From Yoonia sp. (GTDB lineage: Bacteria; Pseudomonadota; Alphaproteobacteria; Rhodobacterales; Rhodobacteraceae): a stretch of DNA of 64,000 nt. Numbering within the stretch: the first letter of the stretch is position 1; each line of letters starts with the position of its first letter. Of the stretch, positions 1 to 64,000 are shown one piece after another. The notes under the pieces were generated by a model that worked only from the letters and a program-made list of their open reading frames with translations, had not been told where the DNA came from and made no database searches. The position numbers were made by a program, and so were the translations under genes. Where the stretch lies: the NCBI GenBank assembly GCA_023955335.1, contig JAGSGF010000006.1, positions 1 through 64,000 on the forward strand, in the 5' to 3' direction.

Positions 1-134
1 AATGCGGGCCTAGCGGCCAGCATGCGCTTCGGCACGCGTTCGCTATATGACAAGCACACCCGCCAAAGCGCCGCAAAACACCAAACGCAGTGGCCCCTTT
101 TTACCCCGCGTATTAGGTCCCTTATTGCTCTGCG

Positions 135-749
135 ATTGACATCCCTATCGGGGAATGGGTGATCCGTGAAGCGTGACGGCAGTCGAAGGACTGGCCAGAG
201 CTGACGTTTTCGGTGAATGTTTCCCCGGTTCAATTCCGGCAGGGCAACCTCATTGAAACTGTGAAGAAAGCCCTGACGGATATGGGGATTAACCCCAATC
301 GTCTGGAACTGGAAATAACCGAAGGTGTCTTGCTCAGCCATACCGATGAGACGATTGAAACTCTGGAAAAACTGCAAGACCTCGGCGTCAGGATCGCGAT
401 GGATGATTTTGGCACCGGGTATTCTAGTCTTAGCTACCTGCGCCGGTTCCCGTTTGACAAAATCAAGATCGACAAGTCCTTCATTACCGATCTTGGTAAA
501 TGCTCGGATGCGGACAGCATCATTAATGCTGTGATCGGGCTGGGAGCTTCGATGGGCATGACATCAAATGCCGAAGGTGTGGAAACCGCCGAACAGGCCG
601 AGAAACTGCGCAAACAAGGCTGCAACGAAGTGCAGGGCTTTTACTTCAGCAAACCGATTCCATCGGAATGTATCGGTGAAATAATGGCGGATTGGGTTTT
701 TGAAAATTTATCGAAGGATTCGGTCGTGCCGAAAAGAAAGGCGATCTAA
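135..749 (+). pseudogene. EAL-domain (c-di-GMP phosphodiesterase) remnant
   Basis: This is the C-terminal part of an EAL domain. Visible family motifs are SVNVSPVQF, LEITEGVLL, the loop-6 motif DDFGTGYSSLSYLRRFPFDKIKID, and NAEGVET (usually VAEGVET). In the same frame upstream, bases 135-173 still encode IDIPIGEWVIREA, but a TGA at 174-176 follows where the family normally has Cys (TGC), and homology is lost before about base 135. The catalytic EAL tripeptide and everything N-terminal to it are missing, so the piece cannot be an active phosphodiesterase. The ATG at 213 opens a 178-codon frame but is internal to the domain. It is certainly a remnant; whether a GGDEF or PAS domain once preceded it cannot be told. 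Confidence 0.85.
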
Positions 750-1247
750 GTCTCTCACTAGCAATTCACAATCAAATAGGGGAACGAGCAAAGTTTCTTG
801 GAAGCAGTGATTACTATAGGACTCTAGAAGAGGCGGAAAAAGGATTTTTTACTGTGGTCGCTTTTAGGTCCATAAACTTGAATGGTAATACTTGCCTTAT
901 TGGACAGGGCACTCAATTTAGTTTCAAAAATCCTCCGATCGATATCCGCTGAGATCAAAGAGAGGGAACGTCGGCTTACAACTTCGTGGTAAGTCTTATT
1001 TGAACGAGCAGCAAATGTCCGTTTTCCTCCCATCCGTGTTAATGTGTACAGGCTACATCATCGGCAACAGTGAGCGCCCGAAGCGTTTCGCGGTTAACTG
1101 TAGTTAACGGTGCGGCCTCTGCGCCAGTGCCTCCCTTCAAAAAAGGCTTCAAACTGCGCTTTCGTTAGACTTACAGTGCCCTGATTAAGTTCAGGCCATC
1201 TGACCCCACCGCCTTCGATCCATGTTTAGATCAGCACAGGAAAATCG
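750..1247. other. intergenic stretch without recognisable gene
   Basis: No convincing gene is seen here. A 69-codon minus-strand frame (824-1033) has no family resemblance I recognise and no good ribosome binding site, so it is not called. GTTAAC occurs twice around 1092-1108, separated by TGTA, a weak imperfect palindrome of unknown meaning. Confidence 0.5.
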
Positions 1248-1886
1248 TTACGGCATGGGGACATCTGTCATGAACTTGGGAACGGAATAGCCAGCTTGCA
1301 CGGCTGGTCGGGCGGCGATGCGCAGATACCAATCCTTAACGTTTGGAAAAGCCTTCAAATCAACCTCTTGCCATTCAAATCGCGACACCCACGGCCAGCA
1401 TGCAATGTCTGCGATAGAATACTCCCCTCGGTTTTCTCCTGCGATGTAATCGCGACCTTCAAGCCGGGTATTCAGCACACCATACAATCGCTGCGCTTCG
1501 ACGGCATAACGTTGCTCAGCGTATTCGGATTTGCCTTTATTGTATTTTACAAAATGATGCGTTTGCCCCAGCATTGGGCCCAAGCCGCCCATTTGCCACA
1601 TCAGCCATTCAACCATGCGCCAATATTCGTCGCCGTTGCATTGGAACTTTTTGTACTTGTCAGCGAGGTACATCATGATCGCGCCGGTCTCCATCAAATG
1701 AATTCCGGTCTCATGATCGACAATTGCGGGAATGCGGTTGTTCGGCGCGATTTTCAGAAAATCCGGGACGAATTGTTCGTCCTTCGTGATGTCTATCGGA
1801 TAAGCCGTGTACGCAATGCCCAGTTCCTCAAGGAGGATGGAGACCTTGCGACCGTTCGGAGTGGTCCATGTATAGAGGTCAATCAT
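1248..1886 (-). CDS. yfcG: Nu-class glutathione S-transferase, YfcG-like
   Basis: 212-residue glutathione transferase. The N-terminal thioredoxin-fold domain begins MIDLYTWTTPNGRK, with Thr9 and Asn11 matching the glutathione-contacting Thr/Asn of E. coli YfcG. It is followed by the conserved PNNRIPAIVD turn, the ETGAI glutathione-binding stretch and the helical-domain motif GGLGPMLGQTHHF near residues 100-112, with SIADIACWPWV near 170. Nu-class members bind two glutathiones and act as disulfide reductases and peroxidases rather than classical conjugating enzymes. It is the last gene of the minus-strand aromatic-acid block, 65 bases after a second GST gene. A role in that pathway, for example protection or ether cleavage, is inference from position only. 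Confidence 0.88.
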   Translation of the reverse strand: MIDLYTWTTPNGRKVSILLEELGIAYTAYPIDITKDEQFVPDFLKIAPNNRIPAIVDHETGIHLMETGAIMMYLADKYKKFQCNGDEYWRMVEWLMWQMGGLGPMLGQTHHFVKYNKGKSEYAEQRYAVEAQRLYGVLNTRLEGRDYIAGENRGEYSIADIACWPWVSRFEWQEVDLKAFPNVKDWYLRIAARPAVQAGYSVPKFMTDVPMP

Positions 1887-1951
1887 AGTGCGGCCTTTTC
1901 ATCTTCTTGGTTCATGGGGTGCCGTCTTTGGCGTCGAGCAGGGTCAAGTTC

Positions 1952-2896
1952 TCACATTACGTCTATCCGGTACCCGGATCGCGGAAAATGGACGCAGACG
2001 GTTCCCACATCTTCAGCGGTGCGCTCGATTACAACTGTCTCTGCATCGGCGAAACGGATCTTCCCTGCCACAGGCTGCTCGCCGCCATTCACGTCGGGAC
2101 TGATGGTCACCGGTTGCCCGACCTGAAGGCCTTGAGGCTCATGTGCAGCCACACCCGTATTGGCGGCCGGTTGCATATCTTTGGCGCGCGCGATGGCATC
2201 TTCTGGTTGCATTGTGCTGGACGTGCCATGGCCGATTGCACGCACGTTGTCTTCCCACCGGACGAGGTCAGCGAACTCGGACAGAAACGACGGCCCATCG
2301 GCCCAGCGGCCACGCAAGAACCAAATGACGTGGTAGAATTGCGCATCGATCGCGGCAGGTTCTGACCCCAACAAGAACGGGCGTCCATCCGCCAGCTGCG
2401 CGTTAAGCCAAGACAAGGGCGCACGCATTTGGGCGACGAGATGCGGGAGCTCCGCATTCGCCTTTTTTAACGCTGCCGCCCAGTCCTCGCCCAGATAAAG
2501 CCGTCCCCGATCTGCGGCGAAATCTTTGTCCAGACTATCTCCGGCAGTCCCCAAGACATGCCGTACCGTCTGATCGAACAAGGGACCGTCTGTCCACCGG
2601 CTGAGGCACCACATCAAACCATGTTCGGACGTGGGCATGAACGACGGGGCGGGATAACGCCGCTCAAGTTCGCGGATGATGCATTGGCTGTCGCAATAAA
2701 TGTCTGCATTGATCTGCATGACAGGTGTCCGCCGATAGCCCCCCGTAAGAGCAGTTAGCATCGGTTTGGGCAGAATGCGCGGGATCGCGACGCTGCGCCA
2801 CGTAAGGCCCTTGATGCCAAAAGCCACGCGCACTTTTTCAGCGACGGGCGATTCCGGATAGGCGTGAAAAATAATTTCTGATGTCGGGTCAGACAT
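1952..2896 (-). CDS. glutathione S-transferase family protein with C-terminal extension
   Basis: 314 residues. The N-terminal about 80 residues form a GST thioredoxin-like domain (FHAYPESPVAEKVRVAFGIKGL, then YRRTPVMQINADIYCDSQCI) and residues about 90-225 a GST-type helical domain. From about residue 240 there is an extension of about 75 residues (GLQVGQPVTISPDVNG... ending SGYRIDVM) that looks like a small beta-rich domain, longer than an ordinary GST. The gene starts 17 bases after the tautomerase gene stop, so it is probably co-transcribed with the aromatic-acid genes. The substrate is unknown. GSTs beside lignin-derived aromatic pathways can be beta-etherases or glutathione lyases, but nothing in the sequence decides this. 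Confidence 0.75.
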   Translation of the reverse strand: MSDPTSEIIFHAYPESPVAEKVRVAFGIKGLTWRSVAIPRILPKPMLTALTGGYRRTPVMQINADIYCDSQCIIRELERRYPAPSFMPTSEHGLMWCLSRWTDGPLFDQTVRHVLGTAGDSLDKDFAADRGRLYLGEDWAAALKKANAELPHLVAQMRAPLSWLNAQLADGRPFLLGSEPAAIDAQFYHVIWFLRGRWADGPSFLSEFADLVRWEDNVRAIGHGTSSTMQPEDAIARAKDMQPAANTGVAAHEPQGLQVGQPVTISPDVNGGEQPVAGKIRFADAETVVIERTAEDVGTVCVHFPRSGYRIDVM

Positions 2897-2913
2897 GTTG
2901 CGGTTCCTTTGGA

Positions 2914-3996
2914 TTAGGATGGCGGACTTTGATCCGTTTGGACAGCGGGGAAGACAAAACCATCCATTAACTTTCGGGCAGTGCGCAGAACCTCTGTGCG
3001 CGTGATGCGCCCGTTGGTCGTGTGGGCGATAATTGTCATCTCACCTGTCGGATGTTCAATAGACAACACGCTGGGGGACCCGGTGCCCACAACCGCCAAG
3101 CCATCCGCGACCGTGCCACGGGTCAGGCAGGCGGTCGCAACGCTGACGGCACCCAGAACCCCGATGGCGCGGTGGCAGCTGTGCGGGATAAAGGTGCGTG
3201 TTCCAATGGCGCCACCATTCAGGGCCGGCGCGATCATCGTCATTTTTGGAACGGTTTTGTTGCGGACATCGCCAAGGTTCATCATCTGACCGGCGATAAG
3301 GCGGATCGCTTCGAGACGGTCGCGCAGGGATTGATTGGCGTCAAGGTCCGCAGGGTCTTCGGCACCTGTAAGACCCACGTCAGCCGCACGCAAAACGACG
3401 CAGGGCATGCCATTGTCAATCATCGTAACTTCAACGCCGTTGATGGTATCGAGCGGATTCCCGGTTGGAAGAAGCGCGCCACAACTGGATCCAGCCGTGT
3501 CCTCAAATGCAAGAGGTAAGGCGGCCGCATGGCCGGGTACGCCATCAATACGCGCATCGCCTGCGTAGCTGACTTTCCCGCTAGGCGTGGCGACGCGAAC
3601 TGTGGCGATTTGATCGGTGTTTTGCATGAAAATACGCACGGTTGTCTCACCGGACTGGGCACGAACCAATCCCCGTTCAATGGCAAAGGGACCAACACCG
3701 GCGAGGATATTACCGCAGTTTTGTGCAGAAGTGGCGCGGGCTTCATCGACGACAACCTGCAGGAACAGATAGGTCACATCAACCCCGACTTGCAGAGACG
3801 GTCCGACAACAGCGACCTTTGATGAAAGTGGATCGCCGCCGCCCATGCCGTCGATTTGGCGCGGGTCGGGCGAGCCCATGATCGACAACAGCAACGAGTC
3901 TCGTTCAGCGGGCTCGGCGGGCAAGTCAGATGCAAGGAAATAACCGCCCTTGGACGTGCCGCCGCGCATCCACATGCAGGGGATTCCGTCAGACAT
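2914..3996 (-). CDS. galD: 4-oxalomesaconate tautomerase (PrpF family)
   Basis: 360 residues of the PrpF/DAP-epimerase fold. The signature MRGGTSKGG lies at residues 10-18, [16 protein letters not shown] at about 49-64, and a conserved Cys at 94 (AQNCGN). PrpF members shift double bonds in small tricarboxylates. GalD of Pseudomonas interconverts the keto and enol forms of 4-oxalomesaconate, and PrpF itself isomerises aconitate. The neighbours (aldolase, hydratase, ring-cleavage enzyme) favour the GalD role. Its start overlaps the end of the aldolase gene by 8 bases, indicating tight translational coupling. The GalD assignment over another PrpF-type isomerase rests mainly on context. Confidence 0.88.
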
Positions 3997-4660
3997 ATTT
4001 CAAGCCCGCAGCGTCCAACTGACCGCGCATGTCATACATATCAAGGCCGAGTTCCCCCTCTGCAAACCGCGCGCGTTTGTTTTTCTCATTGGTCGTGCGT
4101 TTTTGGGCGGCGGCCAGTACATTGGCGGCATCAGACTGTTTGACCACACAAACGCCATCGTCATCAGCAACAATCACGTCGCCCGGGGCTATGGCAGCCC
4201 CCGCGCAGGTGATCGGTATATTTACCGATCCGAGGATCTCTTTGACGGTCCCTTGGGCACAAATTGCCTTGGACCAGACCGGAAACCCCATGGCTTCAAG
4301 ATCGCGCACATCGCGCACGCCCGCGTCGATGATCAGCCCGCGACAGCCGCGTGCCATCGCAGAGGTCGCCAAGAGATCACCAAAGTAGCCCGCATCCGAT
4401 GGTGCGGTCGTGCCCAGCACCAAGATGTCGCCCGCCTGTATTTGTTCAATCGCGACATGCAACATCCAGTTGTCGGCGGGCGGCGCGAGGATAGTAACGG
4501 CGGACCCTGCAATCGACGCGCCGCGATAGATTGGGCGCATGTAGCTGGCAAGCAAACCGGTCCGGCCTTGGGCCTCGTGGACAGTTGCAACACCCGCCTT
4601 TGCAAGACCGTCAATAATGGCCGGATCGGCCCGCGGAATGTTTTGGACAACGACGTTCAT
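3989..4660 (-). CDS. galC: 4-carboxy-4-hydroxy-2-oxoadipate aldolase (RraA-like class II aldolase)
   Basis: 223 residues, cleaving 4-carboxy-4-hydroxy-2-oxoadipate (CHA) to pyruvate and oxaloacetate; the family also has oxaloacetate decarboxylase activity. The RraA/HMG-CHA aldolase core is clear: [24 protein letters not shown] spans about residues 94-117, with the Arg116-Asp117 pair used for substrate and divalent metal binding. The start is set at the ATG of MNVVVQN because AAAGGA lies about six bases upstream; a frame extending six codons further has no such site. It is the last step of the protocatechuate 4,5-cleavage and gallate routes, placed between the dioxygenase and tautomerase genes. 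LigK and ProA are synonyms for the same activity. Confidence 0.9.
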
Positions 4661-4661
4661 A

Positions 4662-5612
4662 TCAATCCTTTGGTACAAGCGGCGGGGTACCGTGGGTGTG
4701 GAAGGTCTCGATTGTCTTAAGGCCCCACGCTTGGCCCTTTTTGCGTTCGGTTTCCGTCCAGATTACGGGCTCCCAATCGGGCGCGAGGATCAGGCGTGCG
4801 CCGGAATTGGCCAGTTCAATCCGGTTGCCTGCAGGTTCCCAAACATAAAGAAAAAACGTGCCTTGGATGGCGTGCTTGTGCGGTCCTGTTTCAATATGCA
4901 CCCCGTTTTCAAGGAAAATATCCGCCGCGCGCAGGATGTCTTCGCGCTGGTCAGTGGCGTAAGTCAGGTGGTGAAAACGCCCGTCCGCGTTGCCGTGTTC
5001 TTCGGTACAGGCCAGATCATAGGTCTTGTTGTTTACGGTAAACCACGCGCCGCCCGTGCGTCCGTTGTCGAGTTGGATCATCTCGGTGACGCGGCTTCCA
5101 AGGCAGGTTTCCATAAAACGGCGAAATTCGGATACGTCGGTGGCCAGCAGATTCAGGTGGTCGATCCGCCGAGGGCAAACCCCGCGCCCATGATAGCGTT
5201 GGGCGATATTCTTCAGGGCGGGCTTTTCTGCTTCGGGGGCGACGTAGCGGTTTGTATCCCAATAGATTTCAAACGTATGATTGAAGGGGTCTTTGAAGCG
5301 GAACGCGCGCCCATGACCCGCGTCGCCGTCCATCCAGCCAATCACGTCGTATTCACTGGCCTCAATCGTCTTGACCCGTCGCTCCAGTGCCTCCTCGGAT
5401 GCCGCCCGATAGGCAATATGGCTGACCCCTGTCGTGTGATGGCGGGTCAGTTTCAGGCTGTGGTGCTCGTAATCATCGAACGCGCGCAAATAAGCGCTGT
5501 CGCCGATTTGTTCGGTCACAGTCAGGCCATAGACGCGGGTGAAAAAATCCAAAGATGCATCAAACTGATCGGTGTAAAGTTCGACGTGACCAAGGTGTGC
5601 AATGTCATTCAT
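4662..5612 (-). CDS. VOC-superfamily (type I) extradiol ring-cleavage dioxygenase
   Basis: 316 residues with two vicinal-oxygen-chelate modules (about 1-135 and 145-290), the layout of catechol 2,3-dioxygenases. The Fe(II) facial triad is visible in the second module: His152 (RIDHLN), His214 or 215 (FHHLTY) and Glu266 (NRIEL), with numbering close to XylE. The start is [10 protein letters not shown]; its ATG overlaps the hydratase stop as ATGA. Pathways that feed GalB/C/D normally use an unrelated type II enzyme (LigAB, DesB or GalA). No such gene is in this window, and there is no LigC or LigI either, so the product that fits the neighbours is 4-oxalomesaconate itself. That points to gallate (or a close relative) as substrate, by inference. 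Confidence 0.88.
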
Positions 5613-6343
5613 AGCGTATCCACCGTGCGGGGGAATACCGATTGGAACCCTTCGGCGTATTGGCAATTGTGCCCGCCCGACTGGCCACCGGAATTGCGTT
5701 TGAAATGGTTGGCGCGCTGTTGGGCGACCCGTGTGTAGAACTCCCAAAGGTGTTCTTGACCCTGCATACATTCGATGGCTGCGCGCTTGTAATCCCAGAC
5801 CGATGTAATGTCTAGGAAAGTATCCGGCTTCCAGTCCATCTGTTCAGTTTGATGCGGTTCGAACAGATAAAGCTGCGGTGCGCCGAGGACTTTTTCGCCC
5901 GGGTTGTGGCCCCATGCCTGCGCGATCATCCGCGCCTCAAGCGTGACCTGCGTGGTATAAGCGTGATCGGTATTATAAGGATCATGTTTGGAATGGCTGA
6001 GCATGAAATCCGGCTGCACCGCACGGATCACGTCGACAAGTTTGTATTTGTCGTCGCGGGTCAGTTCCAACGGGTAATCGCCGAGGTCAAAGAACTGGAT
6101 GTCATGGACGTCGAGCGCTTTGGCGGCATTCTCGGCCTCGATCCGCCGTCCGGTTTTGACCTTTTCCAGCGTCATGCCTTGTTGTTTCCATAGCTTCGCG
6201 CTTTCGCCGCGTTCACCGTAGGACAGGCACACCACCGTGACCTCGTAACCCTGTTGTCGGTGCAAGGCGATCGCCCCGCCACAGCGCCAGACGAAATCAG
6301 CGGAATGGGCCGAGATGACGAGGGCGGATTTGGCATCAGACAT
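5609..6343 (-). CDS. galB: 4-oxalomesaconate hydratase (LmbE/PIG-L family, GalB-like)
   Basis: 244 residues of the LmbE-like zinc hydrolase fold. The usual AHPDD motif appears as SAHSADFVWRCGGAIALH (His13, Asp16), which is the form I recall for Pseudomonas GalB rather than for sugar deacetylases. YGERGES and the later HSKHDPYNTDH zinc-ligand stretch are also present. GalB hydrates enol-4-oxalomesaconate to CHA, an activity that the unrelated LigJ supplies in sphingomonads. A GGAGG box lies six bases before the ATG. It starts 15 bases after the TRAP large-subunit gene and overlaps the dioxygenase start by four bases, so transport and catabolism genes appear to be one transcript. Confidence 0.9.
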   Translation of the reverse strand: MSDAKSALVISAHSADFVWRCGGAIALHRQQGYEVTVVCLSYGERGESAKLWKQQGMTLEKVKTGRRIEAENAAKALDVHDIQFFDLGDYPLELTRDDKYKLVDVIRAVQPDFMLSHSKHDPYNTDHAYTTQVTLEARMIAQAWGHNPGEKVLGAPQLYLFEPHQTEQMDWKPDTFLDITSVWDYKRAAIECMQGQEHLWEFYTRVAQQRANHFKRNSGGQSGGHNCQYAEGFQSVFPRTVDTL

Positions 6344-6358
6344 AAGGGCCTCCAGTGG

Positions 6359-7663
6359 TCAGTTGAACATGGTGTCGGGCACAAGCAGCGAGATTTGCGG
6401 GAAGGTGATAAGGATGATGAGCGTCACGAACATTGCCAGCCAAAACGGCGCCACGCCGCGGAAAATATCAGCGAGCGACACGTTTGGTGCCACAGATTTC
6501 ACGATGAACACGTTGATGCCCACGGGGGGAGAGATTAACCCCATTTCAAGCGTCAGCACCACGAGAACCCCAAACCAGATCGGATCGATTCCAAGTTCCA
6601 GCACCACCGGAAAGAAGATCGGTAGCGTCAGCACGAGCATCGCGAACCCTTCGAGGAAGCAGCCCAGCACCAGATACACGAGCAACATCAACCCGAGTAT
6701 GCCGAGCACTGGCAAGTCCAGCGCCACGAGGGTTTCGCCGACATATGACGGCAAATGGCTAAGGGCGAGGAATGGGTTGATCATATGCGCCGCGATGAGA
6801 ATAAGCATGACCGTGGCCGTTGTGACGACTGAACTGCGGGCCGCATGCCAGAAATCTGCGAACGAAAGTCTGCGCATCACGACGCCATAAATTATCACCA
6901 GTCCGGCACCAACGCCCGCGGCCTCGACAGGTGAAAATAAACCACCGTAGATACCGCCGATCGTGACGACGATGACACCAAGGATCGGGAATGCCCCCCC
7001 TAACGCGCGGCGTTTTTCGTCCCATGTTGTAACGGGACCGCGTGGCCCCGCAGAGGGGCGGAAATAGCAGATGATCGACACGGTAAGCAGGAACATCATC
7101 AGCAGCAATAGGCCGGGCAAAATGCCCGCGAGGAACAGCCTTCCGATGGATTGTTCGGTCAGAATAGCGAAGATCACGAACCCTGTGGAGGGCGGGATCA
7201 GAATGCCCAATGTGCCGCCTGCTGCAACAACGCCTGTAGACAGGCGCGGGTCGTATTTAAAACGCTCCATTTCGGACAAAGATACTTTGCCCATGGTCAG
7301 CGCGGACGCGACGGATGATCCCGACAGTGCCGCGAACCCGCCACAGCCCACAACCGTTGCCGATGCCAACCCGCCACGGATGTGACCGATCATGGCGTAG
7401 GCTGCATTGAACAATTGGCGGCTCATGCCTGTGGCGGTGGCCACATTGCCCATCAGGATGAACAGGGGAACAACGACGAGCTCGGACGAGGATGCGATGG
7501 TGAAGGTTTCGGACCCCAAAAGCCCGATGGCCGCATCCCAGCCGCGTACAGTCCAGATACCGATAAAACCCACAAAGAACATTGCGAAGGCGACAGGAAT
7601 GCGCAAGATCAACAGCACCAAAAGGCCAGCTATCCCGATAAATCCAATTGCTTCGATGCTCAT
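6359..7663 (-). CDS. dctM: TRAP transporter large permease subunit (DctM family)
   Basis: 434 residues, almost entirely hydrophobic, with the repeated DctM features: FILMGNVATATG near residue 70, the GGCGGFAALSGSSVASALTMG segment, GILIPPS near 155, and a C-terminal TLEMGLISPPVGINVFIV. It carries solute and Na+ across the inner membrane with the binding protein and small subunit encoded just upstream. Its ATG overlaps the small-subunit stop (ATGA), and the GalB gene follows 15 bases after its stop. Placement inside the ring-cleavage operon suggests the solute is the aromatic acid that the operon degrades. Confidence 0.93.
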   Translation of the reverse strand: MSIEAIGFIGIAGLLVLLILRIPVAFAMFFVGFIGIWTVRGWDAAIGLLGSETFTIASSSELVVVPLFILMGNVATATGMSRQLFNAAYAMIGHIRGGLASATVVGCGGFAALSGSSVASALTMGKVSLSEMERFKYDPRLSTGVVAAGGTLGILIPPSTGFVIFAILTEQSIGRLFLAGILPGLLLLMMFLLTVSIICYFRPSAGPRGPVTTWDEKRRALGGAFPILGVIVVTIGGIYGGLFSPVEAAGVGAGLVIIYGVVMRRLSFADFWHAARSSVVTTATVMLILIAAHMINPFLALSHLPSYVGETLVALDLPVLGILGLMLLVYLVLGCFLEGFAMLVLTLPIFFPVVLELGIDPIWFGVLVVLTLEMGLISPPVGINVFIVKSVAPNVSLADIFRGVAPFWLAMFVTLIILITFPQISLLVPDTMFN

Positions 7664-8172
7664 GTTGCGGGGGCCTTTTCGGTGCGGACATCGCGGCCCG
7701 ACAGGGTAAGTTCAGCGGCGCGCAAGAGCATGCCCACAGACGTCAGAATGGAAAGCCCGGCCAATCCCCATTGGACCCATGCCTTGGGCAGACGCAACAG
7801 GTTGGTAGACAGGTTCAGCATCACACTAAGCTTGGCGCTTTCGAGAATGGCATAGGCGATGAATGCGAAAATCAGCGCGCCCAAAAGGGCGGCGATAATG
7901 TCGATCCAACGGTTCAGCCATGCAGGGTAGCGCGGTTCAAACAAGTCTACCGCGATATGCCCACCGTCACGGTCACACATGGCCATGCCACCGAACACCA
8001 ATATGACCATTCCCATCGTGATCATGTCCTGACTGCCATAGAGCGGCGAGCCAAGCGCGCGACCCACGACGTCTGTCAAGATAACAGCGACCTCGACCAA
8101 CAAGCCGAGGGCGCCGATGTTTGCGGACAGACCAATCAGCCTGTCCGCCCAAGTGCGCAGACGCGCGATCAT
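7660..8172 (-). CDS. dctQ: TRAP transporter small permease subunit (DctQ family)
   Basis: 170 residues with four predicted membrane helices. The DctQ core is visible as VGRALGSPLYGSQDMITMGMVILVFGGMAMCDRDGGHIAVDLF (about residues 35-78); the polar HIAVDL pattern is the family hallmark. It starts three bases after the binding-protein gene stop and overlaps the large-subunit start by four bases. It has no separate function expected beyond assembling with the large subunit. Confidence 0.92.
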   Translation of the reverse strand: MIARLRTWADRLIGLSANIGALGLLVEVAVILTDVVGRALGSPLYGSQDMITMGMVILVFGGMAMCDRDGGHIAVDLFEPRYPAWLNRWIDIIAALLGALIFAFIAYAILESAKLSVMLNLSTNLLRLPKAWVQWGLAGLSILTSVGMLLRAAELTLSGRDVRTEKAPAT

Positions 8173-8175
8173 GAT

Positions 8176-9156
8176 TTAGTTGGCCTGCATCGCAGCAAGC
8201 GTATCTGCGCCGCCGACACCGTCAACGTAGGCACCCGTCACCGACGCGATAGCTTCGGCGAATACCGCAGCCTCTGCTTGGGTTAGATCAACGAAGGTGT
8301 TGTCCGACAGGGTGCGGGCCGTGGCAACGCCTGCATCCGCAGTCGCGTTCCACGCATCTTCCGCACTTTGGGAAACGGTCTGATTGGACGGGCTGTCCAG
8401 CGCTGCTTTGGCTTCATCACTAAGCGCATCATAAGTGCCTTTGGTCATGACTGCATAAAACGACAAGCGGCCAAGGTTTGCACCGAACGTATAACTGTCA
8501 GCGACTTCGTCGAGTTTAAAGTCATTGAGCGTGGATGAACCGGTGATGACACCGTCGATCAGACCCGTCTGCAACGCGTTGTAGACTTGGTTAATCGGCA
8601 TTTGCACCGGCGTCGCACCCAGCGCTGAGGCAACATCAGCGGCGGTTGCTCCGGCAACGCGGATTTTCAAGCCGGCCAGATCGGCTGGCGTGCGGATCAC
8701 CGCGTCCCGCATGATGAACACGTTGGGTTCTGACGTCCAAAGGGCCACCGGCACCGTGCCGACAAATTCACCGGCAAGGTGGTCGTCGTAGGCCGCCCAC
8801 ATCGCAGCATATCCAGCGTCTTCATTGGTCAGCGTGCCAGGAAGCTCAACAATCATCGTCTGTTCGAACTGCGAAGACGTGTAGCCCGGAAGGCCCCACG
8901 CCATATCTGCCACGCCTTGGACAACGCGGATGTATTGCTCAACCGGACCTGCGCCCAACTCTCCGCCGTGATAGCCGCGCACAGTAACTTCGCCGGCTGT
9001 GGCTTCAGACAAAATGGTGTTCAGCTTTTCCATCACGGATTCGTTCACAGTGTGAAACGGCGGTGTGAAGTTGGCAAAGCTTAGCTCTTCAGCCGCTACG
9101 GGCATTGCAGCGGCAAATGCTACGGCGGATGCCGCGATAAGGTTCGTAAATTTCAT
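8176..9156 (-). CDS. dctP: TRAP transporter substrate-binding protein (DctP family)
   Basis: 326 residues from MKFTNLIAAS, preceded by GGGAGG; a frame extending 22 codons further is ignored for lack of a site. The signal peptide ends near AMPVAAEE. The mature protein is a DctP-fold periplasmic receptor; ADLAGLKIRVAGATAADVASALGATPVQMP contains the conserved Arg that binds the solute carboxylate, followed by the family's QTGLIDGVI segment. The solute cannot be read from sequence. The position between a LigM-like demethylase and the ring-cleavage genes suggests a methoxylated or hydroxylated benzoate. A GC-rich hairpin precedes the gene (9192-9218). Confidence 0.92.
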   Translation of the reverse strand: MKFTNLIAASAVAFAAAMPVAAEELSFANFTPPFHTVNESVMEKLNTILSEATAGEVTVRGYHGGELGAGPVEQYIRVVQGVADMAWGLPGYTSSQFEQTMIVELPGTLTNEDAGYAAMWAAYDDHLAGEFVGTVPVALWTSEPNVFIMRDAVIRTPADLAGLKIRVAGATAADVASALGATPVQMPINQVYNALQTGLIDGVITGSSTLNDFKLDEVADSYTFGANLGRLSFYAVMTKGTYDALSDEAKAALDSPSNQTVSQSAEDAWNATADAGVATARTLSDNTFVDLTQAEAAVFAEAIASVTGAYVDGVGGADTLAAMQAN

Positions 9157-9191
9157 GTCTGTACCTCCCAGTGTCGACATTTCGATTGTTT

Positions 9192-9218
9192 GGCGGGCGC
9201 CCACCCAGAACGCCCGCC
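9192..9218 (-). other. GC-rich intercistronic hairpin between demethylase and TRAP genes
   Basis: GGCGGGCG pairs perfectly with CGCCCGCC across an 11-base loop. In the transcribed (minus) direction no T-run follows, so it is unlikely to be an intrinsic terminator for this operon. It may separate or stabilise the ligM-like and dctP messages. On the plus strand a run of six T follows, but no plus-strand gene needs terminating here. Confidence 0.55.
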
Positions 9219-9234
9219 TCATTTTTTGGCGACG

Positions 9235-10635
9235 TTAATCGCCCACGGTTCTCCAACTGTCCGCATAATTTTCACGGGCATCTTTTGCGTAAGGCGTGTC
9301 AGACACGCGCACGCGGATTTCGGTTTGCTTATGGGCCTCGGCAGATGTTTTGCCGGTTTGTTCAGGCTCGCCCCACTTCATGGTCAGCACATCGCCGACC
9401 TCAACAGATTGATCGACAACACCAAGGCTAAGGAAACAGCGTTCATTCCAGCTATAGCCGTTGAACATGCTCATCCCGATCATTTTGTCGCCCTGCATGA
9501 CCATGTCGGCTGACGAGGATGCGTAGTTGGGCTGTGGGAAATCAATCCATTTATACGGCGTGCCTTGCTCAAGCCCACTGGCGATAATTTTGAGAACATC
9601 TTCTTTGTTCCACTCGAATGTTACCTTTTTGCGGTTTGGGCCATCCTTCATTTTGGTCAGCGCGGCCTTGCCGATAAAGTCGTCTTTTTTCCAACCGATG
9701 TAAAAGCCATATCCCAACTCGAACGGGTTTACGTAGTAGTCCGAAATATCGTCCGACACGTAGCTGCCACCGATCGACCCTGCGGCCTCGTAGCTGTCAG
9801 CACCAAGCCAGTCGCGGTACTCCTGCATCATGCCGTCCCCGGTGTAGATGCCAGGCAAGGGGGATGGAATCCAACCGGATTCCAAGGTGTTGGTCGAATA
9901 AGCGCGACTGCCAACCTGCACGAGGTTTACACCGATGTCGCGTGCAGCCTGTTGGATCGTGGATTGAATGTAATGCTTGTCTGCGTACGGCCCCCAGATT
10001 TCCAGACCAGGCGCGCCTGCCATGCCGTGACGCAGCGCTTGTACTTTCTTAGAGCCGATGTTGATTTCGTTGACATGGAAGAACGGGATGTCTGGCACTG
10101 GGCCACCGTTGATTTTCTCAAAGATGGCGGGCGCGTCGGGGCCTTGGATTTGGAACCGGTAGTGCGTACGCATGATCCGCTCACCATCGGGGCGGCTGTT
10201 GGACCGTGGATCGTGGAACAGACGGACTTGCCATTCGCCACGAGCGGCTTGAAAGCGGACCCAATTTGCCGTTGGCGCACGACCGACTAGGATGAACTTG
10301 TCCTCTCGTTCGCGGAAAATGATCATATCGCCAATGACGTGACCTGCGGGCGTCACAGGCACAAAATGCTTGGCGCGGTTCAGCCCGAAATTGCCAAAGC
10401 CGTTGATCCCGACATAGGCCAGAAACGGCTCTGCATCAGGACCCTCCACGATCAGCTCGTCCATATGGTGAGACTGGTCAAACAACACTGCATGATCGCG
10501 CCATGCGCCCTGTTCGTCGCGCCAGTTAGTGAATTCGGGGGCCACGACGGGGTAAACATACATCCCGATCTTGGAGTTGCGCAGCATTTCGACCGGATTG
10601 GCGTGCAGCGCGATAAGTGTGCTGAGACTAGACAA
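9235..10635 (-). CDS. ligM: tetrahydrofolate-dependent aryl O-demethylase, LigM/DesA-like
   Basis: 466 residues of the GcvT/aminomethyltransferase family, strongly like Sphingobium LigM: EMLRNSKIGMYVYPVVAPEF (about 16-35), VLFDQSHHM (about 50-58), RHGMAGAPGLEIWGPY (about 200-215), LESGWIPSPLPGIYTGD (about 252-268), MSMFNGYSWNE near 390 and EAHKQTEIRVRVS near the C-terminus. LigM moves the methyl of vanillate or 3-O-methylgallate to tetrahydrofolate; DesA does the same for syringate. The exact substrate here is open. Followed by GalB/C/D-type genes, the simplest reading is 3-O-methylgallate to gallate. No folate-recycling genes (metF, ligH) are nearby. It is the first catabolic gene after the regulator. 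Confidence 0.9.
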   Translation of the reverse strand: MSSLSTLIALHANPVEMLRNSKIGMYVYPVVAPEFTNWRDEQGAWRDHAVLFDQSHHMDELIVEGPDAEPFLAYVGINGFGNFGLNRAKHFVPVTPAGHVIGDMIIFREREDKFILVGRAPTANWVRFQAARGEWQVRLFHDPRSNSRPDGERIMRTHYRFQIQGPDAPAIFEKINGGPVPDIPFFHVNEINIGSKKVQALRHGMAGAPGLEIWGPYADKHYIQSTIQQAARDIGVNLVQVGSRAYSTNTLESGWIPSPLPGIYTGDGMMQEYRDWLGADSYEAAGSIGGSYVSDDISDYYVNPFELGYGFYIGWKKDDFIGKAALTKMKDGPNRKKVTFEWNKEDVLKIIASGLEQGTPYKWIDFPQPNYASSSADMVMQGDKMIGMSMFNGYSWNERCFLSLGVVDQSVEVGDVLTMKWGEPEQTGKTSAEAHKQTEIRVRVSDTPYAKDARENYADSWRTVGD

Positions 10636-10655
10636 AAGTCGGCTCCTTTAGAAGT

Positions 10656-11387
10656 TTATGTTGACGAAACCAAAGCCAAACCGGGCACGTTTTTCGTGAG
10701 TATCGGTTGAGCTTCGGTCAGATAATTGAAGTTAATCAGCGCGAGGCGCGCATGTTCGCGGGCCAGAGCCTCGGCGCGTGTGCCTTCGCGGTTTGCGATG
10801 GCTTCCATAATGGCGCGGTGTTGGCGTTGTGCATGGCGCAGCGACTCGATGAAATCAGGGATCCCGGCCTGCTCGCTTAGAAACGATGACGGTGACGCGA
10901 GGGGCAGCAGGGTCATCCGCTCAATCTCTCGGCGGATCAGGGGGCTGCGCGGGAACTCAGCAAGAAGCTGATGAAAACGGGCGTTGTGCGTAACGTAGCT
11001 GTCAAAATCAAGGCCATCGGGATGGGCAATAGCAATATCGATTAGGTCCAACACGGCGTTGGCGCTCTCAAGGAGATTAGCGTCCACGCCGCGTTCCGCT
11101 GCCATGCGCGCGGCGGTGCCTTCGATGACGCCGCGAATTTCAATGGCATCGGCGATGTCTTGGCGCGTGAACGTGGCGACGCGGCAGCCGCCCGTTTCGA
11201 TCCGTTCGAGCAAGCCCTCGGCAACAAGGCGGTCCATGGCTTGGCGCAGTGGGGTGCGAGACGTGCCAAGTTGATTGGCCACCGCAACCTCTGACAACCT
11301 CTGCCCACCCGAGAATGCGCCGCTCATGACCAAAGAACGAAGGCCCAGCAAGGCGCGGTCAAGTTGGCTGAGATTGCGATCGGTCAC
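10656..11387 (-). CDS. GntR-family (FCD subfamily) transcriptional regulator
   Basis: 243 residues. The N-terminal winged helix (about 8-75) contains LSEVAVANQLGTSRTPLRQAMDRLVAEGLL, the typical GntR recognition pattern. The C-terminal all-helical FCD domain (about 85-220) carries the expected His and Asp metal or ligand positions (for example NARFHQLLAE). Its stop lies 20 bases before the demethylase start, so it heads that operon and likely senses a pathway acid. Two TTGTATACAA-like boxes lie 54 and 127 bases upstream, between it and the divergent TRAP operon, and are plausible operators. Confidence 0.9.
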   Translation of the reverse strand: MTDRNLSQLDRALLGLRSLVMSGAFSGGQRLSEVAVANQLGTSRTPLRQAMDRLVAEGLLERIETGGCRVATFTRQDIADAIEIRGVIEGTAARMAAERGVDANLLESANAVLDLIDIAIAHPDGLDFDSYVTHNARFHQLLAEFPRSPLIRREIERMTLLPLASPSSFLSEQAGIPDFIESLRHAQRQHRAIMEAIANREGTRAEALAREHARLALINFNYLTEAQPILTKNVPGLALVSST

Positions 11388-11440
11388 GGGCTAAATTTCC
11401 CTAATCAGGTGAAGAATTATTCTAACGTGTTTCACCTAGG

Positions 11441-11450
11441 TTGTATACAG
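11441..11450. promoter_or_regulatory. candidate GntR operator, box 1
   Basis: TTGTATACAG, one mismatch from the palindrome TTGTATACAA; similar short T/A-rich palindromes are bound by several FCD-type GntR regulators. It lies 54 bases upstream of the GntR start codon. The function is inferred from shape and position. Confidence 0.45.
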
Positions 11451-11513
11451 AATCGGAAAGACGCAAGCGATTCGGTGCCGTTCGAGTGTATTTTTTGGAA
11501 ATATAGACCGAAA

Positions 11514-11523
11514 ATGTATACAA
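11514..11523. promoter_or_regulatory. candidate GntR operator, box 2
   Basis: ATGTATACAA, the same palindrome with its single mismatch on the other side. Its centre lies 73 bases (about seven helical turns) from that of box 1, which would place both on the same DNA face. Confidence 0.45.
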
Positions 11524-11714
11524 TATCATTTGGGGAGCTAGAAATATTTTTGTAAAATAGATTTAAGCCGCATGGGAGGGTATTTTGCATGGCAACAAGG
11601 CAAAGGAATGGCCTGAGCTGCATGATAGAAATGGCAAAACTTGTTTATTATCAATGGCTTGTTTAAAATCTTCTTTGACGGAGCAGCGAATATAACGACC
11701 AGCTTGCAACCTCA

Positions 11715-11724
11715 TTGTGTACAC
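11715..11724. promoter_or_regulatory. weaker GTGTACAC palindrome
   Basis: TTGTGTACAC contains the perfect 8-base palindrome GTGTACAC and resembles the two upstream boxes. It lies nearer the TRAP operon start (11951) and could be a third, lower-affinity site or coincidence. Confidence 0.25.
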
Positions 11725-11950
11725 GCCTTTTGTGCCCACGTGTCCAATCTGTGCCGGTCACTTGTGGGTACATGCTTGTGTATTCAGCATCATGTTCTAA
11801 AGTACCCTTGGATCATCGGGCATGTGCTGCCTTGGGCCGTACTGGAGGGTGCGGTTTCTGGCTAAGGCGCAATCCCGAATATCCAAAAATGTACCGATGC
11901 GACCGCCCCGGATACCTGGGGCAGTCGAACGTTATTCCTTGGGAGGAAAT

Positions 11951-13045
11951 ATGAAAAATTCTATCAATCGCAGAAAGTTTCTGCGCGGTTCGGCTGTTGC
12001 CGGCGCCGCAACGCTTGCCACACCTGCACTTGCAGAGAGTCACGGCGTAACAATCAAAATGCAGGCAGCATGGGGTGGCGGTATCTTCCTCGAAAACGCC
12101 CAATCTTTTGCCAACCGCGTTAACGAGATGTCCGGCGGATCGCTGACCATCGAAGTGCTGTCGGTCGACTCGGTCGTCAAGACCAGCCAGATGCAAGACG
12201 CGGTTCACCGCGGCGTTCTAGATGCAGCCCACTATGTGTCCGCCTACTGGTACGGCAAATCCAAATCCGCTTCGCTGTTTGGCACAGGCCCATGCTTTGG
12301 CTGGTCGAGCCAGGAAATGCTTGGCTGGATTCATGCTGGCGGCGGCCAAGAGCTGTTTGACGAGCTGATGGCAGATCTGCGCTTGAATGTTGTGTCCTTC
12401 TTTAACTCACCTATGCCGGCTCAGCCGCTGGGGTGGTTCCAGCAAGAAATAACAGATGCCTCGCAGATGGAGGGCCTGAAGTACCGGACCGTTGGTCTGG
12501 CTGCTGACGTTATGCTTGAAATGGGCATGTCTGTTGTTCAGCTTCCGGGTGGTGAAATCCAGCCTGCAATGAAATCCGGCCTGATCGACGCGGCCGAATT
12601 CAACAACCCAACGTCCGACCGTGACTTTGGCATGCAGGACGTTTCCAAAAACTACATGTTGGCATCCTACCACCAGTCACAGGAATGTTTTGAGGTGACC
12701 ATCAACAAGGACAAGTTCAACAGCCTGTCCGATGAGCACAAAGCAATCATCAAAAACGCATCAATGGCTGAAAACTCCGGCTTCTACTGGGGCAACACCA
12801 AGCGCTATTCTGATGATCTGATCAAGCTTCAGGAACAGGACGGCGTTACGGTTTCGCGTACACCAGAATCGGTTATGCAAGCCCAGTTGGTTGCTTGGGA
12901 TTCGGTTTCCAGCCGCATCGCTGCAGACGATCCGTTCTTTGCCAAAGTGATGGAATCGCAGAAGACCTACGCTAAGGAAGTCATGGGTTATCTCAACCTC
13001 AACCAGCCTGACTACAAGCTGGCTTATAATCACTACTTCGGCTAA
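11951..13045 (+). CDS. dctP: TRAP substrate-binding protein, TakP-like, Tat-exported
   Basis: 364 residues; the start follows GGGAGG at 11941. The N-terminus NRRKFLRGSAVAGAATLATPALA is a twin-arginine signal, unusual for DctP proteins but common in the TakP-like branch. The mature part shows YWYGKSKSASLFGTGPCFG, GWFQQEIT, LKYRTVGLAADVMLEMG (carboxylate-binding Arg) and LIDAAEFNNPTSD, matching the layout of alpha-keto-acid receptors such as TakP. The solute is unknown, probably a carboxylic or oxo acid. It is the first gene of a plus-strand operon with Q, M and amidase genes; a short perfect hairpin follows its stop. Confidence 0.9.
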   Translation: MKNSINRRKFLRGSAVAGAATLATPALAESHGVTIKMQAAWGGGIFLENAQSFANRVNEMSGGSLTIEVLSVDSVVKTSQMQDAVHRGVLDAAHYVSAYWYGKSKSASLFGTGPCFGWSSQEMLGWIHAGGGQELFDELMADLRLNVVSFFNSPMPAQPLGWFQQEITDASQMEGLKYRTVGLAADVMLEMGMSVVQLPGGEIQPAMKSGLIDAAEFNNPTSDRDFGMQDVSKNYMLASYHQSQECFEVTINKDKFNSLSDEHKAIIKNASMAENSGFYWGNTKRYSDDLIKLQEQDGVTVSRTPESVMQAQLVAWDSVSSRIAADDPFFAKVMESQKTYAKEVMGYLNLNQPDYKLAYNHYFG

Positions 13046-13103
13046 TCGCATAGCGATTTTGCAGTGTCCGGGTGCCTCTTTGGCGTCCGGGCATTGTACA
13101 CTT

Positions 13104-13123
13104 GGGACAAAGAATATTGTCCC
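13104..13123 (+). other. intercistronic hairpin after dctP
   Basis: GGGACAA and TTGTCCC pair perfectly (7 bp) around the loop AGAATA, 59 bases after the binding-protein stop and 29 bases before the small-subunit start. No T-run follows. Such a structure could protect the 3' end of a dctP message so that receptor is made in excess over permease. Confidence 0.5.
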
Positions 13124-13151
13124 ACTGATCTGTTAGGGGAGCAACAGGCAC

Positions 13152-13742
13152 ATGAAATTCGTATACGCCATAGAAGGCCTCAGCCTTTGGGTAGGACGCG
13201 CCTTTGGGTGGTGCATCCTGATCCTGACGCTGTCAGTTTCCTATGAAGTCTTTGTCCGCTATGTCTTGAACGCGCCCACTGTCTGGGCCTTTGACATGAT
13301 GGTCCAAATGTATGGGGCGCTGTTCTTGATGTGTGGCGCCTATGCGCTGGCGCAAGACACCCACGTACGGGCCGATGTTGTTTACAGGCTGTTCCCGGTC
13401 AAGGTGCAGGCGGGTCTGGATTTTGCTCTCTACTTCCTGTTCTTCTTTCCCGGCATTATGGCTTTGGTCTGGTTCGGGTATGAAATCGCCTCCGACAGCT
13501 GGCGCTATAAAGAGGTCAGCTTTAACAGCCCGGCCAGTATCCAGATTTACTTTTTCAAATCGCTCATCCCGCTGTCTGGTGGCTTGCTGATGATCCAGGG
13601 CGTTGCCGAACTGGTACGCTGTGTGATTGCCATGCGCACTGGTGTCTGGCCCGAACGACTGGCGGACGTAAAAGAAACCGAAGACCTACTGACGGCCGCT
13701 GATCTCGATGCGATACGCGCCGTAGTCCCAGGTAAAAAATAA
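13152..13742 (+). CDS. dctQ: TRAP transporter small permease subunit (DctQ family)
   Basis: 196 residues, with GGGGAG about 12 bases before the ATG. Four hydrophobic segments are visible, with DctQ landmarks YEVFVRYVLNAPTVWAFDMMVQMYGALFLMCGAYALAQDTHVRADVVY (about residues 33-80), including the polar HVRADV motif. The C-terminal 30 residues are charged and cytosolic. It lies between the receptor and large-subunit genes of the same operon. Confidence 0.92.
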   Translation: MKFVYAIEGLSLWVGRAFGWCILILTLSVSYEVFVRYVLNAPTVWAFDMMVQMYGALFLMCGAYALAQDTHVRADVVYRLFPVKVQAGLDFALYFLFFFPGIMALVWFGYEIASDSWRYKEVSFNSPASIQIYFFKSLIPLSGGLLMIQGVAELVRCVIAMRTGVWPERLADVKETEDLLTAADLDAIRAVVPGKK

Positions 13743-13772
13743 GCCGCTCTGCGCTTCAAGAAAGTTATAAAG

Positions 13773-15140
13773 ATGTCAAATCCCGAAGTCGCACTGATTA
13801 TGCTTGGGCTATTTATTCTCCTTGTTCTGCTTGGATTTCCGATTGCCTTTACCCTGCTCGCCATGGGCGTTGGTTTTGGGTATTATGCCTATCACCAAGG
13901 GCACCCGATCGAAACATTATCGGATGTTTTCAACAACAATATCTTCTATCTGGTGAATCAGAACACCTATTCGGTGATGGAGAATCCGACCCTTGTGGCG
14001 ATTCCGCTGTTCCTTTTCATGGGCTACGTGGTCGAACGCGCCAACATCGTCGATAAACTGTTTTTCTCGCTTTACATGGCTGCGCGCAACCTGCCGGGCA
14101 GCCTTGCGATTGCAGCCCTTGTGACCTGCGCGGTCTTCTCTACCGCATCGGGCATCGTGGGCGCGGTTGTGACCTTGATGGGCCTGCTTGCCTTTCCAGC
14201 GATGGCCAATGCCAACTACGATAAAAGCTTTGCTGCTGGTGTGATCTGTGCAGGGGGTACGCTGGGCATCTTGATCCCGCCGTCGATCATGCTGATCGTC
14301 TATGCCGCTATCGCTGATCTGTCGCCGTTGCGCCTGTACGCCGCGGCGGTCTTTCCGGGTATGCTGCTGGCCGGTCTGTATATTGTCTATGTGATCCTGC
14401 GCGTGTGGTTCAACCCAGAGCTGGCCCCAAAGCCAACCATGAAAGACGTTCCACCCCCAAAGGAAATCTACAAAGACCTGCTGTTCAGCTTCGTGCCGCT
14501 GACCGTGCTGATTGCCCTTGTTCTTGGCTCTATCTTGGGCGGCCTTGCAACACCTGCAGAAGCGGCTGCGATGGGCGCGTTGGGCGGCATGGTTCTGGCT
14601 GTGCTTTACCGTTCAATGACGTGGACCAAGCTTAAGGAAAGCGTGTTTCTGACCGCAAAAGCGACGGCCATGGTATGTTGGTTGTTTGTCGGTTCATGGA
14701 CCTTCGCTTCGGTGTTTTCATATCTCGGCGGCCACGATCTTATTGCACATTGGGTTGGCGGTATGGATCTGGAGCCTTGGGAATTCCTTGTTATGGCGCA
14801 GCTCATTATCTTCTTGCTGGGTTGGCCACTGGAATGGTCCGAAATCCTGATCATTTTCGTGCCTATCTTCCTGCCGCTCCTCGAAGTTTTCGGCGTGAAC
14901 CCGTACTTCTTTGCCATGCTGATTGCGTTGAACCTGCAAACCTCGTTCCTTACCCCGCCGATGGCGATGTCGGCCTATTATTTAAAAGGGGTGCTGAAAG
15001 ACCAGATCGAGCTGATGGATATTTTCCGGGGGATTATGCCCTATCTGGGCATCGTGATCCTGACGATGTGTCTAATGTACGCGTTCCCTGGTATTGCGCT
15101 GTGGTTCCCTGATTACCTCTTTGGAGAATACATTCCGTGA
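13773..15140 (+). CDS. dctM: TRAP transporter large permease subunit (DctM family)
   Basis: 455 residues with about a dozen hydrophobic segments. DctM features include IPLFLFMGYVVERA near 75, a conserved STASGIVGAVVTLMGLLAFPAM segment, CAGGTLGILIPPSIMLIVYA near 160 and NLQTSFLTPPMAMSAYYLKG near 390. The longer N-terminus with an extra periplasmic loop (HPIETLSDVFNNN) is typical of permeases paired with TakP-like receptors. The amidase gene starts inside its stop codon (GTGA), so the amidase is translationally coupled to the transporter. Confidence 0.93.
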   Translation: MSNPEVALIMLGLFILLVLLGFPIAFTLLAMGVGFGYYAYHQGHPIETLSDVFNNNIFYLVNQNTYSVMENPTLVAIPLFLFMGYVVERANIVDKLFFSLYMAARNLPGSLAIAALVTCAVFSTASGIVGAVVTLMGLLAFPAMANANYDKSFAAGVICAGGTLGILIPPSIMLIVYAAIADLSPLRLYAAAVFPGMLLAGLYIVYVILRVWFNPELAPKPTMKDVPPPKEIYKDLLFSFVPLTVLIALVLGSILGGLATPAEAAAMGALGGMVLAVLYRSMTWTKLKESVFLTAKATAMVCWLFVGSWTFASVFSYLGGHDLIAHWVGGMDLEPWEFLVMAQLIIFLLGWPLEWSEILIIFVPIFLPLLEVFGVNPYFFAMLIALNLQTSFLTPPMAMSAYYLKGVLKDQIELMDIFRGIMPYLGIVILTMCLMYAFPGIALWFPDYLFGEYIP

Positions 15141-16477
15141 TAAAAGAGGCGTATAAGCTCACGGCAACCGAGGCACTGGCGCTCTGCGCGATAGGCAAGC
15201 TAACATCTGTTGAATTGGTTAAGTCCTGCCTTGCGCAGATGACAGCAACCGACGACGCGATAAAAGCTTGGGCCTATCTCGATCCAGAGGCCGCCATTTT
15301 GCAGGCGACAGAGTGTGACCGTATCCGCAAGGCAGGCCTGGCTATCGGTCCGCTGCACGGCATTCCTGTGGGGTTAAAGGACATCATCGACACCGCTGAT
15401 ATGCCCACGGCACGCGGCACCCCGATATTCAGGGGGCGGCGAACGGATCACGATGCCCGCCTTGTTGAGCTGTTGCGCGATGCCGGTGCTGTGATCATGG
15501 GCAAGACCGTCACAACAGAGCTGGCCTTTGTCCACGCCAACGAGACACGCAATCCGCACAGCCCCGATCACAGCCCCGGTGGTTCCTCGAGCGGTTCGGC
15601 GGCGGCGGTCGCGGCACATCACGTTCCCCTTGCCATCGGGACCCAAACCAACGGCTCTGTGATCCGGCCCGCATCTTATTGCGGAACGTTCGGCTTCAAG
15701 CCAACACGCGGTGTCGTGTCGCGCACGGGGCTGTTGCAAACCTCTGTCTCGCTCGATCAGGTCGGCTGCTTTGGTCGCTCGCTGGCAGATGTGGCGCTGC
15801 TGACGGATGTGATCAGCGGATATGACGAACGGGACGCGACCAGCTTTGCCCGCCCGCGCCCTGATATGTCGGCAGGCGCAGCAGAGGATGTGCCCGCCAC
15901 CCCCGAACTTGTCTGGTTCAATCTGCCCTTTAACGATCGGCTGTCTGATGACGCCAAAGAAGGGCTGGACGCGGTGCTTGATATTCTTGGGCCGCAGGTC
16001 ACCAAAATGGAGCCCGCCGATACGCTTTCAAACCTTGTCGCGGTGCAGGCGCGTATCCATGAATATGAAATTTGCAAGCATCAGGCAGAGCTATTTGACG
16101 GTAACTGGGATGAGATCAGTGAAACCCTGAAACCCGTCATCACACGTGGACGACAGATCACCCAAGCGGAATATGAAGACGCGCTTTTAGTCAAAGCCTC
16201 AGCAGAGAAATTTTTTGCTGACTTCTTTTTGGAATTTGATGCTATCATTGCCCCTTCAGCTGCTGGCGAGGCACCAACGTTTGGTACAGGTACGGGCGAC
16301 CCGATCTTTTGCACGCTCTGGACGCTCGCAGGTCTACCCTGTGTAAGCCTGCCTTTGTTGGTTGGAGACACTGGTTTGCCGATCGGCGTTCAACTGATCG
16401 GCCCTGCTGAAAAAGACAATCGCCTGCTGCGCACTGCGCGTTGGCTGCAAACCCAGCTGGCGAACGCGGCAGAATAA
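15137..16477 (+). CDS. amidase signature family hydrolase
   Basis: 446 residues, GTG start overlapping the TRAP permease stop. The Ser-cisSer-Lys triad is present: Lys in VGLKDIIDTADMPT (about residue 77), the glycine/serine-rich SPGGSSSGSAAAVAA (about 148-162) and the Ser of TNGSVIRPASYCGTFGFKPT (about 173). The family hydrolyses amides, ureido acids or carbamates; the substrate is not readable. Coupling to a TRAP transporter suggests the imported solute carries an amide or ureide that is split on entry, with the two dehydrogenases downstream acting on the released acid. Confidence 0.9.
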   Translation: MIKEAYKLTATEALALCAIGKLTSVELVKSCLAQMTATDDAIKAWAYLDPEAAILQATECDRIRKAGLAIGPLHGIPVGLKDIIDTADMPTARGTPIFRGRRTDHDARLVELLRDAGAVIMGKTVTTELAFVHANETRNPHSPDHSPGGSSSGSAAAVAAHHVPLAIGTQTNGSVIRPASYCGTFGFKPTRGVVSRTGLLQTSVSLDQVGCFGRSLADVALLTDVISGYDERDATSFARPRPDMSAGAAEDVPATPELVWFNLPFNDRLSDDAKEGLDAVLDILGPQVTKMEPADTLSNLVAVQARIHEYEICKHQAELFDGNWDEISETLKPVITRGRQITQAEYEDALLVKASAEKFFADFFLEFDAIIAPSAAGEAPTFGTGTGDPIFCTLWTLAGLPCVSLPLLVGDTGLPIGVQLIGPAEKDNRLLRTARWLQTQLANAAE

Positions 16478-16494
16478 CGAAAAAGGACAAATAC

Positions 16495-16689
16495 ATGTCA
16501 TACGGAATTAAACTTGTGATGGGGCTGATCGGGACTGCACTTTTGTGCATCTTCATCGGGGGATTGTCGCAAAGTATCTCATCGGGCTTTGCAGGCTTTA
16601 AGGGCGGAGCGCCCTTCATGATCATCGCGATCATCGTTTGCTGCATGGCGGTATATGATTTCTGGGACGAATGCGTCCGCAAGAAATGA
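16495..16689 (+). CDS. small two-helix membrane protein, unknown function
   Basis: 64 residues from MSYGIKLV, preceded by AAAGGA. Two hydrophobic helices (about 5-25 and 37-55) flank a short loop GGLSQSISSGFAGFKGG. I do not recognise a family. It is 17 bases after the amidase stop and its TGA overlaps the ATG of the next gene, so it is embedded in the operon. It could be an accessory to transport, but nothing shows this. Confidence 0.7.
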   Translation: MSYGIKLVMGLIGTALLCIFIGGLSQSISSGFAGFKGGAPFMIIAIIVCCMAVYDFWDECVRKK

Positions 16690-17645
16690 GCAAACCCCGT
16701 CTTTGGATTACGCGCCGCCTGTCTGATGCAACGTTGGCCCGTGCTGCGCGCGATTATGACGTTGTCATTAATCACGAAGATTTGCCCGGCACCGCCGAGC
16801 AGTTGATCGCAGCCAGTGCTGATTTCGACGCCATCCTCCCCTGCCACTCCGAGCATTTTAGCGCCGGTGTTGTCGCGCAGTTTTCTGACCGGCTCAAGAT
16901 CGTGGCGAACCATTCCGTCGGGGTGGATCACTGCGATTTGCCTGCGCTCAAAGGGCACGGCATTGTCGTGACCAACACCCCTGACGTGTTGTCCGACGCC
17001 ACGGCAGAGCTTGCTATGCTGTTGATGCTTGGCGCTGCACGTAATGCGGTGGCTGGTGATCGTATCGTACGCAGCGGCGCATGGGACAGTTGGTCGCCCG
17101 CCTTTATGGTTGGCAAACAGGTCACAGATGCGCGAGTGGGGATCATCGGCATGGGCCGTGTGGGCCGCGCCTTTGCGGCCAAGGCACGTGGGTTCAATAT
17201 GGAAATCCACTACTATAACCGCAGCGAACTACGCGCTGATCAAGCCAAAGGTGCAGTCTATCACGACAGCGTCGAAAGCCTGCTTGGTGTCGCTGATTTC
17301 CTGTCGCTGCATTGTCCGGCCACGCCCGAGACCACAAACCTGATGAACACAGACCGCTTTGCCCTGCTGCCGGCGGGTGCGGTCATGGTCAATACAGCAC
17401 GCGGCGCATTGGTGGACGAGGCCGCGTTATTGAACGCGCTCGCGCAAGGTCAGATATCCGCCGCAGGACTGGATTGCTTTCAGACCGAACCCGGCGGGAA
17501 CCCTGCCTTTGCCGCGCATGACAACATCTTTATGCTGCCCCACATTGGCAGTGCCACCCGCAAAACCCGCGACGCAATGGGTTTCCGCGCATTAGACAAT
17601 TTGGACGCCTTCTTTAACGGTAAAACGCCGGGCGATCTGCTTTAA
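16686..17645 (+). CDS. D-isomer-specific 2-hydroxyacid dehydrogenase (glyoxylate/hydroxypyruvate reductase-like)
   Basis: 319 residues from MSKPRLW (ATGA overlap with the preceding gene). The Rossmann motif VGIIGMGRVGRAFAAKARGF lies near 145, followed by the catalytic Arg (VNTARGALVDE), Glu (DCFQTEPGGNP) and His (MLPHIGSAT) of the family. The N-terminal HSVGVDHCDLPALKGHGIVVTNTP is typical of glyoxylate reductases. It would reduce a 2-oxo acid or oxidise the D-2-hydroxy acid with NAD(P). It is paired with a second dehydrogenase downstream in the TRAP-amidase operon. Confidence 0.9.
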   Translation: MSKPRLWITRRLSDATLARAARDYDVVINHEDLPGTAEQLIAASADFDAILPCHSEHFSAGVVAQFSDRLKIVANHSVGVDHCDLPALKGHGIVVTNTPDVLSDATAELAMLLMLGAARNAVAGDRIVRSGAWDSWSPAFMVGKQVTDARVGIIGMGRVGRAFAAKARGFNMEIHYYNRSELRADQAKGAVYHDSVESLLGVADFLSLHCPATPETTNLMNTDRFALLPAGAVMVNTARGALVDEAALLNALAQGQISAAGLDCFQTEPGGNPAFAAHDNIFMLPHIGSATRKTRDAMGFRALDNLDAFFNGKTPGDLL

Positions 17646-17666
17646 TTCTCGAAAAGGAACCTCGAC

Positions 17667-18536
17667 ATGGCAAAAATTGCATTCCTAGGCTTGGGCGTGA
17701 TGGGCTATCCGATGGCGGGGCATTTGCAGGCTGCGGGCCACGATGTCACTGTGTATAACCGTACGGCCGCCAAAGCGCAGGCATGGGTGGACCAGCATGG
17801 TGGTGCACGTGCCGCGACCCCTGCTCTGGCCGCAAAAGGTGCTGAATTGGTCATGGCGTGCGTCGGCAACGATGACGACCTGCGTTCGGTTTGTCTGGGA
17901 GATGATGGTGCCTTCGCCGGCATGGCTGATGGTGCGCTGTTTGTGGACCACACAACCGTGTCATCCAAGGTAACGCACGAGCTTTATGCCGCCGCGAAAT
18001 CCAAAGGCGTCGGTTTCGTTGATGCGCCAGTGTCAGGCGGACAAGCTGGCGCGGAGAACGGACAGCTGTCAATCATGTGCGGTGGCAACATCGCAGATTA
18101 TGCCCGTGCCGAACCTGTTATGAACACATATGCAAAACTTGTGCGCCGTATTGGCGACAGCGGTGCCGGACAGTTGACCAAAATGGCCAACCAAATCGCC
18201 ATTGCGGGATTGGTTCAGGGGTTATCCGAAGCGCTGCACTTCGCCACCAAAGCCGGCCTTGACGGACGTGATGTGGTCGAGGTTATCAGTCAGGGCGCCG
18301 CTGGCAGCTGGCAGATGGCCAACCGCTATGAGACGATGCTCGATGATCACTTTGAGCATGGATTTGCCGTGGACTGGATGCGCAAAGATCTTGGCATTTG
18401 CCTTGAAACTGCAAATGAAAATGGCGCCAGTCTGCCGGTAACCGCTCTTGTTGATCAATTCTACAAGGACGTCCAAAATATGGGCGGCGGGCGTTGGGAC
18501 ACCTCTGCGTTGTTCAAACGACTTCAACGGACCTAA
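17667..18536 (+). CDS. 3-hydroxyisobutyrate dehydrogenase family reductase (tartronate semialdehyde reductase-like)
   Basis: 289 residues. The N-terminal Rossmann motif AFLGLGVMGYPMAGHLQAAGHDVTVYNRT is the beta-hydroxyacid dehydrogenase signature; the substrate motif VDAPVSGGQAGAENG lies near 118-132 and the catalytic Lys in GQLTKMANQIAIAG near 170. GlxR/GarR enzymes reduce tartronate semialdehyde to glycerate. With the glyoxylate-reductase-like neighbour, a C2/C3 hydroxyacid salvage route is plausible but not proven. It is the last gene of the operon, 21 bases after the preceding stop. Confidence 0.9.
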   Translation: MAKIAFLGLGVMGYPMAGHLQAAGHDVTVYNRTAAKAQAWVDQHGGARAATPALAAKGAELVMACVGNDDDLRSVCLGDDGAFAGMADGALFVDHTTVSSKVTHELYAAAKSKGVGFVDAPVSGGQAGAENGQLSIMCGGNIADYARAEPVMNTYAKLVRRIGDSGAGQLTKMANQIAIAGLVQGLSEALHFATKAGLDGRDVVEVISQGAAGSWQMANRYETMLDDHFEHGFAVDWMRKDLGICLETANENGASLPVTALVDQFYKDVQNMGGGRWDTSALFKRLQRT

Positions 18537-18572
18537 GTCCCTTCGACGCAGGCGCCCTCATGCCGATACATC

Positions 18573-18725
18573 GGTTTGTCCCTCATCGGGTCAGGCCCTG
18601 CAGGCTTGCTGCTACCGCAATTGCTGGCATCGACACCGTTATGATCGACCGCCAGGACCGCGCGTTTAGTAATTGTCGAACAAGCTATGGGGTTGAGGCG
18701 GGGGACTGAACGTGGCTGCGGCGGA
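18573..18725 (+). pseudogene. 4-hydroxybenzoate 3-monooxygenase (PobA)-like remnant
   Basis: One frame encodes LIGSGPAGLLLPQLL, the FAD-binding N-terminus of PobA-type flavoprotein hydroxylases. A second frame continues with AGIDTVMIDRQDRA, the expected next strand, and the first frame then resumes with VIVEQAMGLRRG, comparable to the family's GVLEQ segment. No ATG-led continuous frame exists and the rest of the gene (about 330 codons) is missing. It is short, so the PobA assignment is moderate, but the three pieces occur in the right order and spacing. Confidence 0.5.
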
Positions 18726-19269
18726 TATTCGCGTCCTCGCACGCGGGTTCAGTGAGCGTTATGTCAACAACACACCGATGTCGTCTGCGACCTGCCGCTA
18801 TGGCAAGCTTAGAATTCGATAAACGGTCGGGGCTTGCATGGGCGCGGGCAAGGCTCAAAGGCTCTTAAAAGACATCAAAGACAGCTCAGCTGGGAGCCAC
18901 AGACCGGTGGAAGACTACCGACCCAAGCAGTTAGCCGCAGCAGTTGGTAAGGCCGCGACAAAAACTAAACATGTTTTGACCTAACAAGCTGGAAAGCAGA
19001 CCGTTGCCGTATCACAGCAAAGCAGGAAAAGGGTTCAGAGGGCCAACCACCGGCTACTGGGACGGGCGAGGCGGTTGGCAAAACATTCAGGTCATTGTCG
19101 GCCTTGTCAAAAGACGAGGTCGCGCATTGAATCTTGCTGCGCATCCCGTTCGCGGGCGCGTCGTTCAGCCGGATTTCATCAGAAGCGCTTTTGCCCGAGA
19201 TGGCATTGGCAGAATGGGCCGAGAAAACCAGACGTCTGAAAGCATCTTGATCCAAGTGCGCCAGAAGCG
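18726..19269. other. degraded intergenic region
   Basis: No recognisable gene is seen. A 48-codon plus-strand frame (18838-18984) and a 102-codon TTG-started minus-strand frame (18965-19273, overlapping the ligase stop) have no family resemblance I can name. The stretch follows the PobA-like remnant and may be further decayed coding sequence. Confidence 0.4.
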
Positions 19270-20934
19270 TCAAGCCGAGGCCATCTGACCGCCATCTGCG
19301 TTTTCGGCAATCTCGCGGGCTTTTTCACGCAGGACGAATTTCTGGATCTTTCCAGTCGAGGTGCGTGGGATGGGCATGAAGACAAACTTTCCCGGTACTT
19401 TATAGGGCGCAAGCTGGTCCTTGCACCACGCACGCAGGGTCGCTGCATCTACGGATTGACCTGCCGCGAGTTCCACAAAGGCACAAGGCGTCTCGCCCCA
19501 TTTATCATGTGGCATGGCAACCACTGCGGTGATTTCGACCGCGGGATGACGGTAGAGCGCTTCTTCCACCTCGATAGACGAGATGTTCTCGCCGCCCGAG
19601 ATAATAATATCTTTGGAGCGGTCCTTAAGCTGTATATAGCCGTCAGGATGCCGCACGCCCAGATCGCCAGAGTGGAACCAGCCGCCTTCAAATGCCTCTT
19701 GCGTGGCCTTCGGGTTGCGAAAATACCCTTTCATCACGACATTGCCGCGAAACATCACCTCGCCCATGGTTTTGCCATCACGCGGCACAGGGGCCATGGT
19801 TTCGGGGTCCAGCACATCCAGCCCTTCCAGCGGCAGATAACGGACGCCCTGGCGCGATTTTAGTGCGGCTTGTTCGGCGGATGGCAGATCGGACCAGTCC
19901 CGATGCCAGTCGTTAACCACAGCAGGGCCGTAGGTTTCAGTCAGCCCATAAAGGTGCGTCACATCAAAGCCAGCGGTCTTCATTTCGGCCAACAGCTTTT
20001 CAGGCGGCGGAGCGGCGGCGGTGAAAAACTGCACAGTGCGATCAATGGCGCGTTTCTCGGTGGCAGGGGCCGAAATCATCAGGGACATCACGATCGGAGC
20101 GCCGCACAGATGTGTTACGCCCTCGTCTGCCAATGCGTTCCAAATGGGTTCCGCCCGCACTTGGCGTAGGCAGACATGCGTTCCGATAATCGCCGACAGC
20201 GTCCATGGGAAGCACCAGCCGTTGCAATGAAACATCGGCAAGGTCCACAGGTAGACCGCGTGTTTTGCCATGGATGTGGTCAGCGCGTTGCCCTGCGCCA
20301 AAAGATACGCACCGCGATGATGCGACACGACGCCTTTAGGGTCGCCTGTTGTTCCGGAGGTGTAATTGATCGAAATCGCGTCCCATTCATCCTCGGGCAT
20401 CAGCCACGCGAAATCAGGATCACCGGTGGACAGGAACGCCTCATAGTCCTGCGCTTCAACCGGCATTTTGGCCCCGGTAAATTCAGCGTCATCATATTGG
20501 ATTACCAGTGGCGTTACCGCCGCCAGCATCAGCGCTTCTTGCATCAAAGGCATGAATTCGCGGTCCACGATGACGATTTTGGATCTGGCATGGTCCAACT
20601 GAAACGCGATCACCGACGCATCAAGCCGGGTGTTCACCGAGTGCAGAACCCCGCCACACATGGGAACACCGTAATGGCATTCTAGCATTGCAGGTGTGTT
20701 GGCCAGCAACGCCGAGACGGTGTCTCCGCGCGCTATGTCATGTTGCGTTAATGCAGACGCCAGCTGCCGCGAGCGTGCGTAAAATTCCGCGTAATTGCGC
20801 CGCAACGCGCCATGTACGATCGCTGTGTGGTTGGGAAACACCGAGGCCGCGCGTTCCAGAAAAGTCAGCGGCGTGAGCGGTTGATGGTTCGCCGCGTTGC
20901 GGTCAAGATCGGTGTTGTAAGGATTGGCGTTCAT
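19270..20934 (-). CDS. AMP-forming acyl-CoA synthetase (DmdB-like)
   Basis: 554 residues from MNANPYNTDL; a frame extending 29 codons upstream overlaps the crotonase gene and is rejected. The ANL fold is clear: YTSGTTGDPKGV (P-loop, about 178-189), HLYGLTETYGP (about 313), GGWFHSGDLGVRHPDGYIQLKDRSKDIIISGGENISS (hinge, about 405-440) and the catalytic Lys in STGKIQK near the C-terminus. It resembles the short/medium-chain ligase group that includes the methylmercaptopropionate-CoA ligase DmdB. It is adjacent to an ECHDC3-like crotonase and near a DmdA-like demethylase, but sequence alone does not fix the acid. Confidence 0.88.
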   Translation of the reverse strand: MNANPYNTDLDRNAANHQPLTPLTFLERAASVFPNHTAIVHGALRRNYAEFYARSRQLASALTQHDIARGDTVSALLANTPAMLECHYGVPMCGGVLHSVNTRLDASVIAFQLDHARSKIVIVDREFMPLMQEALMLAAVTPLVIQYDDAEFTGAKMPVEAQDYEAFLSTGDPDFAWLMPEDEWDAISINYTSGTTGDPKGVVSHHRGAYLLAQGNALTTSMAKHAVYLWTLPMFHCNGWCFPWTLSAIIGTHVCLRQVRAEPIWNALADEGVTHLCGAPIVMSLMISAPATEKRAIDRTVQFFTAAAPPPEKLLAEMKTAGFDVTHLYGLTETYGPAVVNDWHRDWSDLPSAEQAALKSRQGVRYLPLEGLDVLDPETMAPVPRDGKTMGEVMFRGNVVMKGYFRNPKATQEAFEGGWFHSGDLGVRHPDGYIQLKDRSKDIIISGGENISSIEVEEALYRHPAVEITAVVAMPHDKWGETPCAFVELAAGQSVDAATLRAWCKDQLAPYKVPGKFVFMPIPRTSTGKIQKFVLREKAREIAENADGGQMASA

Positions 20935-20938
20935 GAGG

Positions 20939-21739
20939 TCAGGCGTCCTGCCATTGGGGGGTGCGTTTTGCGATGAAGGCGCCGATGCCCTCTTCGGCGT
21001 CACGAGCCAGCATATTATCAACCATCACACCCGAGGCATAATCGTAAGCATTGACCAAAGTCATTTCTCGCTGTGCGTAGTAGGCACGTTTCCCTGTTGC
21101 CAGTGTCATGCTGGACTTTGACGCAATCTTACGTGCCATTTCCATCGTTGCATCCTGTAGCATCTGGGGGTCAACGGCGCGGTTCACAAGACCGATTTCA
21201 GCAGCACGCGCAGCAGAGGTCATATCGCCCGTCAGCAGCATTTCCATCGCGTGTTTGTCGGCCACATTGCGCGACAGGGCCACCATAGGTGTTGAACAGA
21301 ACAGCCCGATGTGAACGCCCGGCGTGCTGAACTGCGCTGTGTCCGCCGCGATGGCCAGATCACAACTTGCAACCAGCTGGCAGCCCGCCGCCGTGGCCAC
21401 ACCCGTGACCTCGGCAATGACGGGCTTGGGGCAATTCACGATGCCCTGCATCACGCCCGAGCACAGGGACATCACTTTGGCAAAATAGGCTTTGCCGCCA
21501 TCGTCGTGCGAACGCCCTGCCGTCATTTCCTTCAGATCATGGCCCGCACAAAACGCAGGCCCGTTGGCCGCCAGAATGATCACCCGCACCGCTGCGTCTG
21601 ATCCTGCATCAGCGAAGGCTGTGCCCAATTCGGCCAGCATTGCCTCGGATAAGGCGTTGCGCCGCCCCACATCGTTCAGGGTCAGGCGCAGAATGCCATT
21701 GGCGTCCAGATCGCGGAGCAGGATATCACTTGTTGTCAC
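20939..21739 (-). CDS. crotonase family protein, ECHDC3-like
   Basis: 266 residues of the enoyl-CoA hydratase fold: NALSEAMLAELG near 28, PAFCAGHDLKEM near 61 (oxyanion hole) and ATAAGCQLVASCDLAIA near 113-130. The two glutamates that crotonase hydratases use are replaced: Gln in GCQL and Gly in FSTPGVHIGLF. The pattern GLFCSTPMVALSR and the C-terminus GIGAFIAKRTPQW match the ECHDC3 group, whose activity is not settled. It lies five bases upstream of the ligase start and presumably acts with it, but classical hydration is doubtful. Confidence 0.85.
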   Translation of the reverse strand: MTTSDILLRDLDANGILRLTLNDVGRRNALSEAMLAELGTAFADAGSDAAVRVIILAANGPAFCAGHDLKEMTAGRSHDDGGKAYFAKVMSLCSGVMQGIVNCPKPVIAEVTGVATAAGCQLVASCDLAIAADTAQFSTPGVHIGLFCSTPMVALSRNVADKHAMEMLLTGDMTSAARAAEIGLVNRAVDPQMLQDATMEMARKIASKSSMTLATGKRAYYAQREMTLVNAYDYASGVMVDNMLARDAEEGIGAFIAKRTPQWQDA

Positions 21740-21760
21740 GGGGCAGATCCTTTTCGGGGT

Positions 21761-22210
21761 CTAAAGTATGTTGATTTCGACACTGTCAGCCAAGGTATTG
21801 GCGATAAAGCAATAGCGGTGCGCGCGGTCTTGCATTTGTGCCAATTCCTCCGCATTCACCGAAAATCCGGTATCAAAACGCACCACAGGACGGAGGTCGA
21901 TCCGTGTCACGGACATCTGGCCTTTGGGATTTTTACCCAAATGCGCTTCTGCGTAGTCGTGATAGCTTGCCACCGGCCAGCCTGCTTTGGCAGCCAGCGC
22001 CAGAAACGTCATCATATGACAACTGGACAGGGCCGAGGCCAGCGCCTGTTCGGGATTGGTATTTTCCGGATCTCCGCCCCAATCAGGGGCGGAGTCGACG
22101 AGTAGGTCATACTGGCTATTGTACTGCACCGTATGCTCATTCGAATAGGCGCCTGTTTGCAGAACAGGTACAGCGCGCTGCCAATGCAGTGCAATCGCGA
22201 GATTAGACAT
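21761..22210 (-). CDS. OsmC family protein
   Basis: 149 residues. Family features are the NPEQALASALSSCHMMTFLALAAKAG segment with the reactive Cys near residue 64, and a C-terminal HRYCFIANTLADSVEI with the second Cys near 134. OsmC/Ohr proteins are thiol peroxidases that remove organic hydroperoxides. The ANTL..SVEI ending fits OsmC-like rather than Ohr. It starts 27 bases after the DmdA-like gene stop and stops 21 bases before the crotonase start, so it lies inside the same minus-strand unit. Confidence 0.88.
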   Translation of the reverse strand: MSNLAIALHWQRAVPVLQTGAYSNEHTVQYNSQYDLLVDSAPDWGGDPENTNPEQALASALSSCHMMTFLALAAKAGWPVASYHDYAEAHLGKNPKGQMSVTRIDLRPVVRFDTGFSVNAEELAQMQDRAHRYCFIANTLADSVEINIL

Positions 22211-22237
22211 AGTTGTAGCCCTTACTTAGCTGCGCTT

Positions 22238-23395
22238 TCAGGCGGCAGCGATGGATTTCTTAGGGTCATAGAACGGACGGTCCACAATGATGGCATCGAC
22301 TGCTCCCTCTTCGTTGACGACGCCCGATCTGTTCACAACCTGAACTGTTGCGCCCAGGTTGGCGTGCGCTACGTCGACAATCGCTAGCGCGATGTTCTGC
22401 TTGAGCCGGGGGGAATAGACAGCTGATGTCACTTTGCCAATCACTTCGCCGTCTTTTTTGATACGCCAGAAAGACGTGTTCGGTCCATTGAGCGGATCAC
22501 CTTCCAAGATCAAACCGATCTGCTTACGGCTCACGCCTTCTTTTTGGATCCGGCGCAGAGCGGCTTTGCCAATGAAGTCAGCGTCCATGTCAAGGTTTAC
22601 AAGACGGTCAAACCCGAGCTCATAGGGGTTCGTCTCAGCATCTGCATCCGCATGATACGAAAGCATCCCGCCTTCGATGCGGCGGATCGTCGACGTGTGG
22701 CCCGGCTTGAGGCCATGGGCCATGCCAGCTGCCATGATCCGCTCCCACAGTGCATCGCCGCAAGTGCCATCGCGCAAGTACAGCTCGTAGCCCAGTTCGC
22801 TTGACCAGCCTGTACGTGAAATGATGAGCGGGATACCGTCAAGCTCGACCTCGCGCAGCCAGTAGTATTTGAGATCCCAAATGCTTTCGCCAAAGAGCTC
22901 TTGCATGATCAGGCCAGATTTCGGGCCCTGCAATTGCAGCGGGGACACGTCAGGCTCGCTGATTGTAACATCAAGACCAGAGTTTACAGCCACGCCCTGC
23001 GCCCACAGCAAGATGTCACTGTCTGCCAGTGAAATCCAGAAGTGGTTTTCTGCTAGGCGCAACAGGATAGGGTCATTCAAAATGCCGCCATCAGCATTGG
23101 TGATCAGGATATATTTGCACTGACCCACGGCCATCTTTGAAAGATCGCGGCATGTCAGCAGCTGGGTGAATTTCGCGGCATCCGGCCCAGTGATCTCAAC
23201 CTGACGTTCAACTGCAACATCGCACAGGATCGCATCGTTTACGAGGTTCCAGAAGTTCTGCTCAGGGTCCCCGAAATCACGTGGAATATACATGTGGTTA
23301 TAAACCGAATAGCCTTGGGCGCCCCAACGCACTGTTGCGTCGAAATAAGGGGACTTGCGGATCTGTGTGCCGAAACCGAAATCATCTGCTTGCAT
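22238..23395 (-). CDS. DmdA-like GcvT-family demethylase (THF-dependent)
   Basis: 385 residues of the aminomethyltransferase/DmdA family: GAQGYSVYNHMYIPRDFGDPEQNFW (about 26-50), CDVAVERQVEITGPDA, DGGILNDPILLRL, SLADSDILLW, PLQLQGPKSG, ISRTGWSSELGYELYL and RRIEGGMLSYHADAD. DmdA transfers a methyl from DMSP to tetrahydrofolate, and VYNHM, QGPKS and the GGLLSY-type motif agree with it. SSELGYELYL replaces the SKQGG(Y/F)E(V/I)Y of DmdA proteins I recall, so a different methylated substrate is possible. Its neighbours (acyl-CoA ligase, crotonase, Lrp regulator) recall the DMSP demethylation pathway. Confidence 0.75.
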   Translation of the reverse strand: MQADDFGFGTQIRKSPYFDATVRWGAQGYSVYNHMYIPRDFGDPEQNFWNLVNDAILCDVAVERQVEITGPDAAKFTQLLTCRDLSKMAVGQCKYILITNADGGILNDPILLRLAENHFWISLADSDILLWAQGVAVNSGLDVTISEPDVSPLQLQGPKSGLIMQELFGESIWDLKYYWLREVELDGIPLIISRTGWSSELGYELYLRDGTCGDALWERIMAAGMAHGLKPGHTSTIRRIEGGMLSYHADADAETNPYELGFDRLVNLDMDADFIGKAALRRIQKEGVSRKQIGLILEGDPLNGPNTSFWRIKKDGEVIGKVTSAVYSPRLKQNIALAIVDVAHANLGATVQVVNRSGVVNEEGAVDAIIVDRPFYDPKKSIAAA

Positions 23396-23487
23396 TGGAA
23401 CTTCCTCCCGTTTTGTCTGTGATCTCCGAGATCTAAGACTGTCAAAATCTGCCCAAGATGTAGTCCGAGACGAAGCGCAAATGTGGA

Positions 23488-23501
23488 CTGAAAATTTTCA
23501 G
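23488..23501. promoter_or_regulatory. 14-bp perfect palindrome upstream of the DmdA-like gene
   Basis: CTGAAAATTTTCAG, perfectly symmetric and AT-centred, 93 bases upstream of the DmdA-like start and 59 bases after the Lrp stop. AT-rich dyads of this kind are typical Lrp/AsnC operators. The assignment to the adjacent regulator is inference. Confidence 0.45.
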
Positions 23502-23559
23502 TTGCGAGACCGAGCAGGCTATTTTTACAACTCGGATAAGACCGTTTGGGCTTTGAAGC

Positions 23560-24051
23560 CTATTTGGGGTTTCTCGCGGCCAGCTTTGAAATGTTTGGCA
23601 AGCTTGATTTGACCTGCCGAGTCGCAAAGTGCGTCATGTAGCGGTCGATCCCCAGATCTTCCGAATGAAACGCTTCCATCAGGTCCTGAAACGCGACCAG
23701 GCTTGGGCTGATGACTTTCATGATGTAATCGACGCCGCCGCCCGTGGCGATGCATTCCGTGATCTCGTCTTGGCTGTTGATAAATGCCTCGAAACGGTCG
23801 AAATCAGCCTTTCTGTGGCGGCCCAAGGACACCGTCACAATCACTTGGGCAAAATCCGCCAGTTGCCCCAACGCGATATCGGCATGGTAACCTCGGATGA
23901 GCCCCGCAGCTTTTAACCGGCCCAGTCGTGCCCAGCACGGCGTCGCAGAGATGCTGCATAACTCAGCCAGCTTGATTTTGCTCAGTTGGCCATGTTGCTG
24001 CACTGCACTGAGAATGCGAATGTCTGTCGCATCAAGAACAATTCTCTTCAT
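23560..24051 (-). CDS. Lrp/AsnC family transcriptional regulator
   Basis: 163 residues. The N-terminal helix-turn-helix (LDATDIRILSAVQQHGQLSKIKLAELCSISATPCWARLGRLKAAGLIRGYHADI, about 6-60) is followed by the RAM/ligand-binding domain (about 68-145) with ITECIATGGGVDYIMKVISPSLVAFQDLM. It sits immediately upstream of the DmdA-like operon in the same orientation, and is the obvious candidate to control it, perhaps through the palindrome at 23488. The ligand is unknown. Confidence 0.9.
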   Translation of the reverse strand: MKRIVLDATDIRILSAVQQHGQLSKIKLAELCSISATPCWARLGRLKAAGLIRGYHADIALGQLADFAQVIVTVSLGRHRKADFDRFEAFINSQDEITECIATGGGVDYIMKVISPSLVAFQDLMEAFHSEDLGIDRYMTHFATRQVKSSLPNISKLAARNPK

Positions 24052-24494
24052 TCAGTCGATCTTTCATTTCATCAGCACAGGGACAAATGGTGCAGCGCTG
24101 TTCGCCACTTTAGGCTCTGGTTATCGTAAAACTCTTGGACTGGTCGCCAGTTTTGCGACAAAAACCGTCGCGCACACGTCCAATTATGCGCGATGAAGTG
24201 CCAGACAGGCAACTTTGGCCGTCCGGCAACAAAATGTCGCGGCCAGTACATTTCAGCAATGACTATACTTTCTGAACGCAAGCTTTCGCGAAACTTACGT
24301 CGCAGGTGTCCCAGCAGAGCAAGTCAAAGAGAGACTGGGTGCAGCGTGGTATTAGTGGGTCCGCAGTCCATCGGCATCCACCCGAAGATGGCGATGATCT
24401 ATCGCGTCAAAGTGTCGGTGCTGATCAATCGACTGAGCGACTAAGACAGCATGCCTGAGGCGAAGGAAGCCCTGCGCGCGTTGATCGAACGCAT

Positions 24495-24502
24495 CGAACT
24501 TC
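24495..24502. repeat. left target-site duplication (CGAACTTC)
   Basis: An identical 8-bp copy lies at 25898-25905, directly outside the two inverted repeats. Eight to nine base duplications are the norm for the IS256 family. Confidence 0.85.
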
Positions 24503-24529
24503 GAGATATCGCTAAAAGTTGGTGATGGC
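24503..24529 (+). repeat. IS256 left inverted repeat
   Basis: Begins GAGATATCGC and ends AAAGTTGGTGATGGC; pairs with the right repeat at 21 of 27 positions. Confidence 0.8.
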
Positions 24530-24561
24530 CCCTGAGGGGCGACAGCCCCTGAGGGGCGACA
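24528..24561 (+). repeat. 17-bp perfect tandem duplication inside the IS left end
   Basis: Two adjacent copies of GCCCCTGAGGGGCGACA. Each contains the dyad GCCCCTGAGGGGC, so two small hairpins could form. It lies between the left inverted repeat and the transposase start (24615). It may be a replication slip or a subterminal transposase-binding repeat. Confidence 0.7.
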
Positions 24562-24614
24562 TATCATGGCGTTGTTCACGCGCCGCAATTCTCGAAGAGA
24601 AAAGGATATGCCAC

Positions 24615-25866
24615 ATGACGACAAATACCATTACGCAGCTGAGCGATCCACAGGGATTTTCGCCTGATCCACTAACGGATCTGCTACGATCGGGCGCGCA
24701 GCGTCTGATTGAGCAAGCGGTTGAGGCCGAACTTTCAGTTCTGTTGGAGGCCTATGCATCTGAGAAAACGGACGACGGTCGTGCGCGACTGGTGCGCCAC
24801 GGTCACCTGCCGGAACGCGAGGTCATTACCGGGATCGGCGCGGTGCCGGTCAAAGTGCCGCGCGTGCGGGACCGGGGCGATGCCGCTGAGAAAATCCGGT
24901 TTACCTCGACAATCCTGCCACCATATTTGCGCAAGGCCAAATCCATCGAGGAGCTGCTGCCCTGGCTGTATCTCAAAGGCATTTCCACTGGGGATTTCCA
25001 TGAAGCACTCGCAGCTCTTCTTAGCCCGAACGCCGCGGGGCTGTCATTGACGACGATATCGCGGCGTTCGGGCCGACTGGTGGACCGAGTACGATCGCTG
25101 GCAACGGCGCGATCTCAGCACGCGGCGGTTCGTCTACATCTGGGCGCACGGCGTCTACTTCCGCCCGCGAATGGCTGAGGAAAAACAATGTGTTCTGGTG
25201 TTGATCGGCGCAGATGAGTGGGGCCGTAAAGAGATCATCGGTCTTGCTGATGGCTATCGCGAAAGCACCCAGAGTTGGCGAGAGCTACTGCTCGATTTGC
25301 AGCGGCGTGGCCTTTCCCATGCCCCCGATCTTGCCATTGGGGATGGTGCTTTGGGGTTCTGGCACGCGCTGCGCGAAGTTTTTGGGGCCACGAAAGAACA
25401 GCGCTGTTGGTTCCACAAGACCGGCAATGTTCTGAACGCGATGCCGAAGTCGGTTCAGGCCAAAGCGAAGCGACATCTGCACGACATATGGAAGGCTGAG
25501 ACGCGCGTGGATGCCGAGGCCGCTTTTGACTTCTTCGTCACAACCTACGGTGTGAAATACGACAAAGCCGTGGGGAAACTGACCAAAGATCGTCATGTCC
25601 TCTTGGCCTTCTATGACTTCCCGGCCGAGCATTGGAAACATGTCCGAACCACGAACCCAATTGAAAGCACCTTTGCCACCGTCCGACATCGCACAGGGAC
25701 AACCAAAGGATGTCTCAGTCGCAAAACTGGCCTTGCCATGGCGTTCAAACTGATGATGTCAGCCCAAACCAAATGGCGAAAGCTCGACGGCGCAAACCGC
25801 ATGCCTGAGATCATCGAAGGGATTGCATTCAAGGACGGGATCAAACAACTTAGCCAAGCCGCCTGA
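24615..25866 (+). pseudogene. IS256-family transposase, frameshifted
   Basis: The start at MTTNTITQLS follows AAAGGATATGCCAC. The first frame runs through LLRSGAQRLIEQAVEAEL, VPVKVPRVRDRG and LPWLYLKGISTGDFHEAL to GLSLTTISR. Between about 25064 and 25072 the frame shifts by one base, and the other frame continues with ADWWTEYDRWQRRDL to the C-terminus. The mutator DDE residues are partly kept (Asp in IGDGALGFW, Glu in TTNPIEST), but the first aspartate of the usual WADGVYF motif reads WAHGVYF (CAC at 25147-25149). Both defects argue for an inactive copy. Confidence 0.88.
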
Positions 25867-25870
25867 TCAC

Positions 25871-25897
25871 GCCGTCACCAACTTTCGGGCATAGCTC
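25871..25897 (+). repeat. IS256 right inverted repeat
   Basis: Begins GCCGTCACCAACTTTCGGGC at 25871; its reverse complement matches the left repeat at 21 of 27 positions. Confidence 0.8.
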
Positions 25898-25905
25898 CGA
25901 ACTTC
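25898..25905. repeat. right target-site duplication (CGAACTTC)
   Basis: Identical to 24495-24502. The recombinase remnant resumes in frame immediately after it. Confidence 0.85.
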
Positions 25906-26120
25906 ACCCCTCGCCTACAACAGACAGGTTGGACGTGCACGTAAAGGGGGTACTCTCAGGATTATTGGCACTATCGTTGGGCTACAAACACAAAAATGGC
26001 CTGAGTACGGATACTCAAGCCGCTGATAGTATTAGCGAATTAGTGTTTGTTGCGGCAGTGCGCAACCGCCGTAGCCTACCAAACATTCGCTACAACGTTT
26101 GATTTGCCGTTCAAAAATAA

Positions 26121-26173
26121 GGAAACTGGACGTTTCCCTCTATTGTCGTTTACGAACGGCAGGAGCCGTTCGT
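26121..26173. other. two adjacent hairpins downstream of proB
   Basis: GGAAAC/GTTTCC (26121-26137, loop TGGAC) and ACGAACGGC/GCCGTTCGT (26152-26173, loop AGGA, 9 bp perfect). They lie between the recombinase remnant and the proB stop, about 160-210 bases past proB in its direction of transcription. No clear T-run follows on either strand, so they are not confident terminators. Confidence 0.45.
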
Positions 26174-26333
26174 CATTTCGAAGCGGTCGTGATCGTTTGA
26201 TTCTTCCGACGGCTGCGGTGAGCCCACTTTGACCGATTCTGTAGCTCCCACGAATGTCCGGTTTTGGAATGCGCACGCAGGAAGTCAGGGGATACTGAGC
26301 AATGTCTTACCTAACGCGCAGCCCCTTGGGTGC

Positions 26334-27494
26334 TCACAATGGTATCACAAGTTTTTGGTCGTCCTCAGGTGCATCATGGGGAAGGTGCTGTTCTTCTAGA
26401 ACCAGAATGTTTTCTGCGCCAATTACGTTGCTTTTGGTCTTATAGCCAATAACGTCCTCAACAGGCATATCGAGGTTTCGGGCCAGAAGCATGGTTTCTT
26501 CAGACGAAAAGTTCGTCAGACCTCGGACAACTTCCTCACCATCTTCATTATACACGTGCAGCACGTCGCCTTTGGTGAAATCGCCCTGAATCGAAATTAC
26601 GTCGCTAATGCTAATGCCGCAGTCGCCTGCCGTCACAGCGACAGACACTTCGTTTGACACGACAAGAGTTCCTGAAACCTGCAACCTGTTGCTGAGCCAT
26701 ATCTTAAGTGGCGACTGCGTCACGCCTGTTGCCAGACATCGCGTATAGCGCCGTTCGTTCTTCAGAATAGAAGACAGCGGGCGTTCGATGATCCCTTCGG
26801 CAATAATCGTTTCACAGCCCGCGTTTTGGGCCATGTTTGCTGCTTGCATCTTTGTTAGCATTCCGCCGCTGCCCAAAGCGCTGATGCCAGTGGTGGATTC
26901 AAGATGCTCGCTGACGTCTTCAATTTCAGAAATGAAGACAGCGTCAGGATCTGATGGATCGCGGTCATACAGACCTTCGACGCTAGTCAGAATGATCAAC
27001 AGATCAGCTTGTACCATCTGCGCGACTTTGGCGGACAAGCGATCATTATCGCCGACCCGTAGGTCGCGCGTTGCCACCGAATCGTTTTCATTTACGATGG
27101 GCAAAATGTCGTTTTCGAACAATCTTATCATTGTGTTTTTGATGTTCAAAAAACGCCGACGGTCTTCCATATCTTCGACTACAACAAGCATCTGTGCGAC
27201 GTCCATTCCATGTTCGGATGCCATCTGGCGATAGGCATTCATGAGCAAGGGTTGGCCGCAAGCCGCTGCTGCTTGCCTGTCTAAAATACCGGCATCTTCA
27301 GGGCGCTTTCCGACCATGTTCAACCCAAGTGCGACGGACCCAGATGACGTCAAAATGATGTCGTGACCTTCTGATTGTAGCTGCGCAAGATCGCTCATTA
27401 GACCGTTCATGAAGGCATAACGAAGTGTTAGTTTTTCACTGTTTTCCAGAAGGCTCGACCCGATCTTGACAACGATTTTCTTCTTCTTCGACAT
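26334..27494 (-). CDS. proB: glutamate 5-kinase
   Basis: 386 residues; ATP-dependent phosphorylation of glutamate, first step of proline synthesis, cytosolic. The amino-acid kinase domain (about 6-255) shows VVKIGSSLLENSE, TSSGSVALGLNM, VNENDSVATRD, GDNDRLSAKVAQMVQADLLIILTSVEGLYDRDP and ALGSGGMLTKMQAANMAQNAG. A C-terminal PUA domain (about 285-360) is present, as in many bacterial ProB proteins. It is divergently oriented from proC, 273 bases away. The nearby proA is interrupted, so this proline locus may be a partly decayed second set. Confidence 0.93.
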   Translation of the reverse strand: MSKKKKIVVKIGSSLLENSEKLTLRYAFMNGLMSDLAQLQSEGHDIILTSSGSVALGLNMVGKRPEDAGILDRQAAAACGQPLLMNAYRQMASEHGMDVAQMLVVVEDMEDRRRFLNIKNTMIRLFENDILPIVNENDSVATRDLRVGDNDRLSAKVAQMVQADLLIILTSVEGLYDRDPSDPDAVFISEIEDVSEHLESTTGISALGSGGMLTKMQAANMAQNAGCETIIAEGIIERPLSSILKNERRYTRCLATGVTQSPLKIWLSNRLQVSGTLVVSNEVSVAVTAGDCGISISDVISIQGDFTKGDVLHVYNEDGEEVVRGLTNFSSEETMLLARNLDMPVEDVIGYKTKSNVIGAENILVLEEQHLPHDAPEDDQKLVIPL

Positions 27495-27767
27495 ATGTTT
27501 CTCCGATATCTTATTGTTATTATTCGAAAATATAGTATCAGTTTGCTAAACCTTACGTTGACCTGTAGCACTGCATCATCCAACGATTCGCCGGTGTATA
27601 ACACGCAACCTACTCGTGATTACAATGAGGCTGATACTGCGCGAGCCTCAATGGCCAGTGCAAATTCACCACGGCGACGAAAGCAAAATTCCAGACGACC
27701 GTGCATCTGTTTGATGCGATGCAGTTCCTTTTCTGCATGGGACGTTCTGCGACTATCGGAGACCGAA

Positions 27768-28547
27768 ATGAACATACTTTTGATCGGATGTGGCAAGATG
27801 GGTGGAGCTATGTTGCGCCAATGGGTTGGCAACGATGGCAACCGCTTTACCGTCGCTGATCCAGCGGTTTCAGACCTTCCTGAAGGTGTGAGGCATGTTT
27901 CAAAAGCGACAGAATTAACTGCTGCGGAATTCGACGTTGTTATGATTGCGATCAAGCCACAAATGATCGCGGCCATTCTCCCAGACTATGCTCATTCTTT
28001 AAAGCCGGACGGGTGTTTTGCATCCATTGCCGCTGGGTGCAGCATCGACACAATTGCCCGAATCGTTGGGAAAAAGGCAATCGTTCGGGTAATGCCGAAT
28101 TTAGCCGCGATGGTCGGGCTTGGGGTGTCAGGGCTGTATGCAAATGACAATTGCACAGACCAGAAAACAGCCTACGTCACGGCCCTCATCGCCGAGACGG
28201 GCACTTGTATTCAGTTGTCCAGTGAAGATGACATCGACCGCCTGACCGCTGTTAGCGGCAGCGGCCCTGGTTACATTTTTGAGGTAATGCGCAGTTATGT
28301 GGAAGCCGCCAAGTCCATAGGATTTGATGACGAAACCGCGCGGACGTTGGTGATGGACACAATTACAGGCACGGTTGAAACGGCACGCCAGTCGCCTGAA
28401 ACTTTGGAAGAGTTGCGTGATTCCGTGACTAGTAAGAACGGCACGACGCAAGCAGGGTTGGCGGAATTGATGCGCGATGGCGCGCTTGACGTCTTGCTCC
28501 AAAAGACCGTTCAGGCAGCCTGTAACCGTGCAGCCGAACTTAAGTAA
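27768..28547 (+). CDS. proC: pyrroline-5-carboxylate reductase
   Basis: 259 residues. The start MNILLIGCGKMGGAM is chosen because CGGAG lies ten bases upstream and the Rossmann motif follows directly; the frame stays open to 27495 but encodes no family sequence there. Landmarks are AIKPQMIAAILPDY near 65, RVMPNLAAMVGLGVSGLYAN near 110 and the P5C reductase signature near 160-230 (TAVSGSGPGYIFEVMRSYVEAAKSIGFD, and SKNGTTQAGLAEL). It makes proline from pyrroline-5-carboxylate with NAD(P)H. It is followed after 34 bases by the interrupted proA, evidently one transcript. Confidence 0.93.
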   Translation: MNILLIGCGKMGGAMLRQWVGNDGNRFTVADPAVSDLPEGVRHVSKATELTAAEFDVVMIAIKPQMIAAILPDYAHSLKPDGCFASIAAGCSIDTIARIVGKKAIVRVMPNLAAMVGLGVSGLYANDNCTDQKTAYVTALIAETGTCIQLSSEDDIDRLTAVSGSGPGYIFEVMRSYVEAAKSIGFDDETARTLVMDTITGTVETARQSPETLEELRDSVTSKNGTTQAGLAELMRDGALDVLLQKTVQAACNRAAELK

Positions 28548-28581
28548 CACAAGCATGTCGCCCTACCTTTAGGAATACAAA

Positions 28582-29868
28582 ATGAACACTGAGAATACGC
28601 AATCAATCGATGATAACTTGGACGTCAGCGCTGTTATTTTGGCAATGGGACAGCGCGCTAAAGCCGCTGCACCTACTCTTGCTATGGCCACGAGCGTGCA
28701 GCGTAATCTTGCATTGAAAGAGGCCGCGCTTGCCCTGCGATCCCGTGCGTCTGAAATCTTGGTCGCCAATACGCGCGATCTTGTAGGTGTCTGTGACGCA
28801 GGAAAGGATGACGCATTCATGGACCGGCTAACCCTCACGTAAGACCGGATCGCTGATATGGCAGATGCCCTAGATGCGATTGCCAGTCAAGACGACCCTT
28901 TGGGCAAGGTTCTTGCATCGTTTCATCGCCCGAACGGGTTAGATATTGAACGGATCAGCGTACCCATCGGTGTCATCGCTATGATTTACGAGTCGCGCCC
29001 CAACGTGGGTTCGGATGCAGGCGGGCTTTGCATCAAATCCGGCAACGCGGTGATCTTACGCAGTGGGTCTGAGAGCTTACACTCTTCGCGCGTCATTGTT
29101 GCCTGTCTGGCGATGGGTCTGCTAGCCGCTGGTCTGCCCGAAGATGCTGTGCAGCTTGTCGACACGCGGGACAGAGAAGCCGTCAAGTTGCTGCTGCATA
29201 GCACGGATTGCATTGATCTCGTCATCCCCCGTGGCGGTCGTGGGTTGGTATCTCTGGTCCAAAAAGAAGCGCGTGTTCCCACGCTGCTACATCTGGATGG
29301 CAACAACCACACCTATGTTCACGAAAGTGCCGATATCGAAAAGGCCGTCGGGATTATTCAGAACGCAAAGATGCGCCGGACGGGCATCTGCGGTGCAACC
29401 GAATGTGTCGTGATCGATCGCGAGATCGCCGAACATATCTTACCACGCATCGTAAAAGCGCTGGAGGGATGCGAACTTCGCGGCGATGCACAGGCACAGA
29501 CCATTGTACCTGAGATGATCGCCGCTACTGATACTGATTGGGACACGGAATATCTGAGCAGCATTCTTTCGGTTAAGATCGTCGATGGATTGCAACAGTG
29601 CATCGCGTTCGTGCAGGCGCACTCGTCAGGGCACACAGACGCCATCATTGCCGAAGATATTGAAGCCGCGAAATCATTCATGAACGCAATTGACTCTGCC
29701 GTGGTGATGCACAACGCGTCCACCCAGTTTTCGGACGGCGGGGAGTTCGGCATGGGGGCTGAGATCGGCATTGCGACTGGGAAGATGCATGCACGTGGGC
29801 CAGTCGGTGCCGAGCAACTTACTAGCTTCAAATACTTCGTTCACGGGTCCGGTCAACAACGGCCCTGA
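28582..29868 (+). pseudogene. proA: glutamate-5-semialdehyde dehydrogenase interrupted by an in-frame stop
   Basis: All 429 codons of a full-length ProA lie in one frame, but codon 87 is TAA (28840-28842): DRLTLT[14 protein letters not shown], where the family reads straight through. The rest is well preserved: [51 protein letters not shown] and the active-site Cys in [11 protein letters not shown], to the C-terminal [23 protein letters not shown] restart at ATG 28858 would give 336 residues lacking the N-terminal part of the NADP domain. A single recent nonsense mutation is the simplest reading; a base-call error cannot be excluded. Confidence 0.85.
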
Positions 29869-29969
29869 CGCAACTCTTCAAATAAAGTCAACAATGGGTT
29901 GCCCAGTCCTCGTGGATCCGAAAGCCCGCCACCTCGCCATTAAATATAAGCGCATCCGAAAGTACCTTT

Positions 29970-30452
29970 ATGACAAACAGTTCCCAGTACGACCAGCTTG
30001 ACGACCTCGATCGAATGATACTAGTTGAGCTTTGCTTGGACGGTCGTAAGAGTGTAACCAAATTGGCCGAGAAGTTGGGGATTTCGACAACATCGTGCAG
30101 CGTCAGAGTTCGAAGGCTTGTCAGCGAAAGGGTCATCGTTGGATTTCGCGCTCTTCTCGATCCCAAAAAAATGGATCAGTGCCATGTGGCATTTGTAGAA
30201 ATCAAACTTGAAGACACCACTGAAGCGGCCCTTATAGCATTTGATGAGGCCGTTGGAAGCGTGCCCGAGTTGGAGCAATGTCACTTGATAGCTGGATCGT
30301 TTGACTATCTCCTAAAGGTGCGGACAAAAGACATGCAAGCCTATCGCCAAGTTCTTGTCGAATCCATATCTGAACTGCCACATGTCGCGAGCGTGTCCAC
30401 GTACTTGTCTATGGACACGGTAAAGGAAATTGATCTTATTCCAGCTCTCTAA
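29970..30452 (+). CDS. Lrp/AsnC family transcriptional regulator
   Basis: 160 residues. N-terminal HTH LDDLDRMILVELCLDGRKSVTKLAEKLGISTTSCSVRVRRLVSERVIVGFRALLDPKK (about 10-68), then a RAM domain with VPELEQCHLIAGSFDYLLKVRTKDMQAYRQVL (about 103-132). It lies 101 bases after proA in the same orientation, so it may sense proline or glutamate and control this locus. That link is by position only. It is distinct in sequence from the other Lrp protein at 23.6-24.1 kb. Confidence 0.9.
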   Translation: MTNSSQYDQLDDLDRMILVELCLDGRKSVTKLAEKLGISTTSCSVRVRRLVSERVIVGFRALLDPKKMDQCHVAFVEIKLEDTTEAALIAFDEAVGSVPELEQCHLIAGSFDYLLKVRTKDMQAYRQVLVESISELPHVASVSTYLSMDTVKEIDLIPAL

Positions 30453-30523
30453 AGCGGTCATTGGTATAAGTGCAGCGAATTCACACTTTGTCCCGCAAAG
30501 CGGACTTAGGGTCGATCCGAGGG

Positions 30524-30754
30524 TCAAACCCCAATCCACCATTTCTCGCGGTTGCAAAAGACGAAGCCTGCCCCAAACATGAATACGATCAGGATCATGC
30601 CCGATATCACGGGAACGCCGGCCCAAAGGCCTGCATACCAAGACCAAAATGAGAGCGAATTGAGCAGCAAGTAGCCGCCGCCAATCATTATGACGCGCCC
30701 AAGCAAAAAGCTTGACTCGCCACCGTTTGCGGCGCCTGCACCGCGTCTAACCAT
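30524..30754 (-). CDS. small membrane protein, unknown function
   Basis: 76 residues with two hydrophobic helices (about 20-38 and 45-65) and a basic N-terminus MVRRGAGAANGGESS. It begins nine bases after the ftsK stop in the same direction, so it is probably co-transcribed. I do not recognise a family. The C-terminal FGAGFVFCNREKWWIG is rich in aromatics at the membrane boundary. Confidence 0.6.
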   Translation of the reverse strand: MVRRGAGAANGGESSFLLGRVIMIGGGYLLLNSLSFWSWYAGLWAGVPVISGMILIVFMFGAGFVFCNREKWWIGV

Positions 30755-30763
30755 CGTCTGTCC

Positions 30764-33754
30764 TTAGTGGTGCTGTTCGGGCACGAGGATTTCGCGTTTG
30801 CCGACGTGGTTGGCCGACGAAACAACGCCTTCATCTTCCATCTGCTCCACCAGCTTCGCCGCCTTGTTATACCCGATCGCAAGCTTGCGCTGGATGTAGG
30901 ACGTGGAACATTTCCGGTCTTTGATCACGATGGCAACGGCAGTGTCATACAGCGCGTTTTCCGTGTCGGACCCGTCGCCCAAACCAAGCACCTGATCGAT
31001 GCTGGAACTTGCGCCATCCGCCGGGCCTTCGACAACACCGGACATATATTCTGGCGGCCCGTATCCTTTCAGGAAGTTGACGATTTCTTCGACTTCTTCA
31101 TCGCTACAAAACGGCCCGTGAATACGGCTAATCTTACCACCACCCGCCATGTAAAGCATGTCACCCATGCCAAGCAGTTGTTCCGCGCCCATTTCACCAA
31201 GAATCGTGCGGCTGTCAATTTTCGACGTCACTTGGAACGATATCCGTGTGGGGAAGTTGGCTTTGATCGTGCCTGTAATAACGTCCACCGACGGACGCTG
31301 CGTCGCCATGATCAGGTGGATACCCGATGCACGCGCCATCTGCGCGAGGCGCTGAATACAGGCTTCGATTTCCTTGCCTGCAACCATCATCAGGTCGGCC
31401 ATCTCGTCGACGACAACAACGATATACGGCAGAACTTCTGGTGAGAACTCTTCCGTCTCGAACACAGGCTCGCCGGTTTCGTCGTCAAAGCCGGTCTGCA
31501 CAGTGCGGCTGAACATCTCTTGCTTTTTGAGCGCTTCTTTGACGCGTCCGTTGTAGCCATCAATGTTCCGCACGCCCATTTTGGACATCTTGCGGTAACG
31601 CTCTTCCATCTCGCCCACGACCCATTTCAGGGCCACAACTGCTTTTTTAGGGTCTGTTACGACAGGGGACAGCAGGTGCGGAATACCGTCGTAAACCGAC
31701 AATTCCAGCATCTTAGGATCGATCATGATCATGCGGCATTCTTCTGGCGTCAGCTTATACAGCAACGACAGGATCATCGTGTTGATGGCCACGGATTTCC
31801 CCGAGCCAGTTGTACCAGCGATCAGCAAATGCGGCATCTTTGCAAGGTTTGCGATGATCGGCTGACCACCGATATCTTTCCCAAGCGCCAACGGTAACTT
31901 CATGTTGCTATCGCCAAAGTCACGCGCTGCAATCATCTCGCGCAGCACAACCATCTCGCGTTTTTCATTTGGCAATTCGATCCCGATAACCGACCGACCG
32001 GGCACAGTTGATACACGTGCGGACAGCGCCGACATTGACCGCGCGATATCGTCGGCAAGGCCGATGACGCGGCTGGCTTTCAATCCGGGCGCAGGTTCAA
32101 GTTCGTACATTGTCACAACAGGACCGGGCCGCACGGATACGATCTCGCCTTTGACGCCATAGTCATCAAGCACGCTTTCCAACATGCGTGCGTTTTCTTC
32201 TAGCGCCTCGTCGGGCAGATGATGCCGTTCAACGACCGATGGGCTGGCCAACAGCGACAGCGGCGGCATTTCATAGTCCGCGTATTTGTCTTCAAATTGC
32301 AGCGCTGGCTGCATTTCTTCCAATGCCTGCTTGGATGGGACCACCGACCGTTTCAGCGCGTACTGAACGACCTTTTTCGGCTCTGGCGTTGGCACCGCTA
32401 CACGCGCGACAGGAGTGGGATCAGCGATCGGCGCTTCGACCACAGGCGCAGGTGCACGGTGCAGGATTGCCTTAGGTGCAATCGTCGGCGCAGCGGGTGC
32501 CGCAAAGATATTTTTCTCTTCGATTTCGGTCAACTCTGCCATGTCTTCGATTGATTCTGGCGTGTTGCGCACGTCGAGCAGCAGCGGTCGCGGCCCTTTG
32601 CCAGCGGTCAGCTTTGGCTCCACGCGCAGGCCGCCAATTATGACAGGCGCTTCGGGTGCTTTGCGATTACGGATCGCATCGGTGATCCGCGCTTTGACGC
32701 GTTCACCATCAACGGGGGCCGCATCAGCAACTTCGCGTTGTGCCACAAGCTCGGGCTCCGGCATCGGGTCGTTGCGCTTCAACAAACCAGACAGAAAGCC
32801 GCCCGATGGCGGCACAGGCGCAGGTGCCGCCACGACGGCTGGTGCCGCCGCAAAAGCGGGCGCGGTCAGAGGTGGCATTTTGCGCCCCGATGGGTCGGCC
32901 ATTGGCGCAAGTTTCGTGGGCATCGCAGGGTTGGCGCGGACAACGGCAGCAGCGCGTGCTTTCAGCTCTGGCTGAGGAATGAGACGGCGCGCCTCTTCTT
33001 CCTCTGCAGCAGACCGCACAAGCGCCTCACGAGACATGCGGGATTGTTCGCGTTTTACAGCAATAGTGGCTAGTCCACCTTGGGCTGCTTTCGTCGACAC
33101 GGCGGCGGTCTTGCCCACCATGCGCAGGATCGTGGCGTAGGTCATGATCACGCCCAGCAGCAGCCAGCGCCCACCAATACGCAATTCAGCACGGGTAAAG
33201 CCCAGCACGAATGCCATCATTGCCAACAGCGCCACAAAGGTCACGAGACTAAACAGCTTCACGGCAAGACCAGCGCCAAACGGCAACACCGTTAGCACAA
33301 CGGCCAGCACGGTATCCCCGAACATGCCACCCATACCAAAGTTTGGCGGCCAAGCGGGGCTTGGTGAAAGTGTCACCGCATAAATCGACGCCATGGCAAT
33401 CGCGATCGGTGCAAAGATGAGGCGTCCAGTTGCACGTTCTTCACCGTAGTGGGCTGCAAAACGCGCGCCCCACGTCAGCAAGATCAGTGGCATCGCCCAG
33501 ATGCCCACGCCAGCGACCATCATCAAAGGTGCGGCTGTGGATGCCCCGAAACGGCCCAACCAGTTTTGGACAGGCGCGTCAGTGGCAGAAATCCAACTGG
33601 GGTCTTCGGCGGTGTAGCTTCCAACCATTATGGCCATCAGCACGCCGACCGCGATCAGCAAAAATCCGAACAATTCCTTGCCGCGTTTTTCAATCGCTGC
33701 CTGTGTGGTGCTGTCCAAAAGTGGATCGCGTCCGCGGGATTGGTAAGATGCCAT
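30764..33754 (-). CDS. ftsK: DNA translocase FtsK
   Basis: 996 residues from [10 protein letters not shown], preceded by GAGGAATTTAAGC; nine further upstream codons are rejected. The N-terminal membrane part (about 20-200) has about four helices, followed by a proline/alanine-rich linker (about 250-500). The motor (about 530-900) has the Walker A motif [13 protein letters not shown], Walker [13 protein letters not shown] and [22 protein letters not shown]. The C-terminal gamma winged helix (about 925-990) contains [26 protein letters not shown], which reads KOPS motifs. It moves chromosome ends through the closing septum and activates XerCD at dif. Confidence 0.95.
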
Positions 33755-33765
33755 GCTTAAATTCC

Positions 33766-34944
33766 TCAGCCGTAAAGACAATCGCGGATCAGGGTGAGCC
33801 CGCGCTGCAATTCTTGTGTTGGGGCGACCATGGCCACCCGAATAAATGTGTCACCGGGATTGAACCCGTCGACGTCACGGCTCAGATAAGCGCCCGGAAG
33901 GGTCCGTACACCTGTCTGTTGCCAAAGCTTGACCGCCGCCGCTTCGCCATCGTCCACAGGTAGCCAAAGGAAGAAACCGGCTTGCGGGGACTGATAGCCG
34001 TCGATGTGGCCCAGCGTGTCGTCTGCAATCTTGTATTTCTGTTGATAAAGTTTCCGGTTTTCCACAACGTGTTCGTCGTCGGCCCATGTCGCAGCAGCGA
34101 CGGCTTGCAGCGGACCTGGAAGCGGCGCACCCGCGTAAGCCCGCAAAGCAAGGATACGTGCAATACTTTTGGGCCCACCTGCACAAAAGCCAGACCGCAG
34201 GCCCGGCATGTTCGACCGCTTGGACAGCGAATGGAAAATCACAACCCGTTCAGGGTCTGCACCCATATCGCGTGCCACTTGCAACGCCCCGACAGGGGGT
34301 GTGTCGCGGTAAATCTCGGCGTAGCATTCGTCAGCGAAAATCTGGAAATCATGCTTTACGGCCAGCCGAATTAGGGCTTCCCAATACGCGCGGTCGGCGA
34401 CAGCACCCTGCGGATTTGCAGGCGAACAAATGTACGCAATCGCCGTCCGGTCAAGGATGTCTTCGGGCAGTCCGGCAAAATCCGGCAGGTTTCCGGTGGC
34501 AGGCGTTGCAGGCACATAGACAGGGTCGGCGTTTACCGACAGGGCCGCAACGGCATAGACTTGATAGAATGGATTGGGCGTCAAGATCACAGGCTTTTGC
34601 CCGTTCTTGGTTTCAGGACACAGCGCCATAGCGGCGTTATACAGCCCTTCCCGCGTTCCGTTCAGAGCTAGAATTTCGGTGGCAGGTACCGTGATGTCAT
34701 AGCGGCGGTTCAAATAACCACTGATCGCAGACAGCAAATCGTCGGTGCCATTGTTGTTTGGATACTGGCCGAGGCTGGACAAATTAGCGGCCAAAACGTC
34801 ACCCACGAATGAGGGAAACGCATGGCGGGGCTCGCCAATCGTCATATTGATCACGTCCGTGGCGTTTGTCGGCACATCCAAAAGGGCGCGCAAACGGGGC
34901 CAAGTCGCAACCGGGAGGTTCGAGAACCGCTCGGGAAAAATCAT
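33766..34944 (-). CDS. class I/II PLP aminotransferase (DapC-like)
   Basis: 392 residues. The fold-type I features are [26 protein letters not shown] near 60-85, [29 protein letters not shown] near 168, [10 protein letters not shown] near 205 and the PLP Lys in [16 protein letters not shown] near 240. Together with dapD and dapE elsewhere in the window, succinyldiaminopimelate aminotransferase (DapC) is the likely role, converting N-succinyl-2-amino-6-ketopimelate with glutamate. Other aminotransferases of the group cannot be excluded. It lies 11 bases upstream of ftsK, same direction. Confidence 0.85.
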
Positions 34945-35062
34945 AACTGCCTCAACTTACGGGATCATTTCGCCCCGCTTTGTTTTAAACTAGCCCGAGG
35001 CGGGCGGTGCTGTCCAGAAAATGAAGCAAGATAAACGGTGATGCGTGACCCAATTGTGGCAT

Positions 35063-36391
35063 TTAGGCCAGCGCAGCGGTCATACTGACCCCAAGCCGCA
35101 GCAGTTTCGCCTCTGATCCGGCGGGCCCATTAAGCATTATGCCGCACGACGGCACCGGCGTCGGGATGGTCAGCGATGCCAAGCCCATCAGATTGCCAAT
35201 GCGCGTATTTCGCAGTGTCAGCAGGTTTTCGACGCGGTAATAATCCGGATCGCTGTCCAAACGCGCAAGGTTCGGGGGCAAGATCGGTGCTGTTGGGCAG
35301 ATCACGGCGTCAAAGCCAGCAGTCGCGCGGGCATAGGTTTCACGGATTTCGCGTAACTTAATCCAATGCCCCACATAATCAGCCGCCAGCACATCGCGCC
35401 CCGCCCTAACCCGTTCAAGGATTTGCGGGAACATCTTTTCTGGCGCCGCCTCCACAAGGTCCTTCCAGCAACCATAAGCATCCGCGCAAAACAGCGGCCC
35501 AGCCATCGCAAAGGCGTCGTGTAAGTCGGGGATTTCGATATGCGCGACAATGCCGCCTGCCGCTTTGATCCGATCCACAGCTGCGTTGAACCCGTCACGA
35601 GGCGCGTCGCGTAGATCGTCCATCGCAATCGTGTCGAGAATAGCAAAGCGACGACCCCGAAGCGAGATACCCGTCATGTCCGCGGGCTTTGTGCCTTCGA
35701 GTGCTGCAAGCATCAGACCCGCATCTTCGACGGATCGGCAAAGCGGCCCGATGGTATCAAACGTCAAACACAGCGGGACAACGCCGTTCAGGGTGATCCG
35801 ACCATGGGTTGTTTTCAGGCCAACCAGATCGTTCCAAGCTGACGGAATACGGACCGAGCCGCCTGTATCTGACCCGACTGCGGCTGCTGCAAGGCCGAAC
35901 GCGACAGAAGCAGCAGCGCCAGAACTGGATCCACCCGGCACCGCGTCTGCGTCATTCACGCAAGGCGGCGTTTCCATCTGGGGGTTATAGCCCAACCCGC
36001 TGAATGCAATTTCCGACAGGTGCGTTTTTCCAAGGCAAACCAGCCCCGCAGCAGTGCCCGCCACCAATACGTCCGCGTCAGTATCAGGCACACGTCCGTC
36101 CATCAGCCGCGTACCGGCTTGGGTCGTAATGCCTGCGCTGTCGATCAGGTCTTTCCAAGACACAGGCACACCGTCGAGCGGGCTGCGCCGCTGGCCCGAT
36201 TTTGCACGAATACCGGATGCTTTCGCCTCAGCCCGCGCACGGTCGTGGGTCACGACGGTATAAATTCGGTGGCTGAGGGAGTGTGCATCAATGGCCTTTA
36301 GATAGGTTTCGGTCAGATCAACGGGGTTAATATTCCCCGCGCCGATACCTCGCCCCAAATCCGCTGCCGTCATCCAAAGCCAGTCTTGCAT
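35063..36391 (-). CDS. amidase signature family protein
   Basis: 443 residues from MQDWLWMTAADLG, with AAAGGGA before the ATG; a frame extending 57 codons further reads into the divergent monooxygenase region and is rejected. The triad is Lys in GVPVSWKDLIDSAGI (about 80), Ser in PGGSSSGAAASVAFG (about 151-165) and the cis-Ser in GSDTGGSVRIPSAWNDLVGLKTTHG (about 172-196). A C-terminal amidase region follows. The substrate is unknown. It is separate in sequence and context from the TRAP-linked amidase at 15.1 kb. Confidence 0.9.
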   Translation of the reverse strand: MQDWLWMTAADLGRGIGAGNINPVDLTETYLKAIDAHSLSHRIYTVVTHDRARAEAKASGIRAKSGQRRSPLDGVPVSWKDLIDSAGITTQAGTRLMDGRVPDTDADVLVAGTAAGLVCLGKTHLSEIAFSGLGYNPQMETPPCVNDADAVPGGSSSGAAASVAFGLAAAAVGSDTGGSVRIPSAWNDLVGLKTTHGRITLNGVVPLCLTFDTIGPLCRSVEDAGLMLAALEGTKPADMTGISLRGRRFAILDTIAMDDLRDAPRDGFNAAVDRIKAAGGIVAHIEIPDLHDAFAMAGPLFCADAYGCWKDLVEAAPEKMFPQILERVRAGRDVLAADYVGHWIKLREIRETYARATAGFDAVICPTAPILPPNLARLDSDPDYYRVENLLTLRNTRIGNLMGLASLTIPTPVPSCGIMLNGPAGSEAKLLRLGVSMTAALA

Positions 36392-36470
36392 CGTCGTCCC
36401 TTTCGTTTTGTCCACGCTAGCGACACCGCAGCGCATGGACAATCCCACGTCGCTGCCCATATTGCGGTAT

Positions 36471-37682
36471 ATGGATAGTGATCTCATCATCGTGGGCGGT
36501 GGCCTGAACGGCCCTGCTTTGGCCCTTGCGGCTGCGGGCGCCGGATTTTCTGTGACCATCATTGATGCGTTGCCTTCGGCTGTCCGGTCGATGCCCGATT
36601 TCGACGGGCGGTCATACGCGCTTGCGCTGACCTCTCAGCGGTTGTTGCAAGGGATCGGCGTGTGGCGTGCTGTCGCAGACCATGCGCAACCGATGTTGGA
36701 GATTAAGGTCACCGATGGCCGCGCTGGTGAAGGCGCAGCCCCTTGGATGATGCATTTCGATCATGCCGAAATCGAAGAAGGCCCAATGGGTTTCTTGGTA
36801 GAAGATCGCCATTTGCGGGCCGCATTTCTGACCGCGATGGATGAATCAGATTTAATCACACAAATCGATGCCGCCCGCGTTGTTGCACAAGATATCATGC
36901 CAGACGGCGCGACTGTGACATTAGACAACGGCGAAACCGTTTCCGGTCGTCTCTTGGTCGGGTCGGATGGACGCGGCAGTGGCACCGCCAAGCGCGCTGG
37001 GATCAAGAGGATCGGCTGGGGTTATGACCAGACGGCGGTCGTCTGTGCGGTCGCCCATGACAAACCCCACGGCGGGATCGCGCATCAGTTTTTCATGCCG
37101 AACGGGCCGCTGGCAATTTTGCCGCTGACAGGCAATCGGTCGTCGATTGTTTGGTCGGAAAGCACGGATCGGGCCGCGCAGCTGATGAAACTGGATGATG
37201 ATCAATTCCTGGAGGCATTGCGCCCTGCCTTTGGCAGTTTCCTTGGGCAGTTATCACTGACGGGTGCGCGGTTTACATACCCGCTTGGGCTGACGCTCGC
37301 GCAAAGCTTTGTTGCTGATCGCGTCGCCCTGATCGGGGACGCGGCACATGGTGTGCACCCGATTGCGGGGCAAGGTTTGAACGCGGGCTTGCGCGATGTG
37401 GCCGCCTTGGCGCAGGTCTTGTCAGAGGCCCGCGCGCGCGGTGAAGACATCGGTGGCGCGCAACCACTAGCCCGCTATCAGGAATGGCGCAGATTTGACA
37501 CGACAACGCTGGCGCTTGCCACGGACACGTTCAACCGCCTATTTTCAAACGATAACCCACTGCTGCGTGCGGCGCGGGACATGGGGATGGCGGCCATAAA
37601 TGCGGCCCCATCATTGCGGCGCGGATTTATCCGCGAGGCGGCCGGACTGACGGGCGATTTGCCGAAATTGATGCAGGGCTGA
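36471..37682 (+). CDS. UbiH/UbiF/VisC family FAD-dependent hydroxylase
   Basis: 403 residues from MDSDLIIVGGGLNGPALALAAAGAG (FAD Rossmann motif). The second FAD signature is VADRVALIGDAAHGVHPIAGQGLNAGLRDVAAL near 275-310, and the family's FDGRSYALALTSQRLLQGIGVW lies near 42-65. In alphaproteobacteria these enzymes hydroxylate the ubiquinone ring; which position cannot be read from sequence. It is divergently transcribed from the amidase. There is no strong ribosome binding site at this ATG; a start 12 codons upstream (MDNPTS) is possible. Confidence 0.9.
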   Translation: MDSDLIIVGGGLNGPALALAAAGAGFSVTIIDALPSAVRSMPDFDGRSYALALTSQRLLQGIGVWRAVADHAQPMLEIKVTDGRAGEGAAPWMMHFDHAEIEEGPMGFLVEDRHLRAAFLTAMDESDLITQIDAARVVAQDIMPDGATVTLDNGETVSGRLLVGSDGRGSGTAKRAGIKRIGWGYDQTAVVCAVAHDKPHGGIAHQFFMPNGPLAILPLTGNRSSIVWSESTDRAAQLMKLDDDQFLEALRPAFGSFLGQLSLTGARFTYPLGLTLAQSFVADRVALIGDAAHGVHPIAGQGLNAGLRDVAALAQVLSEARARGEDIGGAQPLARYQEWRRFDTTTLALATDTFNRLFSNDNPLLRAARDMGMAAINAAPSLRRGFIREAAGLTGDLPKLMQG

Positions 37683-37862
37683 CTAGTCGAGGCTGCGCGC
37701 TTCATCAAACAACATCACCGGAATGCCGTTACGGATCGGAAACGCGAGGTTCGCATTCTTCGAAATAAGTTCTTGAGCCTCAGCATCATAAACCAACGTG
37801 CCGCGTGTCTGCGGACAGATCAACGCCTCAAGCATTTTAGGGTCAAATCGTGCTTCGGTCAT
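37683..37862 (-). CDS. Trm112 family protein (YcaR-like)
   Basis: 59 residues, [25 protein letters not shown] continuing to [19 protein letters not shown]. This matches the small Trm112/UPF0434 family: LICP near residue 14 and the (A/F)P(I/V)R(N/D)GIP(V/I)ML ending. The second Cys pair of zinc-binding members is absent. Its ATG overlaps the TGA of the LON-domain gene (ATGA), so it is translationally coupled to it. Members bind and stabilise methyltransferases in other organisms; the partner here is unknown. Confidence 0.9.
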
Positions 37863-38500
37863 TGCATCATTTCCTCTGCTGATCCGCCACGTAGCGAAAA
37901 CTCTATTAGCGTTGTGAGCGTTTCGCGACGCGTGGTCAATGACGGGGCCTCAAGCAGGGCTTGTTTGTCTTCCGGCTCAAACGGGCAAAGCATCGATAGC
38001 GAATTTATAAGCAATTCATCCTCGGCCTCAAGCAGGCTTTCCCAGTCGGTTTGCAGCCCTTGGTCATCAAAGAATCTTCCAAGCGCTTCCATGAATTTCG
38101 GTCGGTCAAACGTGGCGTCTGTTTCAACGCCACCAAGGTCGCGGTCGAACCCTTGCCAGTTCACGCGGGCGCGTCTGTAAGGGACAAATCCCTCAACTTC
38201 TTTTATCAGCCGGAACCGCGATGCACCTGCGAGGGTGATCATATATCGCCCGTCTTCGGTCTCGGAAAACGCAGTGACCCGTCCCGCACAACCAATGCTG
38301 TGCAGTTTGCCTGCGCCATCTGGCCCATCATAGGTTTGCACCATCCCAATCAACCGATGCTCGGTTTTCAGCGCGTCATCCAGCATTTGCAGATAGCGCG
38401 GTTCAAACAGGTTTAACGGCAGCCGAGCACGTGGCAAAATCAGCGCGCCCGACAGCGGGAACACAGGGATCGTATCAGGAAGATCAATTGTTTTGGTCAT
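37859..38500 (-). CDS. LON N-terminal (substrate-binding) domain protein
   Basis: 213 residues made only of the LON-SB/PUA-like domain: [36 protein letters not shown] (about 9-44), [27 protein letters not shown] near 70-97 and a helical C-terminal half with [19 protein letters not shown] near 172-190. No ATPase or protease domain follows, as usual for this stand-alone family. The function is not established. The order cnoX, LON-domain gene, Trm112 gene on the minus strand is one I associate with this family of bacteria. Confidence 0.9.
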
Positions 38501-38527
38501 ACCACGTTACTTAGGCTGATTATCTGA

Positions 38528-39436
38528 TCAGGCAAATATCATTGACGAAAGTTTGCGTCGCCCGTTCAAAACAACCGGATCTGTTGGTGCCAATGCGTCA
38601 AAGATGGTGAACAGCTCGGTACGTGCGGCACCGTCATTCCATTCACGATCACGCCGGAAGCTTTCGAGCAGTTGGTCAACCGCTCCTGCCGCGTCATCAT
38701 TCGCCATCAGCGCATTTGCCAGTTCAATCCGTGCTTGGTGGTTGTCCGGGTCTGCGTCGACCGCGGCGCGCAGGTCGTCAACCGGCCCTGCATTCGCAGC
38801 CTTTCGTGCAAGGGTCAGTTGCGCATGGGCTGCATCAATCGCAGCATCGGCGGAGATTTCGGCAGGTGCGCCGTTCAGGACCGCCTCGGCCTGATCCAAA
38901 TCACCAAGCGCGATGTGCGCCCGCACAAGACCGCCGTAGGCCACGGCATGCAGGCCATCTTCAGACAGGATCGCTGCAAATGTTTCGGCGGCATCAGCAT
39001 AATCGCCGTCGGTCATCATACCTTCGGCAGCTTCAATCGCGTCATCGAGCCCGTTGTCAGGCTCTGGCCCCAAAGCCACGATTTTATCGACAAAGGCGTT
39101 AATCTCGGATGGCGGAATAGCACCTTGGAAACCGTCGACGGGTTGTCCGTTAAAGAACGCATAAACCATAGGGAGGGACTGCACCTGCAGTTGGGCTGCG
39201 ACCGCTGGGTTTGCATCTACGTCGATCTTCACCAATTTCACGCGGCCTTCGGCGCGGGTGACTGCGGCCTCAATAGCTGGTCCAAGCGTTTTACAAGGTC
39301 CGCACCATGGCGCCCAAAAATCAACGATCACCGGGACCGTTTTCGAGGTTTCAACCACGTCTTGCATGAATGACGCGTCGGTGCCGTCCACAATGTGTGT
39401 GGGTGTCGCTTTCGGGGTATCGCCCAAACCTAGCAT
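38528..39436 (-). CDS. cnoX: thioredoxin-fold co-chaperone CnoX (YbbN)
   Basis: 302 residues. The N-terminal thioredoxin domain (about 15-120) has an intact active site WCGPC at 44-48 and the cis-Pro in VQSLPMVYAF. TPR-like helices follow (about 130-300: ADAAETFAAILSEDGLHAVAYGGLVRAHIALGDLDQAEAVL). CnoX proteins protect substrates from over-oxidation and hand them to GroEL/DnaK. E. coli CnoX has lost the thiol pair, whereas this one keeps both Cys, so redox activity is likely. It lies 27 bases upstream of the LON-domain gene. Confidence 0.92.
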   Translation of the reverse strand: MLGLGDTPKATPTHIVDGTDASFMQDVVETSKTVPVIVDFWAPWCGPCKTLGPAIEAAVTRAEGRVKLVKIDVDANPAVAAQLQVQSLPMVYAFFNGQPVDGFQGAIPPSEINAFVDKIVALGPEPDNGLDDAIEAAEGMMTDGDYADAAETFAAILSEDGLHAVAYGGLVRAHIALGDLDQAEAVLNGAPAEISADAAIDAAHAQLTLARKAANAGPVDDLRAAVDADPDNHQARIELANALMANDDAAGAVDQLLESFRRDREWNDGAARTELFTIFDALAPTDPVVLNGRRKLSSMIFA

Positions 39437-39522
39437 GGTAGTCTCCTCAATCCGGTGTGCGCTCCTTATATGGGGGCTTTGATGGACTTTACCACGGTGA
39501 ATTGCGCGGCTAGCGTAGGTTT

Positions 39523-40158
39523 ATGGCGCATTCGGTTCTGACATATGGCGACAGTAACACCCACGGGACACCCCCGATGGGATCATTGGATCATCATCCG
39601 CGCCTTATGCGTCGCTGGCCTGTGGTCATGGCGGATGCGGCAGGTGTCGATCTGATCGAAGAAGGATTGGGCGGAAGGTTAGCTGCTGGGCACGGCGACC
39701 CCAACATGGGTCCGCATATGGATGGCCAGTTGGGGCTGCGTATTGCGCTCGCAAGCCATGGACCGATTGACATGCTGACGATCATGTTGGGCACCAATGA
39801 TTTGCAAGCCCATCACGGCAAAACTGCCCCGCAGATTGCAGCCCATGTGGATGCGCTTGTTAAAATCGCACAGACGGATGACTTGCAAGATCGGCATGGC
39901 AGTTTTGAGATTTTGTTAATCTGCCCACCACCAGTCATTGCTGTTGGTGTGTTCGCCGCTGATTTTGCCGATACCGTGGCGGCGTCACGCGCGATGCCCG
40001 CATTATATGCCCGCGTTGCGACCCGTCGCGGTGTGCATTTCATGGACGCGAGCACGCATATCGCAAGTAGCGATATCGACGGCATTCATTTTGATAATGC
40101 AGCCCACGCGGTGCTGGGCCAAGCCGTGGCGGATCAGATCAAAGGTATTCTGATCTGA
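39523..40158 (+). CDS. SGNH/GDSL-family hydrolase
   Basis: 211 residues, no signal peptide. The SGNH blocks are visible: block I YGDSNTHGT (Ser near 11), block II Gly in LGGRLAAG, block III GTNDLQAHHG (Asn near 90) and block V DGIHFDNAAH (Asp and His near 186-189). It resembles arylesterase/acetylhydrolase members of the family. The substrate is unknown. It is divergently transcribed from cnoX. Confidence 0.9.
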   Translation: MAHSVLTYGDSNTHGTPPMGSLDHHPRLMRRWPVVMADAAGVDLIEEGLGGRLAAGHGDPNMGPHMDGQLGLRIALASHGPIDMLTIMLGTNDLQAHHGKTAPQIAAHVDALVKIAQTDDLQDRHGSFEILLICPPPVIAVGVFAADFADTVAASRAMPALYARVATRRGVHFMDASTHIASSDIDGIHFDNAAHAVLGQAVADQIKGILI

Positions 40159-40168
40159 TCCGGTTCCT

Positions 40169-40696
40169 TTAGCCACCGCAGCGCTTTGCAGCGTCTTCTT
40201 CTGCGGCAGTAAAGCCAAGAAGGCTAAACTTATCAGCCGTTTGCGTGCCCCGACCGGACCGTGCGGTTAATGTTGTATCAGCACCACGCTTCATGGCGGC
40301 CACGATTTTCGCGTCGTCTTCCGAGCTGGCGGGCCAAGCCCATTCGCCTTCGGTAAACAGCTCGAACGTGGTCCCAGCGATTTCCATGTCCGCAGTCGAA
40401 CCAGACGCAAACGGGTAACCGCCTGTGAACGCCACTTGCCCCTGCACAGATGCAGCCGGACGGTAGAACACCATCAACAGGACCTCACTACGCCGGACAG
40501 CGACAGTTTGCCCGTCTTTGGTGTTCACAGTTTCCTTGGGCGCCGAAACAGCCCAGCATTCTTTTGGGTCATCTTCGGTGAAAACGGACCAATCGGTGTT
40601 GGCCGCCACACGGTTATTGCTTTCTTGAGCGGCGGACATGGTACCAATGGCACACGCCGCTACCACACAAAATGCGCGCGAAATTTTGAAAATCAT
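40169..40696 (-). CDS. invasion-associated locus B (IalB)-like exported protein
   Basis: 175 residues from MIFKISRAF, with GGAGG about 10 bases upstream. The signal peptide is FCVVAACAIGTMSAAQ. The mature protein has DWSVFTEDDPKECWAVSAP, VLLMVFYRPAASVQGQVAFTGGYPF and a final Cys, matching the IalB family of periplasmic proteins. Despite the name, in free-living alphaproteobacteria the role is not invasion and remains unclear. Confidence 0.82.
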   Translation of the reverse strand: MIFKISRAFCVVAACAIGTMSAAQESNNRVAANTDWSVFTEDDPKECWAVSAPKETVNTKDGQTVAVRRSEVLLMVFYRPAASVQGQVAFTGGYPFASGSTADMEIAGTTFELFTEGEWAWPASSEDDAKIVAAMKRGADTTLTARSGRGTQTADKFSLLGFTAAEEDAAKRCGG

Positions 40697-40885
40697 ACCT
40701 AACAGCCTCCAAGCTGTGCTTGCCTCTGGACGCCCCACAATGCCTTGGTGCATCTTATGGCACCTTTTCGACTAGCGGGATCTGTTTCAACTCGATAGCG
40801 ATCATGTTAGCAAAAAACCGCTTGGTTGGGAAAGCCCCGATTTTCGCATAACGCAAGACATTGCCCAGCACGTAAGGACACAGCG

Positions 40886-41875
40886 ATGACAAATCCAGTT
40901 GATATGGTCGAAATTTGGCGCGGCGACATACTTGAAAGCCTCCACCGTGGACATGCGGTTGTCTGTGGCCAAAACGGCGATGTGATCCACGCATGGGGCG
41001 ACCCGGATGCGATAATCTTTCCACGCTCGTCGTGCAAAATGATCCAAGCACTGCCGCTGCTCGAAAGTGGTGCCGGCGCGCATTTAACGACAGAGCAGTT
41101 GGCGTTGTCATGCGCATCCCATCAGGGGGCTGCAATTCATACCGACCGCGTTGGTACTTGGCTGAATGATCTGGGGCTTTCGGACAGCGATTTTCGCTGC
41201 GGCTCTCAATGGCCTGCAGATCATGACGCCAAAAACCGTTTGATCCGCGCCTATGAAGAGCCGTGTCAGATTCATAACAACTGTTCGGGCAAACACGCTG
41301 GATTTTTGACGCTGAACAAACATTTGGGAGGTGGTCCTGACTATGAAAAGGTCGATCATCCCGTACAAATAGCAGGCAAAGCCGCGTTTGAGGAAACAAC
41401 AGGCGAGACAAGCCCAGGCTACGGCATAGACGGCTGTTCGGCCCCGAACCATGCGTGCACTGTCACAGGTTTGGCGCGGTCGATGGCCGCATTTGCTCGC
41501 GCCGATACCGGCGGTGATTTGCGCCAGCAGTCGATGGTTAAACTGCGTGATGCGATGATGACCTATCCAGAGCTGGTTGCCGGAGAGACCCGTGCCTGCA
41601 CCGATCTGATGCGTGCTATGGGTGGCAAGGTTGCTCTCAAAACCGGAGCCGAGGGTGTGTTTGTTGCAATTATTCCAAGCTTGAAGATGGGCGTTGCGCT
41701 TAAGACCGTGGATGGAACAACACGCGCGTCCGAGGCTGCAATTGCGGCGATTTTGGTCAAACTGGGCGTGCTTGATGCGGCTCACCCCGCGACAATCGCC
41801 CGCATGACCCCACAATTGAAAAACTGGCGCGGCATTGTGACGGGCTTCACCCGCCCTGCTGCTGCACTAACTTAA
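40886..41875 (+). CDS. asparaginase of the L-asparaginase II (rhizobial) family
   Basis: 329 residues from MTNPVDMVEIWRGDILESLHRG, preceded by AAGGACACAGCG; the frame extends 20 codons upstream without a site. Family motifs are FPRSSCKMIQALPL near 50, LSCASHQGAAIHTDRVG near 74, IHNNCSGKHAGFL near 130, GIDGCSAPNHA near 184 and KTGAEGVFVA near 253. This type is unrelated to E. coli AnsA/AnsB and hydrolyses asparagine to aspartate and ammonia. Confidence 0.9.
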   Translation: MTNPVDMVEIWRGDILESLHRGHAVVCGQNGDVIHAWGDPDAIIFPRSSCKMIQALPLLESGAGAHLTTEQLALSCASHQGAAIHTDRVGTWLNDLGLSDSDFRCGSQWPADHDAKNRLIRAYEEPCQIHNNCSGKHAGFLTLNKHLGGGPDYEKVDHPVQIAGKAAFEETTGETSPGYGIDGCSAPNHACTVTGLARSMAAFARADTGGDLRQQSMVKLRDAMMTYPELVAGETRACTDLMRAMGGKVALKTGAEGVFVAIIPSLKMGVALKTVDGTTRASEAAIAAILVKLGVLDAAHPATIARMTPQLKNWRGIVTGFTRPAAALT

Positions 41876-41887
41876 AGGACTTTTGCA

Positions 41888-42676
41888 ATGACATTTACGT
41901 TGGCCACATGGAACATCAACTCGGTGCGCTTGCGCGAGGATTTGGTTGCAACATTGATGCGCGAAGAAGCCCCGGACGTGCTGTGTTTGCAAGAATGCAA
42001 AAGCCCCGTTGATAAAATCCCGTTGGCGCAATTTCAGTCGCTCGGTTACGCCCACATGGTTGCGCGCGGCCAAAAGGGATACAACGGTGTCGCGATCCTG
42101 TCCAAGCTACCGATTGAGGAAGCCGGCGCAGAGGATCATGCATCGTTGAATCATGCCCGCCATATCGCTGGCAGGCTGGCCAACGGTGTGACCATCCACA
42201 ACTTTTATGTGCCCGCAGGTGGCGACGTTGCTGACCGCGAGGTGAATGAAAAGTTTGGCCAAAAGATGGATTACCTCGCCGAGATGCGGGATGCGTTTAT
42301 CGCCGACAGGCCGCAGAAATCCATTCTTGTCGGTGACCTTAATATCGCGCCGCTTGAGGATGACGTTTGGGATCACAAGAAGCTGCTTAAGGTTGTCAGC
42401 CACACGCCTGTGGAAGTTGCTGCATTGGCAGAGGTGCAAGCCGCTGGCGACTGGATCGATGTCACCCGTGCGGATATCCCCGATGGGAAACTGTACAGTT
42501 GGTGGTCCTACCGCGCCAAAGATTGGGACCAAGCCAACAAAGGCCGTCGCCTGGATCATGTTTGGGCGACCTCGGATATTGCCGCATCGGCGCATTCCAG
42601 CCGTGTGGTTCGCCATGTCCGCGGCTGGGAAAAGCCAAGCGATCATGCGCCGGTGTTTGCAATGTTTGACCTGTAG
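41888..42676 (+). CDS. xthA: exodeoxyribonuclease III
   Basis: 262 residues of the exonuclease/endonuclease/phosphatase fold: TLATWNINSVRLR at the start, LCLQECK (metal Glu near 38), YNGVAILSK, VGDLNIAP near 155, RLDHVWAT near 224 and the catalytic GDHAP-type motif PSDHAPVFAMF at the end. It acts on abasic sites and 3' ends in base-excision repair. It starts 12 bases after the asparaginase gene. Confidence 0.92.
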   Translation: MTFTLATWNINSVRLREDLVATLMREEAPDVLCLQECKSPVDKIPLAQFQSLGYAHMVARGQKGYNGVAILSKLPIEEAGAEDHASLNHARHIAGRLANGVTIHNFYVPAGGDVADREVNEKFGQKMDYLAEMRDAFIADRPQKSILVGDLNIAPLEDDVWDHKKLLKVVSHTPVEVAALAEVQAAGDWIDVTRADIPDGKLYSWWSYRAKDWDQANKGRRLDHVWATSDIAASAHSSRVVRHVRGWEKPSDHAPVFAMFDL

Positions 42677-42694
42677 ACGCCCGATGTTGGCGTT
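42676..42694 (+). terminator. weak hairpin after xthA
   Basis: GACGCC and GGCGTT pair (one G-T) around a 7-base loop, followed by TTCTTG. It overlaps the xthA stop region and could end the xthA message before rlmN. The stem is short, so this is tentative. Confidence 0.3.
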
Positions 42695-42755
42695 TCTTGT
42701 GTAACGCGAGCTGATTGCCTATATGGGCACCTTAGTCCCTTGAAAGGTGTCTGAT

Positions 42756-43931
42756 ATGACCTCCGCTGTCCCGATTACCCCAGATATGTTGACCATTCCC
42801 CGCAAGGTGGAAGCTGGACTCCCGAATCTGGTGGGCATGTCCCGCGAGGGTATGCGCGAGGCCCTGATCGCTGTTGGCACGCCGGAAAAGCAGGCCAAGA
42901 TGCGTGTCGGCCAGATTTGGCAGTGGATTTACCATTGGGGCATTCGCGAATTTGATCTGATGACGAACCTGTCCAAGGATTTCCGCGCCATGCTGGCCGA
43001 ACAGTTTGTTGTGGCGGTCCCTGAGGTTGTGACCCGCCAAGAATCGGCAGACGGCACGCGCAAATGGCTTGTGCGCATTGCTGGCGGCCATGAAGTCGAA
43101 GTGGTCTATATCCCCGAGACGAACCGCGGCACGTTGTGTATTTCCAGCCAAGTGGGTTGCACGTTGACCTGTTCATTTTGTCACACAGGCACCCAAAAAC
43201 TGGTGCGCAATCTGACATCCGCCGAGATTATCGGCCAAGTGTTGGTCGCCCGTGACGAGCTGAACGAATGGCCCGAACAAGGTGCGCGCAATGTCGAGGC
43301 GCGTTTGTTATCAAACATCGTTCTGATGGGCATGGGCGAGCCGCTTTATAATTTTGAGAACGTCCGCGATGCGATGAAAATTGCGATGGACCCGGATGGT
43401 ATTCAACTGTCGCGCCGCCGTATCACGCTGTCGACCTCTGGCGTTGTCCCTGAAATCGCCCGCACCGCCCAAGAGATTGGCTGCCAGCTGGCGATTTCAT
43501 TCCATGGCACCACCGACGAGATCCGCGATAAGCTCGTTCCGATCAACAAGCGTTGGCCGCTGGCTGACTTGCTCGAAGCGTTGCGCGCCTATCCAAAGGT
43601 GTCAAATTCCGAACGGATCACGTTTGAATATGTCATGCTAGATGGCATCAACGACAGCGACGCAGATGCCCACCGCTTAATGCGTTTGATCGAAGGCATT
43701 CCGGCCAAGATCAACCTGATCCCGTTCAACGAATGGCCCGGTGCGCCGTATAAACGGTCGTCGAATAACCGCATCCGCGCGTTTGCCGATATTGTACATA
43801 ACGCTGGCTATTCATCGCCTGTACGACGCCCACGCGGCGAAGACATCATGGCCGCTTGCGGGCAGCTTAAATCCGAGACCCAGCGTGAACGCAAATCGCG
43901 GGCGCAGATCGCGGCGGAAACTGGCAGCTAA
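42756..43931 (+). CDS. rlmN: dual-specificity rRNA/tRNA adenine C2-methyltransferase RlmN
   Basis: 391 residues; the ATG is chosen over a GTG three codons earlier because GAAAGG sits nine bases before it. The radical-SAM cluster motif is CTLTCSFC (Cys135, 139, 142), with the GEPL motif at [10 protein letters not shown] and the catalytic Cys near the C-terminus ([10 protein letters not shown]). It methylates A2503 of 23S rRNA and A37 of some tRNAs. Length and domain order are normal. Confidence 0.95.
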
Positions 43932-44270
43932 CTGAATTTACGGGTCCAAGCCGTTGGTTTAGATTGGTCACGCAATACGGCCAACTATCCAGAACTGGTC
44001 CCGCCTCAGGTTGGAAAAAGAAGTCTGGATTTGGATGCAATGCCGCCATCACATGGCAGGTGCGACCGATGGTTTTACCAGTTGATGCGTTCCTTCCTCG
44101 CGCGTCAAAACGAGCGGTTTTTCAGAATAGGCGTTTTCGCCTGCCTCAAGGATTTGCCGCCTGACAACGTCGTGAACCGCCGGAATGGTCGGGGTGACGA
44201 TCACATCTACGTCTGACGCTGTCTGCACATCATATTCCTCCGAACGCGCGCGCCGCATCCTTAAAAGACG
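43930..44270 (-). pseudogene. Gfo/Idh/MocA-type oxidoreductase remnant
   Basis: The minus strand encodes SDVDVIVTPTIPAVHDVVRRQILEAGENAYSEKPLVLTREEG (within 44049-44258), the NAD-domain core with the catalytic EKP motif. Then, in another frame, come [36 protein letters not shown] (within 43927-44052), the substrate-domain start. The roughly 80 residues normally between them, the N-terminus and the C-terminus are gone. It faces the LacI-type remnant head to head, a common arrangement for sugar or polyol loci. Confidence 0.8.
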
Positions 44271-44372
44271 CCACGTTTGACCAGATATTTGAAGTTATCG
44301 CAGATTTGCGACCTAAGAACTTGGCTTTCATACGATCAAAATGACCTTGTGGCGCAGAATCAGGGTAGACCT

Positions 44373-44980
44373 ATGGCGCGCTCAAAACCGGTTATCTCGG
44401 CACAGGCGGCAATGCCTGCAGACGGGAAGCCAACGCTGAAGACGATTGCGAAGATGAGCGGACTTGCGGTAACGACGGTGTCGCGCGCCTTAAATGGCGC
44501 GCCTGACATCGGCAAAAAGACCAAGGAATTGGCCCAGAAAATCGCAGCTGAAACTGGTTACGTGCCGAACACAGCAACTGGGCCGAGAGCCACCCGTATT
44601 ATGATTTTGACAATGGCACCTTTGGCCAGTTTGCGATTGACCTGTTGGCAAGCCGTGGCCGCAAATCTGTGGTGGCTGTCGCCCCACCCCTGCGCCAAAG
44701 CTATGGACTGCATCTGGTCAATGGGTTGCGGCCGATGCCAACCAACAAACGCTGCATGTGTCAGAAACCGCGACAAGCGATGACCCGTCCGATGTTGTGA
44801 CCGAACAGGTTACTGCATGCTTGAAGGCCCGCCCAGAAACTGACGCGATTGTCGCTGCTTCAACCACGACCGCTCGGGCATCTGTGGCTGCCCTTGAAAG
44901 CTTGGGCATGACAGTAAGTCGCTAAATTGACGGTGTATCCAAAAAGGCCACGCCATTCTTGCAGCTGTTCCGCGCCAATG
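44373..44980 (+). pseudogene. LacI-family regulator remnant
   Basis: An intact DNA-binding end (KPTLKTIAKMSGLAVTTVSRALNGAPDIGKKTKELAQKIAAETGYVPN) is followed by a deletion. In a second frame comes HPYYDFDNGTFGQFAIDLLASRGRKSVVAVAPP, in a third DDPSDVVTEQVTACLKARPETDAIVAAS to LESLGMTVSR, then a TAA (44923-44925) and IDGVSKKATPFLQLFRA. All pieces are in LacI-family order, so at least one internal deletion, one further frameshift and one nonsense codon have accumulated. The first frame ends at 44783 and could still make an HTH-containing fragment. Confidence 0.85.
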
Positions 44981-45006
44981 CAATTTTTAGAGATCCCTGA
45001 GACGCC

Positions 45007-45852
45007 TTAATGATCCAGCAAGGCCGCGCGTTTTTCGCGGTCACGCCAGCGATCCAAAGCCGCGATCGCCTCTTCAGCGGTTTCAACGAATTTGAACAAT
45101 TCAAGGTCGCCTGCGGCAATTGTACCTGCGTCAGCCAGCGCTTCCCAGTTGATAATCCCGCGCCAAAACTCTTCGCCAAACAACAAGACCGGCACCCGTT
45201 CCATGCGTCCTGTTTGGATCAATGTCAGCGCTTCGAAAGTTTCGTCCAGCGTCCCGAATCCACCTGGGAAAACGATGATCGCCGCCGCGCGCATCAGGAA
45301 ATGCATCTTGCGGATCGCAAAGTAGTGGAAGTTAAAGCACAGCTCTGGCGTCACATACTCGTTGGGTGCTTGTTCATGCGGCAGCACGATATTCAGCCCG
45401 ATGGACCGCCCGCCTGCATCAACCGCGCCACGGTTGCCTGCTTCCATCACACCCGGACCACCGCCAGTTACGATGACGTTTTCGTGCCCGCCGGTTTCCA
45501 TCGACCGCGTGGTCATCAATTCTGCAAACTTGCGGGCCTCGTTATAGTATTTTGACAGGGCAGCCAGCGATTTGGTCCGTGCTGTGTCTTTCTTTGCAGG
45601 CTCTGGAATGCGCGAGCCACCGAACAAGACGATTGTGCTTTGGATGCCTGCCTCGTCCATCACCAATTCTGGCTTGAGAAGTTCGAGTTGCAGGCGCACT
45701 GGCCGCAAGTCATCACGAAGCAAGAAATCATCATCTGCAAAGGCCAACCGGTATTCAGGCGCCCGAGTTTGCGGCGTATCGGGGACTTGCTTGGCCTCCG
45801 TGCGATCTTGTTGGCTGTCGCGGAGCGGATGGTGACCGGGATCAATATTCAT
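45007..45852 (-). CDS. LOG family protein (TIGR00730-type nucleotide hydrolase)
   Basis: 281 residues from MNIDPGHHPLRD. The Rossmann-like lysine-decarboxylase-like fold shows IVLFGGSRIPEP near 71, VTGGGPGVMEAGNRGA near 125 and the signature PGGFGTLDETFEALTLIQTG near 198-217. LOG proteins release free cytokinin-type bases from nucleoside monophosphates or hydrolyse related nucleotides; the bacterial role is often unknown. It is one of the long LOG forms, with an N-terminal extension of about 65 residues. Confidence 0.88.
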   Translation of the reverse strand: MNIDPGHHPLRDSQQDRTEAKQVPDTPQTRAPEYRLAFADDDFLLRDDLRPVRLQLELLKPELVMDEAGIQSTIVLFGGSRIPEPAKKDTARTKSLAALSKYYNEARKFAELMTTRSMETGGHENVIVTGGGPGVMEAGNRGAVDAGGRSIGLNIVLPHEQAPNEYVTPELCFNFHYFAIRKMHFLMRAAAIIVFPGGFGTLDETFEALTLIQTGRMERVPVLLFGEEFWRGIINWEALADAGTIAAGDLELFKFVETAEEAIAALDRWRDREKRAALLDH

Positions 45853-46002
45853 GATGATTACTTTCTGATACGTATTTGCCCGTACACTTGCCGCAATCAA
45901 GGCGGGATGCAAATGCCCGTTGCGTTATCCCTGACCGATTGCACGACTGCCGCCATCACAGTATAGCGGCCCCTAACAATAGACCTTAAAGGAGCCTGCC
46001 CC

Positions 46003-46830
46003 ATGTCTAACGCAGCACTAGAGACCGCAATCGAAGCCGCATGGGATGCGCGCGACACGATCACCGTCGGCACCAAAGGCGAGGTCCGCGAGGCCATCAC
46101 CGACACAATGAATGCCCTCGATAGCGGCAAGCTACGCGTGGCTGAACGTCAAGAGAATGGCGATTGGCATGTAAACCAGTGGGCCAAGAAGGCCGTGCTT
46201 CTGTCATTCCGCCTTAATGACATGGAACAGATTTCTGGTAGCAACGGCGGCACATCTTGGTGGGATAAAGTCCCATCAAAGTTTGCGGGCTGGGGCGATG
46301 CCGAATGGCGCAAAGCTGGTTTCCGCGCTGTGCCCGGGTCCATCGTCCGTCGCTCTGCCTACATCGCCCCCGGTGTTGTTTTGATGCCATCTTTTGTGAA
46401 TCTGGGCGCTTATGTCGACGAAGGATCCATGGTTGACGGTTGGGCCACTGTTGGATCTTGTGCACAGATCGGCAAGAACGTGCACCTGTCTGGCGGTGTT
46501 GGCATCGGTGGCGTGCTGGAACCGATGCAGGCTGGCCCGACAATTATCGAAGACAACTGCTTTATCGGTGCGCGCTCCGAAGTCGTTGAAGGCTGCATCA
46601 TCCGCGAGGGCTCGGTTTTGGGAATGGGCGTGTTTATCGGCCAATCAACCAAGATCGTGGACCGCGAAACTGGCGAAGTGTTTTATGGCGAAGTGCCGCC
46701 ATATTCGGTCGTCGTCGCAGGGTCGATGCCATCCAAGAACGGCATCCACCTGTATTGCGCCGTGATCGTAAAGCGCGTGGATGCCAAGACCCGCTCCAAA
46801 ACAGGCATCAACGAGCTGCTGCGCGACTGA
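46003..46830 (+). CDS. dapD: 2,3,4,5-tetrahydropyridine-2,6-dicarboxylate N-succinyltransferase
   Basis: 275 residues. The N-terminal helical domain (about 1-100) is followed by a left-handed beta-helix of hexapeptide repeats (about 105-240: [59 protein letters not shown]). It uses succinyl-CoA in the lysine/meso-diaminopimelate pathway. AAAGGAG lies about 11 bases before the ATG. dapE is 3.2 kb downstream in the same direction. Confidence 0.95.
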
Positions 46831-47114
46831 TGATTCTAAGCCGTACATTTGCCCGCCGCCGTATCGCGGCGGGTGACACCCCAAGCTGGTTTGCCGCTTG
46901 GGGGCTGGTGGTGGTCGATGCGATTTTGTTTTTCACAATTGCGGGCCTGTCCGCCCCGTATATCGTGGGCGGACTAGCCGAGGCCCAAGGCGCTTGGGTC
47001 TATGTTGCGCTGTTCGCAATCTACTTTATTCCGATGCAGGGCGTGCTGATCATCTCGGCCCTGTGGGCCGCTAAATCCCGTTGGGTCGATGACCCACCTC
47101 AACGACGCGCGTAA
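46830..47114 (+). CDS. small membrane protein, unknown function
   Basis: 94 residues from [16 protein letters not shown]; its ATG overlaps the dapD stop (TGATG), so translation is coupled. It has two hydrophobic helices (about 22-45 and 56-80) and a basic C-terminus. I do not recognise a named family. Its 3' end overlaps the 3' end of the convergent interrupted receptor gene by 16 bases. Confidence 0.65.
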   Translation: MILSRTFARRRIAAGDTPSWFAAWGLVVVDAILFFTIAGLSAPYIVGGLAEAQGAWVYVALFAIYFIPMQGVLIISALWAAKSRWVDDPPQRRA

Positions 47115-48175
47115 GCCGCCCCGAACCATTTAATCAGCAAGTCATTGTAGGTTCCGTCTTCGCGCAAGCGCAGCATTTCTTGATCAACGTCTTCGCGCAA
47201 AGTGCTGCTGGTCGGGAAGGCCATGCCGTAATTTTCCGGCTTATAGACACGATCAAGCAACTGCGCGTCTCCATTTCACTCCGTGCGCACGTAATATGCC
47301 AAGATCGGTCCATCAAACACCACTGCATCCAGTTCACCCGCCTCGAATGCAGCAAGCATCGTGTGCAGGTCAGTGTACCCACGAAAGCCAATGCCGCGCT
47401 GATCAAGATAGATTGCCGACGTTGACCCATCAATCGTGCCCACGGGACGCCCTTCGAGATCATTGATGCTATCAATGTTGCCTTGGATCGCGCTGATAGT
47501 CAGAGCCGCCGTGATTTGCGCCACAAATATCGACACGATGAACAGGCTCGAGATCACTAAGATCACTGCAAAGAACCGGCCACCGCGACTTTGCGGCACG
47601 CGTTCCTCAAACCCGCCGTTCACAACAAGGTTAAGCGCCCACCAGAATGCAGGGAATGCCGCATCGCGGGCGCTTCGGTCAAAATAGGGCTGCTTGTGCC
47701 GCTCGAACGCCCACATCAACATCCCGCCGCCGAACAGCAAAACAAGTGCAGCCAAAACAGCCAGCCCGATCTGTCGGGTGAACAACGCCTTCAGCATTGT
47801 CGTACTACTGCTGGCCTGCGACGCCATCATGATCTGCACGCCGCTTTCAAAAATCGGTTGGGAAAAATCCATCAACCGTTCACGTTCTGCCGTGATCGAG
47901 ATGTTCGCAAGAGCCGCATCAACGCTGCCGTCTTGGACTGCGTCCAGCATTTCGCCGAACCCGTCTTTGCGGTCATAAGTGATAGAAAGGTTAAGTTTTT
48001 CTGCAACTGCGTTCAGCAAATCCACGCTAAATCCGACATCCACACCATCGACAACCATCGAAAACGGGGGGCGTGTAACGGTTGAGATCGTCAGCTCTTG
48101 GGCGGATTGCGCCTGTGCTGACCCTCCTCCAATCCACATCGAAAGCGCCATCAGCGCCCGAATAATGCCGTTCAT
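47099..48175 (-). pseudogene. ionotropic-receptor-like binding protein/channel, nonsense-interrupted
   Basis: A signal peptide is followed by the first half of a solute-binding domain (STVTRPPFSMVVDGVDVGFSVDLLNAVAEKLNL, ISITAERERLMDFSQP). A membrane-pore region comes next (AALVLLFGGGMLMWAFERH, a re-entrant-like AFWWALNLVVNGGFEE, and VISSLFIVSIFVAQITAAL), then the second binding half. At 47276-47278 an in-frame TGA follows YYVRTE. The same frame continues with NGDAQLLDRVYKPENYGMAFPTSSTLREDVDQEMLRLREDGTYNDLLIKWFG, the expected end. The architecture is that of bacterial glutamate-receptor-like channels. Only one codon separates it from an intact gene. Confidence 0.82.
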
Positions 48176-48280
48176 CCCGTCACCCATTCTTGTCCCGTCG
48201 CACACATTGTGCGAAATGCCTTACTAGGACAAGTAAACAACGCCGCCAAGATGCCCCGTTCAAATTTGAAAGCCGTGATC

Positions 48281-48625
48281 ATGACCAAGAAACCGAGCCG
48301 CCAAAAAGTATTCACTTTGCTTGTCGAAGTGGGCCGCAGTGACGATGACGGCATGCCCAAAGGCGCAACCGGTGCTGCCTTGATGTGTTACGCATCCGGC
48401 ATCGACGAAGCCGAGGCCGTGCGCGAAACCGTTGCTATCTTAAAGCAAGCCGATCTGTCCCCGTTGGATGTCAGTGGATACGGCACGCTGGATGAACGTC
48501 TGGCCGAGGGCCACGAGATATCTGATGATGAAAAAGAGCTGATGCAGCGCGCGCTAGATGAAAACAGCGTCATCGTCGCACAGATGACCCCGTTCTTCGA
48601 CGAACCCGGATCAGGCGACCAATAG
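48281..48625 (+). CDS. conserved hypothetical protein
   Basis: 114 residues from MTKKPSRQKVFTLLVEVGRSDDDGMPKGATGAALMCYASG. It has a mixed alpha/beta pattern with a regular acidic C-terminal half (LAEGHEISDDEKELMQRALDENSVIVAQMTPFFDE), no signal peptide and no membrane segment. I cannot assign a function. Its 3' end overlaps that of the convergent Hint-domain gene by 15 bases. Confidence 0.7.
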   Translation: MTKKPSRQKVFTLLVEVGRSDDDGMPKGATGAALMCYASGIDEAEAVRETVAILKQADLSPLDVSGYGTLDERLAEGHEISDDEKELMQRALDENSVIVAQMTPFFDEPGSGDQ

Positions 48626-49690
48626 CTTCCGCAAAGTCAGTGTCTCGTAGGACTGTAAAACGGGCACCTCAGCCCCTGTTTGCATCGGCACCAATTCCGC
48701 TGGCAATGGCGCTAGGATGCTGTGTTGTCGCAGAGATGCATCACGCCGCACGCCTGTGATGTCCAGTCCTTCGAACACCAGCCCAGCAACTTGCATCGGC
48801 GCGGCTCTGTCCAGAAGAACCTGCCAGTACCGATAGGTCAGCCCGCAAGCCGCCGGACGCACTGACAGCCCGTCGGTCATATGACCCGCCCGCATTGCAA
48901 CGGTATCTGTCCCGAAAAGGTATTCCACCTCGGACCCGACCGCCCGAAGCCGTTGGCTTGGTGCGACCGTCATGTCTTGGCGCAACCCGTGATAGGGAGC
49001 CCGCAAAGTCAGTGGTGCAAACCGTCCGCGTGCAGGCAATAACGCCGAACCACACCAGCGCACTTGAGCGGTATCCCCATATGCCGTCGTGACCATCTGC
49101 CCTGCCCGCAACTTAGACACGGCAACTGCCCCTTTGGGCGTTTGAATCATTGTATCCCCGCCAAGCGTTGGCAGGACCCCGATTGGCATCACCTCATCGG
49201 CAATCGCCACAAAGGTTGCGCCGGAATTCATCGCGCAGTGCCGCGCGTCGGCCATCATGCGCACACCGTCACGCATCGACAGTGGCAACGGAGAAATCAA
49301 TTCCGCAAATACCGGAACACTATTCCCGACCTCAAGCGCAAGGACACCGCGCCGCAAGGGCGCATCCCATGTATAGGTTACGGTCACGCTTGGTTTCACG
49401 GTCAACACGTCAGTCGCAAGTCGGTGAACACGGCGTTGGTCACCCTGCCACTGCGTCAGCGTCAACGCCCCGTTCCCACCAAGCGTAAGCGTCAGCCCGG
49501 CAGCCCAAGGATGCGACGATCCATAGTTCAGCAATGTCTGCGCCCCGCCACGCGGATCCGACGCAAATTCCATCATCAACGTACCACGCGGCATGACCGC
49601 GTTCAGATCAAACGGCGCACGGTCGGCACGGCCAAGCCCAATCGGGCTGAACACACCACCTAATATGTCCCGAAGACCAATCCAGCTCAT
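48611..49690 (-). CDS. Hint (hedgehog/intein)-domain protein
   Basis: 359 residues. About residues 1-165 form a beta-rich region without named motifs. The Hint part starts near 175 with LGGDTMIQTPKGAVAVSKLRAGQMVTTAYGDTAQVRWCGSALL, typical of the alphaproteobacterial Hint_2 domains (usually CFTPGT..T..G...V..L..GD.V.T.D.G...). The nucleophilic Cys expected at the Hint start is replaced (GGDTMIQT), so autoprocessing is doubtful. GLRQDMTVAPSQRLRA and the later HSILAPLPAELV follow the family pattern. Its function is unknown; many relatives are secreted. Confidence 0.78.
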   Translation of the reverse strand: MSWIGLRDILGGVFSPIGLGRADRAPFDLNAVMPRGTLMMEFASDPRGGAQTLLNYGSSHPWAAGLTLTLGGNGALTLTQWQGDQRRVHRLATDVLTVKPSVTVTYTWDAPLRRGVLALEVGNSVPVFAELISPLPLSMRDGVRMMADARHCAMNSGATFVAIADEVMPIGVLPTLGGDTMIQTPKGAVAVSKLRAGQMVTTAYGDTAQVRWCGSALLPARGRFAPLTLRAPYHGLRQDMTVAPSQRLRAVGSEVEYLFGTDTVAMRAGHMTDGLSVRPAACGLTYRYWQVLLDRAAPMQVAGLVFEGLDITGVRRDASLRQHSILAPLPAELVPMQTGAEVPVLQSYETLTLRKLLVA

Positions 49691-49767
49691 GCGCAGGCCA
49701 CCACAGCCAATTTCGCTGTGTAAACCGCAGTCGTTATGATCGAGGTCAGCACCTTTGCTGTAACCAT
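49687..49767 (-). CDS. possible 26-residue ORF coupled to the Hint gene
   Basis: MVTAKVLTSIITTAVYTAKLAVVACA, a hydrophobic short peptide. GAGG lies eight bases before its ATG, and its TGA overlaps the ATG of the Hint-domain gene (ATGA). The ribosome binding site and overlap suggest real translation, perhaps only to deliver ribosomes to the Hint gene. It is too short for composition to confirm coding. Confidence 0.4.
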   Translation of the reverse strand: MVTAKVLTSIITTAVYTAKLAVVACA

Positions 49768-50056
49768 TGTTCTTGCCTCATGCCCTAACGGACCTGATAA
49801 CAAGGCATTCGCCCACCGAGAGTTTTGCCCTCTCGTCTATATGTTGTGGCACACTGCCCGTGCCTACACCCATTTAGGGCCTGCCCTGCCTCGGGTCACT
49901 TATTACGTTCACGCTACGCGATATTTCTCTTTTGAAAGAACGGTTTATCGCCTTACCCCAACGTAACCCGAATTTTGTGTGACTCCGATGTCACAACCTT
50001 CACTTGCGATAAAGCCCGATGCGGGCTAGCCAGACCGCAATGAAAAGGACACGACC

Positions 50057-51205
50057 ATGCCGACAAATACAGACCCTGTTGCCCTGACCGCAGCCCTCGT
50101 GCGCTGCCCTTCTGTCACCCCGATTGAAGGTGGTGCATTGGTATTGCTGGACACGCTGTTGTCTGATGCAGGGTTTGACTGCACCCGCGTGGATCGTGGT
50201 GGGATTTGCAATTTGTACGCGCGCTGGGGCCGCAAAGGTGCCAACCGGACGTTCGGATTTAACGGCCACACCGATGTTGTTCCTTTGGGTGACGAGGCGG
50301 CTTGGACAATGCCCCCGTTCGGTGCCGAGATTAAGGACGGGTTTCTTTACGGTCGTGGAGCCACGGACATGAAATCCGGCGTTGCCGCCTTTGCCGCCGC
50401 AGCCATCGACTTTGTGCAAAACACACCGCCGGATGGCGCTGTTGTGCTGGCCATAACGGGCGACGAGGAAGGTGTGGCCTTAGACGGAACCGTCGCGTTA
50501 CTTGATTGGATGGATGCCAACAACGAGGCGATGTCCGTGTGTTTGGTGGGCGAACCCACCTGCCCTGATGTCATGGGCGAAGCGATGAAAATTGGCCGCC
50601 GTGGGTCGTTAACCGCTTGGATCACTGTGACTGGGGTCCAAGGCCATTCTGCCTATCCGCACCGCGCCAAAAATCCGCTGCATGCGGGCGTCCGCCTGCT
50701 GGACCGCTTGGCCTCGCACGAGATGGATCAGGGCACCGATCATTTTGATCCGTCGTCTTTGGCGGTGGTCACGATCGACACTGGCAATCCTGCGACCAAT
50801 GTGATTCCGGCGCAAATGACCGCTACAGTGAACATTCGGTTCAATGACCAACATAGTGGCGCATCTGTGTCCGCGTGGCTGCAAGCCGAAGCCGCCAAGA
50901 TCATGGCCGAGACAGGTGTCACCGTGGCCATGAAGATCTCGGTCTCCGGCGAAAGTTTCATCACCCCTCCCGGTGACTTGTCTGATCTGGTCGCAGGCGC
51001 GGTAAAGGCCGAGACTGGGCGCACACCTGAACTGTCGACCTCTGGCGGCACATCTGATGCCCGCTTTGTCAAAAACCACTGCCCTGTGGTTGAATTCGGA
51101 CTGGTCGGCCACACGATGCATCAAGTCGACGAACGTGTTGTTGTTGACCAAATTGGCCAGCTCAAGGCGATCTATCTGCGCATTCTGTCCAACTATTTCG
51201 CCTAG
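50057..51205 (+). CDS. dapE: succinyl-diaminopimelate desuccinylase
   Basis: 382 residues of the M20 metallopeptidase family. Di-zinc ligands are seen in FNGHTDVVP (His near 72), [12 protein letters not shown] (Asp near 104) and GDEEG (Glu near 138); the dimerisation domain holds [17 protein letters not shown] near 195-210, and the C-terminal His is in [10 protein letters not shown]. It releases LL-diaminopimelate from the succinylated intermediate made by DapD. AAAGGA lies before the ATG. A short hairpin AGCCCG/CGGGCT at 50013-50027 precedes it. Confidence 0.95.
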
Positions 51206-51253
51206 GGCGTCGGGCGGGGTGACGCGCCCAAGTCTGCGTGTTAGGGCGTGGGC

Positions 51254-53512
51254 ATGAAACAGATCCCATCAAAAGCCGAAATCCTGCAGTGGATTTCCGA
51301 CCATCCCACCAAAGCCGCCAAGCGCGACATCGCCAAGGCGTTTGACATCAAGGGCGCCCAGCGCATTGATCTAAAACGCGTGCTGCGCGAATTGGAGGAC
51401 GAGGGTCGTTTGACCAAACGCAAGTCAAGCTATCGCGACGCCGAAGACCTGCCGCCAGTGTCCGTGCTGGAGATTGCCGGTGTTGATTCGGATGGCGATC
51501 TGTTTGCCCGTCCGCTGGAATGGGCTGGCACAGGCGCGGAGCCGGTCATCTTGATGACACTTCGCGACGGCGACCCCGCTTTGGGCAAGGGCGACCGCAT
51601 TTTGGCGCGCGTCGCTGTCGCACCAACCGAGGACTACAGCCACACGGGCCGTATGATCCGCCGTCTCGACAACGTCGCAGAACGCATTTTGGGTGTGTAC
51701 CGTGCCGGATCAGAAGGCGGGCGTGTGCTGTCAATTGAAAAGGGGTCCGACAGAGAGTGGACCATCCCAGAGGGTGCCACTGGCGATGCCAAGGACGGCG
51801 AACTGGTCGAGGCCGAACAATCCGGTCCTAAGGGGCGCATGGGCTTGCCCAAGGCGCGCATCGTTGCCCGTTTAGGTGACCCTTCGCAGCCGCGCGCTGT
51901 ATCCCTGATCGCTATTCACCAGCACGGTATCCCCGATCATTTCCCAGATGAGGTTATCGCAGAAGCGGCGGCCGCAGAAGCTGCCCCATTGGACAACCGC
52001 AAAGATCTGCGCGACATGCCCTTGGTCACAATCGACCCGTGGGATGCCCGCGACCACGACGATGCCTGCTATGTCGAAACACATGACAACGGCGAAATGA
52101 CCATTTGGGTCGCGATTGCCGATGTCGCCCATTACGTCACCCCAAATTCCGAACTCGACCGCGAAGCCCGCAAGCGTGGCAACTCCTCGTATTTCCCGGA
52201 TCGGGTTGTCCCGATGCTGCCCGACAGTTTGTCAGGTGATCTGTGCTCACTGCATGAAGGTGTGGACCGCGCCTGTTTGGCGGTTGCCATGCGCATTGAC
52301 ACCGAAGGCAATAAAGTCAGCCACGAATTCCACCGCGCCTTGATGAAATCTGTCGCCTCGTTGAATTACGAACAGGTGCAGGCCGCGATGGACGGCGCGC
52401 CTGACGATCAAGTCGCCCCGTTGGTTACGGACGTCATCCGACCGCTTTATGCCGCCTATGCCGCGCTGAAAAACGCCCGTGCGGTACGTCAGCCGTTGGA
52501 ACTTGACCTGCCAGAGCGCCAAATCGTTCTGGACGATAATGGCAAGGTCACATCAGTGAACTTTAAGGACCGTCTTGACGCGCATAAACTGATCGAAGAA
52601 TTCATGGTGCTGGCGAACGTCGCCGCTGCCGAGACATTGATCGCCAAGCAGACGCCACTGCTGTTCCGTGTGCACGAAGAGCCAAGCCCGGAAAAGCTTG
52701 AATTGCTGCGTGAGGTCGCGAATGCGTCCGGTCTTCAGCTGGCCAAGGGTCAGGTTTTGCAAACCGCTCACTTGAACCGTTTGTTGCAGCAAGCCAGTGG
52801 TACAGATTACGCCGAGCTGATCAATATCTCGACCCTTCGGTCCATGACGCAGGCCTATTATTTCCCCGAGAATTTCGGCCACTTTGGCTTGGCGTTAAAG
52901 GCATACGCACATTTCACATCGCCGATCCGACGCTATGCCGATTTGATCGTGCACCGCGCGTTGATCAAGTCACACCGCTGGGGTGACGATGGGTTGTCGC
53001 CTTGGGATGTCGATCATCTGACGGAAACCGCCAAGCAGATTTCCGATACAGAACGTCGGTCGATGGTCGCCGAACGTGACACAACCGATCGCTATCTTGC
53101 TGCGTTCTTGTCAGAGCGCATGGGTGTCGAATTGTCCGGTCGGATCAGTGGTATCGCCAAGTTTGGCATATTTGTGAAGCTGGATGAAACGGGTGCTGAC
53201 GCGCTGGTGCCTATCCGCACATTGGGGACCGAATATTTCGACTATGACCATGACAGCCAAACGTTGTCGGGGTCCAGATCGGGGATCAAAATCGGGCTAG
53301 GACAGCGCGTTGTCGTCAAGCTGGCAGAAGCTGGCCCTATCACCGGTGGCCTAACCGCCGAGCTGATCACGCTTGACGGAACCGCAATGCCAAGCGGTTC
53401 GTCTCGTGGCCCGTCTCGTGGTGGTCGTGGCAAACCTCCGCGTCGTAAGGCCGGATCTTCGAAAAAGAAGGCCGCCAAGACGGACCGCAAGGTCAAACGC
53501 TCCCGCAGCTAA
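51254..53512 (+). CDS. rnr: ribonuclease R
   Basis: 752 residues from MKQIPSKAEILQWISDHP; an in-frame GTG two codons earlier is a possible alternative. There is an N-terminal helical HTH (about 1-60), cold-shock domains (about 65-240) and the RNB catalytic domain (about 245-580) with TIDPWDARDHDDACYVE carrying the metal aspartates and YAHFTSPIRRYADLIVHR. An S1 domain follows (about 625-705), then a lysine/arginine-rich tail. It degrades structured RNA 3' to 5'. Domain order and length are normal. Confidence 0.95.
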   Translation: MKQIPSKAEILQWISDHPTKAAKRDIAKAFDIKGAQRIDLKRVLRELEDEGRLTKRKSSYRDAEDLPPVSVLEIAGVDSDGDLFARPLEWAGTGAEPVILMTLRDGDPALGKGDRILARVAVAPTEDYSHTGRMIRRLDNVAERILGVYRAGSEGGRVLSIEKGSDREWTIPEGATGDAKDGELVEAEQSGPKGRMGLPKARIVARLGDPSQPRAVSLIAIHQHGIPDHFPDEVIAEAAAAEAAPLDNRKDLRDMPLVTIDPWDARDHDDACYVETHDNGEMTIWVAIADVAHYVTPNSELDREARKRGNSSYFPDRVVPMLPDSLSGDLCSLHEGVDRACLAVAMRIDTEGNKVSHEFHRALMKSVASLNYEQVQAAMDGAPDDQVAPLVTDVIRPLYAAYAALKNARAVRQPLELDLPERQIVLDDNGKVTSVNFKDRLDAHKLIEEFMVLANVAAAETLIAKQTPLLFRVHEEPSPEKLELLREVANASGLQLAKGQVLQTAHLNRLLQQASGTDYAELINISTLRSMTQAYYFPENFGHFGLALKAYAHFTSPIRRYADLIVHRALIKSHRWGDDGLSPWDVDHLTETAKQISDTERRSMVAERDTTDRYLAAFLSERMGVELSGRISGIAKFGIFVKLDETGADALVPIRTLGTEYFDYDHDSQTLSGSRSGIKIGLGQRVVVKLAEAGPITGGLTAELITLDGTAMPSGSSRGPSRGGRGKPPRRKAGSSKKKAAKTDRKVKRSRS

Positions 53513-53537
53513 AGATGATCGGTCGACGCCAACTACG

Positions 53538-54002
53538 TTAAGGGCAATTGCCGTTCATGCAGGCGGTCATCGTGTCCAACAATGCCTGAGATGGATCTGG
53601 GAAAATTTGCCCCCCACATGGGTTCGCTTCGATAATGACAGCATCGCCATCGACCTTCGCAAAGAACAGCGATTGCACATCAGGCGTTACACTGCCGCAC
53701 CACGGGCCATAGCAAACTGGCTGCAGCGTCACTGTGCTTGCATATGGCGTCGTAAATCCGCCTTTGTTCAATGCGAATCCCGCGAATTGGGCCACAATTG
53801 GGGCTGGATTACGTTCTTCGTTCACAACACCTTTTGGCTGCTTGGTCGCGTCGAAATCAAGCGTTCCGTAAAGCAGGTAATAAGAATCTGAATCTTCGGA
53901 CACCCGTTCAAACGTGCGTACGGCGTCGGGGCGAACACATGAAAGGGCCGTCGCCTGTCCGGCGATGACCGTCAGTGCGATGGCGGCAAATGCGATTTTC
54001 AC
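53538..54002 (-). CDS. exported protein of unknown function
   Basis: 154 residues. A signal peptide [21 protein letters not shown] is followed by a mature part with six cysteines, some in a [10 protein letters not shown] segment and at the C-terminus ([10 protein letters not shown]), suggesting disulfide-linked periplasmic folding. I do not recognise the family. Its start overlaps the rppH stop by four bases. Confidence 0.75.
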
Positions 54003-54529
54003 AGCGCGTTTGAAAATTCAGCAAGCACCTGCTCATAGACGCTCCGCTTGAACGGAACGATGTTGGCAACCAGGTCTTCCTTGGGCAGCCATTTCCATTC
54101 GGAAAATTCAGGGTGTGCGGTTGCGATGTTTATCTGGTCATCGGACCCGTGGAACCGCATCAGAAACCATTTTTGTTCTTGGCCGCGATAGCGACCGCCC
54201 CAAATATTCGGGACCAAATCAGCGGGCAAGTCGTAAGGGATCAATCCACGGCTTTCGGCCTCGATCGTTATCAGATTAGCGGTCACACCCGTTTCTTCCC
54301 ACAACTCGCGGATCGCAGCGTCTTGGGTTTTTTCGCCTTTGTCGACACCGCCTTGGGGCATCTGCCACGCGTCAGTATCACGGTCCAATCGCTGGCCCAC
54401 AAAAACGTGGCCGCGCGTGTTTGCCAGCATAATGCCTACGCAAGGACGGTAGGGCAGCTTGGAAATTTCATCAGGAGTCATAAAGTGGCCTTGGTGTTTC
54501 ATCGTGTTCGCCTTTTGGTTTGCACTCAT
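53999..54529 (-). CDS. rppH: RNA pyrophosphohydrolase (Nudix)
   Basis: 176 residues. [24 protein letters not shown] opens the domain, and the Nudix box [23 protein letters not shown] lies near 60-82 with the catalytic [17 protein letters not shown] and the C-terminal [29 protein letters not shown] match RppH/invasion-associated IalA. It removes 5' pyrophosphate from RNA to trigger decay. Starts at residue 10 (MKHQGHF) or 17 (MTPDEIS) are also possible, since homologues usually begin near the latter. Confidence 0.9.
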
Positions 54530-54550
54530 TTTCTGCCAAAGGTCCAGCCG

Positions 54551-55075
54551 TTATGCGATAACAACGTTGCTACTGCGGCGAATTCGTTGCGCGATCCACT
54601 GTAAATGATCAGGGCGGAACGCAACACATCCGGCAGTTGACCGCCCTTTGCCGCGCCATGCATGGATGAAAATCGCGGACCCGCGTCCCTTAACAGCAAG
54701 GGGCCAATTCCAATCCGTGATCAGCACAAGATCATACATCGGGTCAGCACGGCGCAGCGCCTCGTGGCTAAAACCATGCGGCGCGCGCACCATCATATTG
54801 TAGTCAGGGTCGGCCACATCGTCAGACCACAAATCCGTCGGCCCAATCGGCAACGCCCAATCCGCAGGTCGTGCCATACGGTCAGGGCGGTACAACATCC
54901 CGACAATTCGGTGGGCGCCGCGCGGGGTTGCACCATCACCTTCAGCCTTGTGGTCCGTAACGCCACCACGTCCAATCGTACGCGCAAACCGCCGCCCCGC
55001 AAACCGCACATGGGTTGGCATTACCATCAGGTCATAAGGGCCCATCATCCGCCTCGCTTTTTCCGAAATACTCAT
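54551..55075 (-). CDS. L,D-transpeptidase (YkuD-type) family protein
   Basis: 174 residues from MSISEKARRMMGPYDLMV; the frame stays open upstream but would run into ribA. GRRFARTIGRGGVTDHKAEGDGATPRGAHRI and the catalytic HAWRGKGRSTAGCVAF (His near 138, Cys near 151) define the family. There is no signal peptide, unlike many cell-wall L,D-transpeptidases, and the HX14-17[ST]XGC spacing is short. A start at MMGPYD is also possible. It begins 26 bases after the ribA stop. Confidence 0.82.
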   Translation of the reverse strand: MSISEKARRMMGPYDLMVMPTHVRFAGRRFARTIGRGGVTDHKAEGDGATPRGAHRIVGMLYRPDRMARPADWALPIGPTDLWSDDVADPDYNMMVRAPHGFSHEALRRADPMYDLVLITDWNWPLAVKGRGSAIFIHAWRGKGRSTAGCVAFRPDHLQWIAQRIRRSSNVVIA

Positions 55076-55100
55076 CTGCGACCCTTGGGTCGCGTCCGGC

Positions 55101-56177
55101 CTATAACAAATGCCCCGACTTCGCAGCCTTGGTCGCAAGATAGGCATGGTTGTGCGGGTTAGCCCCTTCAATCAAAGGCACGCGTTCAGTCACCTGCACG
55201 CCCGCCCCTTCCATCCGCGCCACTTTGGCGGGATTGTTGGTCAGCAAACGCACGGCATGAAAGCCCATCCGTTTCAAAATTTCGGCCCCAATACGAAAAT
55301 CGCGTTCATCATCGTCAAACCCAAGCCGGTGATTGGCCTCGACGGTATCAAATCCTTGATCCTGCAATGAATACGCCCGCATTTTATTGGCAAGCCCAAT
55401 CCCGCGACCTTCTTGGTTCAGGTACAACAAAACCCCTGCCCCCTCAGCCCCCATCTGCGCGAGTGCGCCGCGCAACTGTGGACCGCAGTCGCATTTTAGT
55501 GACCCCAGCAGGTCGCCAGTAAAACACGCAGAATGCAGTCGCGACAGCACGGGCTTGTCACGCGCAGGTTGACCGATCTCGATGGCATAGTGTTCCTCTG
55601 CCCCGTCATCTGGGCGGAAAATGTGCAGACGTCCGGCCTCTGATACCTCCAACGGCAAGCGCGCCGAGATAATCGGGTTCAGCGGGCTCAGCCCAGTATC
55701 AAGTGCTGCGGCGCCAGAAACCAAAGTCAGATTATGCGCCAGTGCGAACCCCGTGGTGTCGGCTACGGGCAGGACAATGGCGGCAGGCAGCAAACGGGCA
55801 GCCTTGCACAGCGCAATCGCGGCGCGGTGCATATCCGCAGCCCCTTCGCGGCGGGTTTGCAGCGGCCCTTTCATCGGACTTCGCAGATCATCGGCGGGGT
55901 CAGCGACCGACCGCACCCACGCCAGCGTTGCGTCAGATGGCAGCACGATCCGCGCCAGATCACCGTCATAGGCGCGCGCCTTCAGCGTATTCGCCCGCCA
56001 GCCCGTCACAGCCAGCACCGGATCACCGCCAAGCCCGCGCAGATGCGCCAGCCGTGCCGCGTCCAGCGTCTCAGCTGCCAGCATCACAGCACCGCCATCC
56101 AGCACAACAGGCACGCCCATGCGCAGATCAGCGCGGGCGCGGGCCAGTCGTTCGGTTACATCGGGGGCAAAGCTCAT
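55101..56177 (-). CDS. ribA: GTP cyclohydrolase II with a degenerate RibB-like N-terminal domain
   Basis: 358 residues from MSFAPDVTERLARARADLRMG. The C-terminal half (about 165-350) is a complete RibA domain: RLHSACFTGDLLGSLKCDCGPQL (zinc Cys), LYLNQEGRGIGLANKMRAYSLQDQGFDTVEAN, and RLLTNNPAKVARMEGAGVQV. The first about 160 residues look like a shrunken DHBP-synthase domain: ARARADLRMGVPVVLDGGAVMLAAETLDAARLAHLR aligns with its start, but the acidic DDEDRENEGD catalytic motif is missing. It therefore supplies the GTP step of riboflavin synthesis only. Confidence 0.92.
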   Translation of the reverse strand: MSFAPDVTERLARARADLRMGVPVVLDGGAVMLAAETLDAARLAHLRGLGGDPVLAVTGWRANTLKARAYDGDLARIVLPSDATLAWVRSVADPADDLRSPMKGPLQTRREGAADMHRAAIALCKAARLLPAAIVLPVADTTGFALAHNLTLVSGAAALDTGLSPLNPIISARLPLEVSEAGRLHIFRPDDGAEEHYAIEIGQPARDKPVLSRLHSACFTGDLLGSLKCDCGPQLRGALAQMGAEGAGVLLYLNQEGRGIGLANKMRAYSLQDQGFDTVEANHRLGFDDDERDFRIGAEILKRMGFHAVRLLTNNPAKVARMEGAGVQVTERVPLIEGANPHNHAYLATKAAKSGHLL

Positions 56178-56335
56178 GCGAATGTGGTCCTCATATGTTT
56201 CAAAGGTTAATCCTGTTTGGCCCAAATTGAAACATTTGGTGCATTGGTCACACGTCCGTGTGATTTTGTGTTCAGAAAACTTGCCGTGCACGTGTCTGAC
56301 ACACACTTGATAGATCAGTAGCAAAGGAGACTGTC

Positions 56336-57022
56336 ATGGGACAACTCAAAAGAATTCTTCTCGTGGACGACGACGACGACCTGCGCGAGGCCTTGGGTGA
56401 GCAATTGCTTATGACCGAAGACTTCGACGTGTTCGAGGCCGATGATGGTGCCAGCGCGATGGTGAAGGCCAAAGAGGGTCTTTACGAACTGATGATCCTC
56501 GATGTGGGTCTGCCTGATACCGACGGACGCGAGCTATGCCGGTTAATGCGCAAGCAGGGCGTAAAATGCCCGATTATAATGCTCACCGCGCAAGACAGTG
56601 ATGCAGACACGATCTACGGACTTGATGCTGGCGCGAACGACTATGTGTCCAAGCCGTTCAAGTTCCCTGTTTTATTGGCCCGCATCCGCAGCCAGTTGCG
56701 CGCTCATGAACAGTCCGAAGACGCCGTATTCCAGATGGGCCCTTATACGTTCAAGCCTGCCCAAAAGATGCTCCTGACTGAAGACGACAAAAAGGTCCGT
56801 CTGACCGAAAAGGAAACGAACATCCTCAAGTTCCTTTACCGGTCTGCCGATGGCGTTGTCCCACGCGACGTACTGTTGCACGAAGTTTGGGGCTATAACG
56901 CAGGTGTCACCACGCATACGCTGGAAACGCACATCTACCGCTTGCGCCAAAAGATCGAACCCGATCCGTCCAATGCCCGTTTGTTGGTCACCGAATCCGG
57001 CGGCTACCGCTTGGTTTCTTAA
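56336..57022 (+). CDS. OmpR/PhoB-family response regulator
   Basis: 228 residues. The receiver (about 1-122) has the acidic pocket DDDDD near 11-15, the phospho-acceptor Asp in MILDVGLPDTDG (near 55), Thr in MLTAQDS and Lys in VSKPFKF. The winged-helix DNA-binding domain (about 130-226) has VRLTEKETNILKFLYR and THTLETHIYRLRQKIE. No sensor kinase gene is adjacent, so it is an orphan here. AAAGGAG lies about ten bases before the ATG. It is divergent from ribA. Confidence 0.9.
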   Translation: MGQLKRILLVDDDDDLREALGEQLLMTEDFDVFEADDGASAMVKAKEGLYELMILDVGLPDTDGRELCRLMRKQGVKCPIIMLTAQDSDADTIYGLDAGANDYVSKPFKFPVLLARIRSQLRAHEQSEDAVFQMGPYTFKPAQKMLLTEDDKKVRLTEKETNILKFLYRSADGVVPRDVLLHEVWGYNAGVTTHTLETHIYRLRQKIEPDPSNARLLVTESGGYRLVS

Positions 57023-57173
57023 ACTTAAATAGCGCGGGTCGAGCCATTTGCAACTGCGCTAGCCTTGCGGAACCCTCTGGTGATAGGGTTATATCACAAC
57101 TTCCCTGTTGCACCGTCCGGGCATCTTGTCCGAATGTTTTTCCAACGAAAATCTGCTTTTAAGGAGCGCTCAT

Positions 57174-57548
57174 ATGAAAACCGCCTACGACTATCTTCAA
57201 GACGCCGACGCCGTTGTCACCCGAATGAGTACCGCAGACGCTATTGCCAAACATGCCACCGGTGCTGGCGTCTGGATTGACGTGCGCGATAGCAGCGACA
57301 TCGCCGCATCGGGCACCATCAAAGGCGCGCACCGCGTCGCCCGTGGCTTCATGGAATTTGCAGCCGATCCTGCTTTGCCCCACCATAAAGAATTTATGCA
57401 AAAGGATGCCGATATTTACTTGGTCTGTGGCGCTGGCGGTCAGGCGGCGCTCGCGGGCAAGACATTGGTAGATATGGGATATGAAAATGTCACCAATGTC
57501 GGCGGCATTGCCGATTGGAAAGCAGCCAACGGTCCAACCGAAGCCTAA
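57174..57548 (+). CDS. rhodanese-like domain protein
   Basis: 124 residues from MKTAYDYLQDADAVV, preceded by AAGGAGCG. It is a single rhodanese domain: WIDVRDSSDIAASGTIKGAHRVARGFMEF near 33-61 and the active-site Cys in DIYLVCGAGGQAALAGKTLVDMGYENVTNVGGIADWK (near 84). It is a sulfur-transfer or sulfide-handling protein; the partner is unknown. Its last bases overlap the convergent serB stop by four bases. Confidence 0.9.
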   Translation: MKTAYDYLQDADAVVTRMSTADAIAKHATGAGVWIDVRDSSDIAASGTIKGAHRVARGFMEFAADPALPHHKEFMQKDADIYLVCGAGGQAALAGKTLVDMGYENVTNVGGIADWKAANGPTEA

Positions 57549-58420
57549 GCAACAAAGTCGGCGCGGCTGTAGCCTTGAACGAACAGCAGCGCCGACAAAT
57601 CCCCGTGGTTCACGCGCACATCGCATTGCGCCTGAACGGCGGGTTTTGCGTGTAGCGCCACGCCAACGCCCGCACGAATCAACATCCCCAGATCATTGGC
57701 CCCATCACCCACAGCGATCACATCGCGTTCGTGGATGCCAATCTGCGCGGTGATTTCTTCCAGCGCCTGCACTTTGGCTTCGCGGCCCAAGATCGGGCGC
57801 CCCACGTCACCCGTCAGTTTACCGTTCGCGACAAGCAACGTATTGGCCCGATTCTCATCGAATCCAAGCGTCGTCGCAACCTGTGCCGTGAAGGCCGTGA
57901 AGCCCCCTGATACCAGCGCCGCATGTCCGCCCGCGCCCTTCATCGTGCGCAACAAATCAGTCCCGCCGAGCATATAGGTAATGCGGGTGTTGAGAACTTG
58001 GTCAATCACGCCTTCATCAAGTCCTGCAAGCAGACCAACCCGTTCGATCAATGCCGCCTCGAAATCCAATTCGCCGTTCATGGCACGGGCTGTGATGTCA
58101 GCCACACGCGCGCCAACGCCTGCTTCATCCGCAAGTTCGTCAATGCATTCTTGCTGGATCATGGTGCTGTCCATATCTGCAAGCAGCATCTTTTTGACGC
58201 GGTTTTCAGTTGGCAAGACAACCAGATCGACACCCGCCGATTGCAGGTCTTTCCAGACAGATTCGAAATTATCAGGCCGCTGCAAAATCTCGAACTCAAC
58301 CGCTTCACCAATGGCCAGCCATTTGGATGTATCACCACCCCATGCACTGCGTAAATTCTCAACCAGTGTTGGATTTAATGGCCCTTGGGCCGGATTGCAG
58401 ATCAGCGTGACCATAAACAT
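57545..58420 (-). CDS. serB: phosphoserine phosphatase
   Basis: 291 residues from MFMVTLICNP, chosen because GAGGA lies eight bases upstream; the frame is open a further 103 codons across the serC leader and is rejected there. The HAD motifs are ADMDSTMIQQECIDE (nucleophile Asp82, acid Asp84), VSGGFTAF (Ser) near 180 and Lys/Asp in VGDGANDLGMLIRAGVGVALHAKP near 235-258. The N-terminal about 75 residues are an ACT-like region. It is the last step of serine synthesis, divergent from serC-serA. Confidence 0.93.
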   Translation of the reverse strand: MFMVTLICNPAQGPLNPTLVENLRSAWGGDTSKWLAIGEAVEFEILQRPDNFESVWKDLQSAGVDLVVLPTENRVKKMLLADMDSTMIQQECIDELADEAGVGARVADITARAMNGELDFEAALIERVGLLAGLDEGVIDQVLNTRITYMLGGTDLLRTMKGAGGHAALVSGGFTAFTAQVATTLGFDENRANTLLVANGKLTGDVGRPILGREAKVQALEEITAQIGIHERDVIAVGDGANDLGMLIRAGVGVALHAKPAVQAQCDVRVNHGDLSALLFVQGYSRADFVA

Positions 58421-58511
58421 ATGCGCAGTCCTCAAGTTTCCGATTGGCGTCATCAGCGTCGCAAAAAGTAAGTGTAGCGGCGGTTTAGCGTCCTTTTCAC
58501 TGTTGTGAAAG

Positions 58512-58566
58512 GCCCCGTGCGCCGCTAGGTCGGGAAGCGGGACACCCTTCCCCAACGAAGGGCGAT
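58512..58566 (+). ncRNA. serC leader RNA motif
   Basis: The stretch with GCCGCTAGGTCGGGAAGC, GGGACACCC and TTCCCCAACGAAGGGCG, ending about 21 bases before the serC ATG, matches my recollection of the serC-associated leader motif conserved upstream of serC-serA in alphaproteobacteria. Internal pairing of CGGGAAG with CTTCCCC and a second small stem are possible. Whether it is a cis-regulator or simply a strong structured ribosome-binding region is not known. Ends are approximate. Confidence 0.65.
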
Positions 58567-58586
58567 TATCTGTGAGGATACCAGTG

Positions 58587-59726
58587 ATGGTTATGACGAA
58601 ACCGGCCACGCGGCCGATGAATCCGCGTTTTTCTTCTGGCCCTTGTGCCAAACCCCCCACTTGGAAACTGTCTGATTTAGCGGGCGCCCCCTTGGGCCGT
58701 TCACATCGCGCAGCCGTGGGCAAATCCAAATTAGCCGAAGCGATTGACCTGACCCGCGAGATCCTCGGCGTGCCAGATGATTACCGGATCGGCATTGTGC
58801 CCGCATCCGACACCGGCGCGTACGAGATGGCCATGTGGTCCCTGTTGGGTGAACGTCCTGTGCAGATGGTTGCATGGGAAAGCTTTGGCGCAGGCTGGGT
58901 CACGGATGTGGTCAAGCAGCTGAAGATCGACGCGACCACGCACCTTGCTGATTACGGCCACATCGTGGATATGGCAGCCCTGAATTACGACAACGATGTT
59001 TGCTTTACATGGAACGGCACGACGTCCGGCGTGCGCATGGCTGATGGTGATATGATCCCCACCGACCGTGCTGGCCTGACGCTTTGCGATGCAACGTCTG
59101 CCGCGTTTGCCCAAGACCTGCCTTGGGACAAGCTCGATGTCGCAACGTTCTCTTGGCAAAAAGTCATGGGCGGTGAAGCAGCGCATGGGATGATTATCTT
59201 GTCACCTCGCGCTGTTGAGCGGCTCGAAAACTACACCCCTGCATGGCCACTCCCCAAGATTTTCCGCCTGACCAAAGGCGGCAAATTGATCGAAGGCATT
59301 TTTAAAGGTGAGACAATCAACACCCCGTCGATGCTGGCCGTTGAAGATTACCTTGTTGCGCTGAAATGGGCCAAGTCGATTGGCGGCCTGGATGCGTTGC
59401 AGCACCGTGCCAATGCCAACGCACGTGCGGTGTGGAATTTCTGTGCGGCCAATGATTGGATCGACAATCTGGCCGTTGATAAAGCCACACGTTCAAATAC
59501 GTCCGTTTGCCTCAAGTTCACAGATGACCGGATTACCGACGGAGCTGTGTTCGCTAAGGGCGTGGCCAAGCGTCTGGCCGATGAAAATATCGCCCTGGAT
59601 ATCGGTGCTTACCGCGATGCACCTGCGGGCCTTCGTATCTGGTGCGGTGCCACGGTTGAAACGTCTGATATCGAAACCATGTTGCCATGGCTTTCTTGGG
59701 CGTTTGAGGCCGAGCTGAACACATAA
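58587..59726 (+). CDS. serC: phosphoserine aminotransferase
   Basis: 379 residues from [24 protein letters not shown], with GAGGATACCAG before the ATG. It is a fold-type I PLP enzyme: [17 protein letters not shown] near 40, [12 protein letters not shown] near 138 and the PLP Lys in [16 protein letters not shown] near 192. The [10 protein letters not shown] start is characteristic of the alphaproteobacterial SerC type. It converts 3-phosphohydroxypyruvate to phosphoserine with glutamate. It is transcribed with serA. Confidence 0.94.
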
Positions 59727-59731
59727 TGCGG

Positions 59732-59746
59732 TGGGCAGATTGCCCA
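59732..59746 (+). other. short hairpin between serC and serA
   Basis: TGGGCA/TGCCCA around a GAT loop, just after the serC stop; no T-run follows directly. It is possibly an RNA-processing or attenuation point in the serC-serA transcript. Confidence 0.35.
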
Positions 59747-59780
59747 TCCCTCCCCACCCAATTTTCAATAGGAGTGTGCC

Positions 59781-61376
59781 ATGACGGCCCCTAAAGTTCT
59801 TATTTCCGACAGCCTTTCTGAAGCAGCTGTGCAAATCTTCAAAGACCGCGGCATTGATGTCGATTTCTTGCCTGAATTGGGCAAAGACAAAGACGCGTTT
59901 TTAGCCGCGATCTCAAAATATGACGGCTTGGCGATCCGGTCGGCGTCAAAGGCGACCGCGAAAATCATCGCTGCGGCGACGAACCTTAAGGTTATCGGCC
60001 GCGCCGGTATCGGCACCGACAACATCGATAAAGACGCCGCGTCCAAGGCGGGTATCATCGTTATGAACACGCCGTTCGGCAATATGATCACCACCGCCGA
60101 ACATGCGATTGCGATGATGTTTGCCGTGGCGCGTCAAATCCCGGAGGCGTCCACGTCCACTCATGCAGGCAAATGGGAAAAGTCCAAGTTCATGGGTGTT
60201 GAGCTGACTGGCAAAACACTAGGCGTCATTGGCGCGGGCAACATTGGTGGCATCGTTTGCGACCGTGCGCGTGCATTGAGGATGAAGGTCATGGCCTACG
60301 ACCCCTATCTTGGCGAAGAAAAAGCAGAAAAGATGGGCGTGAAAAAGGTCGAGTTGGAAGAGCTGTTAGCCAACGCCGATTTCATCACGTTGCACGTGCC
60401 TTACACTGACCAGACAGCGAATATCTTGTCTGCCGAAAACATCACCAAACTAAAAAAGGGCGTGCGCATTATCAACTGTGCGCGTGGCGGTCTGGTGGAC
60501 GAACAGGCTTTAGCTGACGCGCTCAAATCCGGCCACGTTGCGGGTGCTGCGTTTGATGTGTTTGCTGTTGAACCAGCTATAAATAGCCCATTATTCAACC
60601 TGCCCAATGTCGTTGTGACCCCGCACCTTGGGGCCGCCACAACAGAGGCACAAGAAAACGTCGCCCTGCAAGTGGCCGAGCAAATGTCAGACTACCTGCT
60701 AACAGGTGCTGTCACCAACGCGCTCAACATGCCGTCCGTGACCGCAGAAGAAGCCAAGGTTATGGGGCCGTGGATCAAACTGTCGGGCCATTTGGGTAAC
60801 TTCATTGGTCAAATGAGCGACGAGCCGATCACCGCGATCAACATCCTGTTCGACGGCGTCGTGTCTGACATGAACCTCAAAGCGCTGACAGCAGCGACAA
60901 TCGCGGGGATTATGAAAAAAGCGAACCCTGATACCAACATGGTCAGCGCGCCGGTGATCGCGAAAGAACGCGGCATCCAAATCTCGACAACCAAGCAAGA
61001 CCAGTCGGGGACTTTTGACGGTTACATCAAAGTGACGGTTGTAACGGGCAAGCGCGAACGCTCTGTCGCGGGCACTGTGTTCAGCGACGGCAAGCCACGG
61101 TTCATCCAGATCAAAGGGATCAATGTCGACGCCGAAGTCGGGGCGCATATGCTTTACACCACCAACGAAGACGTGCCCGGCATCATCGGCACTCTGGGCC
61201 ATACCATGGGTGGCCACGGCGTGAACATCGCGAACTTTACGCTTGGCCGTGCAGGTGTGAAGGGCGAGGCAATCGCGCTGCTTTATGTTGACGACGCCGT
61301 GCCAGAGATTGCGATCGACGCGCTCCAAGAAACCGGTATGTTTCAGCAGGTCAAGCGGTTGACTTTCGAGGTTTAA
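59781..61376 (+). CDS. serA: D-3-phosphoglycerate dehydrogenase
   Basis: 531 residues, the long form with an intervening domain and an ACT domain. The NAD motif LGVIGAGNIGGIVCDRAR lies near 148; catalytic residues are Arg in NCARGGLVDE (near 234), Glu in DVFAVEPA (near 263) and His in VTPHLGAATTEAQE (near 281). The ASB/intervening domain spans about 315-450 and the ACT domain about 458-530 (HMLYTTNEDVPGIIGTLGHTMGGHGVNIANFTLGR). It makes the first committed step to serine, probably feedback-controlled through ACT. Confidence 0.95.
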   Translation: MTAPKVLISDSLSEAAVQIFKDRGIDVDFLPELGKDKDAFLAAISKYDGLAIRSASKATAKIIAAATNLKVIGRAGIGTDNIDKDAASKAGIIVMNTPFGNMITTAEHAIAMMFAVARQIPEASTSTHAGKWEKSKFMGVELTGKTLGVIGAGNIGGIVCDRARALRMKVMAYDPYLGEEKAEKMGVKKVELEELLANADFITLHVPYTDQTANILSAENITKLKKGVRIINCARGGLVDEQALADALKSGHVAGAAFDVFAVEPAINSPLFNLPNVVVTPHLGAATTEAQENVALQVAEQMSDYLLTGAVTNALNMPSVTAEEAKVMGPWIKLSGHLGNFIGQMSDEPITAINILFDGVVSDMNLKALTAATIAGIMKKANPDTNMVSAPVIAKERGIQISTTKQDQSGTFDGYIKVTVVTGKRERSVAGTVFSDGKPRFIQIKGINVDAEVGAHMLYTTNEDVPGIIGTLGHTMGGHGVNIANFTLGRAGVKGEAIALLYVDDAVPEIAIDALQETGMFQQVKRLTFEV

Positions 61377-61384
61377 AATCAGCG

Positions 61385-61438
61385 GGATGGCGGGTGGGGC
61401 GCATTGCCCTATAAGGGCAACAGCGACACCTGCCATCC
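61385..61438 (+). other. nested inverted repeats between serA and the phosphatase gene
   Basis: An outer arm GGATGGCGGGTG pairs with CACCTGCCATCC (12 bp, one G-T) and encloses a second perfect stem TTGCCCT/AGGGCAA with loop ATA (61404-61420). It lies directly after serA. There is no U-tract downstream, so it is not a standard intrinsic terminator; it may mark the mRNA 3' end or be a regulatory structure. Confidence 0.5.
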
Positions 61439-61456
61439 TAACCAAAAGGCTACAAT

Positions 61457-62239
61457 ATGATCTATGCGATTGGTGACATTCACGGTCAAAAAGCAATGCT
61501 CGACAACGCGCTGTCCCTCATCGAAAACGACGGAGGCCCAGACGCAGAAATCGTCTTTATGGGTGACTATACCGACCGCGGTCCCGACAGCCGCGCAGTC
61601 ATCGATACCCTGATCGAAGGCGAGGCAGCAGGCCGGAACTGGACCTGTCTCAAGGGCAACCACGACCGAATGTTCTACGACTTTGTGACCCAAGGGGCCG
61701 AGCATGACCCGATGATTGCACCTGGCCTGTCGTGGGTGAACCCGCGCCTTGGTGGTGCCGCGACGCTTGCCTCCTACGGTATCTTAGGGACACCAAATTT
61801 CAATCAGCCTGACGGCGAACTAGAACGGCTGACCCACTACACGACCGACACAGGCGACCTGCGCAACGACGAGATCGTCGCATGGGCGCAACAACAGGTT
61901 CCCCAAGCGCATCTGGACTTTGTGAACACCCGCGCACTGTATCACGAAACAGACACCTTAATTTTTGTGCACGCCGGCCTACGTCCAAACATCCCCCTCG
62001 CGGTGCAAGACCCGGAAGACATGATGTGGATCAGAGAAGGTTTCTTAGAAACCGGTCATGATTTCGGCAGGCTACTTGTGCACGGACATACCGCAATCGA
62101 CTATCCGACCCACTATGGCACACGGGTCAATATCGACGCTGGCGCTGGCCGTGGCCGCGTGTTGGTGCCTGTGGTATTCGAAGACCGCAAATGTTGGGCG
62201 CTGACCGACAAGGGCCGCATCCCCGTCACACCCGCTTAA
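61457..62239 (+). CDS. PPP-family serine/threonine protein phosphatase
   Basis: 260 residues of the calcineurin-like metallophosphoesterase fold: GDIHGQ (near 6-11), GDYTDRGPDS (near 36-45), GNHDRMF (near 69-75) and later VHAGLRPN and VHGHTAI for the remaining metal His. These are the bacterial PPP (PrpA/B, lambda-phosphatase) motifs. Protein targets are unknown. It follows serA by 80 bases. Confidence 0.9.
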   Translation: MIYAIGDIHGQKAMLDNALSLIENDGGPDAEIVFMGDYTDRGPDSRAVIDTLIEGEAAGRNWTCLKGNHDRMFYDFVTQGAEHDPMIAPGLSWVNPRLGGAATLASYGILGTPNFNQPDGELERLTHYTTDTGDLRNDEIVAWAQQQVPQAHLDFVNTRALYHETDTLIFVHAGLRPNIPLAVQDPEDMMWIREGFLETGHDFGRLLVHGHTAIDYPTHYGTRVNIDAGAGRGRVLVPVVFEDRKCWALTDKGRIPVTPA

Positions 62240-63192
62240 CGGTGCGAAAAGAAGCCTGGCCCAGCGCGATCCAATAACCGCTTGGCCATTGCACGGCCCA
62301 TCGCGGGGCCATCGGCAATGGGTCCGGTCACATCGTCCGACAATGCCTCTGATCCGTCCTCGCGCAGGATTTCTCCGCGCAGGCGCATCTGGTCACCTTC
62401 AATTTCAGCCAATGCCGCGATCGGCGTATGGCACGACCCGTCCAAATCCGCCAAAAATGCCCGCTCGGCCACCAACCGCAAACCCGTTGGTACATCGTGG
62501 ATCGCCGCCAGCATATGCGCGGCACGGGTGTCATCCACCCGCCGCTCAATGCCAATCGCACCTTGGGCAACGGCGGGCAGCATATCGTCGACCTCCATCG
62601 CCACATGCGGCACGTCGGTCATGCCCAAACGGCGCAATCCGGCCACGGCTAGAAATGTCCCATCGGCCACGCCGTCATGCAGTTTGCGCAAACGGGTCTG
62701 CACATTGCCGCGAAATTCAGCGACGTTCAGATCGGGCCTGCGCGCCAAAAGCTGCGCACGCCGTCGCAACGACGACGACCCAATGGTCGCACCCGCCGCA
62801 ATATCGGCCAGTTGAAGCGCACCGACAGACACAAACGCATCGCGCACGTCTTCACGTGGCAGATACGTATCAAGCAACAACCCGTCTGGCTGCGCGACGG
62901 GCATGTCTTTCATCGAATGCACAGCAATGTCGATTTTACCGCCCAGCAGCGCGTCTTCGATCTCTTTTGTGAACAGGCCTTTGTTGCCAATTGTCTTAAG
63001 CGCGATGTCCGCATTGATCAGCGTCGGATCATCGCCAGTCGTCTTGATCACCACGATTTCAAACGCATCGGCGGGCAGATTAAACGCAGCCCCCAACCGG
63101 TCACGGGTTTCATGAGCCTGCGCGAGCGCAAGCGGTGATCCACGCGTGCCAATTCGGAACGGCGCACTAGATGAAGGCATGATATTTGTCAT
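62236..63192 (-). CDS. hemC: hydroxymethylbilane synthase (porphobilinogen deaminase)
   Basis: 318 residues. IGTRGSPLALAQAHETRDRL opens the enzyme; VHSMKDMPVAQPDGLLLDTYLPREDVRDAFVS lies near 92-123, SSLRRRAQLLARRPDLNVAEFRGNVQTRLRKL near 138-170, and the dipyrromethane-cofactor Cys in LDGSCHTPIAALAE near 252. It joins four porphobilinogens in heme and tetrapyrrole synthesis. It is divergent from hemE across 85 bases. The 3' end overlaps the convergent phosphatase stop by four bases. Confidence 0.95.
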   Translation of the reverse strand: MTNIMPSSSAPFRIGTRGSPLALAQAHETRDRLGAAFNLPADAFEIVVIKTTGDDPTLINADIALKTIGNKGLFTKEIEDALLGGKIDIAVHSMKDMPVAQPDGLLLDTYLPREDVRDAFVSVGALQLADIAAGATIGSSSLRRRAQLLARRPDLNVAEFRGNVQTRLRKLHDGVADGTFLAVAGLRRLGMTDVPHVAMEVDDMLPAVAQGAIGIERRVDDTRAAHMLAAIHDVPTGLRLVAERAFLADLDGSCHTPIAALAEIEGDQMRLRGEILREDGSEALSDDVTGPIADGPAMGRAMAKRLLDRAGPGFFSHR

Positions 63193-63277
63193 GCAATCGT
63201 TCTAGTCAGCAGCAGCGATATTGACAACGACCTTCGTTCTTGAAACCACCGACAGTGAACCAGACGGACAGCATCTT

Positions 63278-64000
63278 ATGACACACAACAAGACAATTTT
63301 GCGGGCCCTTGCAGGGGAAACCCTCGAGACACCCCCTATTTGGATGATGCGACAGGCAGGTCGTTACCTGCCCGAGTACAAAGCAACCCGGGCCCGAGCA
63401 GGCGACTTTTTGTCGCTGTGCTATAATCCGGAGTTAGCCGCAGAAGTCACATTGCAGCCAATCCGCCGCTATGGATTCGACGCAGCGATCCTGTTTGCCG
63501 ATATCTTGTTGTTGCCCCAAGCCTTGGGTGCAGACCTGTGGTTTGTCACCGGTGAAGGGCCACGCCTATCGACGATCACAACTGCGGACGAACTGGCTGC
63601 GTTGAAACCGCTTGACGCGATCCACGACACGCTGAACCCAATCTATGAAACGATCAAAATCTTGCGGTCTGAACTGCCGCCCGAGACAACATTGATCGGT
63701 TTCGCAGGTGCGCCGTGGACAGTCGCGACTTATATGATCGCAGGCAAAGGCACCCCTGACCAAGGCCCCGCGCACGCGCTTAAAGACGGCAACCGTGCTG
63801 TTTTCGAAGGCCTGATAAACCGAATCACCGAAGGCACAATCAGCTACTTGTCCGCGCAGATCGAGGCAGGCGCAGAAGTCGTCAAACTCTTCGACAGCTG
63901 GGCCGGATCGCTGGAAGGCGCTGATTTCTACGATTTCTCGATCAAGCCGATCCAGACAATCGTGGCAGCCCTCAAGGCAAAATATCCACATGTGCCGATC
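63278..64000 (+). CDS. hemE: uroporphyrinogen decarboxylase, 5' part (cut by window end)
   Basis: The first 241 codons, [39 protein letters not shown], with the [11 protein letters not shown] signature that binds substrate carboxylates, the catalytic Asp in [17 protein letters not shown] near 67, and [18 protein letters not shown] near 138. The frame is open at the window edge; the full enzyme is usually about 345 residues. It turns uroporphyrinogen III into coproporphyrinogen III. Confidence 0.95.

Follow-up and report, generated by a model that had tools for sequence, protein, structure and literature searches.

The window, a stretch of 64,000 nucleotides from Yoonia sp., probably a marine bacterium, carries an operon whose sequence makes it likely that it serves the uptake and breakdown of a methoxylated trihydroxybenzoate, with a two-domain VOC dioxygenase opening gallate directly to 4-oxalomesaconate (OMA). 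Here the ring seems to be opened by an enzyme of a fold other than that of the known gallate-opening enzymes, and its relatives occur in similar gene sets of bacteria from plants, soil and the sea. Tannin and syringyl lignin yield gallate and its methyl ethers. In the literature found, bacterial gallate opening is assigned to type II enzymes.

Organisation of the operon and identity of its enzymes

LigM, the TRAP transporter, GalB, the VOC dioxygenase, GalC/LigK and GalD are encoded in a single minus-strand run (Table 1). All of the genes named in an earlier, sequence-only reading of this DNA were found at the positions and on the strand that it gave, and the tight overlaps between them are borne out. 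The block extends past the limits drawn in that reading, with a GntR/FCD regulator gene at one end and two GST genes at the other.

Table 1. Genes of the operon and its flanks in the window
Feature	Position	Strand	Basis
GntR/FCD-family regulator, probable operon regulator	10656..11387	-	Pfam FCD 1.8e-15, GntR 9.7e-14
LigM-type tetrahydrofolate-dependent O-demethylase (vanillate/3-O-methylgallate)	9235..10635	-	NF047885; PDB 5x1i
TRAP solute-binding protein DctP	8176..9222 (ORF; true start probably more internal)	-	PF03480 1.3e-33; NF037995 above cut-off
TRAP small permease	7660..8172	-	Position between DctP and DctM; without NCBIfam match
TRAP large permease DctM	6359..7663	-	PF06808 4.3e-97
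GalB-type 4-oxalomesaconate hydratase, PIG-L fold	5609..6343	-	PDB 5cgz E 3.7e-98; PF02585
Two-domain VOC (type I) ring-cleavage dioxygenase, proposed gallate dioxygenase	4662..5612	-	PF00903; residues
GalC/LigK 4-carboxy-4-hydroxy-2-oxoadipate aldolase	3989..4660 (ORF reaches TTG at 4678)	-	TIGR02798
GalD/LigU 4-oxalomesaconate tautomerase	2914..3996	-	NF033377; PDB 6p3j
GST-like protein	1952..2896	-	PF13417; PDB 3ic8 (uncharacterised GST-like) E 1.6e-53
GST-family protein resembling disulfide-bond oxidoreductases	1248..1886	-	Pfam GST_N and GST_C; best NCBIfam NF010579, below cut-off

The LigM-, GalC/LigK- and GalD-like assignments of the earlier reading were confirmed by curated NCBIfam models (NF047885, 605.4 against a cut-off of 580; TIGR02798, 377 against 304.5; and NF033377, 518 against 440, respectively), and that of GalB by homology to its best PDB match, the OMA hydratase 5cgz. 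The best PDB match of GalD is 6p3j, a (4E)-oxalomesaconate delta-isomerase (E 4.4e-146), while LigM matches the LigM structure 5x1i (E 1.6e-154). The lower (gal, OMA) pathway set of GalD, GalB and GalC/LigK is complete in one same-strand run. The operon had also been linked to the demethylation of 3-O-methylgallate or syringate. The syringate part of this claim has become weaker, since LigM is the single copy found in the window genome and scores below the model of the syringate O-demethylase DesA (NF047633, 554.8 against a cut-off of 800); 3-O-methylgallate and vanillate are the substrates better inferred for this enzyme.

The VOC dioxygenase and its active site

The open reading frame listed for the VOC gene (4662-5771) is too long at its 5' end. 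Translation probably begins with the ATG at 5612, which overlaps the stop codon of GalB in the sequence ATGA and yields a protein of 316 aa; with this start, the metal triad proposed previously (His152, His214/215, Glu266) becomes His152, His215 and Glu266. Pfam analysis revealed VOC-type matches only, to PF00903 (in two stretches) and PF13669. The protein has no LigB domain (PF02900), which places it outside the LigB superfamily of GalA and DesB. Its two-domain VOC fold and 2-His-1-Glu triad are those of type I extradiol dioxygenases, and are shared with the homoprotocatechuate 2,3-dioxygenase of Brevibacterium fuscum at 27-28% identity. Asn154, His247 and Tyr256 are the counterparts of Asn157, His248 and Tyr257 in the B. 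fuscum enzyme, whereas Tyr198, Thr242 and Gly293 replace its His200, Arg243 and Arg293. Among the VOC relatives, the triad and the residues Asn154, His247 and Tyr256 are kept in all 84 of the loci surveyed.

What the sequence-only reading had not foreseen is that a tyrosine, Tyr198, occupies the column of the catalytic His200 in each of these 84 loci, as it also does in Roseomonas, Methylobacterium, Nonomuraea, Thermus oshimai and PDB entry 9wgj, whereas a histidine stands there in the 12 further type I sequences of the comparison. The clade therefore lacks the second-shell catalytic His of the type I extradiol dioxygenases, and the acid-base step must differ from that of the compared enzymes. 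Loss of this residue is expected to slow extradiol cleavage, which we count against the gallate-opening reading. The C3-C4 bond of gallate joins two hydroxyl-bearing carbons, so that intradiol cleavage of one diol is extradiol cleavage of the other and gives the same product.

The best NCBIfam model for the VOC protein is that of catechol 2,3-dioxygenase (TIGR03211), although its score of 300.9 lies below the cut-off of 320.2, a value exceeded by the T. oshimai relative (332.2); the homoprotocatechuate 2,3-dioxygenase model (TIGR02295) gives 196.6 against a cut-off of 321.4. The predicted structure (pLDDT 82.6) was matched by Foldseek to 3lm4 and 7q2a, each with a TM-score of 0.87. The best model and structural matches of the window protein are thus catechol 2,3-dioxygenases of the TIGR03211 kind, such as those of Thermus (L099 and L103) and Rhodococcus (L100), 3lm4 and AphC 7q2a, at 36-43% identity, but they retain the catalytic His, and the genes from Thermus and Rhodococcus adjoin those of acetaldehyde dehydrogenase and 4-hydroxy-2-oxovalerate aldolase. 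A tree of VOC dioxygenases, which had been suggested as a check, places these enzymes outside the Tyr198 clade. This clade includes 9wgj (support 100/99), an entry deposited as 'Catechol 1,2-dioxygenase' that is approximately 50% identical to the window protein. A literature search found no description of 9wgj, and it is not among the 50 Foldseek matches listed, the structure library ending on 8 April 2026.

Genomic context of the VOC relatives

The earlier statement that no type II genes are present in the window holds for a Pfam scan that covered 40 window ORFs. The search for LigAB, DesB and GalA was extended to the whole window genome (95% complete), as that reading had advised, and no LigB-family gene (PF02900) was found; the same model matches 4 of 14 control genomes. 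In our survey of 84 loci of VOC relatives, homologues of GalB, LigK and GalD all lie at most 1.5 kb from the VOC gene and on its strand in 40 loci, while at least one of the three occurs in the examined stretch of 63, an arrangement beyond chance. The examined stretch of 21 loci has no galBCD gene; some of the contigs end early. LigM homologues are present in 16 loci, the VOC gene often occurring without one, those of the GntR/FCD regulator in 18, and those of the TRAP small permease in 15.

The clade lies beside OMA genes in three phyla, Pseudomonadota, Actinomycetota and Deinococcota. Nonomuraea (Actinomycetota) has the set GalB-LigK-GalD-VOC, and T. oshimai (Deinococcota) has VOC, PIG-L and CHA aldolase genes, with no GalD match in the stretch examined. 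On the Agrobacterium plasmid pAt, a tannase gene (PF07519, 438 bits) directly follows the gene set. Since tannase releases gallate, this linkage points to gallate as the substrate; with the pAt tannase as query, no other locus among the 84 was found.

Across 149 genomes of the window organism's family, 37 strong GalD genes (at least 480 bits) were detected. At a distance limit of 15 kb, 15 of these have a VOC gene as neighbour, 7 a LigB gene and 15 neither of the two; no GalD gene has both. VOC presence is associated with strong GalD presence in these genomes (Fisher p 1.9e-10), and is not associated with LigB absence (p 0.25). No LigB-family match was obtained in 20 of the 50 VOC-bearing genomes, and none above 150 bits in 44; in one family genome of 2 contigs (G188), VOC and GalD are 0.8 kb apart and there is no LigB match. 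Of the control genomes E. coli and B. subtilis, one also yields a GalD match above the cut-off of the model. This match, together with the 15 of 37 GalD genes lacking a nearby dioxygenase gene, means that GalD alone is no proof of gallate-derived OMA.

Gene context gives good support to the proposal that the VOC protein takes the place of GalA/DesB and supplies the pathway with OMA, given the lack of a LigB gene, the separate GalD neighbours and the spread over three phyla. Against it, a few relatives carry both kinds of enzyme: L049 and L068 have a LigB gene in the VOC locus, L009 has a partial match, and in Roseomonas (L098) the VOC gene is adjoined by genes for LigA, LigB and an alpha/beta hydrolase, with VanA/VanB-type genes. 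The replacement is therefore not universal.

Proposed pathway and alternative explanations

Sequence evidence supports the assignments of LigM, GalB, LigK and GalD, the presence of the metal triad, the lack of any type II enzyme found, and the recurrent linkage with OMA genes. On this basis we infer which substrate is used, which bond is cleaved, which metal is bound and in what order the reactions run, as follows. The TRAP transporter would import the methoxylated trihydroxybenzoate, and LigM would move the methyl group of 3-O-methylgallate to tetrahydrofolate, leaving gallate. In the VOC enzyme, His152, His215 and Glu266 would hold Fe(II) or Mn(II); the enzyme would bind two adjacent hydroxyls of gallate and insert O2 between the two hydroxyl-bearing carbons, giving OMA directly. 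The tautomerase GalD, the hydratase GalB and the aldolase LigK would then convert OMA to pyruvate and oxaloacetate. The same reaction, at the same place ahead of GalD, GalB and GalC, is carried out by the type II enzymes GalA of Pseudomonas putida KT2440 and DesB of Sphingobium SYK-6.

The two GST genes after GalD, and the alpha/beta hydrolase gene directly before the Roseomonas VOC gene, would suit a route in which the VOC enzyme cleaves 3-O-methylgallate to the methyl ester CHMOD, a hydrolase or isomerase (perhaps a GST) completes the conversion to OMA, and LigM acts on vanillate. Formation of CHMOD is a main route from 3-O-methylgallate in N. aromaticivorans and Pseudomonas NGC7. We nevertheless consider it improbable here, as Pfam reveals no alpha/beta hydrolase among the operon genes, homologues of the GST-like protein (1952..2896) occur in 2 of the 84 loci (L006 and L007) and of the GST-family protein (1248..1886) in one (L006), and the VOC gene often stands without LigM, the only O-demethylase sought. 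Similarly low is the chance that the VOC protein acts as a protocatechuate 4,5-dioxygenase of type I, with an unlinked dehydrogenase oxidising the semialdehyde to the level of OMA. Protocatechuate would also fit the aldehyde dehydrogenase and annotated 4-hydroxybenzoate 3-monooxygenase genes near the T. oshimai set, and a gene in L063 whose TIM barrel and HPPD-like domain recall 3-dehydroshikimate dehydratase; by its family name, LigM also turns vanillate into protocatechuate. However, PcaGH and a PobA-like gene lie side by side in the window genome, and protocatechuate thus has a separate route; no LigC-type or LigI-type domain was found in the 40 window ORFs scanned, and the pAt tannase indicates gallate.

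VOC folds perform many reactions, and the replacement of the extradiol catalytic His by Tyr, like the presence of LigAB beside the VOC gene in some relatives, would be consistent with a metal-dependent isomerase or hydrolase that works on a compound further down the pathway, the ring being opened by an unrecognised enzyme. This seems very improbable in view of the catechol-type dioxygenases that are the nearest models and structures, the invariance of the triad and of its three companion residues, and the Pfam matches of the operon, among which the VOC protein is the sole ring-opening candidate.

Direct opening of gallate by the VOC enzyme, our preferred reading, can be taken further, albeit tentatively. 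The Tyr198 clade may possibly represent a separate and widespread class of trihydroxybenzoate ring-opening enzymes that arose within the VOC dioxygenases by a His-to-Tyr change, gallate cleavage then having evolved independently in this lineage. Such enzymes could open the ring with no proton transfer assisted by a His, perhaps in an intradiol-like manner on a VOC scaffold, still yielding OMA, and plant-associated and marine bacteria would use them alongside tannase or O-demethylases. If the VOC enzyme does open gallate, its conservation in rhizobia, Pantoea and roseobacters as an enzyme not homologous to the type II ones could account for gallate use by genomes that have galBCD and lack LigB, the 'catechol 2,3-dioxygenase' and 'VOC family' annotations of Tyr198-clade genes would be corrected, and the clade would offer a natural test of the role of the catalytic His in type I dioxygenases. 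In Pseudomonas sp. NGC7, the breakdown of syringate (MgaAB, MgaC, MgaD, GalD, GalB, GalC) is likewise a methoxy-gallate catabolism ending in GalD, GalB and GalC, but it opens the ring by the LigAB-like pair MgaAB and demethylates by VanAB, where the window operon has LigM.

Organization of the operon and its lower pathway

The methoxy-aromatic operon that the sequence-only reading had placed on the minus strand at 2914-10635 was recovered in full, with LigM, the TRAP genes, GalB, the VOC dioxygenase, LigK and GalD all found. The tight packing of these genes likewise holds: LigK and GalD overlap, GalB ends and the VOC gene starts within a common ATGA, and a single base separates the VOC stop from the ATG of LigK.

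Coordinates of the operon genes and their immediate neighbours in the window
Feature	Position	Strand
GntR/FCD gene, preceding the block	10656-11387	
LigM	9235-10635	minus
TRAP DctP	8176-9222	minus
TRAP small permease	7660-8172	minus
TRAP DctM	6359-7663	minus
GalB-like PIG-L protein	5609-6343	minus
VOC dioxygenase	4662-5612	minus
LigK	3989-4660	minus
GalD	2914-3996	minus
Two GST genes, following the block	1952-2896, 1248-1886	

Both GalD and LigK score above their curated NCBIfam cut-offs. The GalD model is not fully specific, since one of the two control genomes, E. coli or B. subtilis, also has a match that passes. GalD matches a solved oxalomesaconate delta-isomerase at E 4.4e-146. The PIG-L protein has no GalB match in NCBIfam; its best solved relative is the 4-oxalomesaconate hydratase 5cgz (E 3.7e-98), the next match standing at 6.8e-12. 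Taken together, GalD, GalB and LigK have 4-oxalomesaconate (OMA) as their predicted input. The GST genes were considered as essential isomerases and rejected, their homologues occurring at just 1 and 2 of the 84 loci of VOC relatives treated below.

Further sets lie beyond the operon. Divergent from it, the plus strand at 11822-18536 carries a second TRAP-like transporter, assigned from its translations alone, with amidase-like, 2-hydroxyacid dehydrogenase and 3-hydroxyisobutyrate-dehydrogenase-like genes. A DmdA-like protein (NF009133, 371 vs a cut-off of 410), an enoyl-CoA hydratase and an acyl-CoA synthetase at 19270-23395 (minus) resemble a gene set for DMSP demethylation, or one related to it. 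A Mutator-family transposase, split over overlapping frames at 24519-25178 and 25171-25866 (plus), is broken or frameshifted.

Ring-cleavage candidates and substrate

In a 2025 paper on syringate catabolism, the gallate dioxygenases are GalA and DesB, and the neighbouring steps are those of LigAB, LigA2B2 and DesZ; AromaDeg places gallate dioxygenases in the LigB superfamily. LigB, Gfo/Idh-type (LigC) and amidohydrolase-type (LigI) domains, which the earlier reading had found missing from the window, are indeed absent from the 40 ORFs of the window that were scanned with Pfam at E limits of 0.001 and 1e-10. When the search for type II genes was extended genome-wide, as had been proposed, the LigB family (PF02900) gave no match in the genome (3.03 Mb in 83 contigs, 95% complete), against matches in 4 of 14 control genomes. 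A type II enzyme hidden elsewhere was therefore rejected, with approximately 5% of the genome possibly missing.

The best-supported reading is that the VOC enzyme probably opens gallate to OMA; by genomic context it would work as a gallate dioxygenase, and by fold it belongs to the type I dioxygenases. LigM, found as a single copy in the genome, passes the NCBIfam model for vanillate/3-O-methylgallate and not that for syringate; of the demethylation substrates suggested for it earlier, 3-O-methylgallate is thus better supported than syringate. Direct cleavage of 3-O-methylgallate by the VOC enzyme, yielding the methyl ester CHMOD, is a less likely reading. LigM would also make protocatechuate from vanillate, on which the VOC protein could act as a type I protocatechuate 4,5-dioxygenase; PcaH and PcaG, above their cut-offs and adjoining a 4-hydroxybenzoate 3-monooxygenase-like gene, are present in the genome, so an ortho route exists for this compound, and its cleavage by the VOC enzyme is similarly improbable.

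Replacement of one superfamily by the other has a precedent, since AromaDeg lists homoprotocatechuate enzymes in both the LigB and the VOC/type I superfamilies. Among the titles and abstract beginnings listed on the gallate pathway, a coverage without preprints and most subscription papers, none describes a gallate dioxygenase of the VOC or type I kind.

Active site, phylogeny and predicted structure of the VOC protein

Assignments in the active site derive solely from sequence alignment. His152, His215 and Glu266 align with His155, His214 and Glu267 of homoprotocatechuate dioxygenase, which bears out the proposed metal triad and settles on His215 where His214/215 had been given; Asn154, His247 and Tyr256 align with Asn157, His248 and Tyr257. 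The two proteins differ in that Tyr198 stands in place of His200, and Thr242 and Gly293 in place of Arg243 and Arg293. Tyr198 is found at all 84 loci, as well as in Roseomonas, Methylobacterium, Nonomuraea, Thermus oshimai and the PDB relative 9wgj (~50% identical), whereas this column holds His in each of the 12 other type I rows in the comparison. A Tyr in place of the catalytic His is an unexpected change and, because the usual His is missing, the protein represents a new variant among type I dioxygenases. Asn195, Lys196, Gln294 and His305 are common to the Tyr198 rows aligned, as is Arg290, yet the latter also occurs in four His-type rows.

The tree of VOC dioxygenases that the sequence-only reading had suggested places the window protein within a single group of 23 Tyr198 rows out of 35 (support 100/99), some outgroup branches being long. 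An ordinary catechol 2,3-dioxygenase was rejected, as the protein falls below the model cut-off and OMA genes adjoin it. His-type relatives from Thermus and Rhodococcus have acetaldehyde dehydrogenase and 4-hydroxy-2-oxovalerate aldolase genes alongside, whereas the window gene has those for OMA.

The structure model of the VOC protein has a mean pLDDT of 82.6 and a pTM of 0.86, with weak blocks at 131-140, 241-250, 271-280 and from 291 onward, and residues 242-247 and 305 are therefore poorly placed. Its best Foldseek matches are AphC 7q2a and 3lm4 (TM 0.87). The best PDB match by sequence is 9wgj, deposited as 'Catechol 1,2-dioxygenase' (E 2.8e-102), which is absent among the 50 Foldseek matches listed; no paper in the literature searched names the entry. 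As reasoned from the structures, both carbons of the C3-C4 bond of gallate bear a hydroxyl, so that intradiol cleavage of one diol and extradiol cleavage of the adjacent one would yield the same product.

Spread and gene neighbourhood of VOC relatives

Relatives of the VOC protein are encoded by 559 stretches in the genome collection, of which the best 80 were kept and joined by four hand-picked plasmid loci; among these 84 loci, L005 and L060 are the same plasmid, leaving 83 distinct ones. The 39 of the best 80 that were aligned to the window protein are 77-90% identical to it. Labels among the relatives include Rhodobacteraceae, Rhizobium, Agrobacterium, Pantoea and Erwinia, and the nearest come from MAGs with the labels Yoonia and Octadecabacter, so the source of the window is probably a marine bacterium of roseobacter type. 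When 289 genomes were sampled evenly across the class, just nine had a match at E 1e-40 (five at 71-100% identity, the window itself included, and four at 43-46%), so the gene is patchy.

Homologues of GalD occur at 62 of the 84 loci, of LigK at 61, of PIG-L at 57, of DctM at 20 and of LigM at 16, excluding matches that cover <40% of the query. At 40 loci, the VOC gene has GalB, LigK and GalD all on its own strand and no more than 1.5 kb away; at least one of the three is present at 63. Beyond the Pseudomonadota, homologues of GalB, LigK, GalD and VOC stand in one row in Nonomuraea, and in Thermus oshimai the genes for VOC, PIG-L and CHA aldolase are found within 4 kb, with no GalD match in the stretch examined; on the T. 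oshimai plasmid pTHEOS01 (L106), a DUF6282 protein lies between the VOC and PIG-L genes at 8588-9508. Pantoea At-9b has the VOC gene and no galBCD in the 19 kb examined. Among ten neighbours drawn from VOC loci, most of which lack galBCD, are transporter parts, an OsmC domain and a formyl transferase; four of the ten have no Pfam match.

The gene set on pAt, an Agrobacterium plasmid from walnut, is followed by a tannase (PF07519, 438 bits); used as a query, this tannase has no match at any other of the 84 loci. In the loci of A. vitis and Shinella, a carboxylesterase takes this position. Ten genes downstream of GalD include one carboxylesterase and one TIM barrel/HPPD-like gene, the rest being unrelated or without a match. 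A TIM-barrel and HPPD-like fusion after the VOC gene set at L063 (11471-13459) recalls 3-dehydroshikimate dehydratase. At L013, the VOC gene overlaps at its end with a gene for formyltetrahydrofolate deformylase (PurU; 8842-9816), a hint that C1-folate handling may be coupled to O-demethylation. Of the 84 loci, 39 carry a DUF1932 dehydrogenase-like gene (e.g. L002, L004 and L005), which also occurs in Roseomonas, Methylobacterium, T. oshimai and Nonomuraea and whose loci include L098, L106, L107 and L108; it has no match among the 40 window ORFs scanned.

Linkage of VOC, GalD and LigB genes

The positions of VOC, GalD (NF033377) and LigB (PF02900) matches were compared in 149 genomes of the family, after removal of a second VOC match of 41% in one genome (G039), of GalD matches scoring <440 bits and of two LigB matches that fell short of the Pfam cut-off. 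A VOC orthologue (68-100% identity) is present in 24 genomes. Among the 37 GalD genes of at least 480 bits, 15 have VOC within 15 kb, seven have LigB, none has both and 15 have neither; for the 33 of 440-480 bits, VOC is nearby in no case and LigB in one. The LigB genes adjoining strong GalD genes score 198-277 bits. Strong GalD genes occur in 19 of the 24 VOC genomes vs 16 of the 125 without VOC (p 1.9e-10).

Genome-wide exclusion of LigB by VOC was rejected, as 11 of the 24 VOC genomes have a LigB-family match, six of them >150 bits (Fisher p 0.25 and 0.58, respectively). The exclusivity in this sample is one of local linkage only. From the 80, 50 VOC-bearing genomes were selected to favour larger contigs and a wide spread; 20 of these lack any LigB-family match, and six have one >150 bits.

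In Roseomonas, the VOC gene (60% identical) is directly preceded by LigA, LigB and alpha/beta hydrolase genes and followed by VanA/VanB-type genes; this locus resembles the NGC7 syringate set, with the VOC gene as an addition. The L049 locus holds LigB together with a LigA-like frame, L068 has one LigA-like match besides two to LigB, and a partial LigB match lies at the end of L009. The VOC protein is therefore often, not always, the sole ring-opening candidate of its set. Seven of the 149 genomes (G048, G074, G084, G025, G091, G002 and G130) possess a GalD of at least 480 bits with neither a VOC orthologue nor a LigB-family match.
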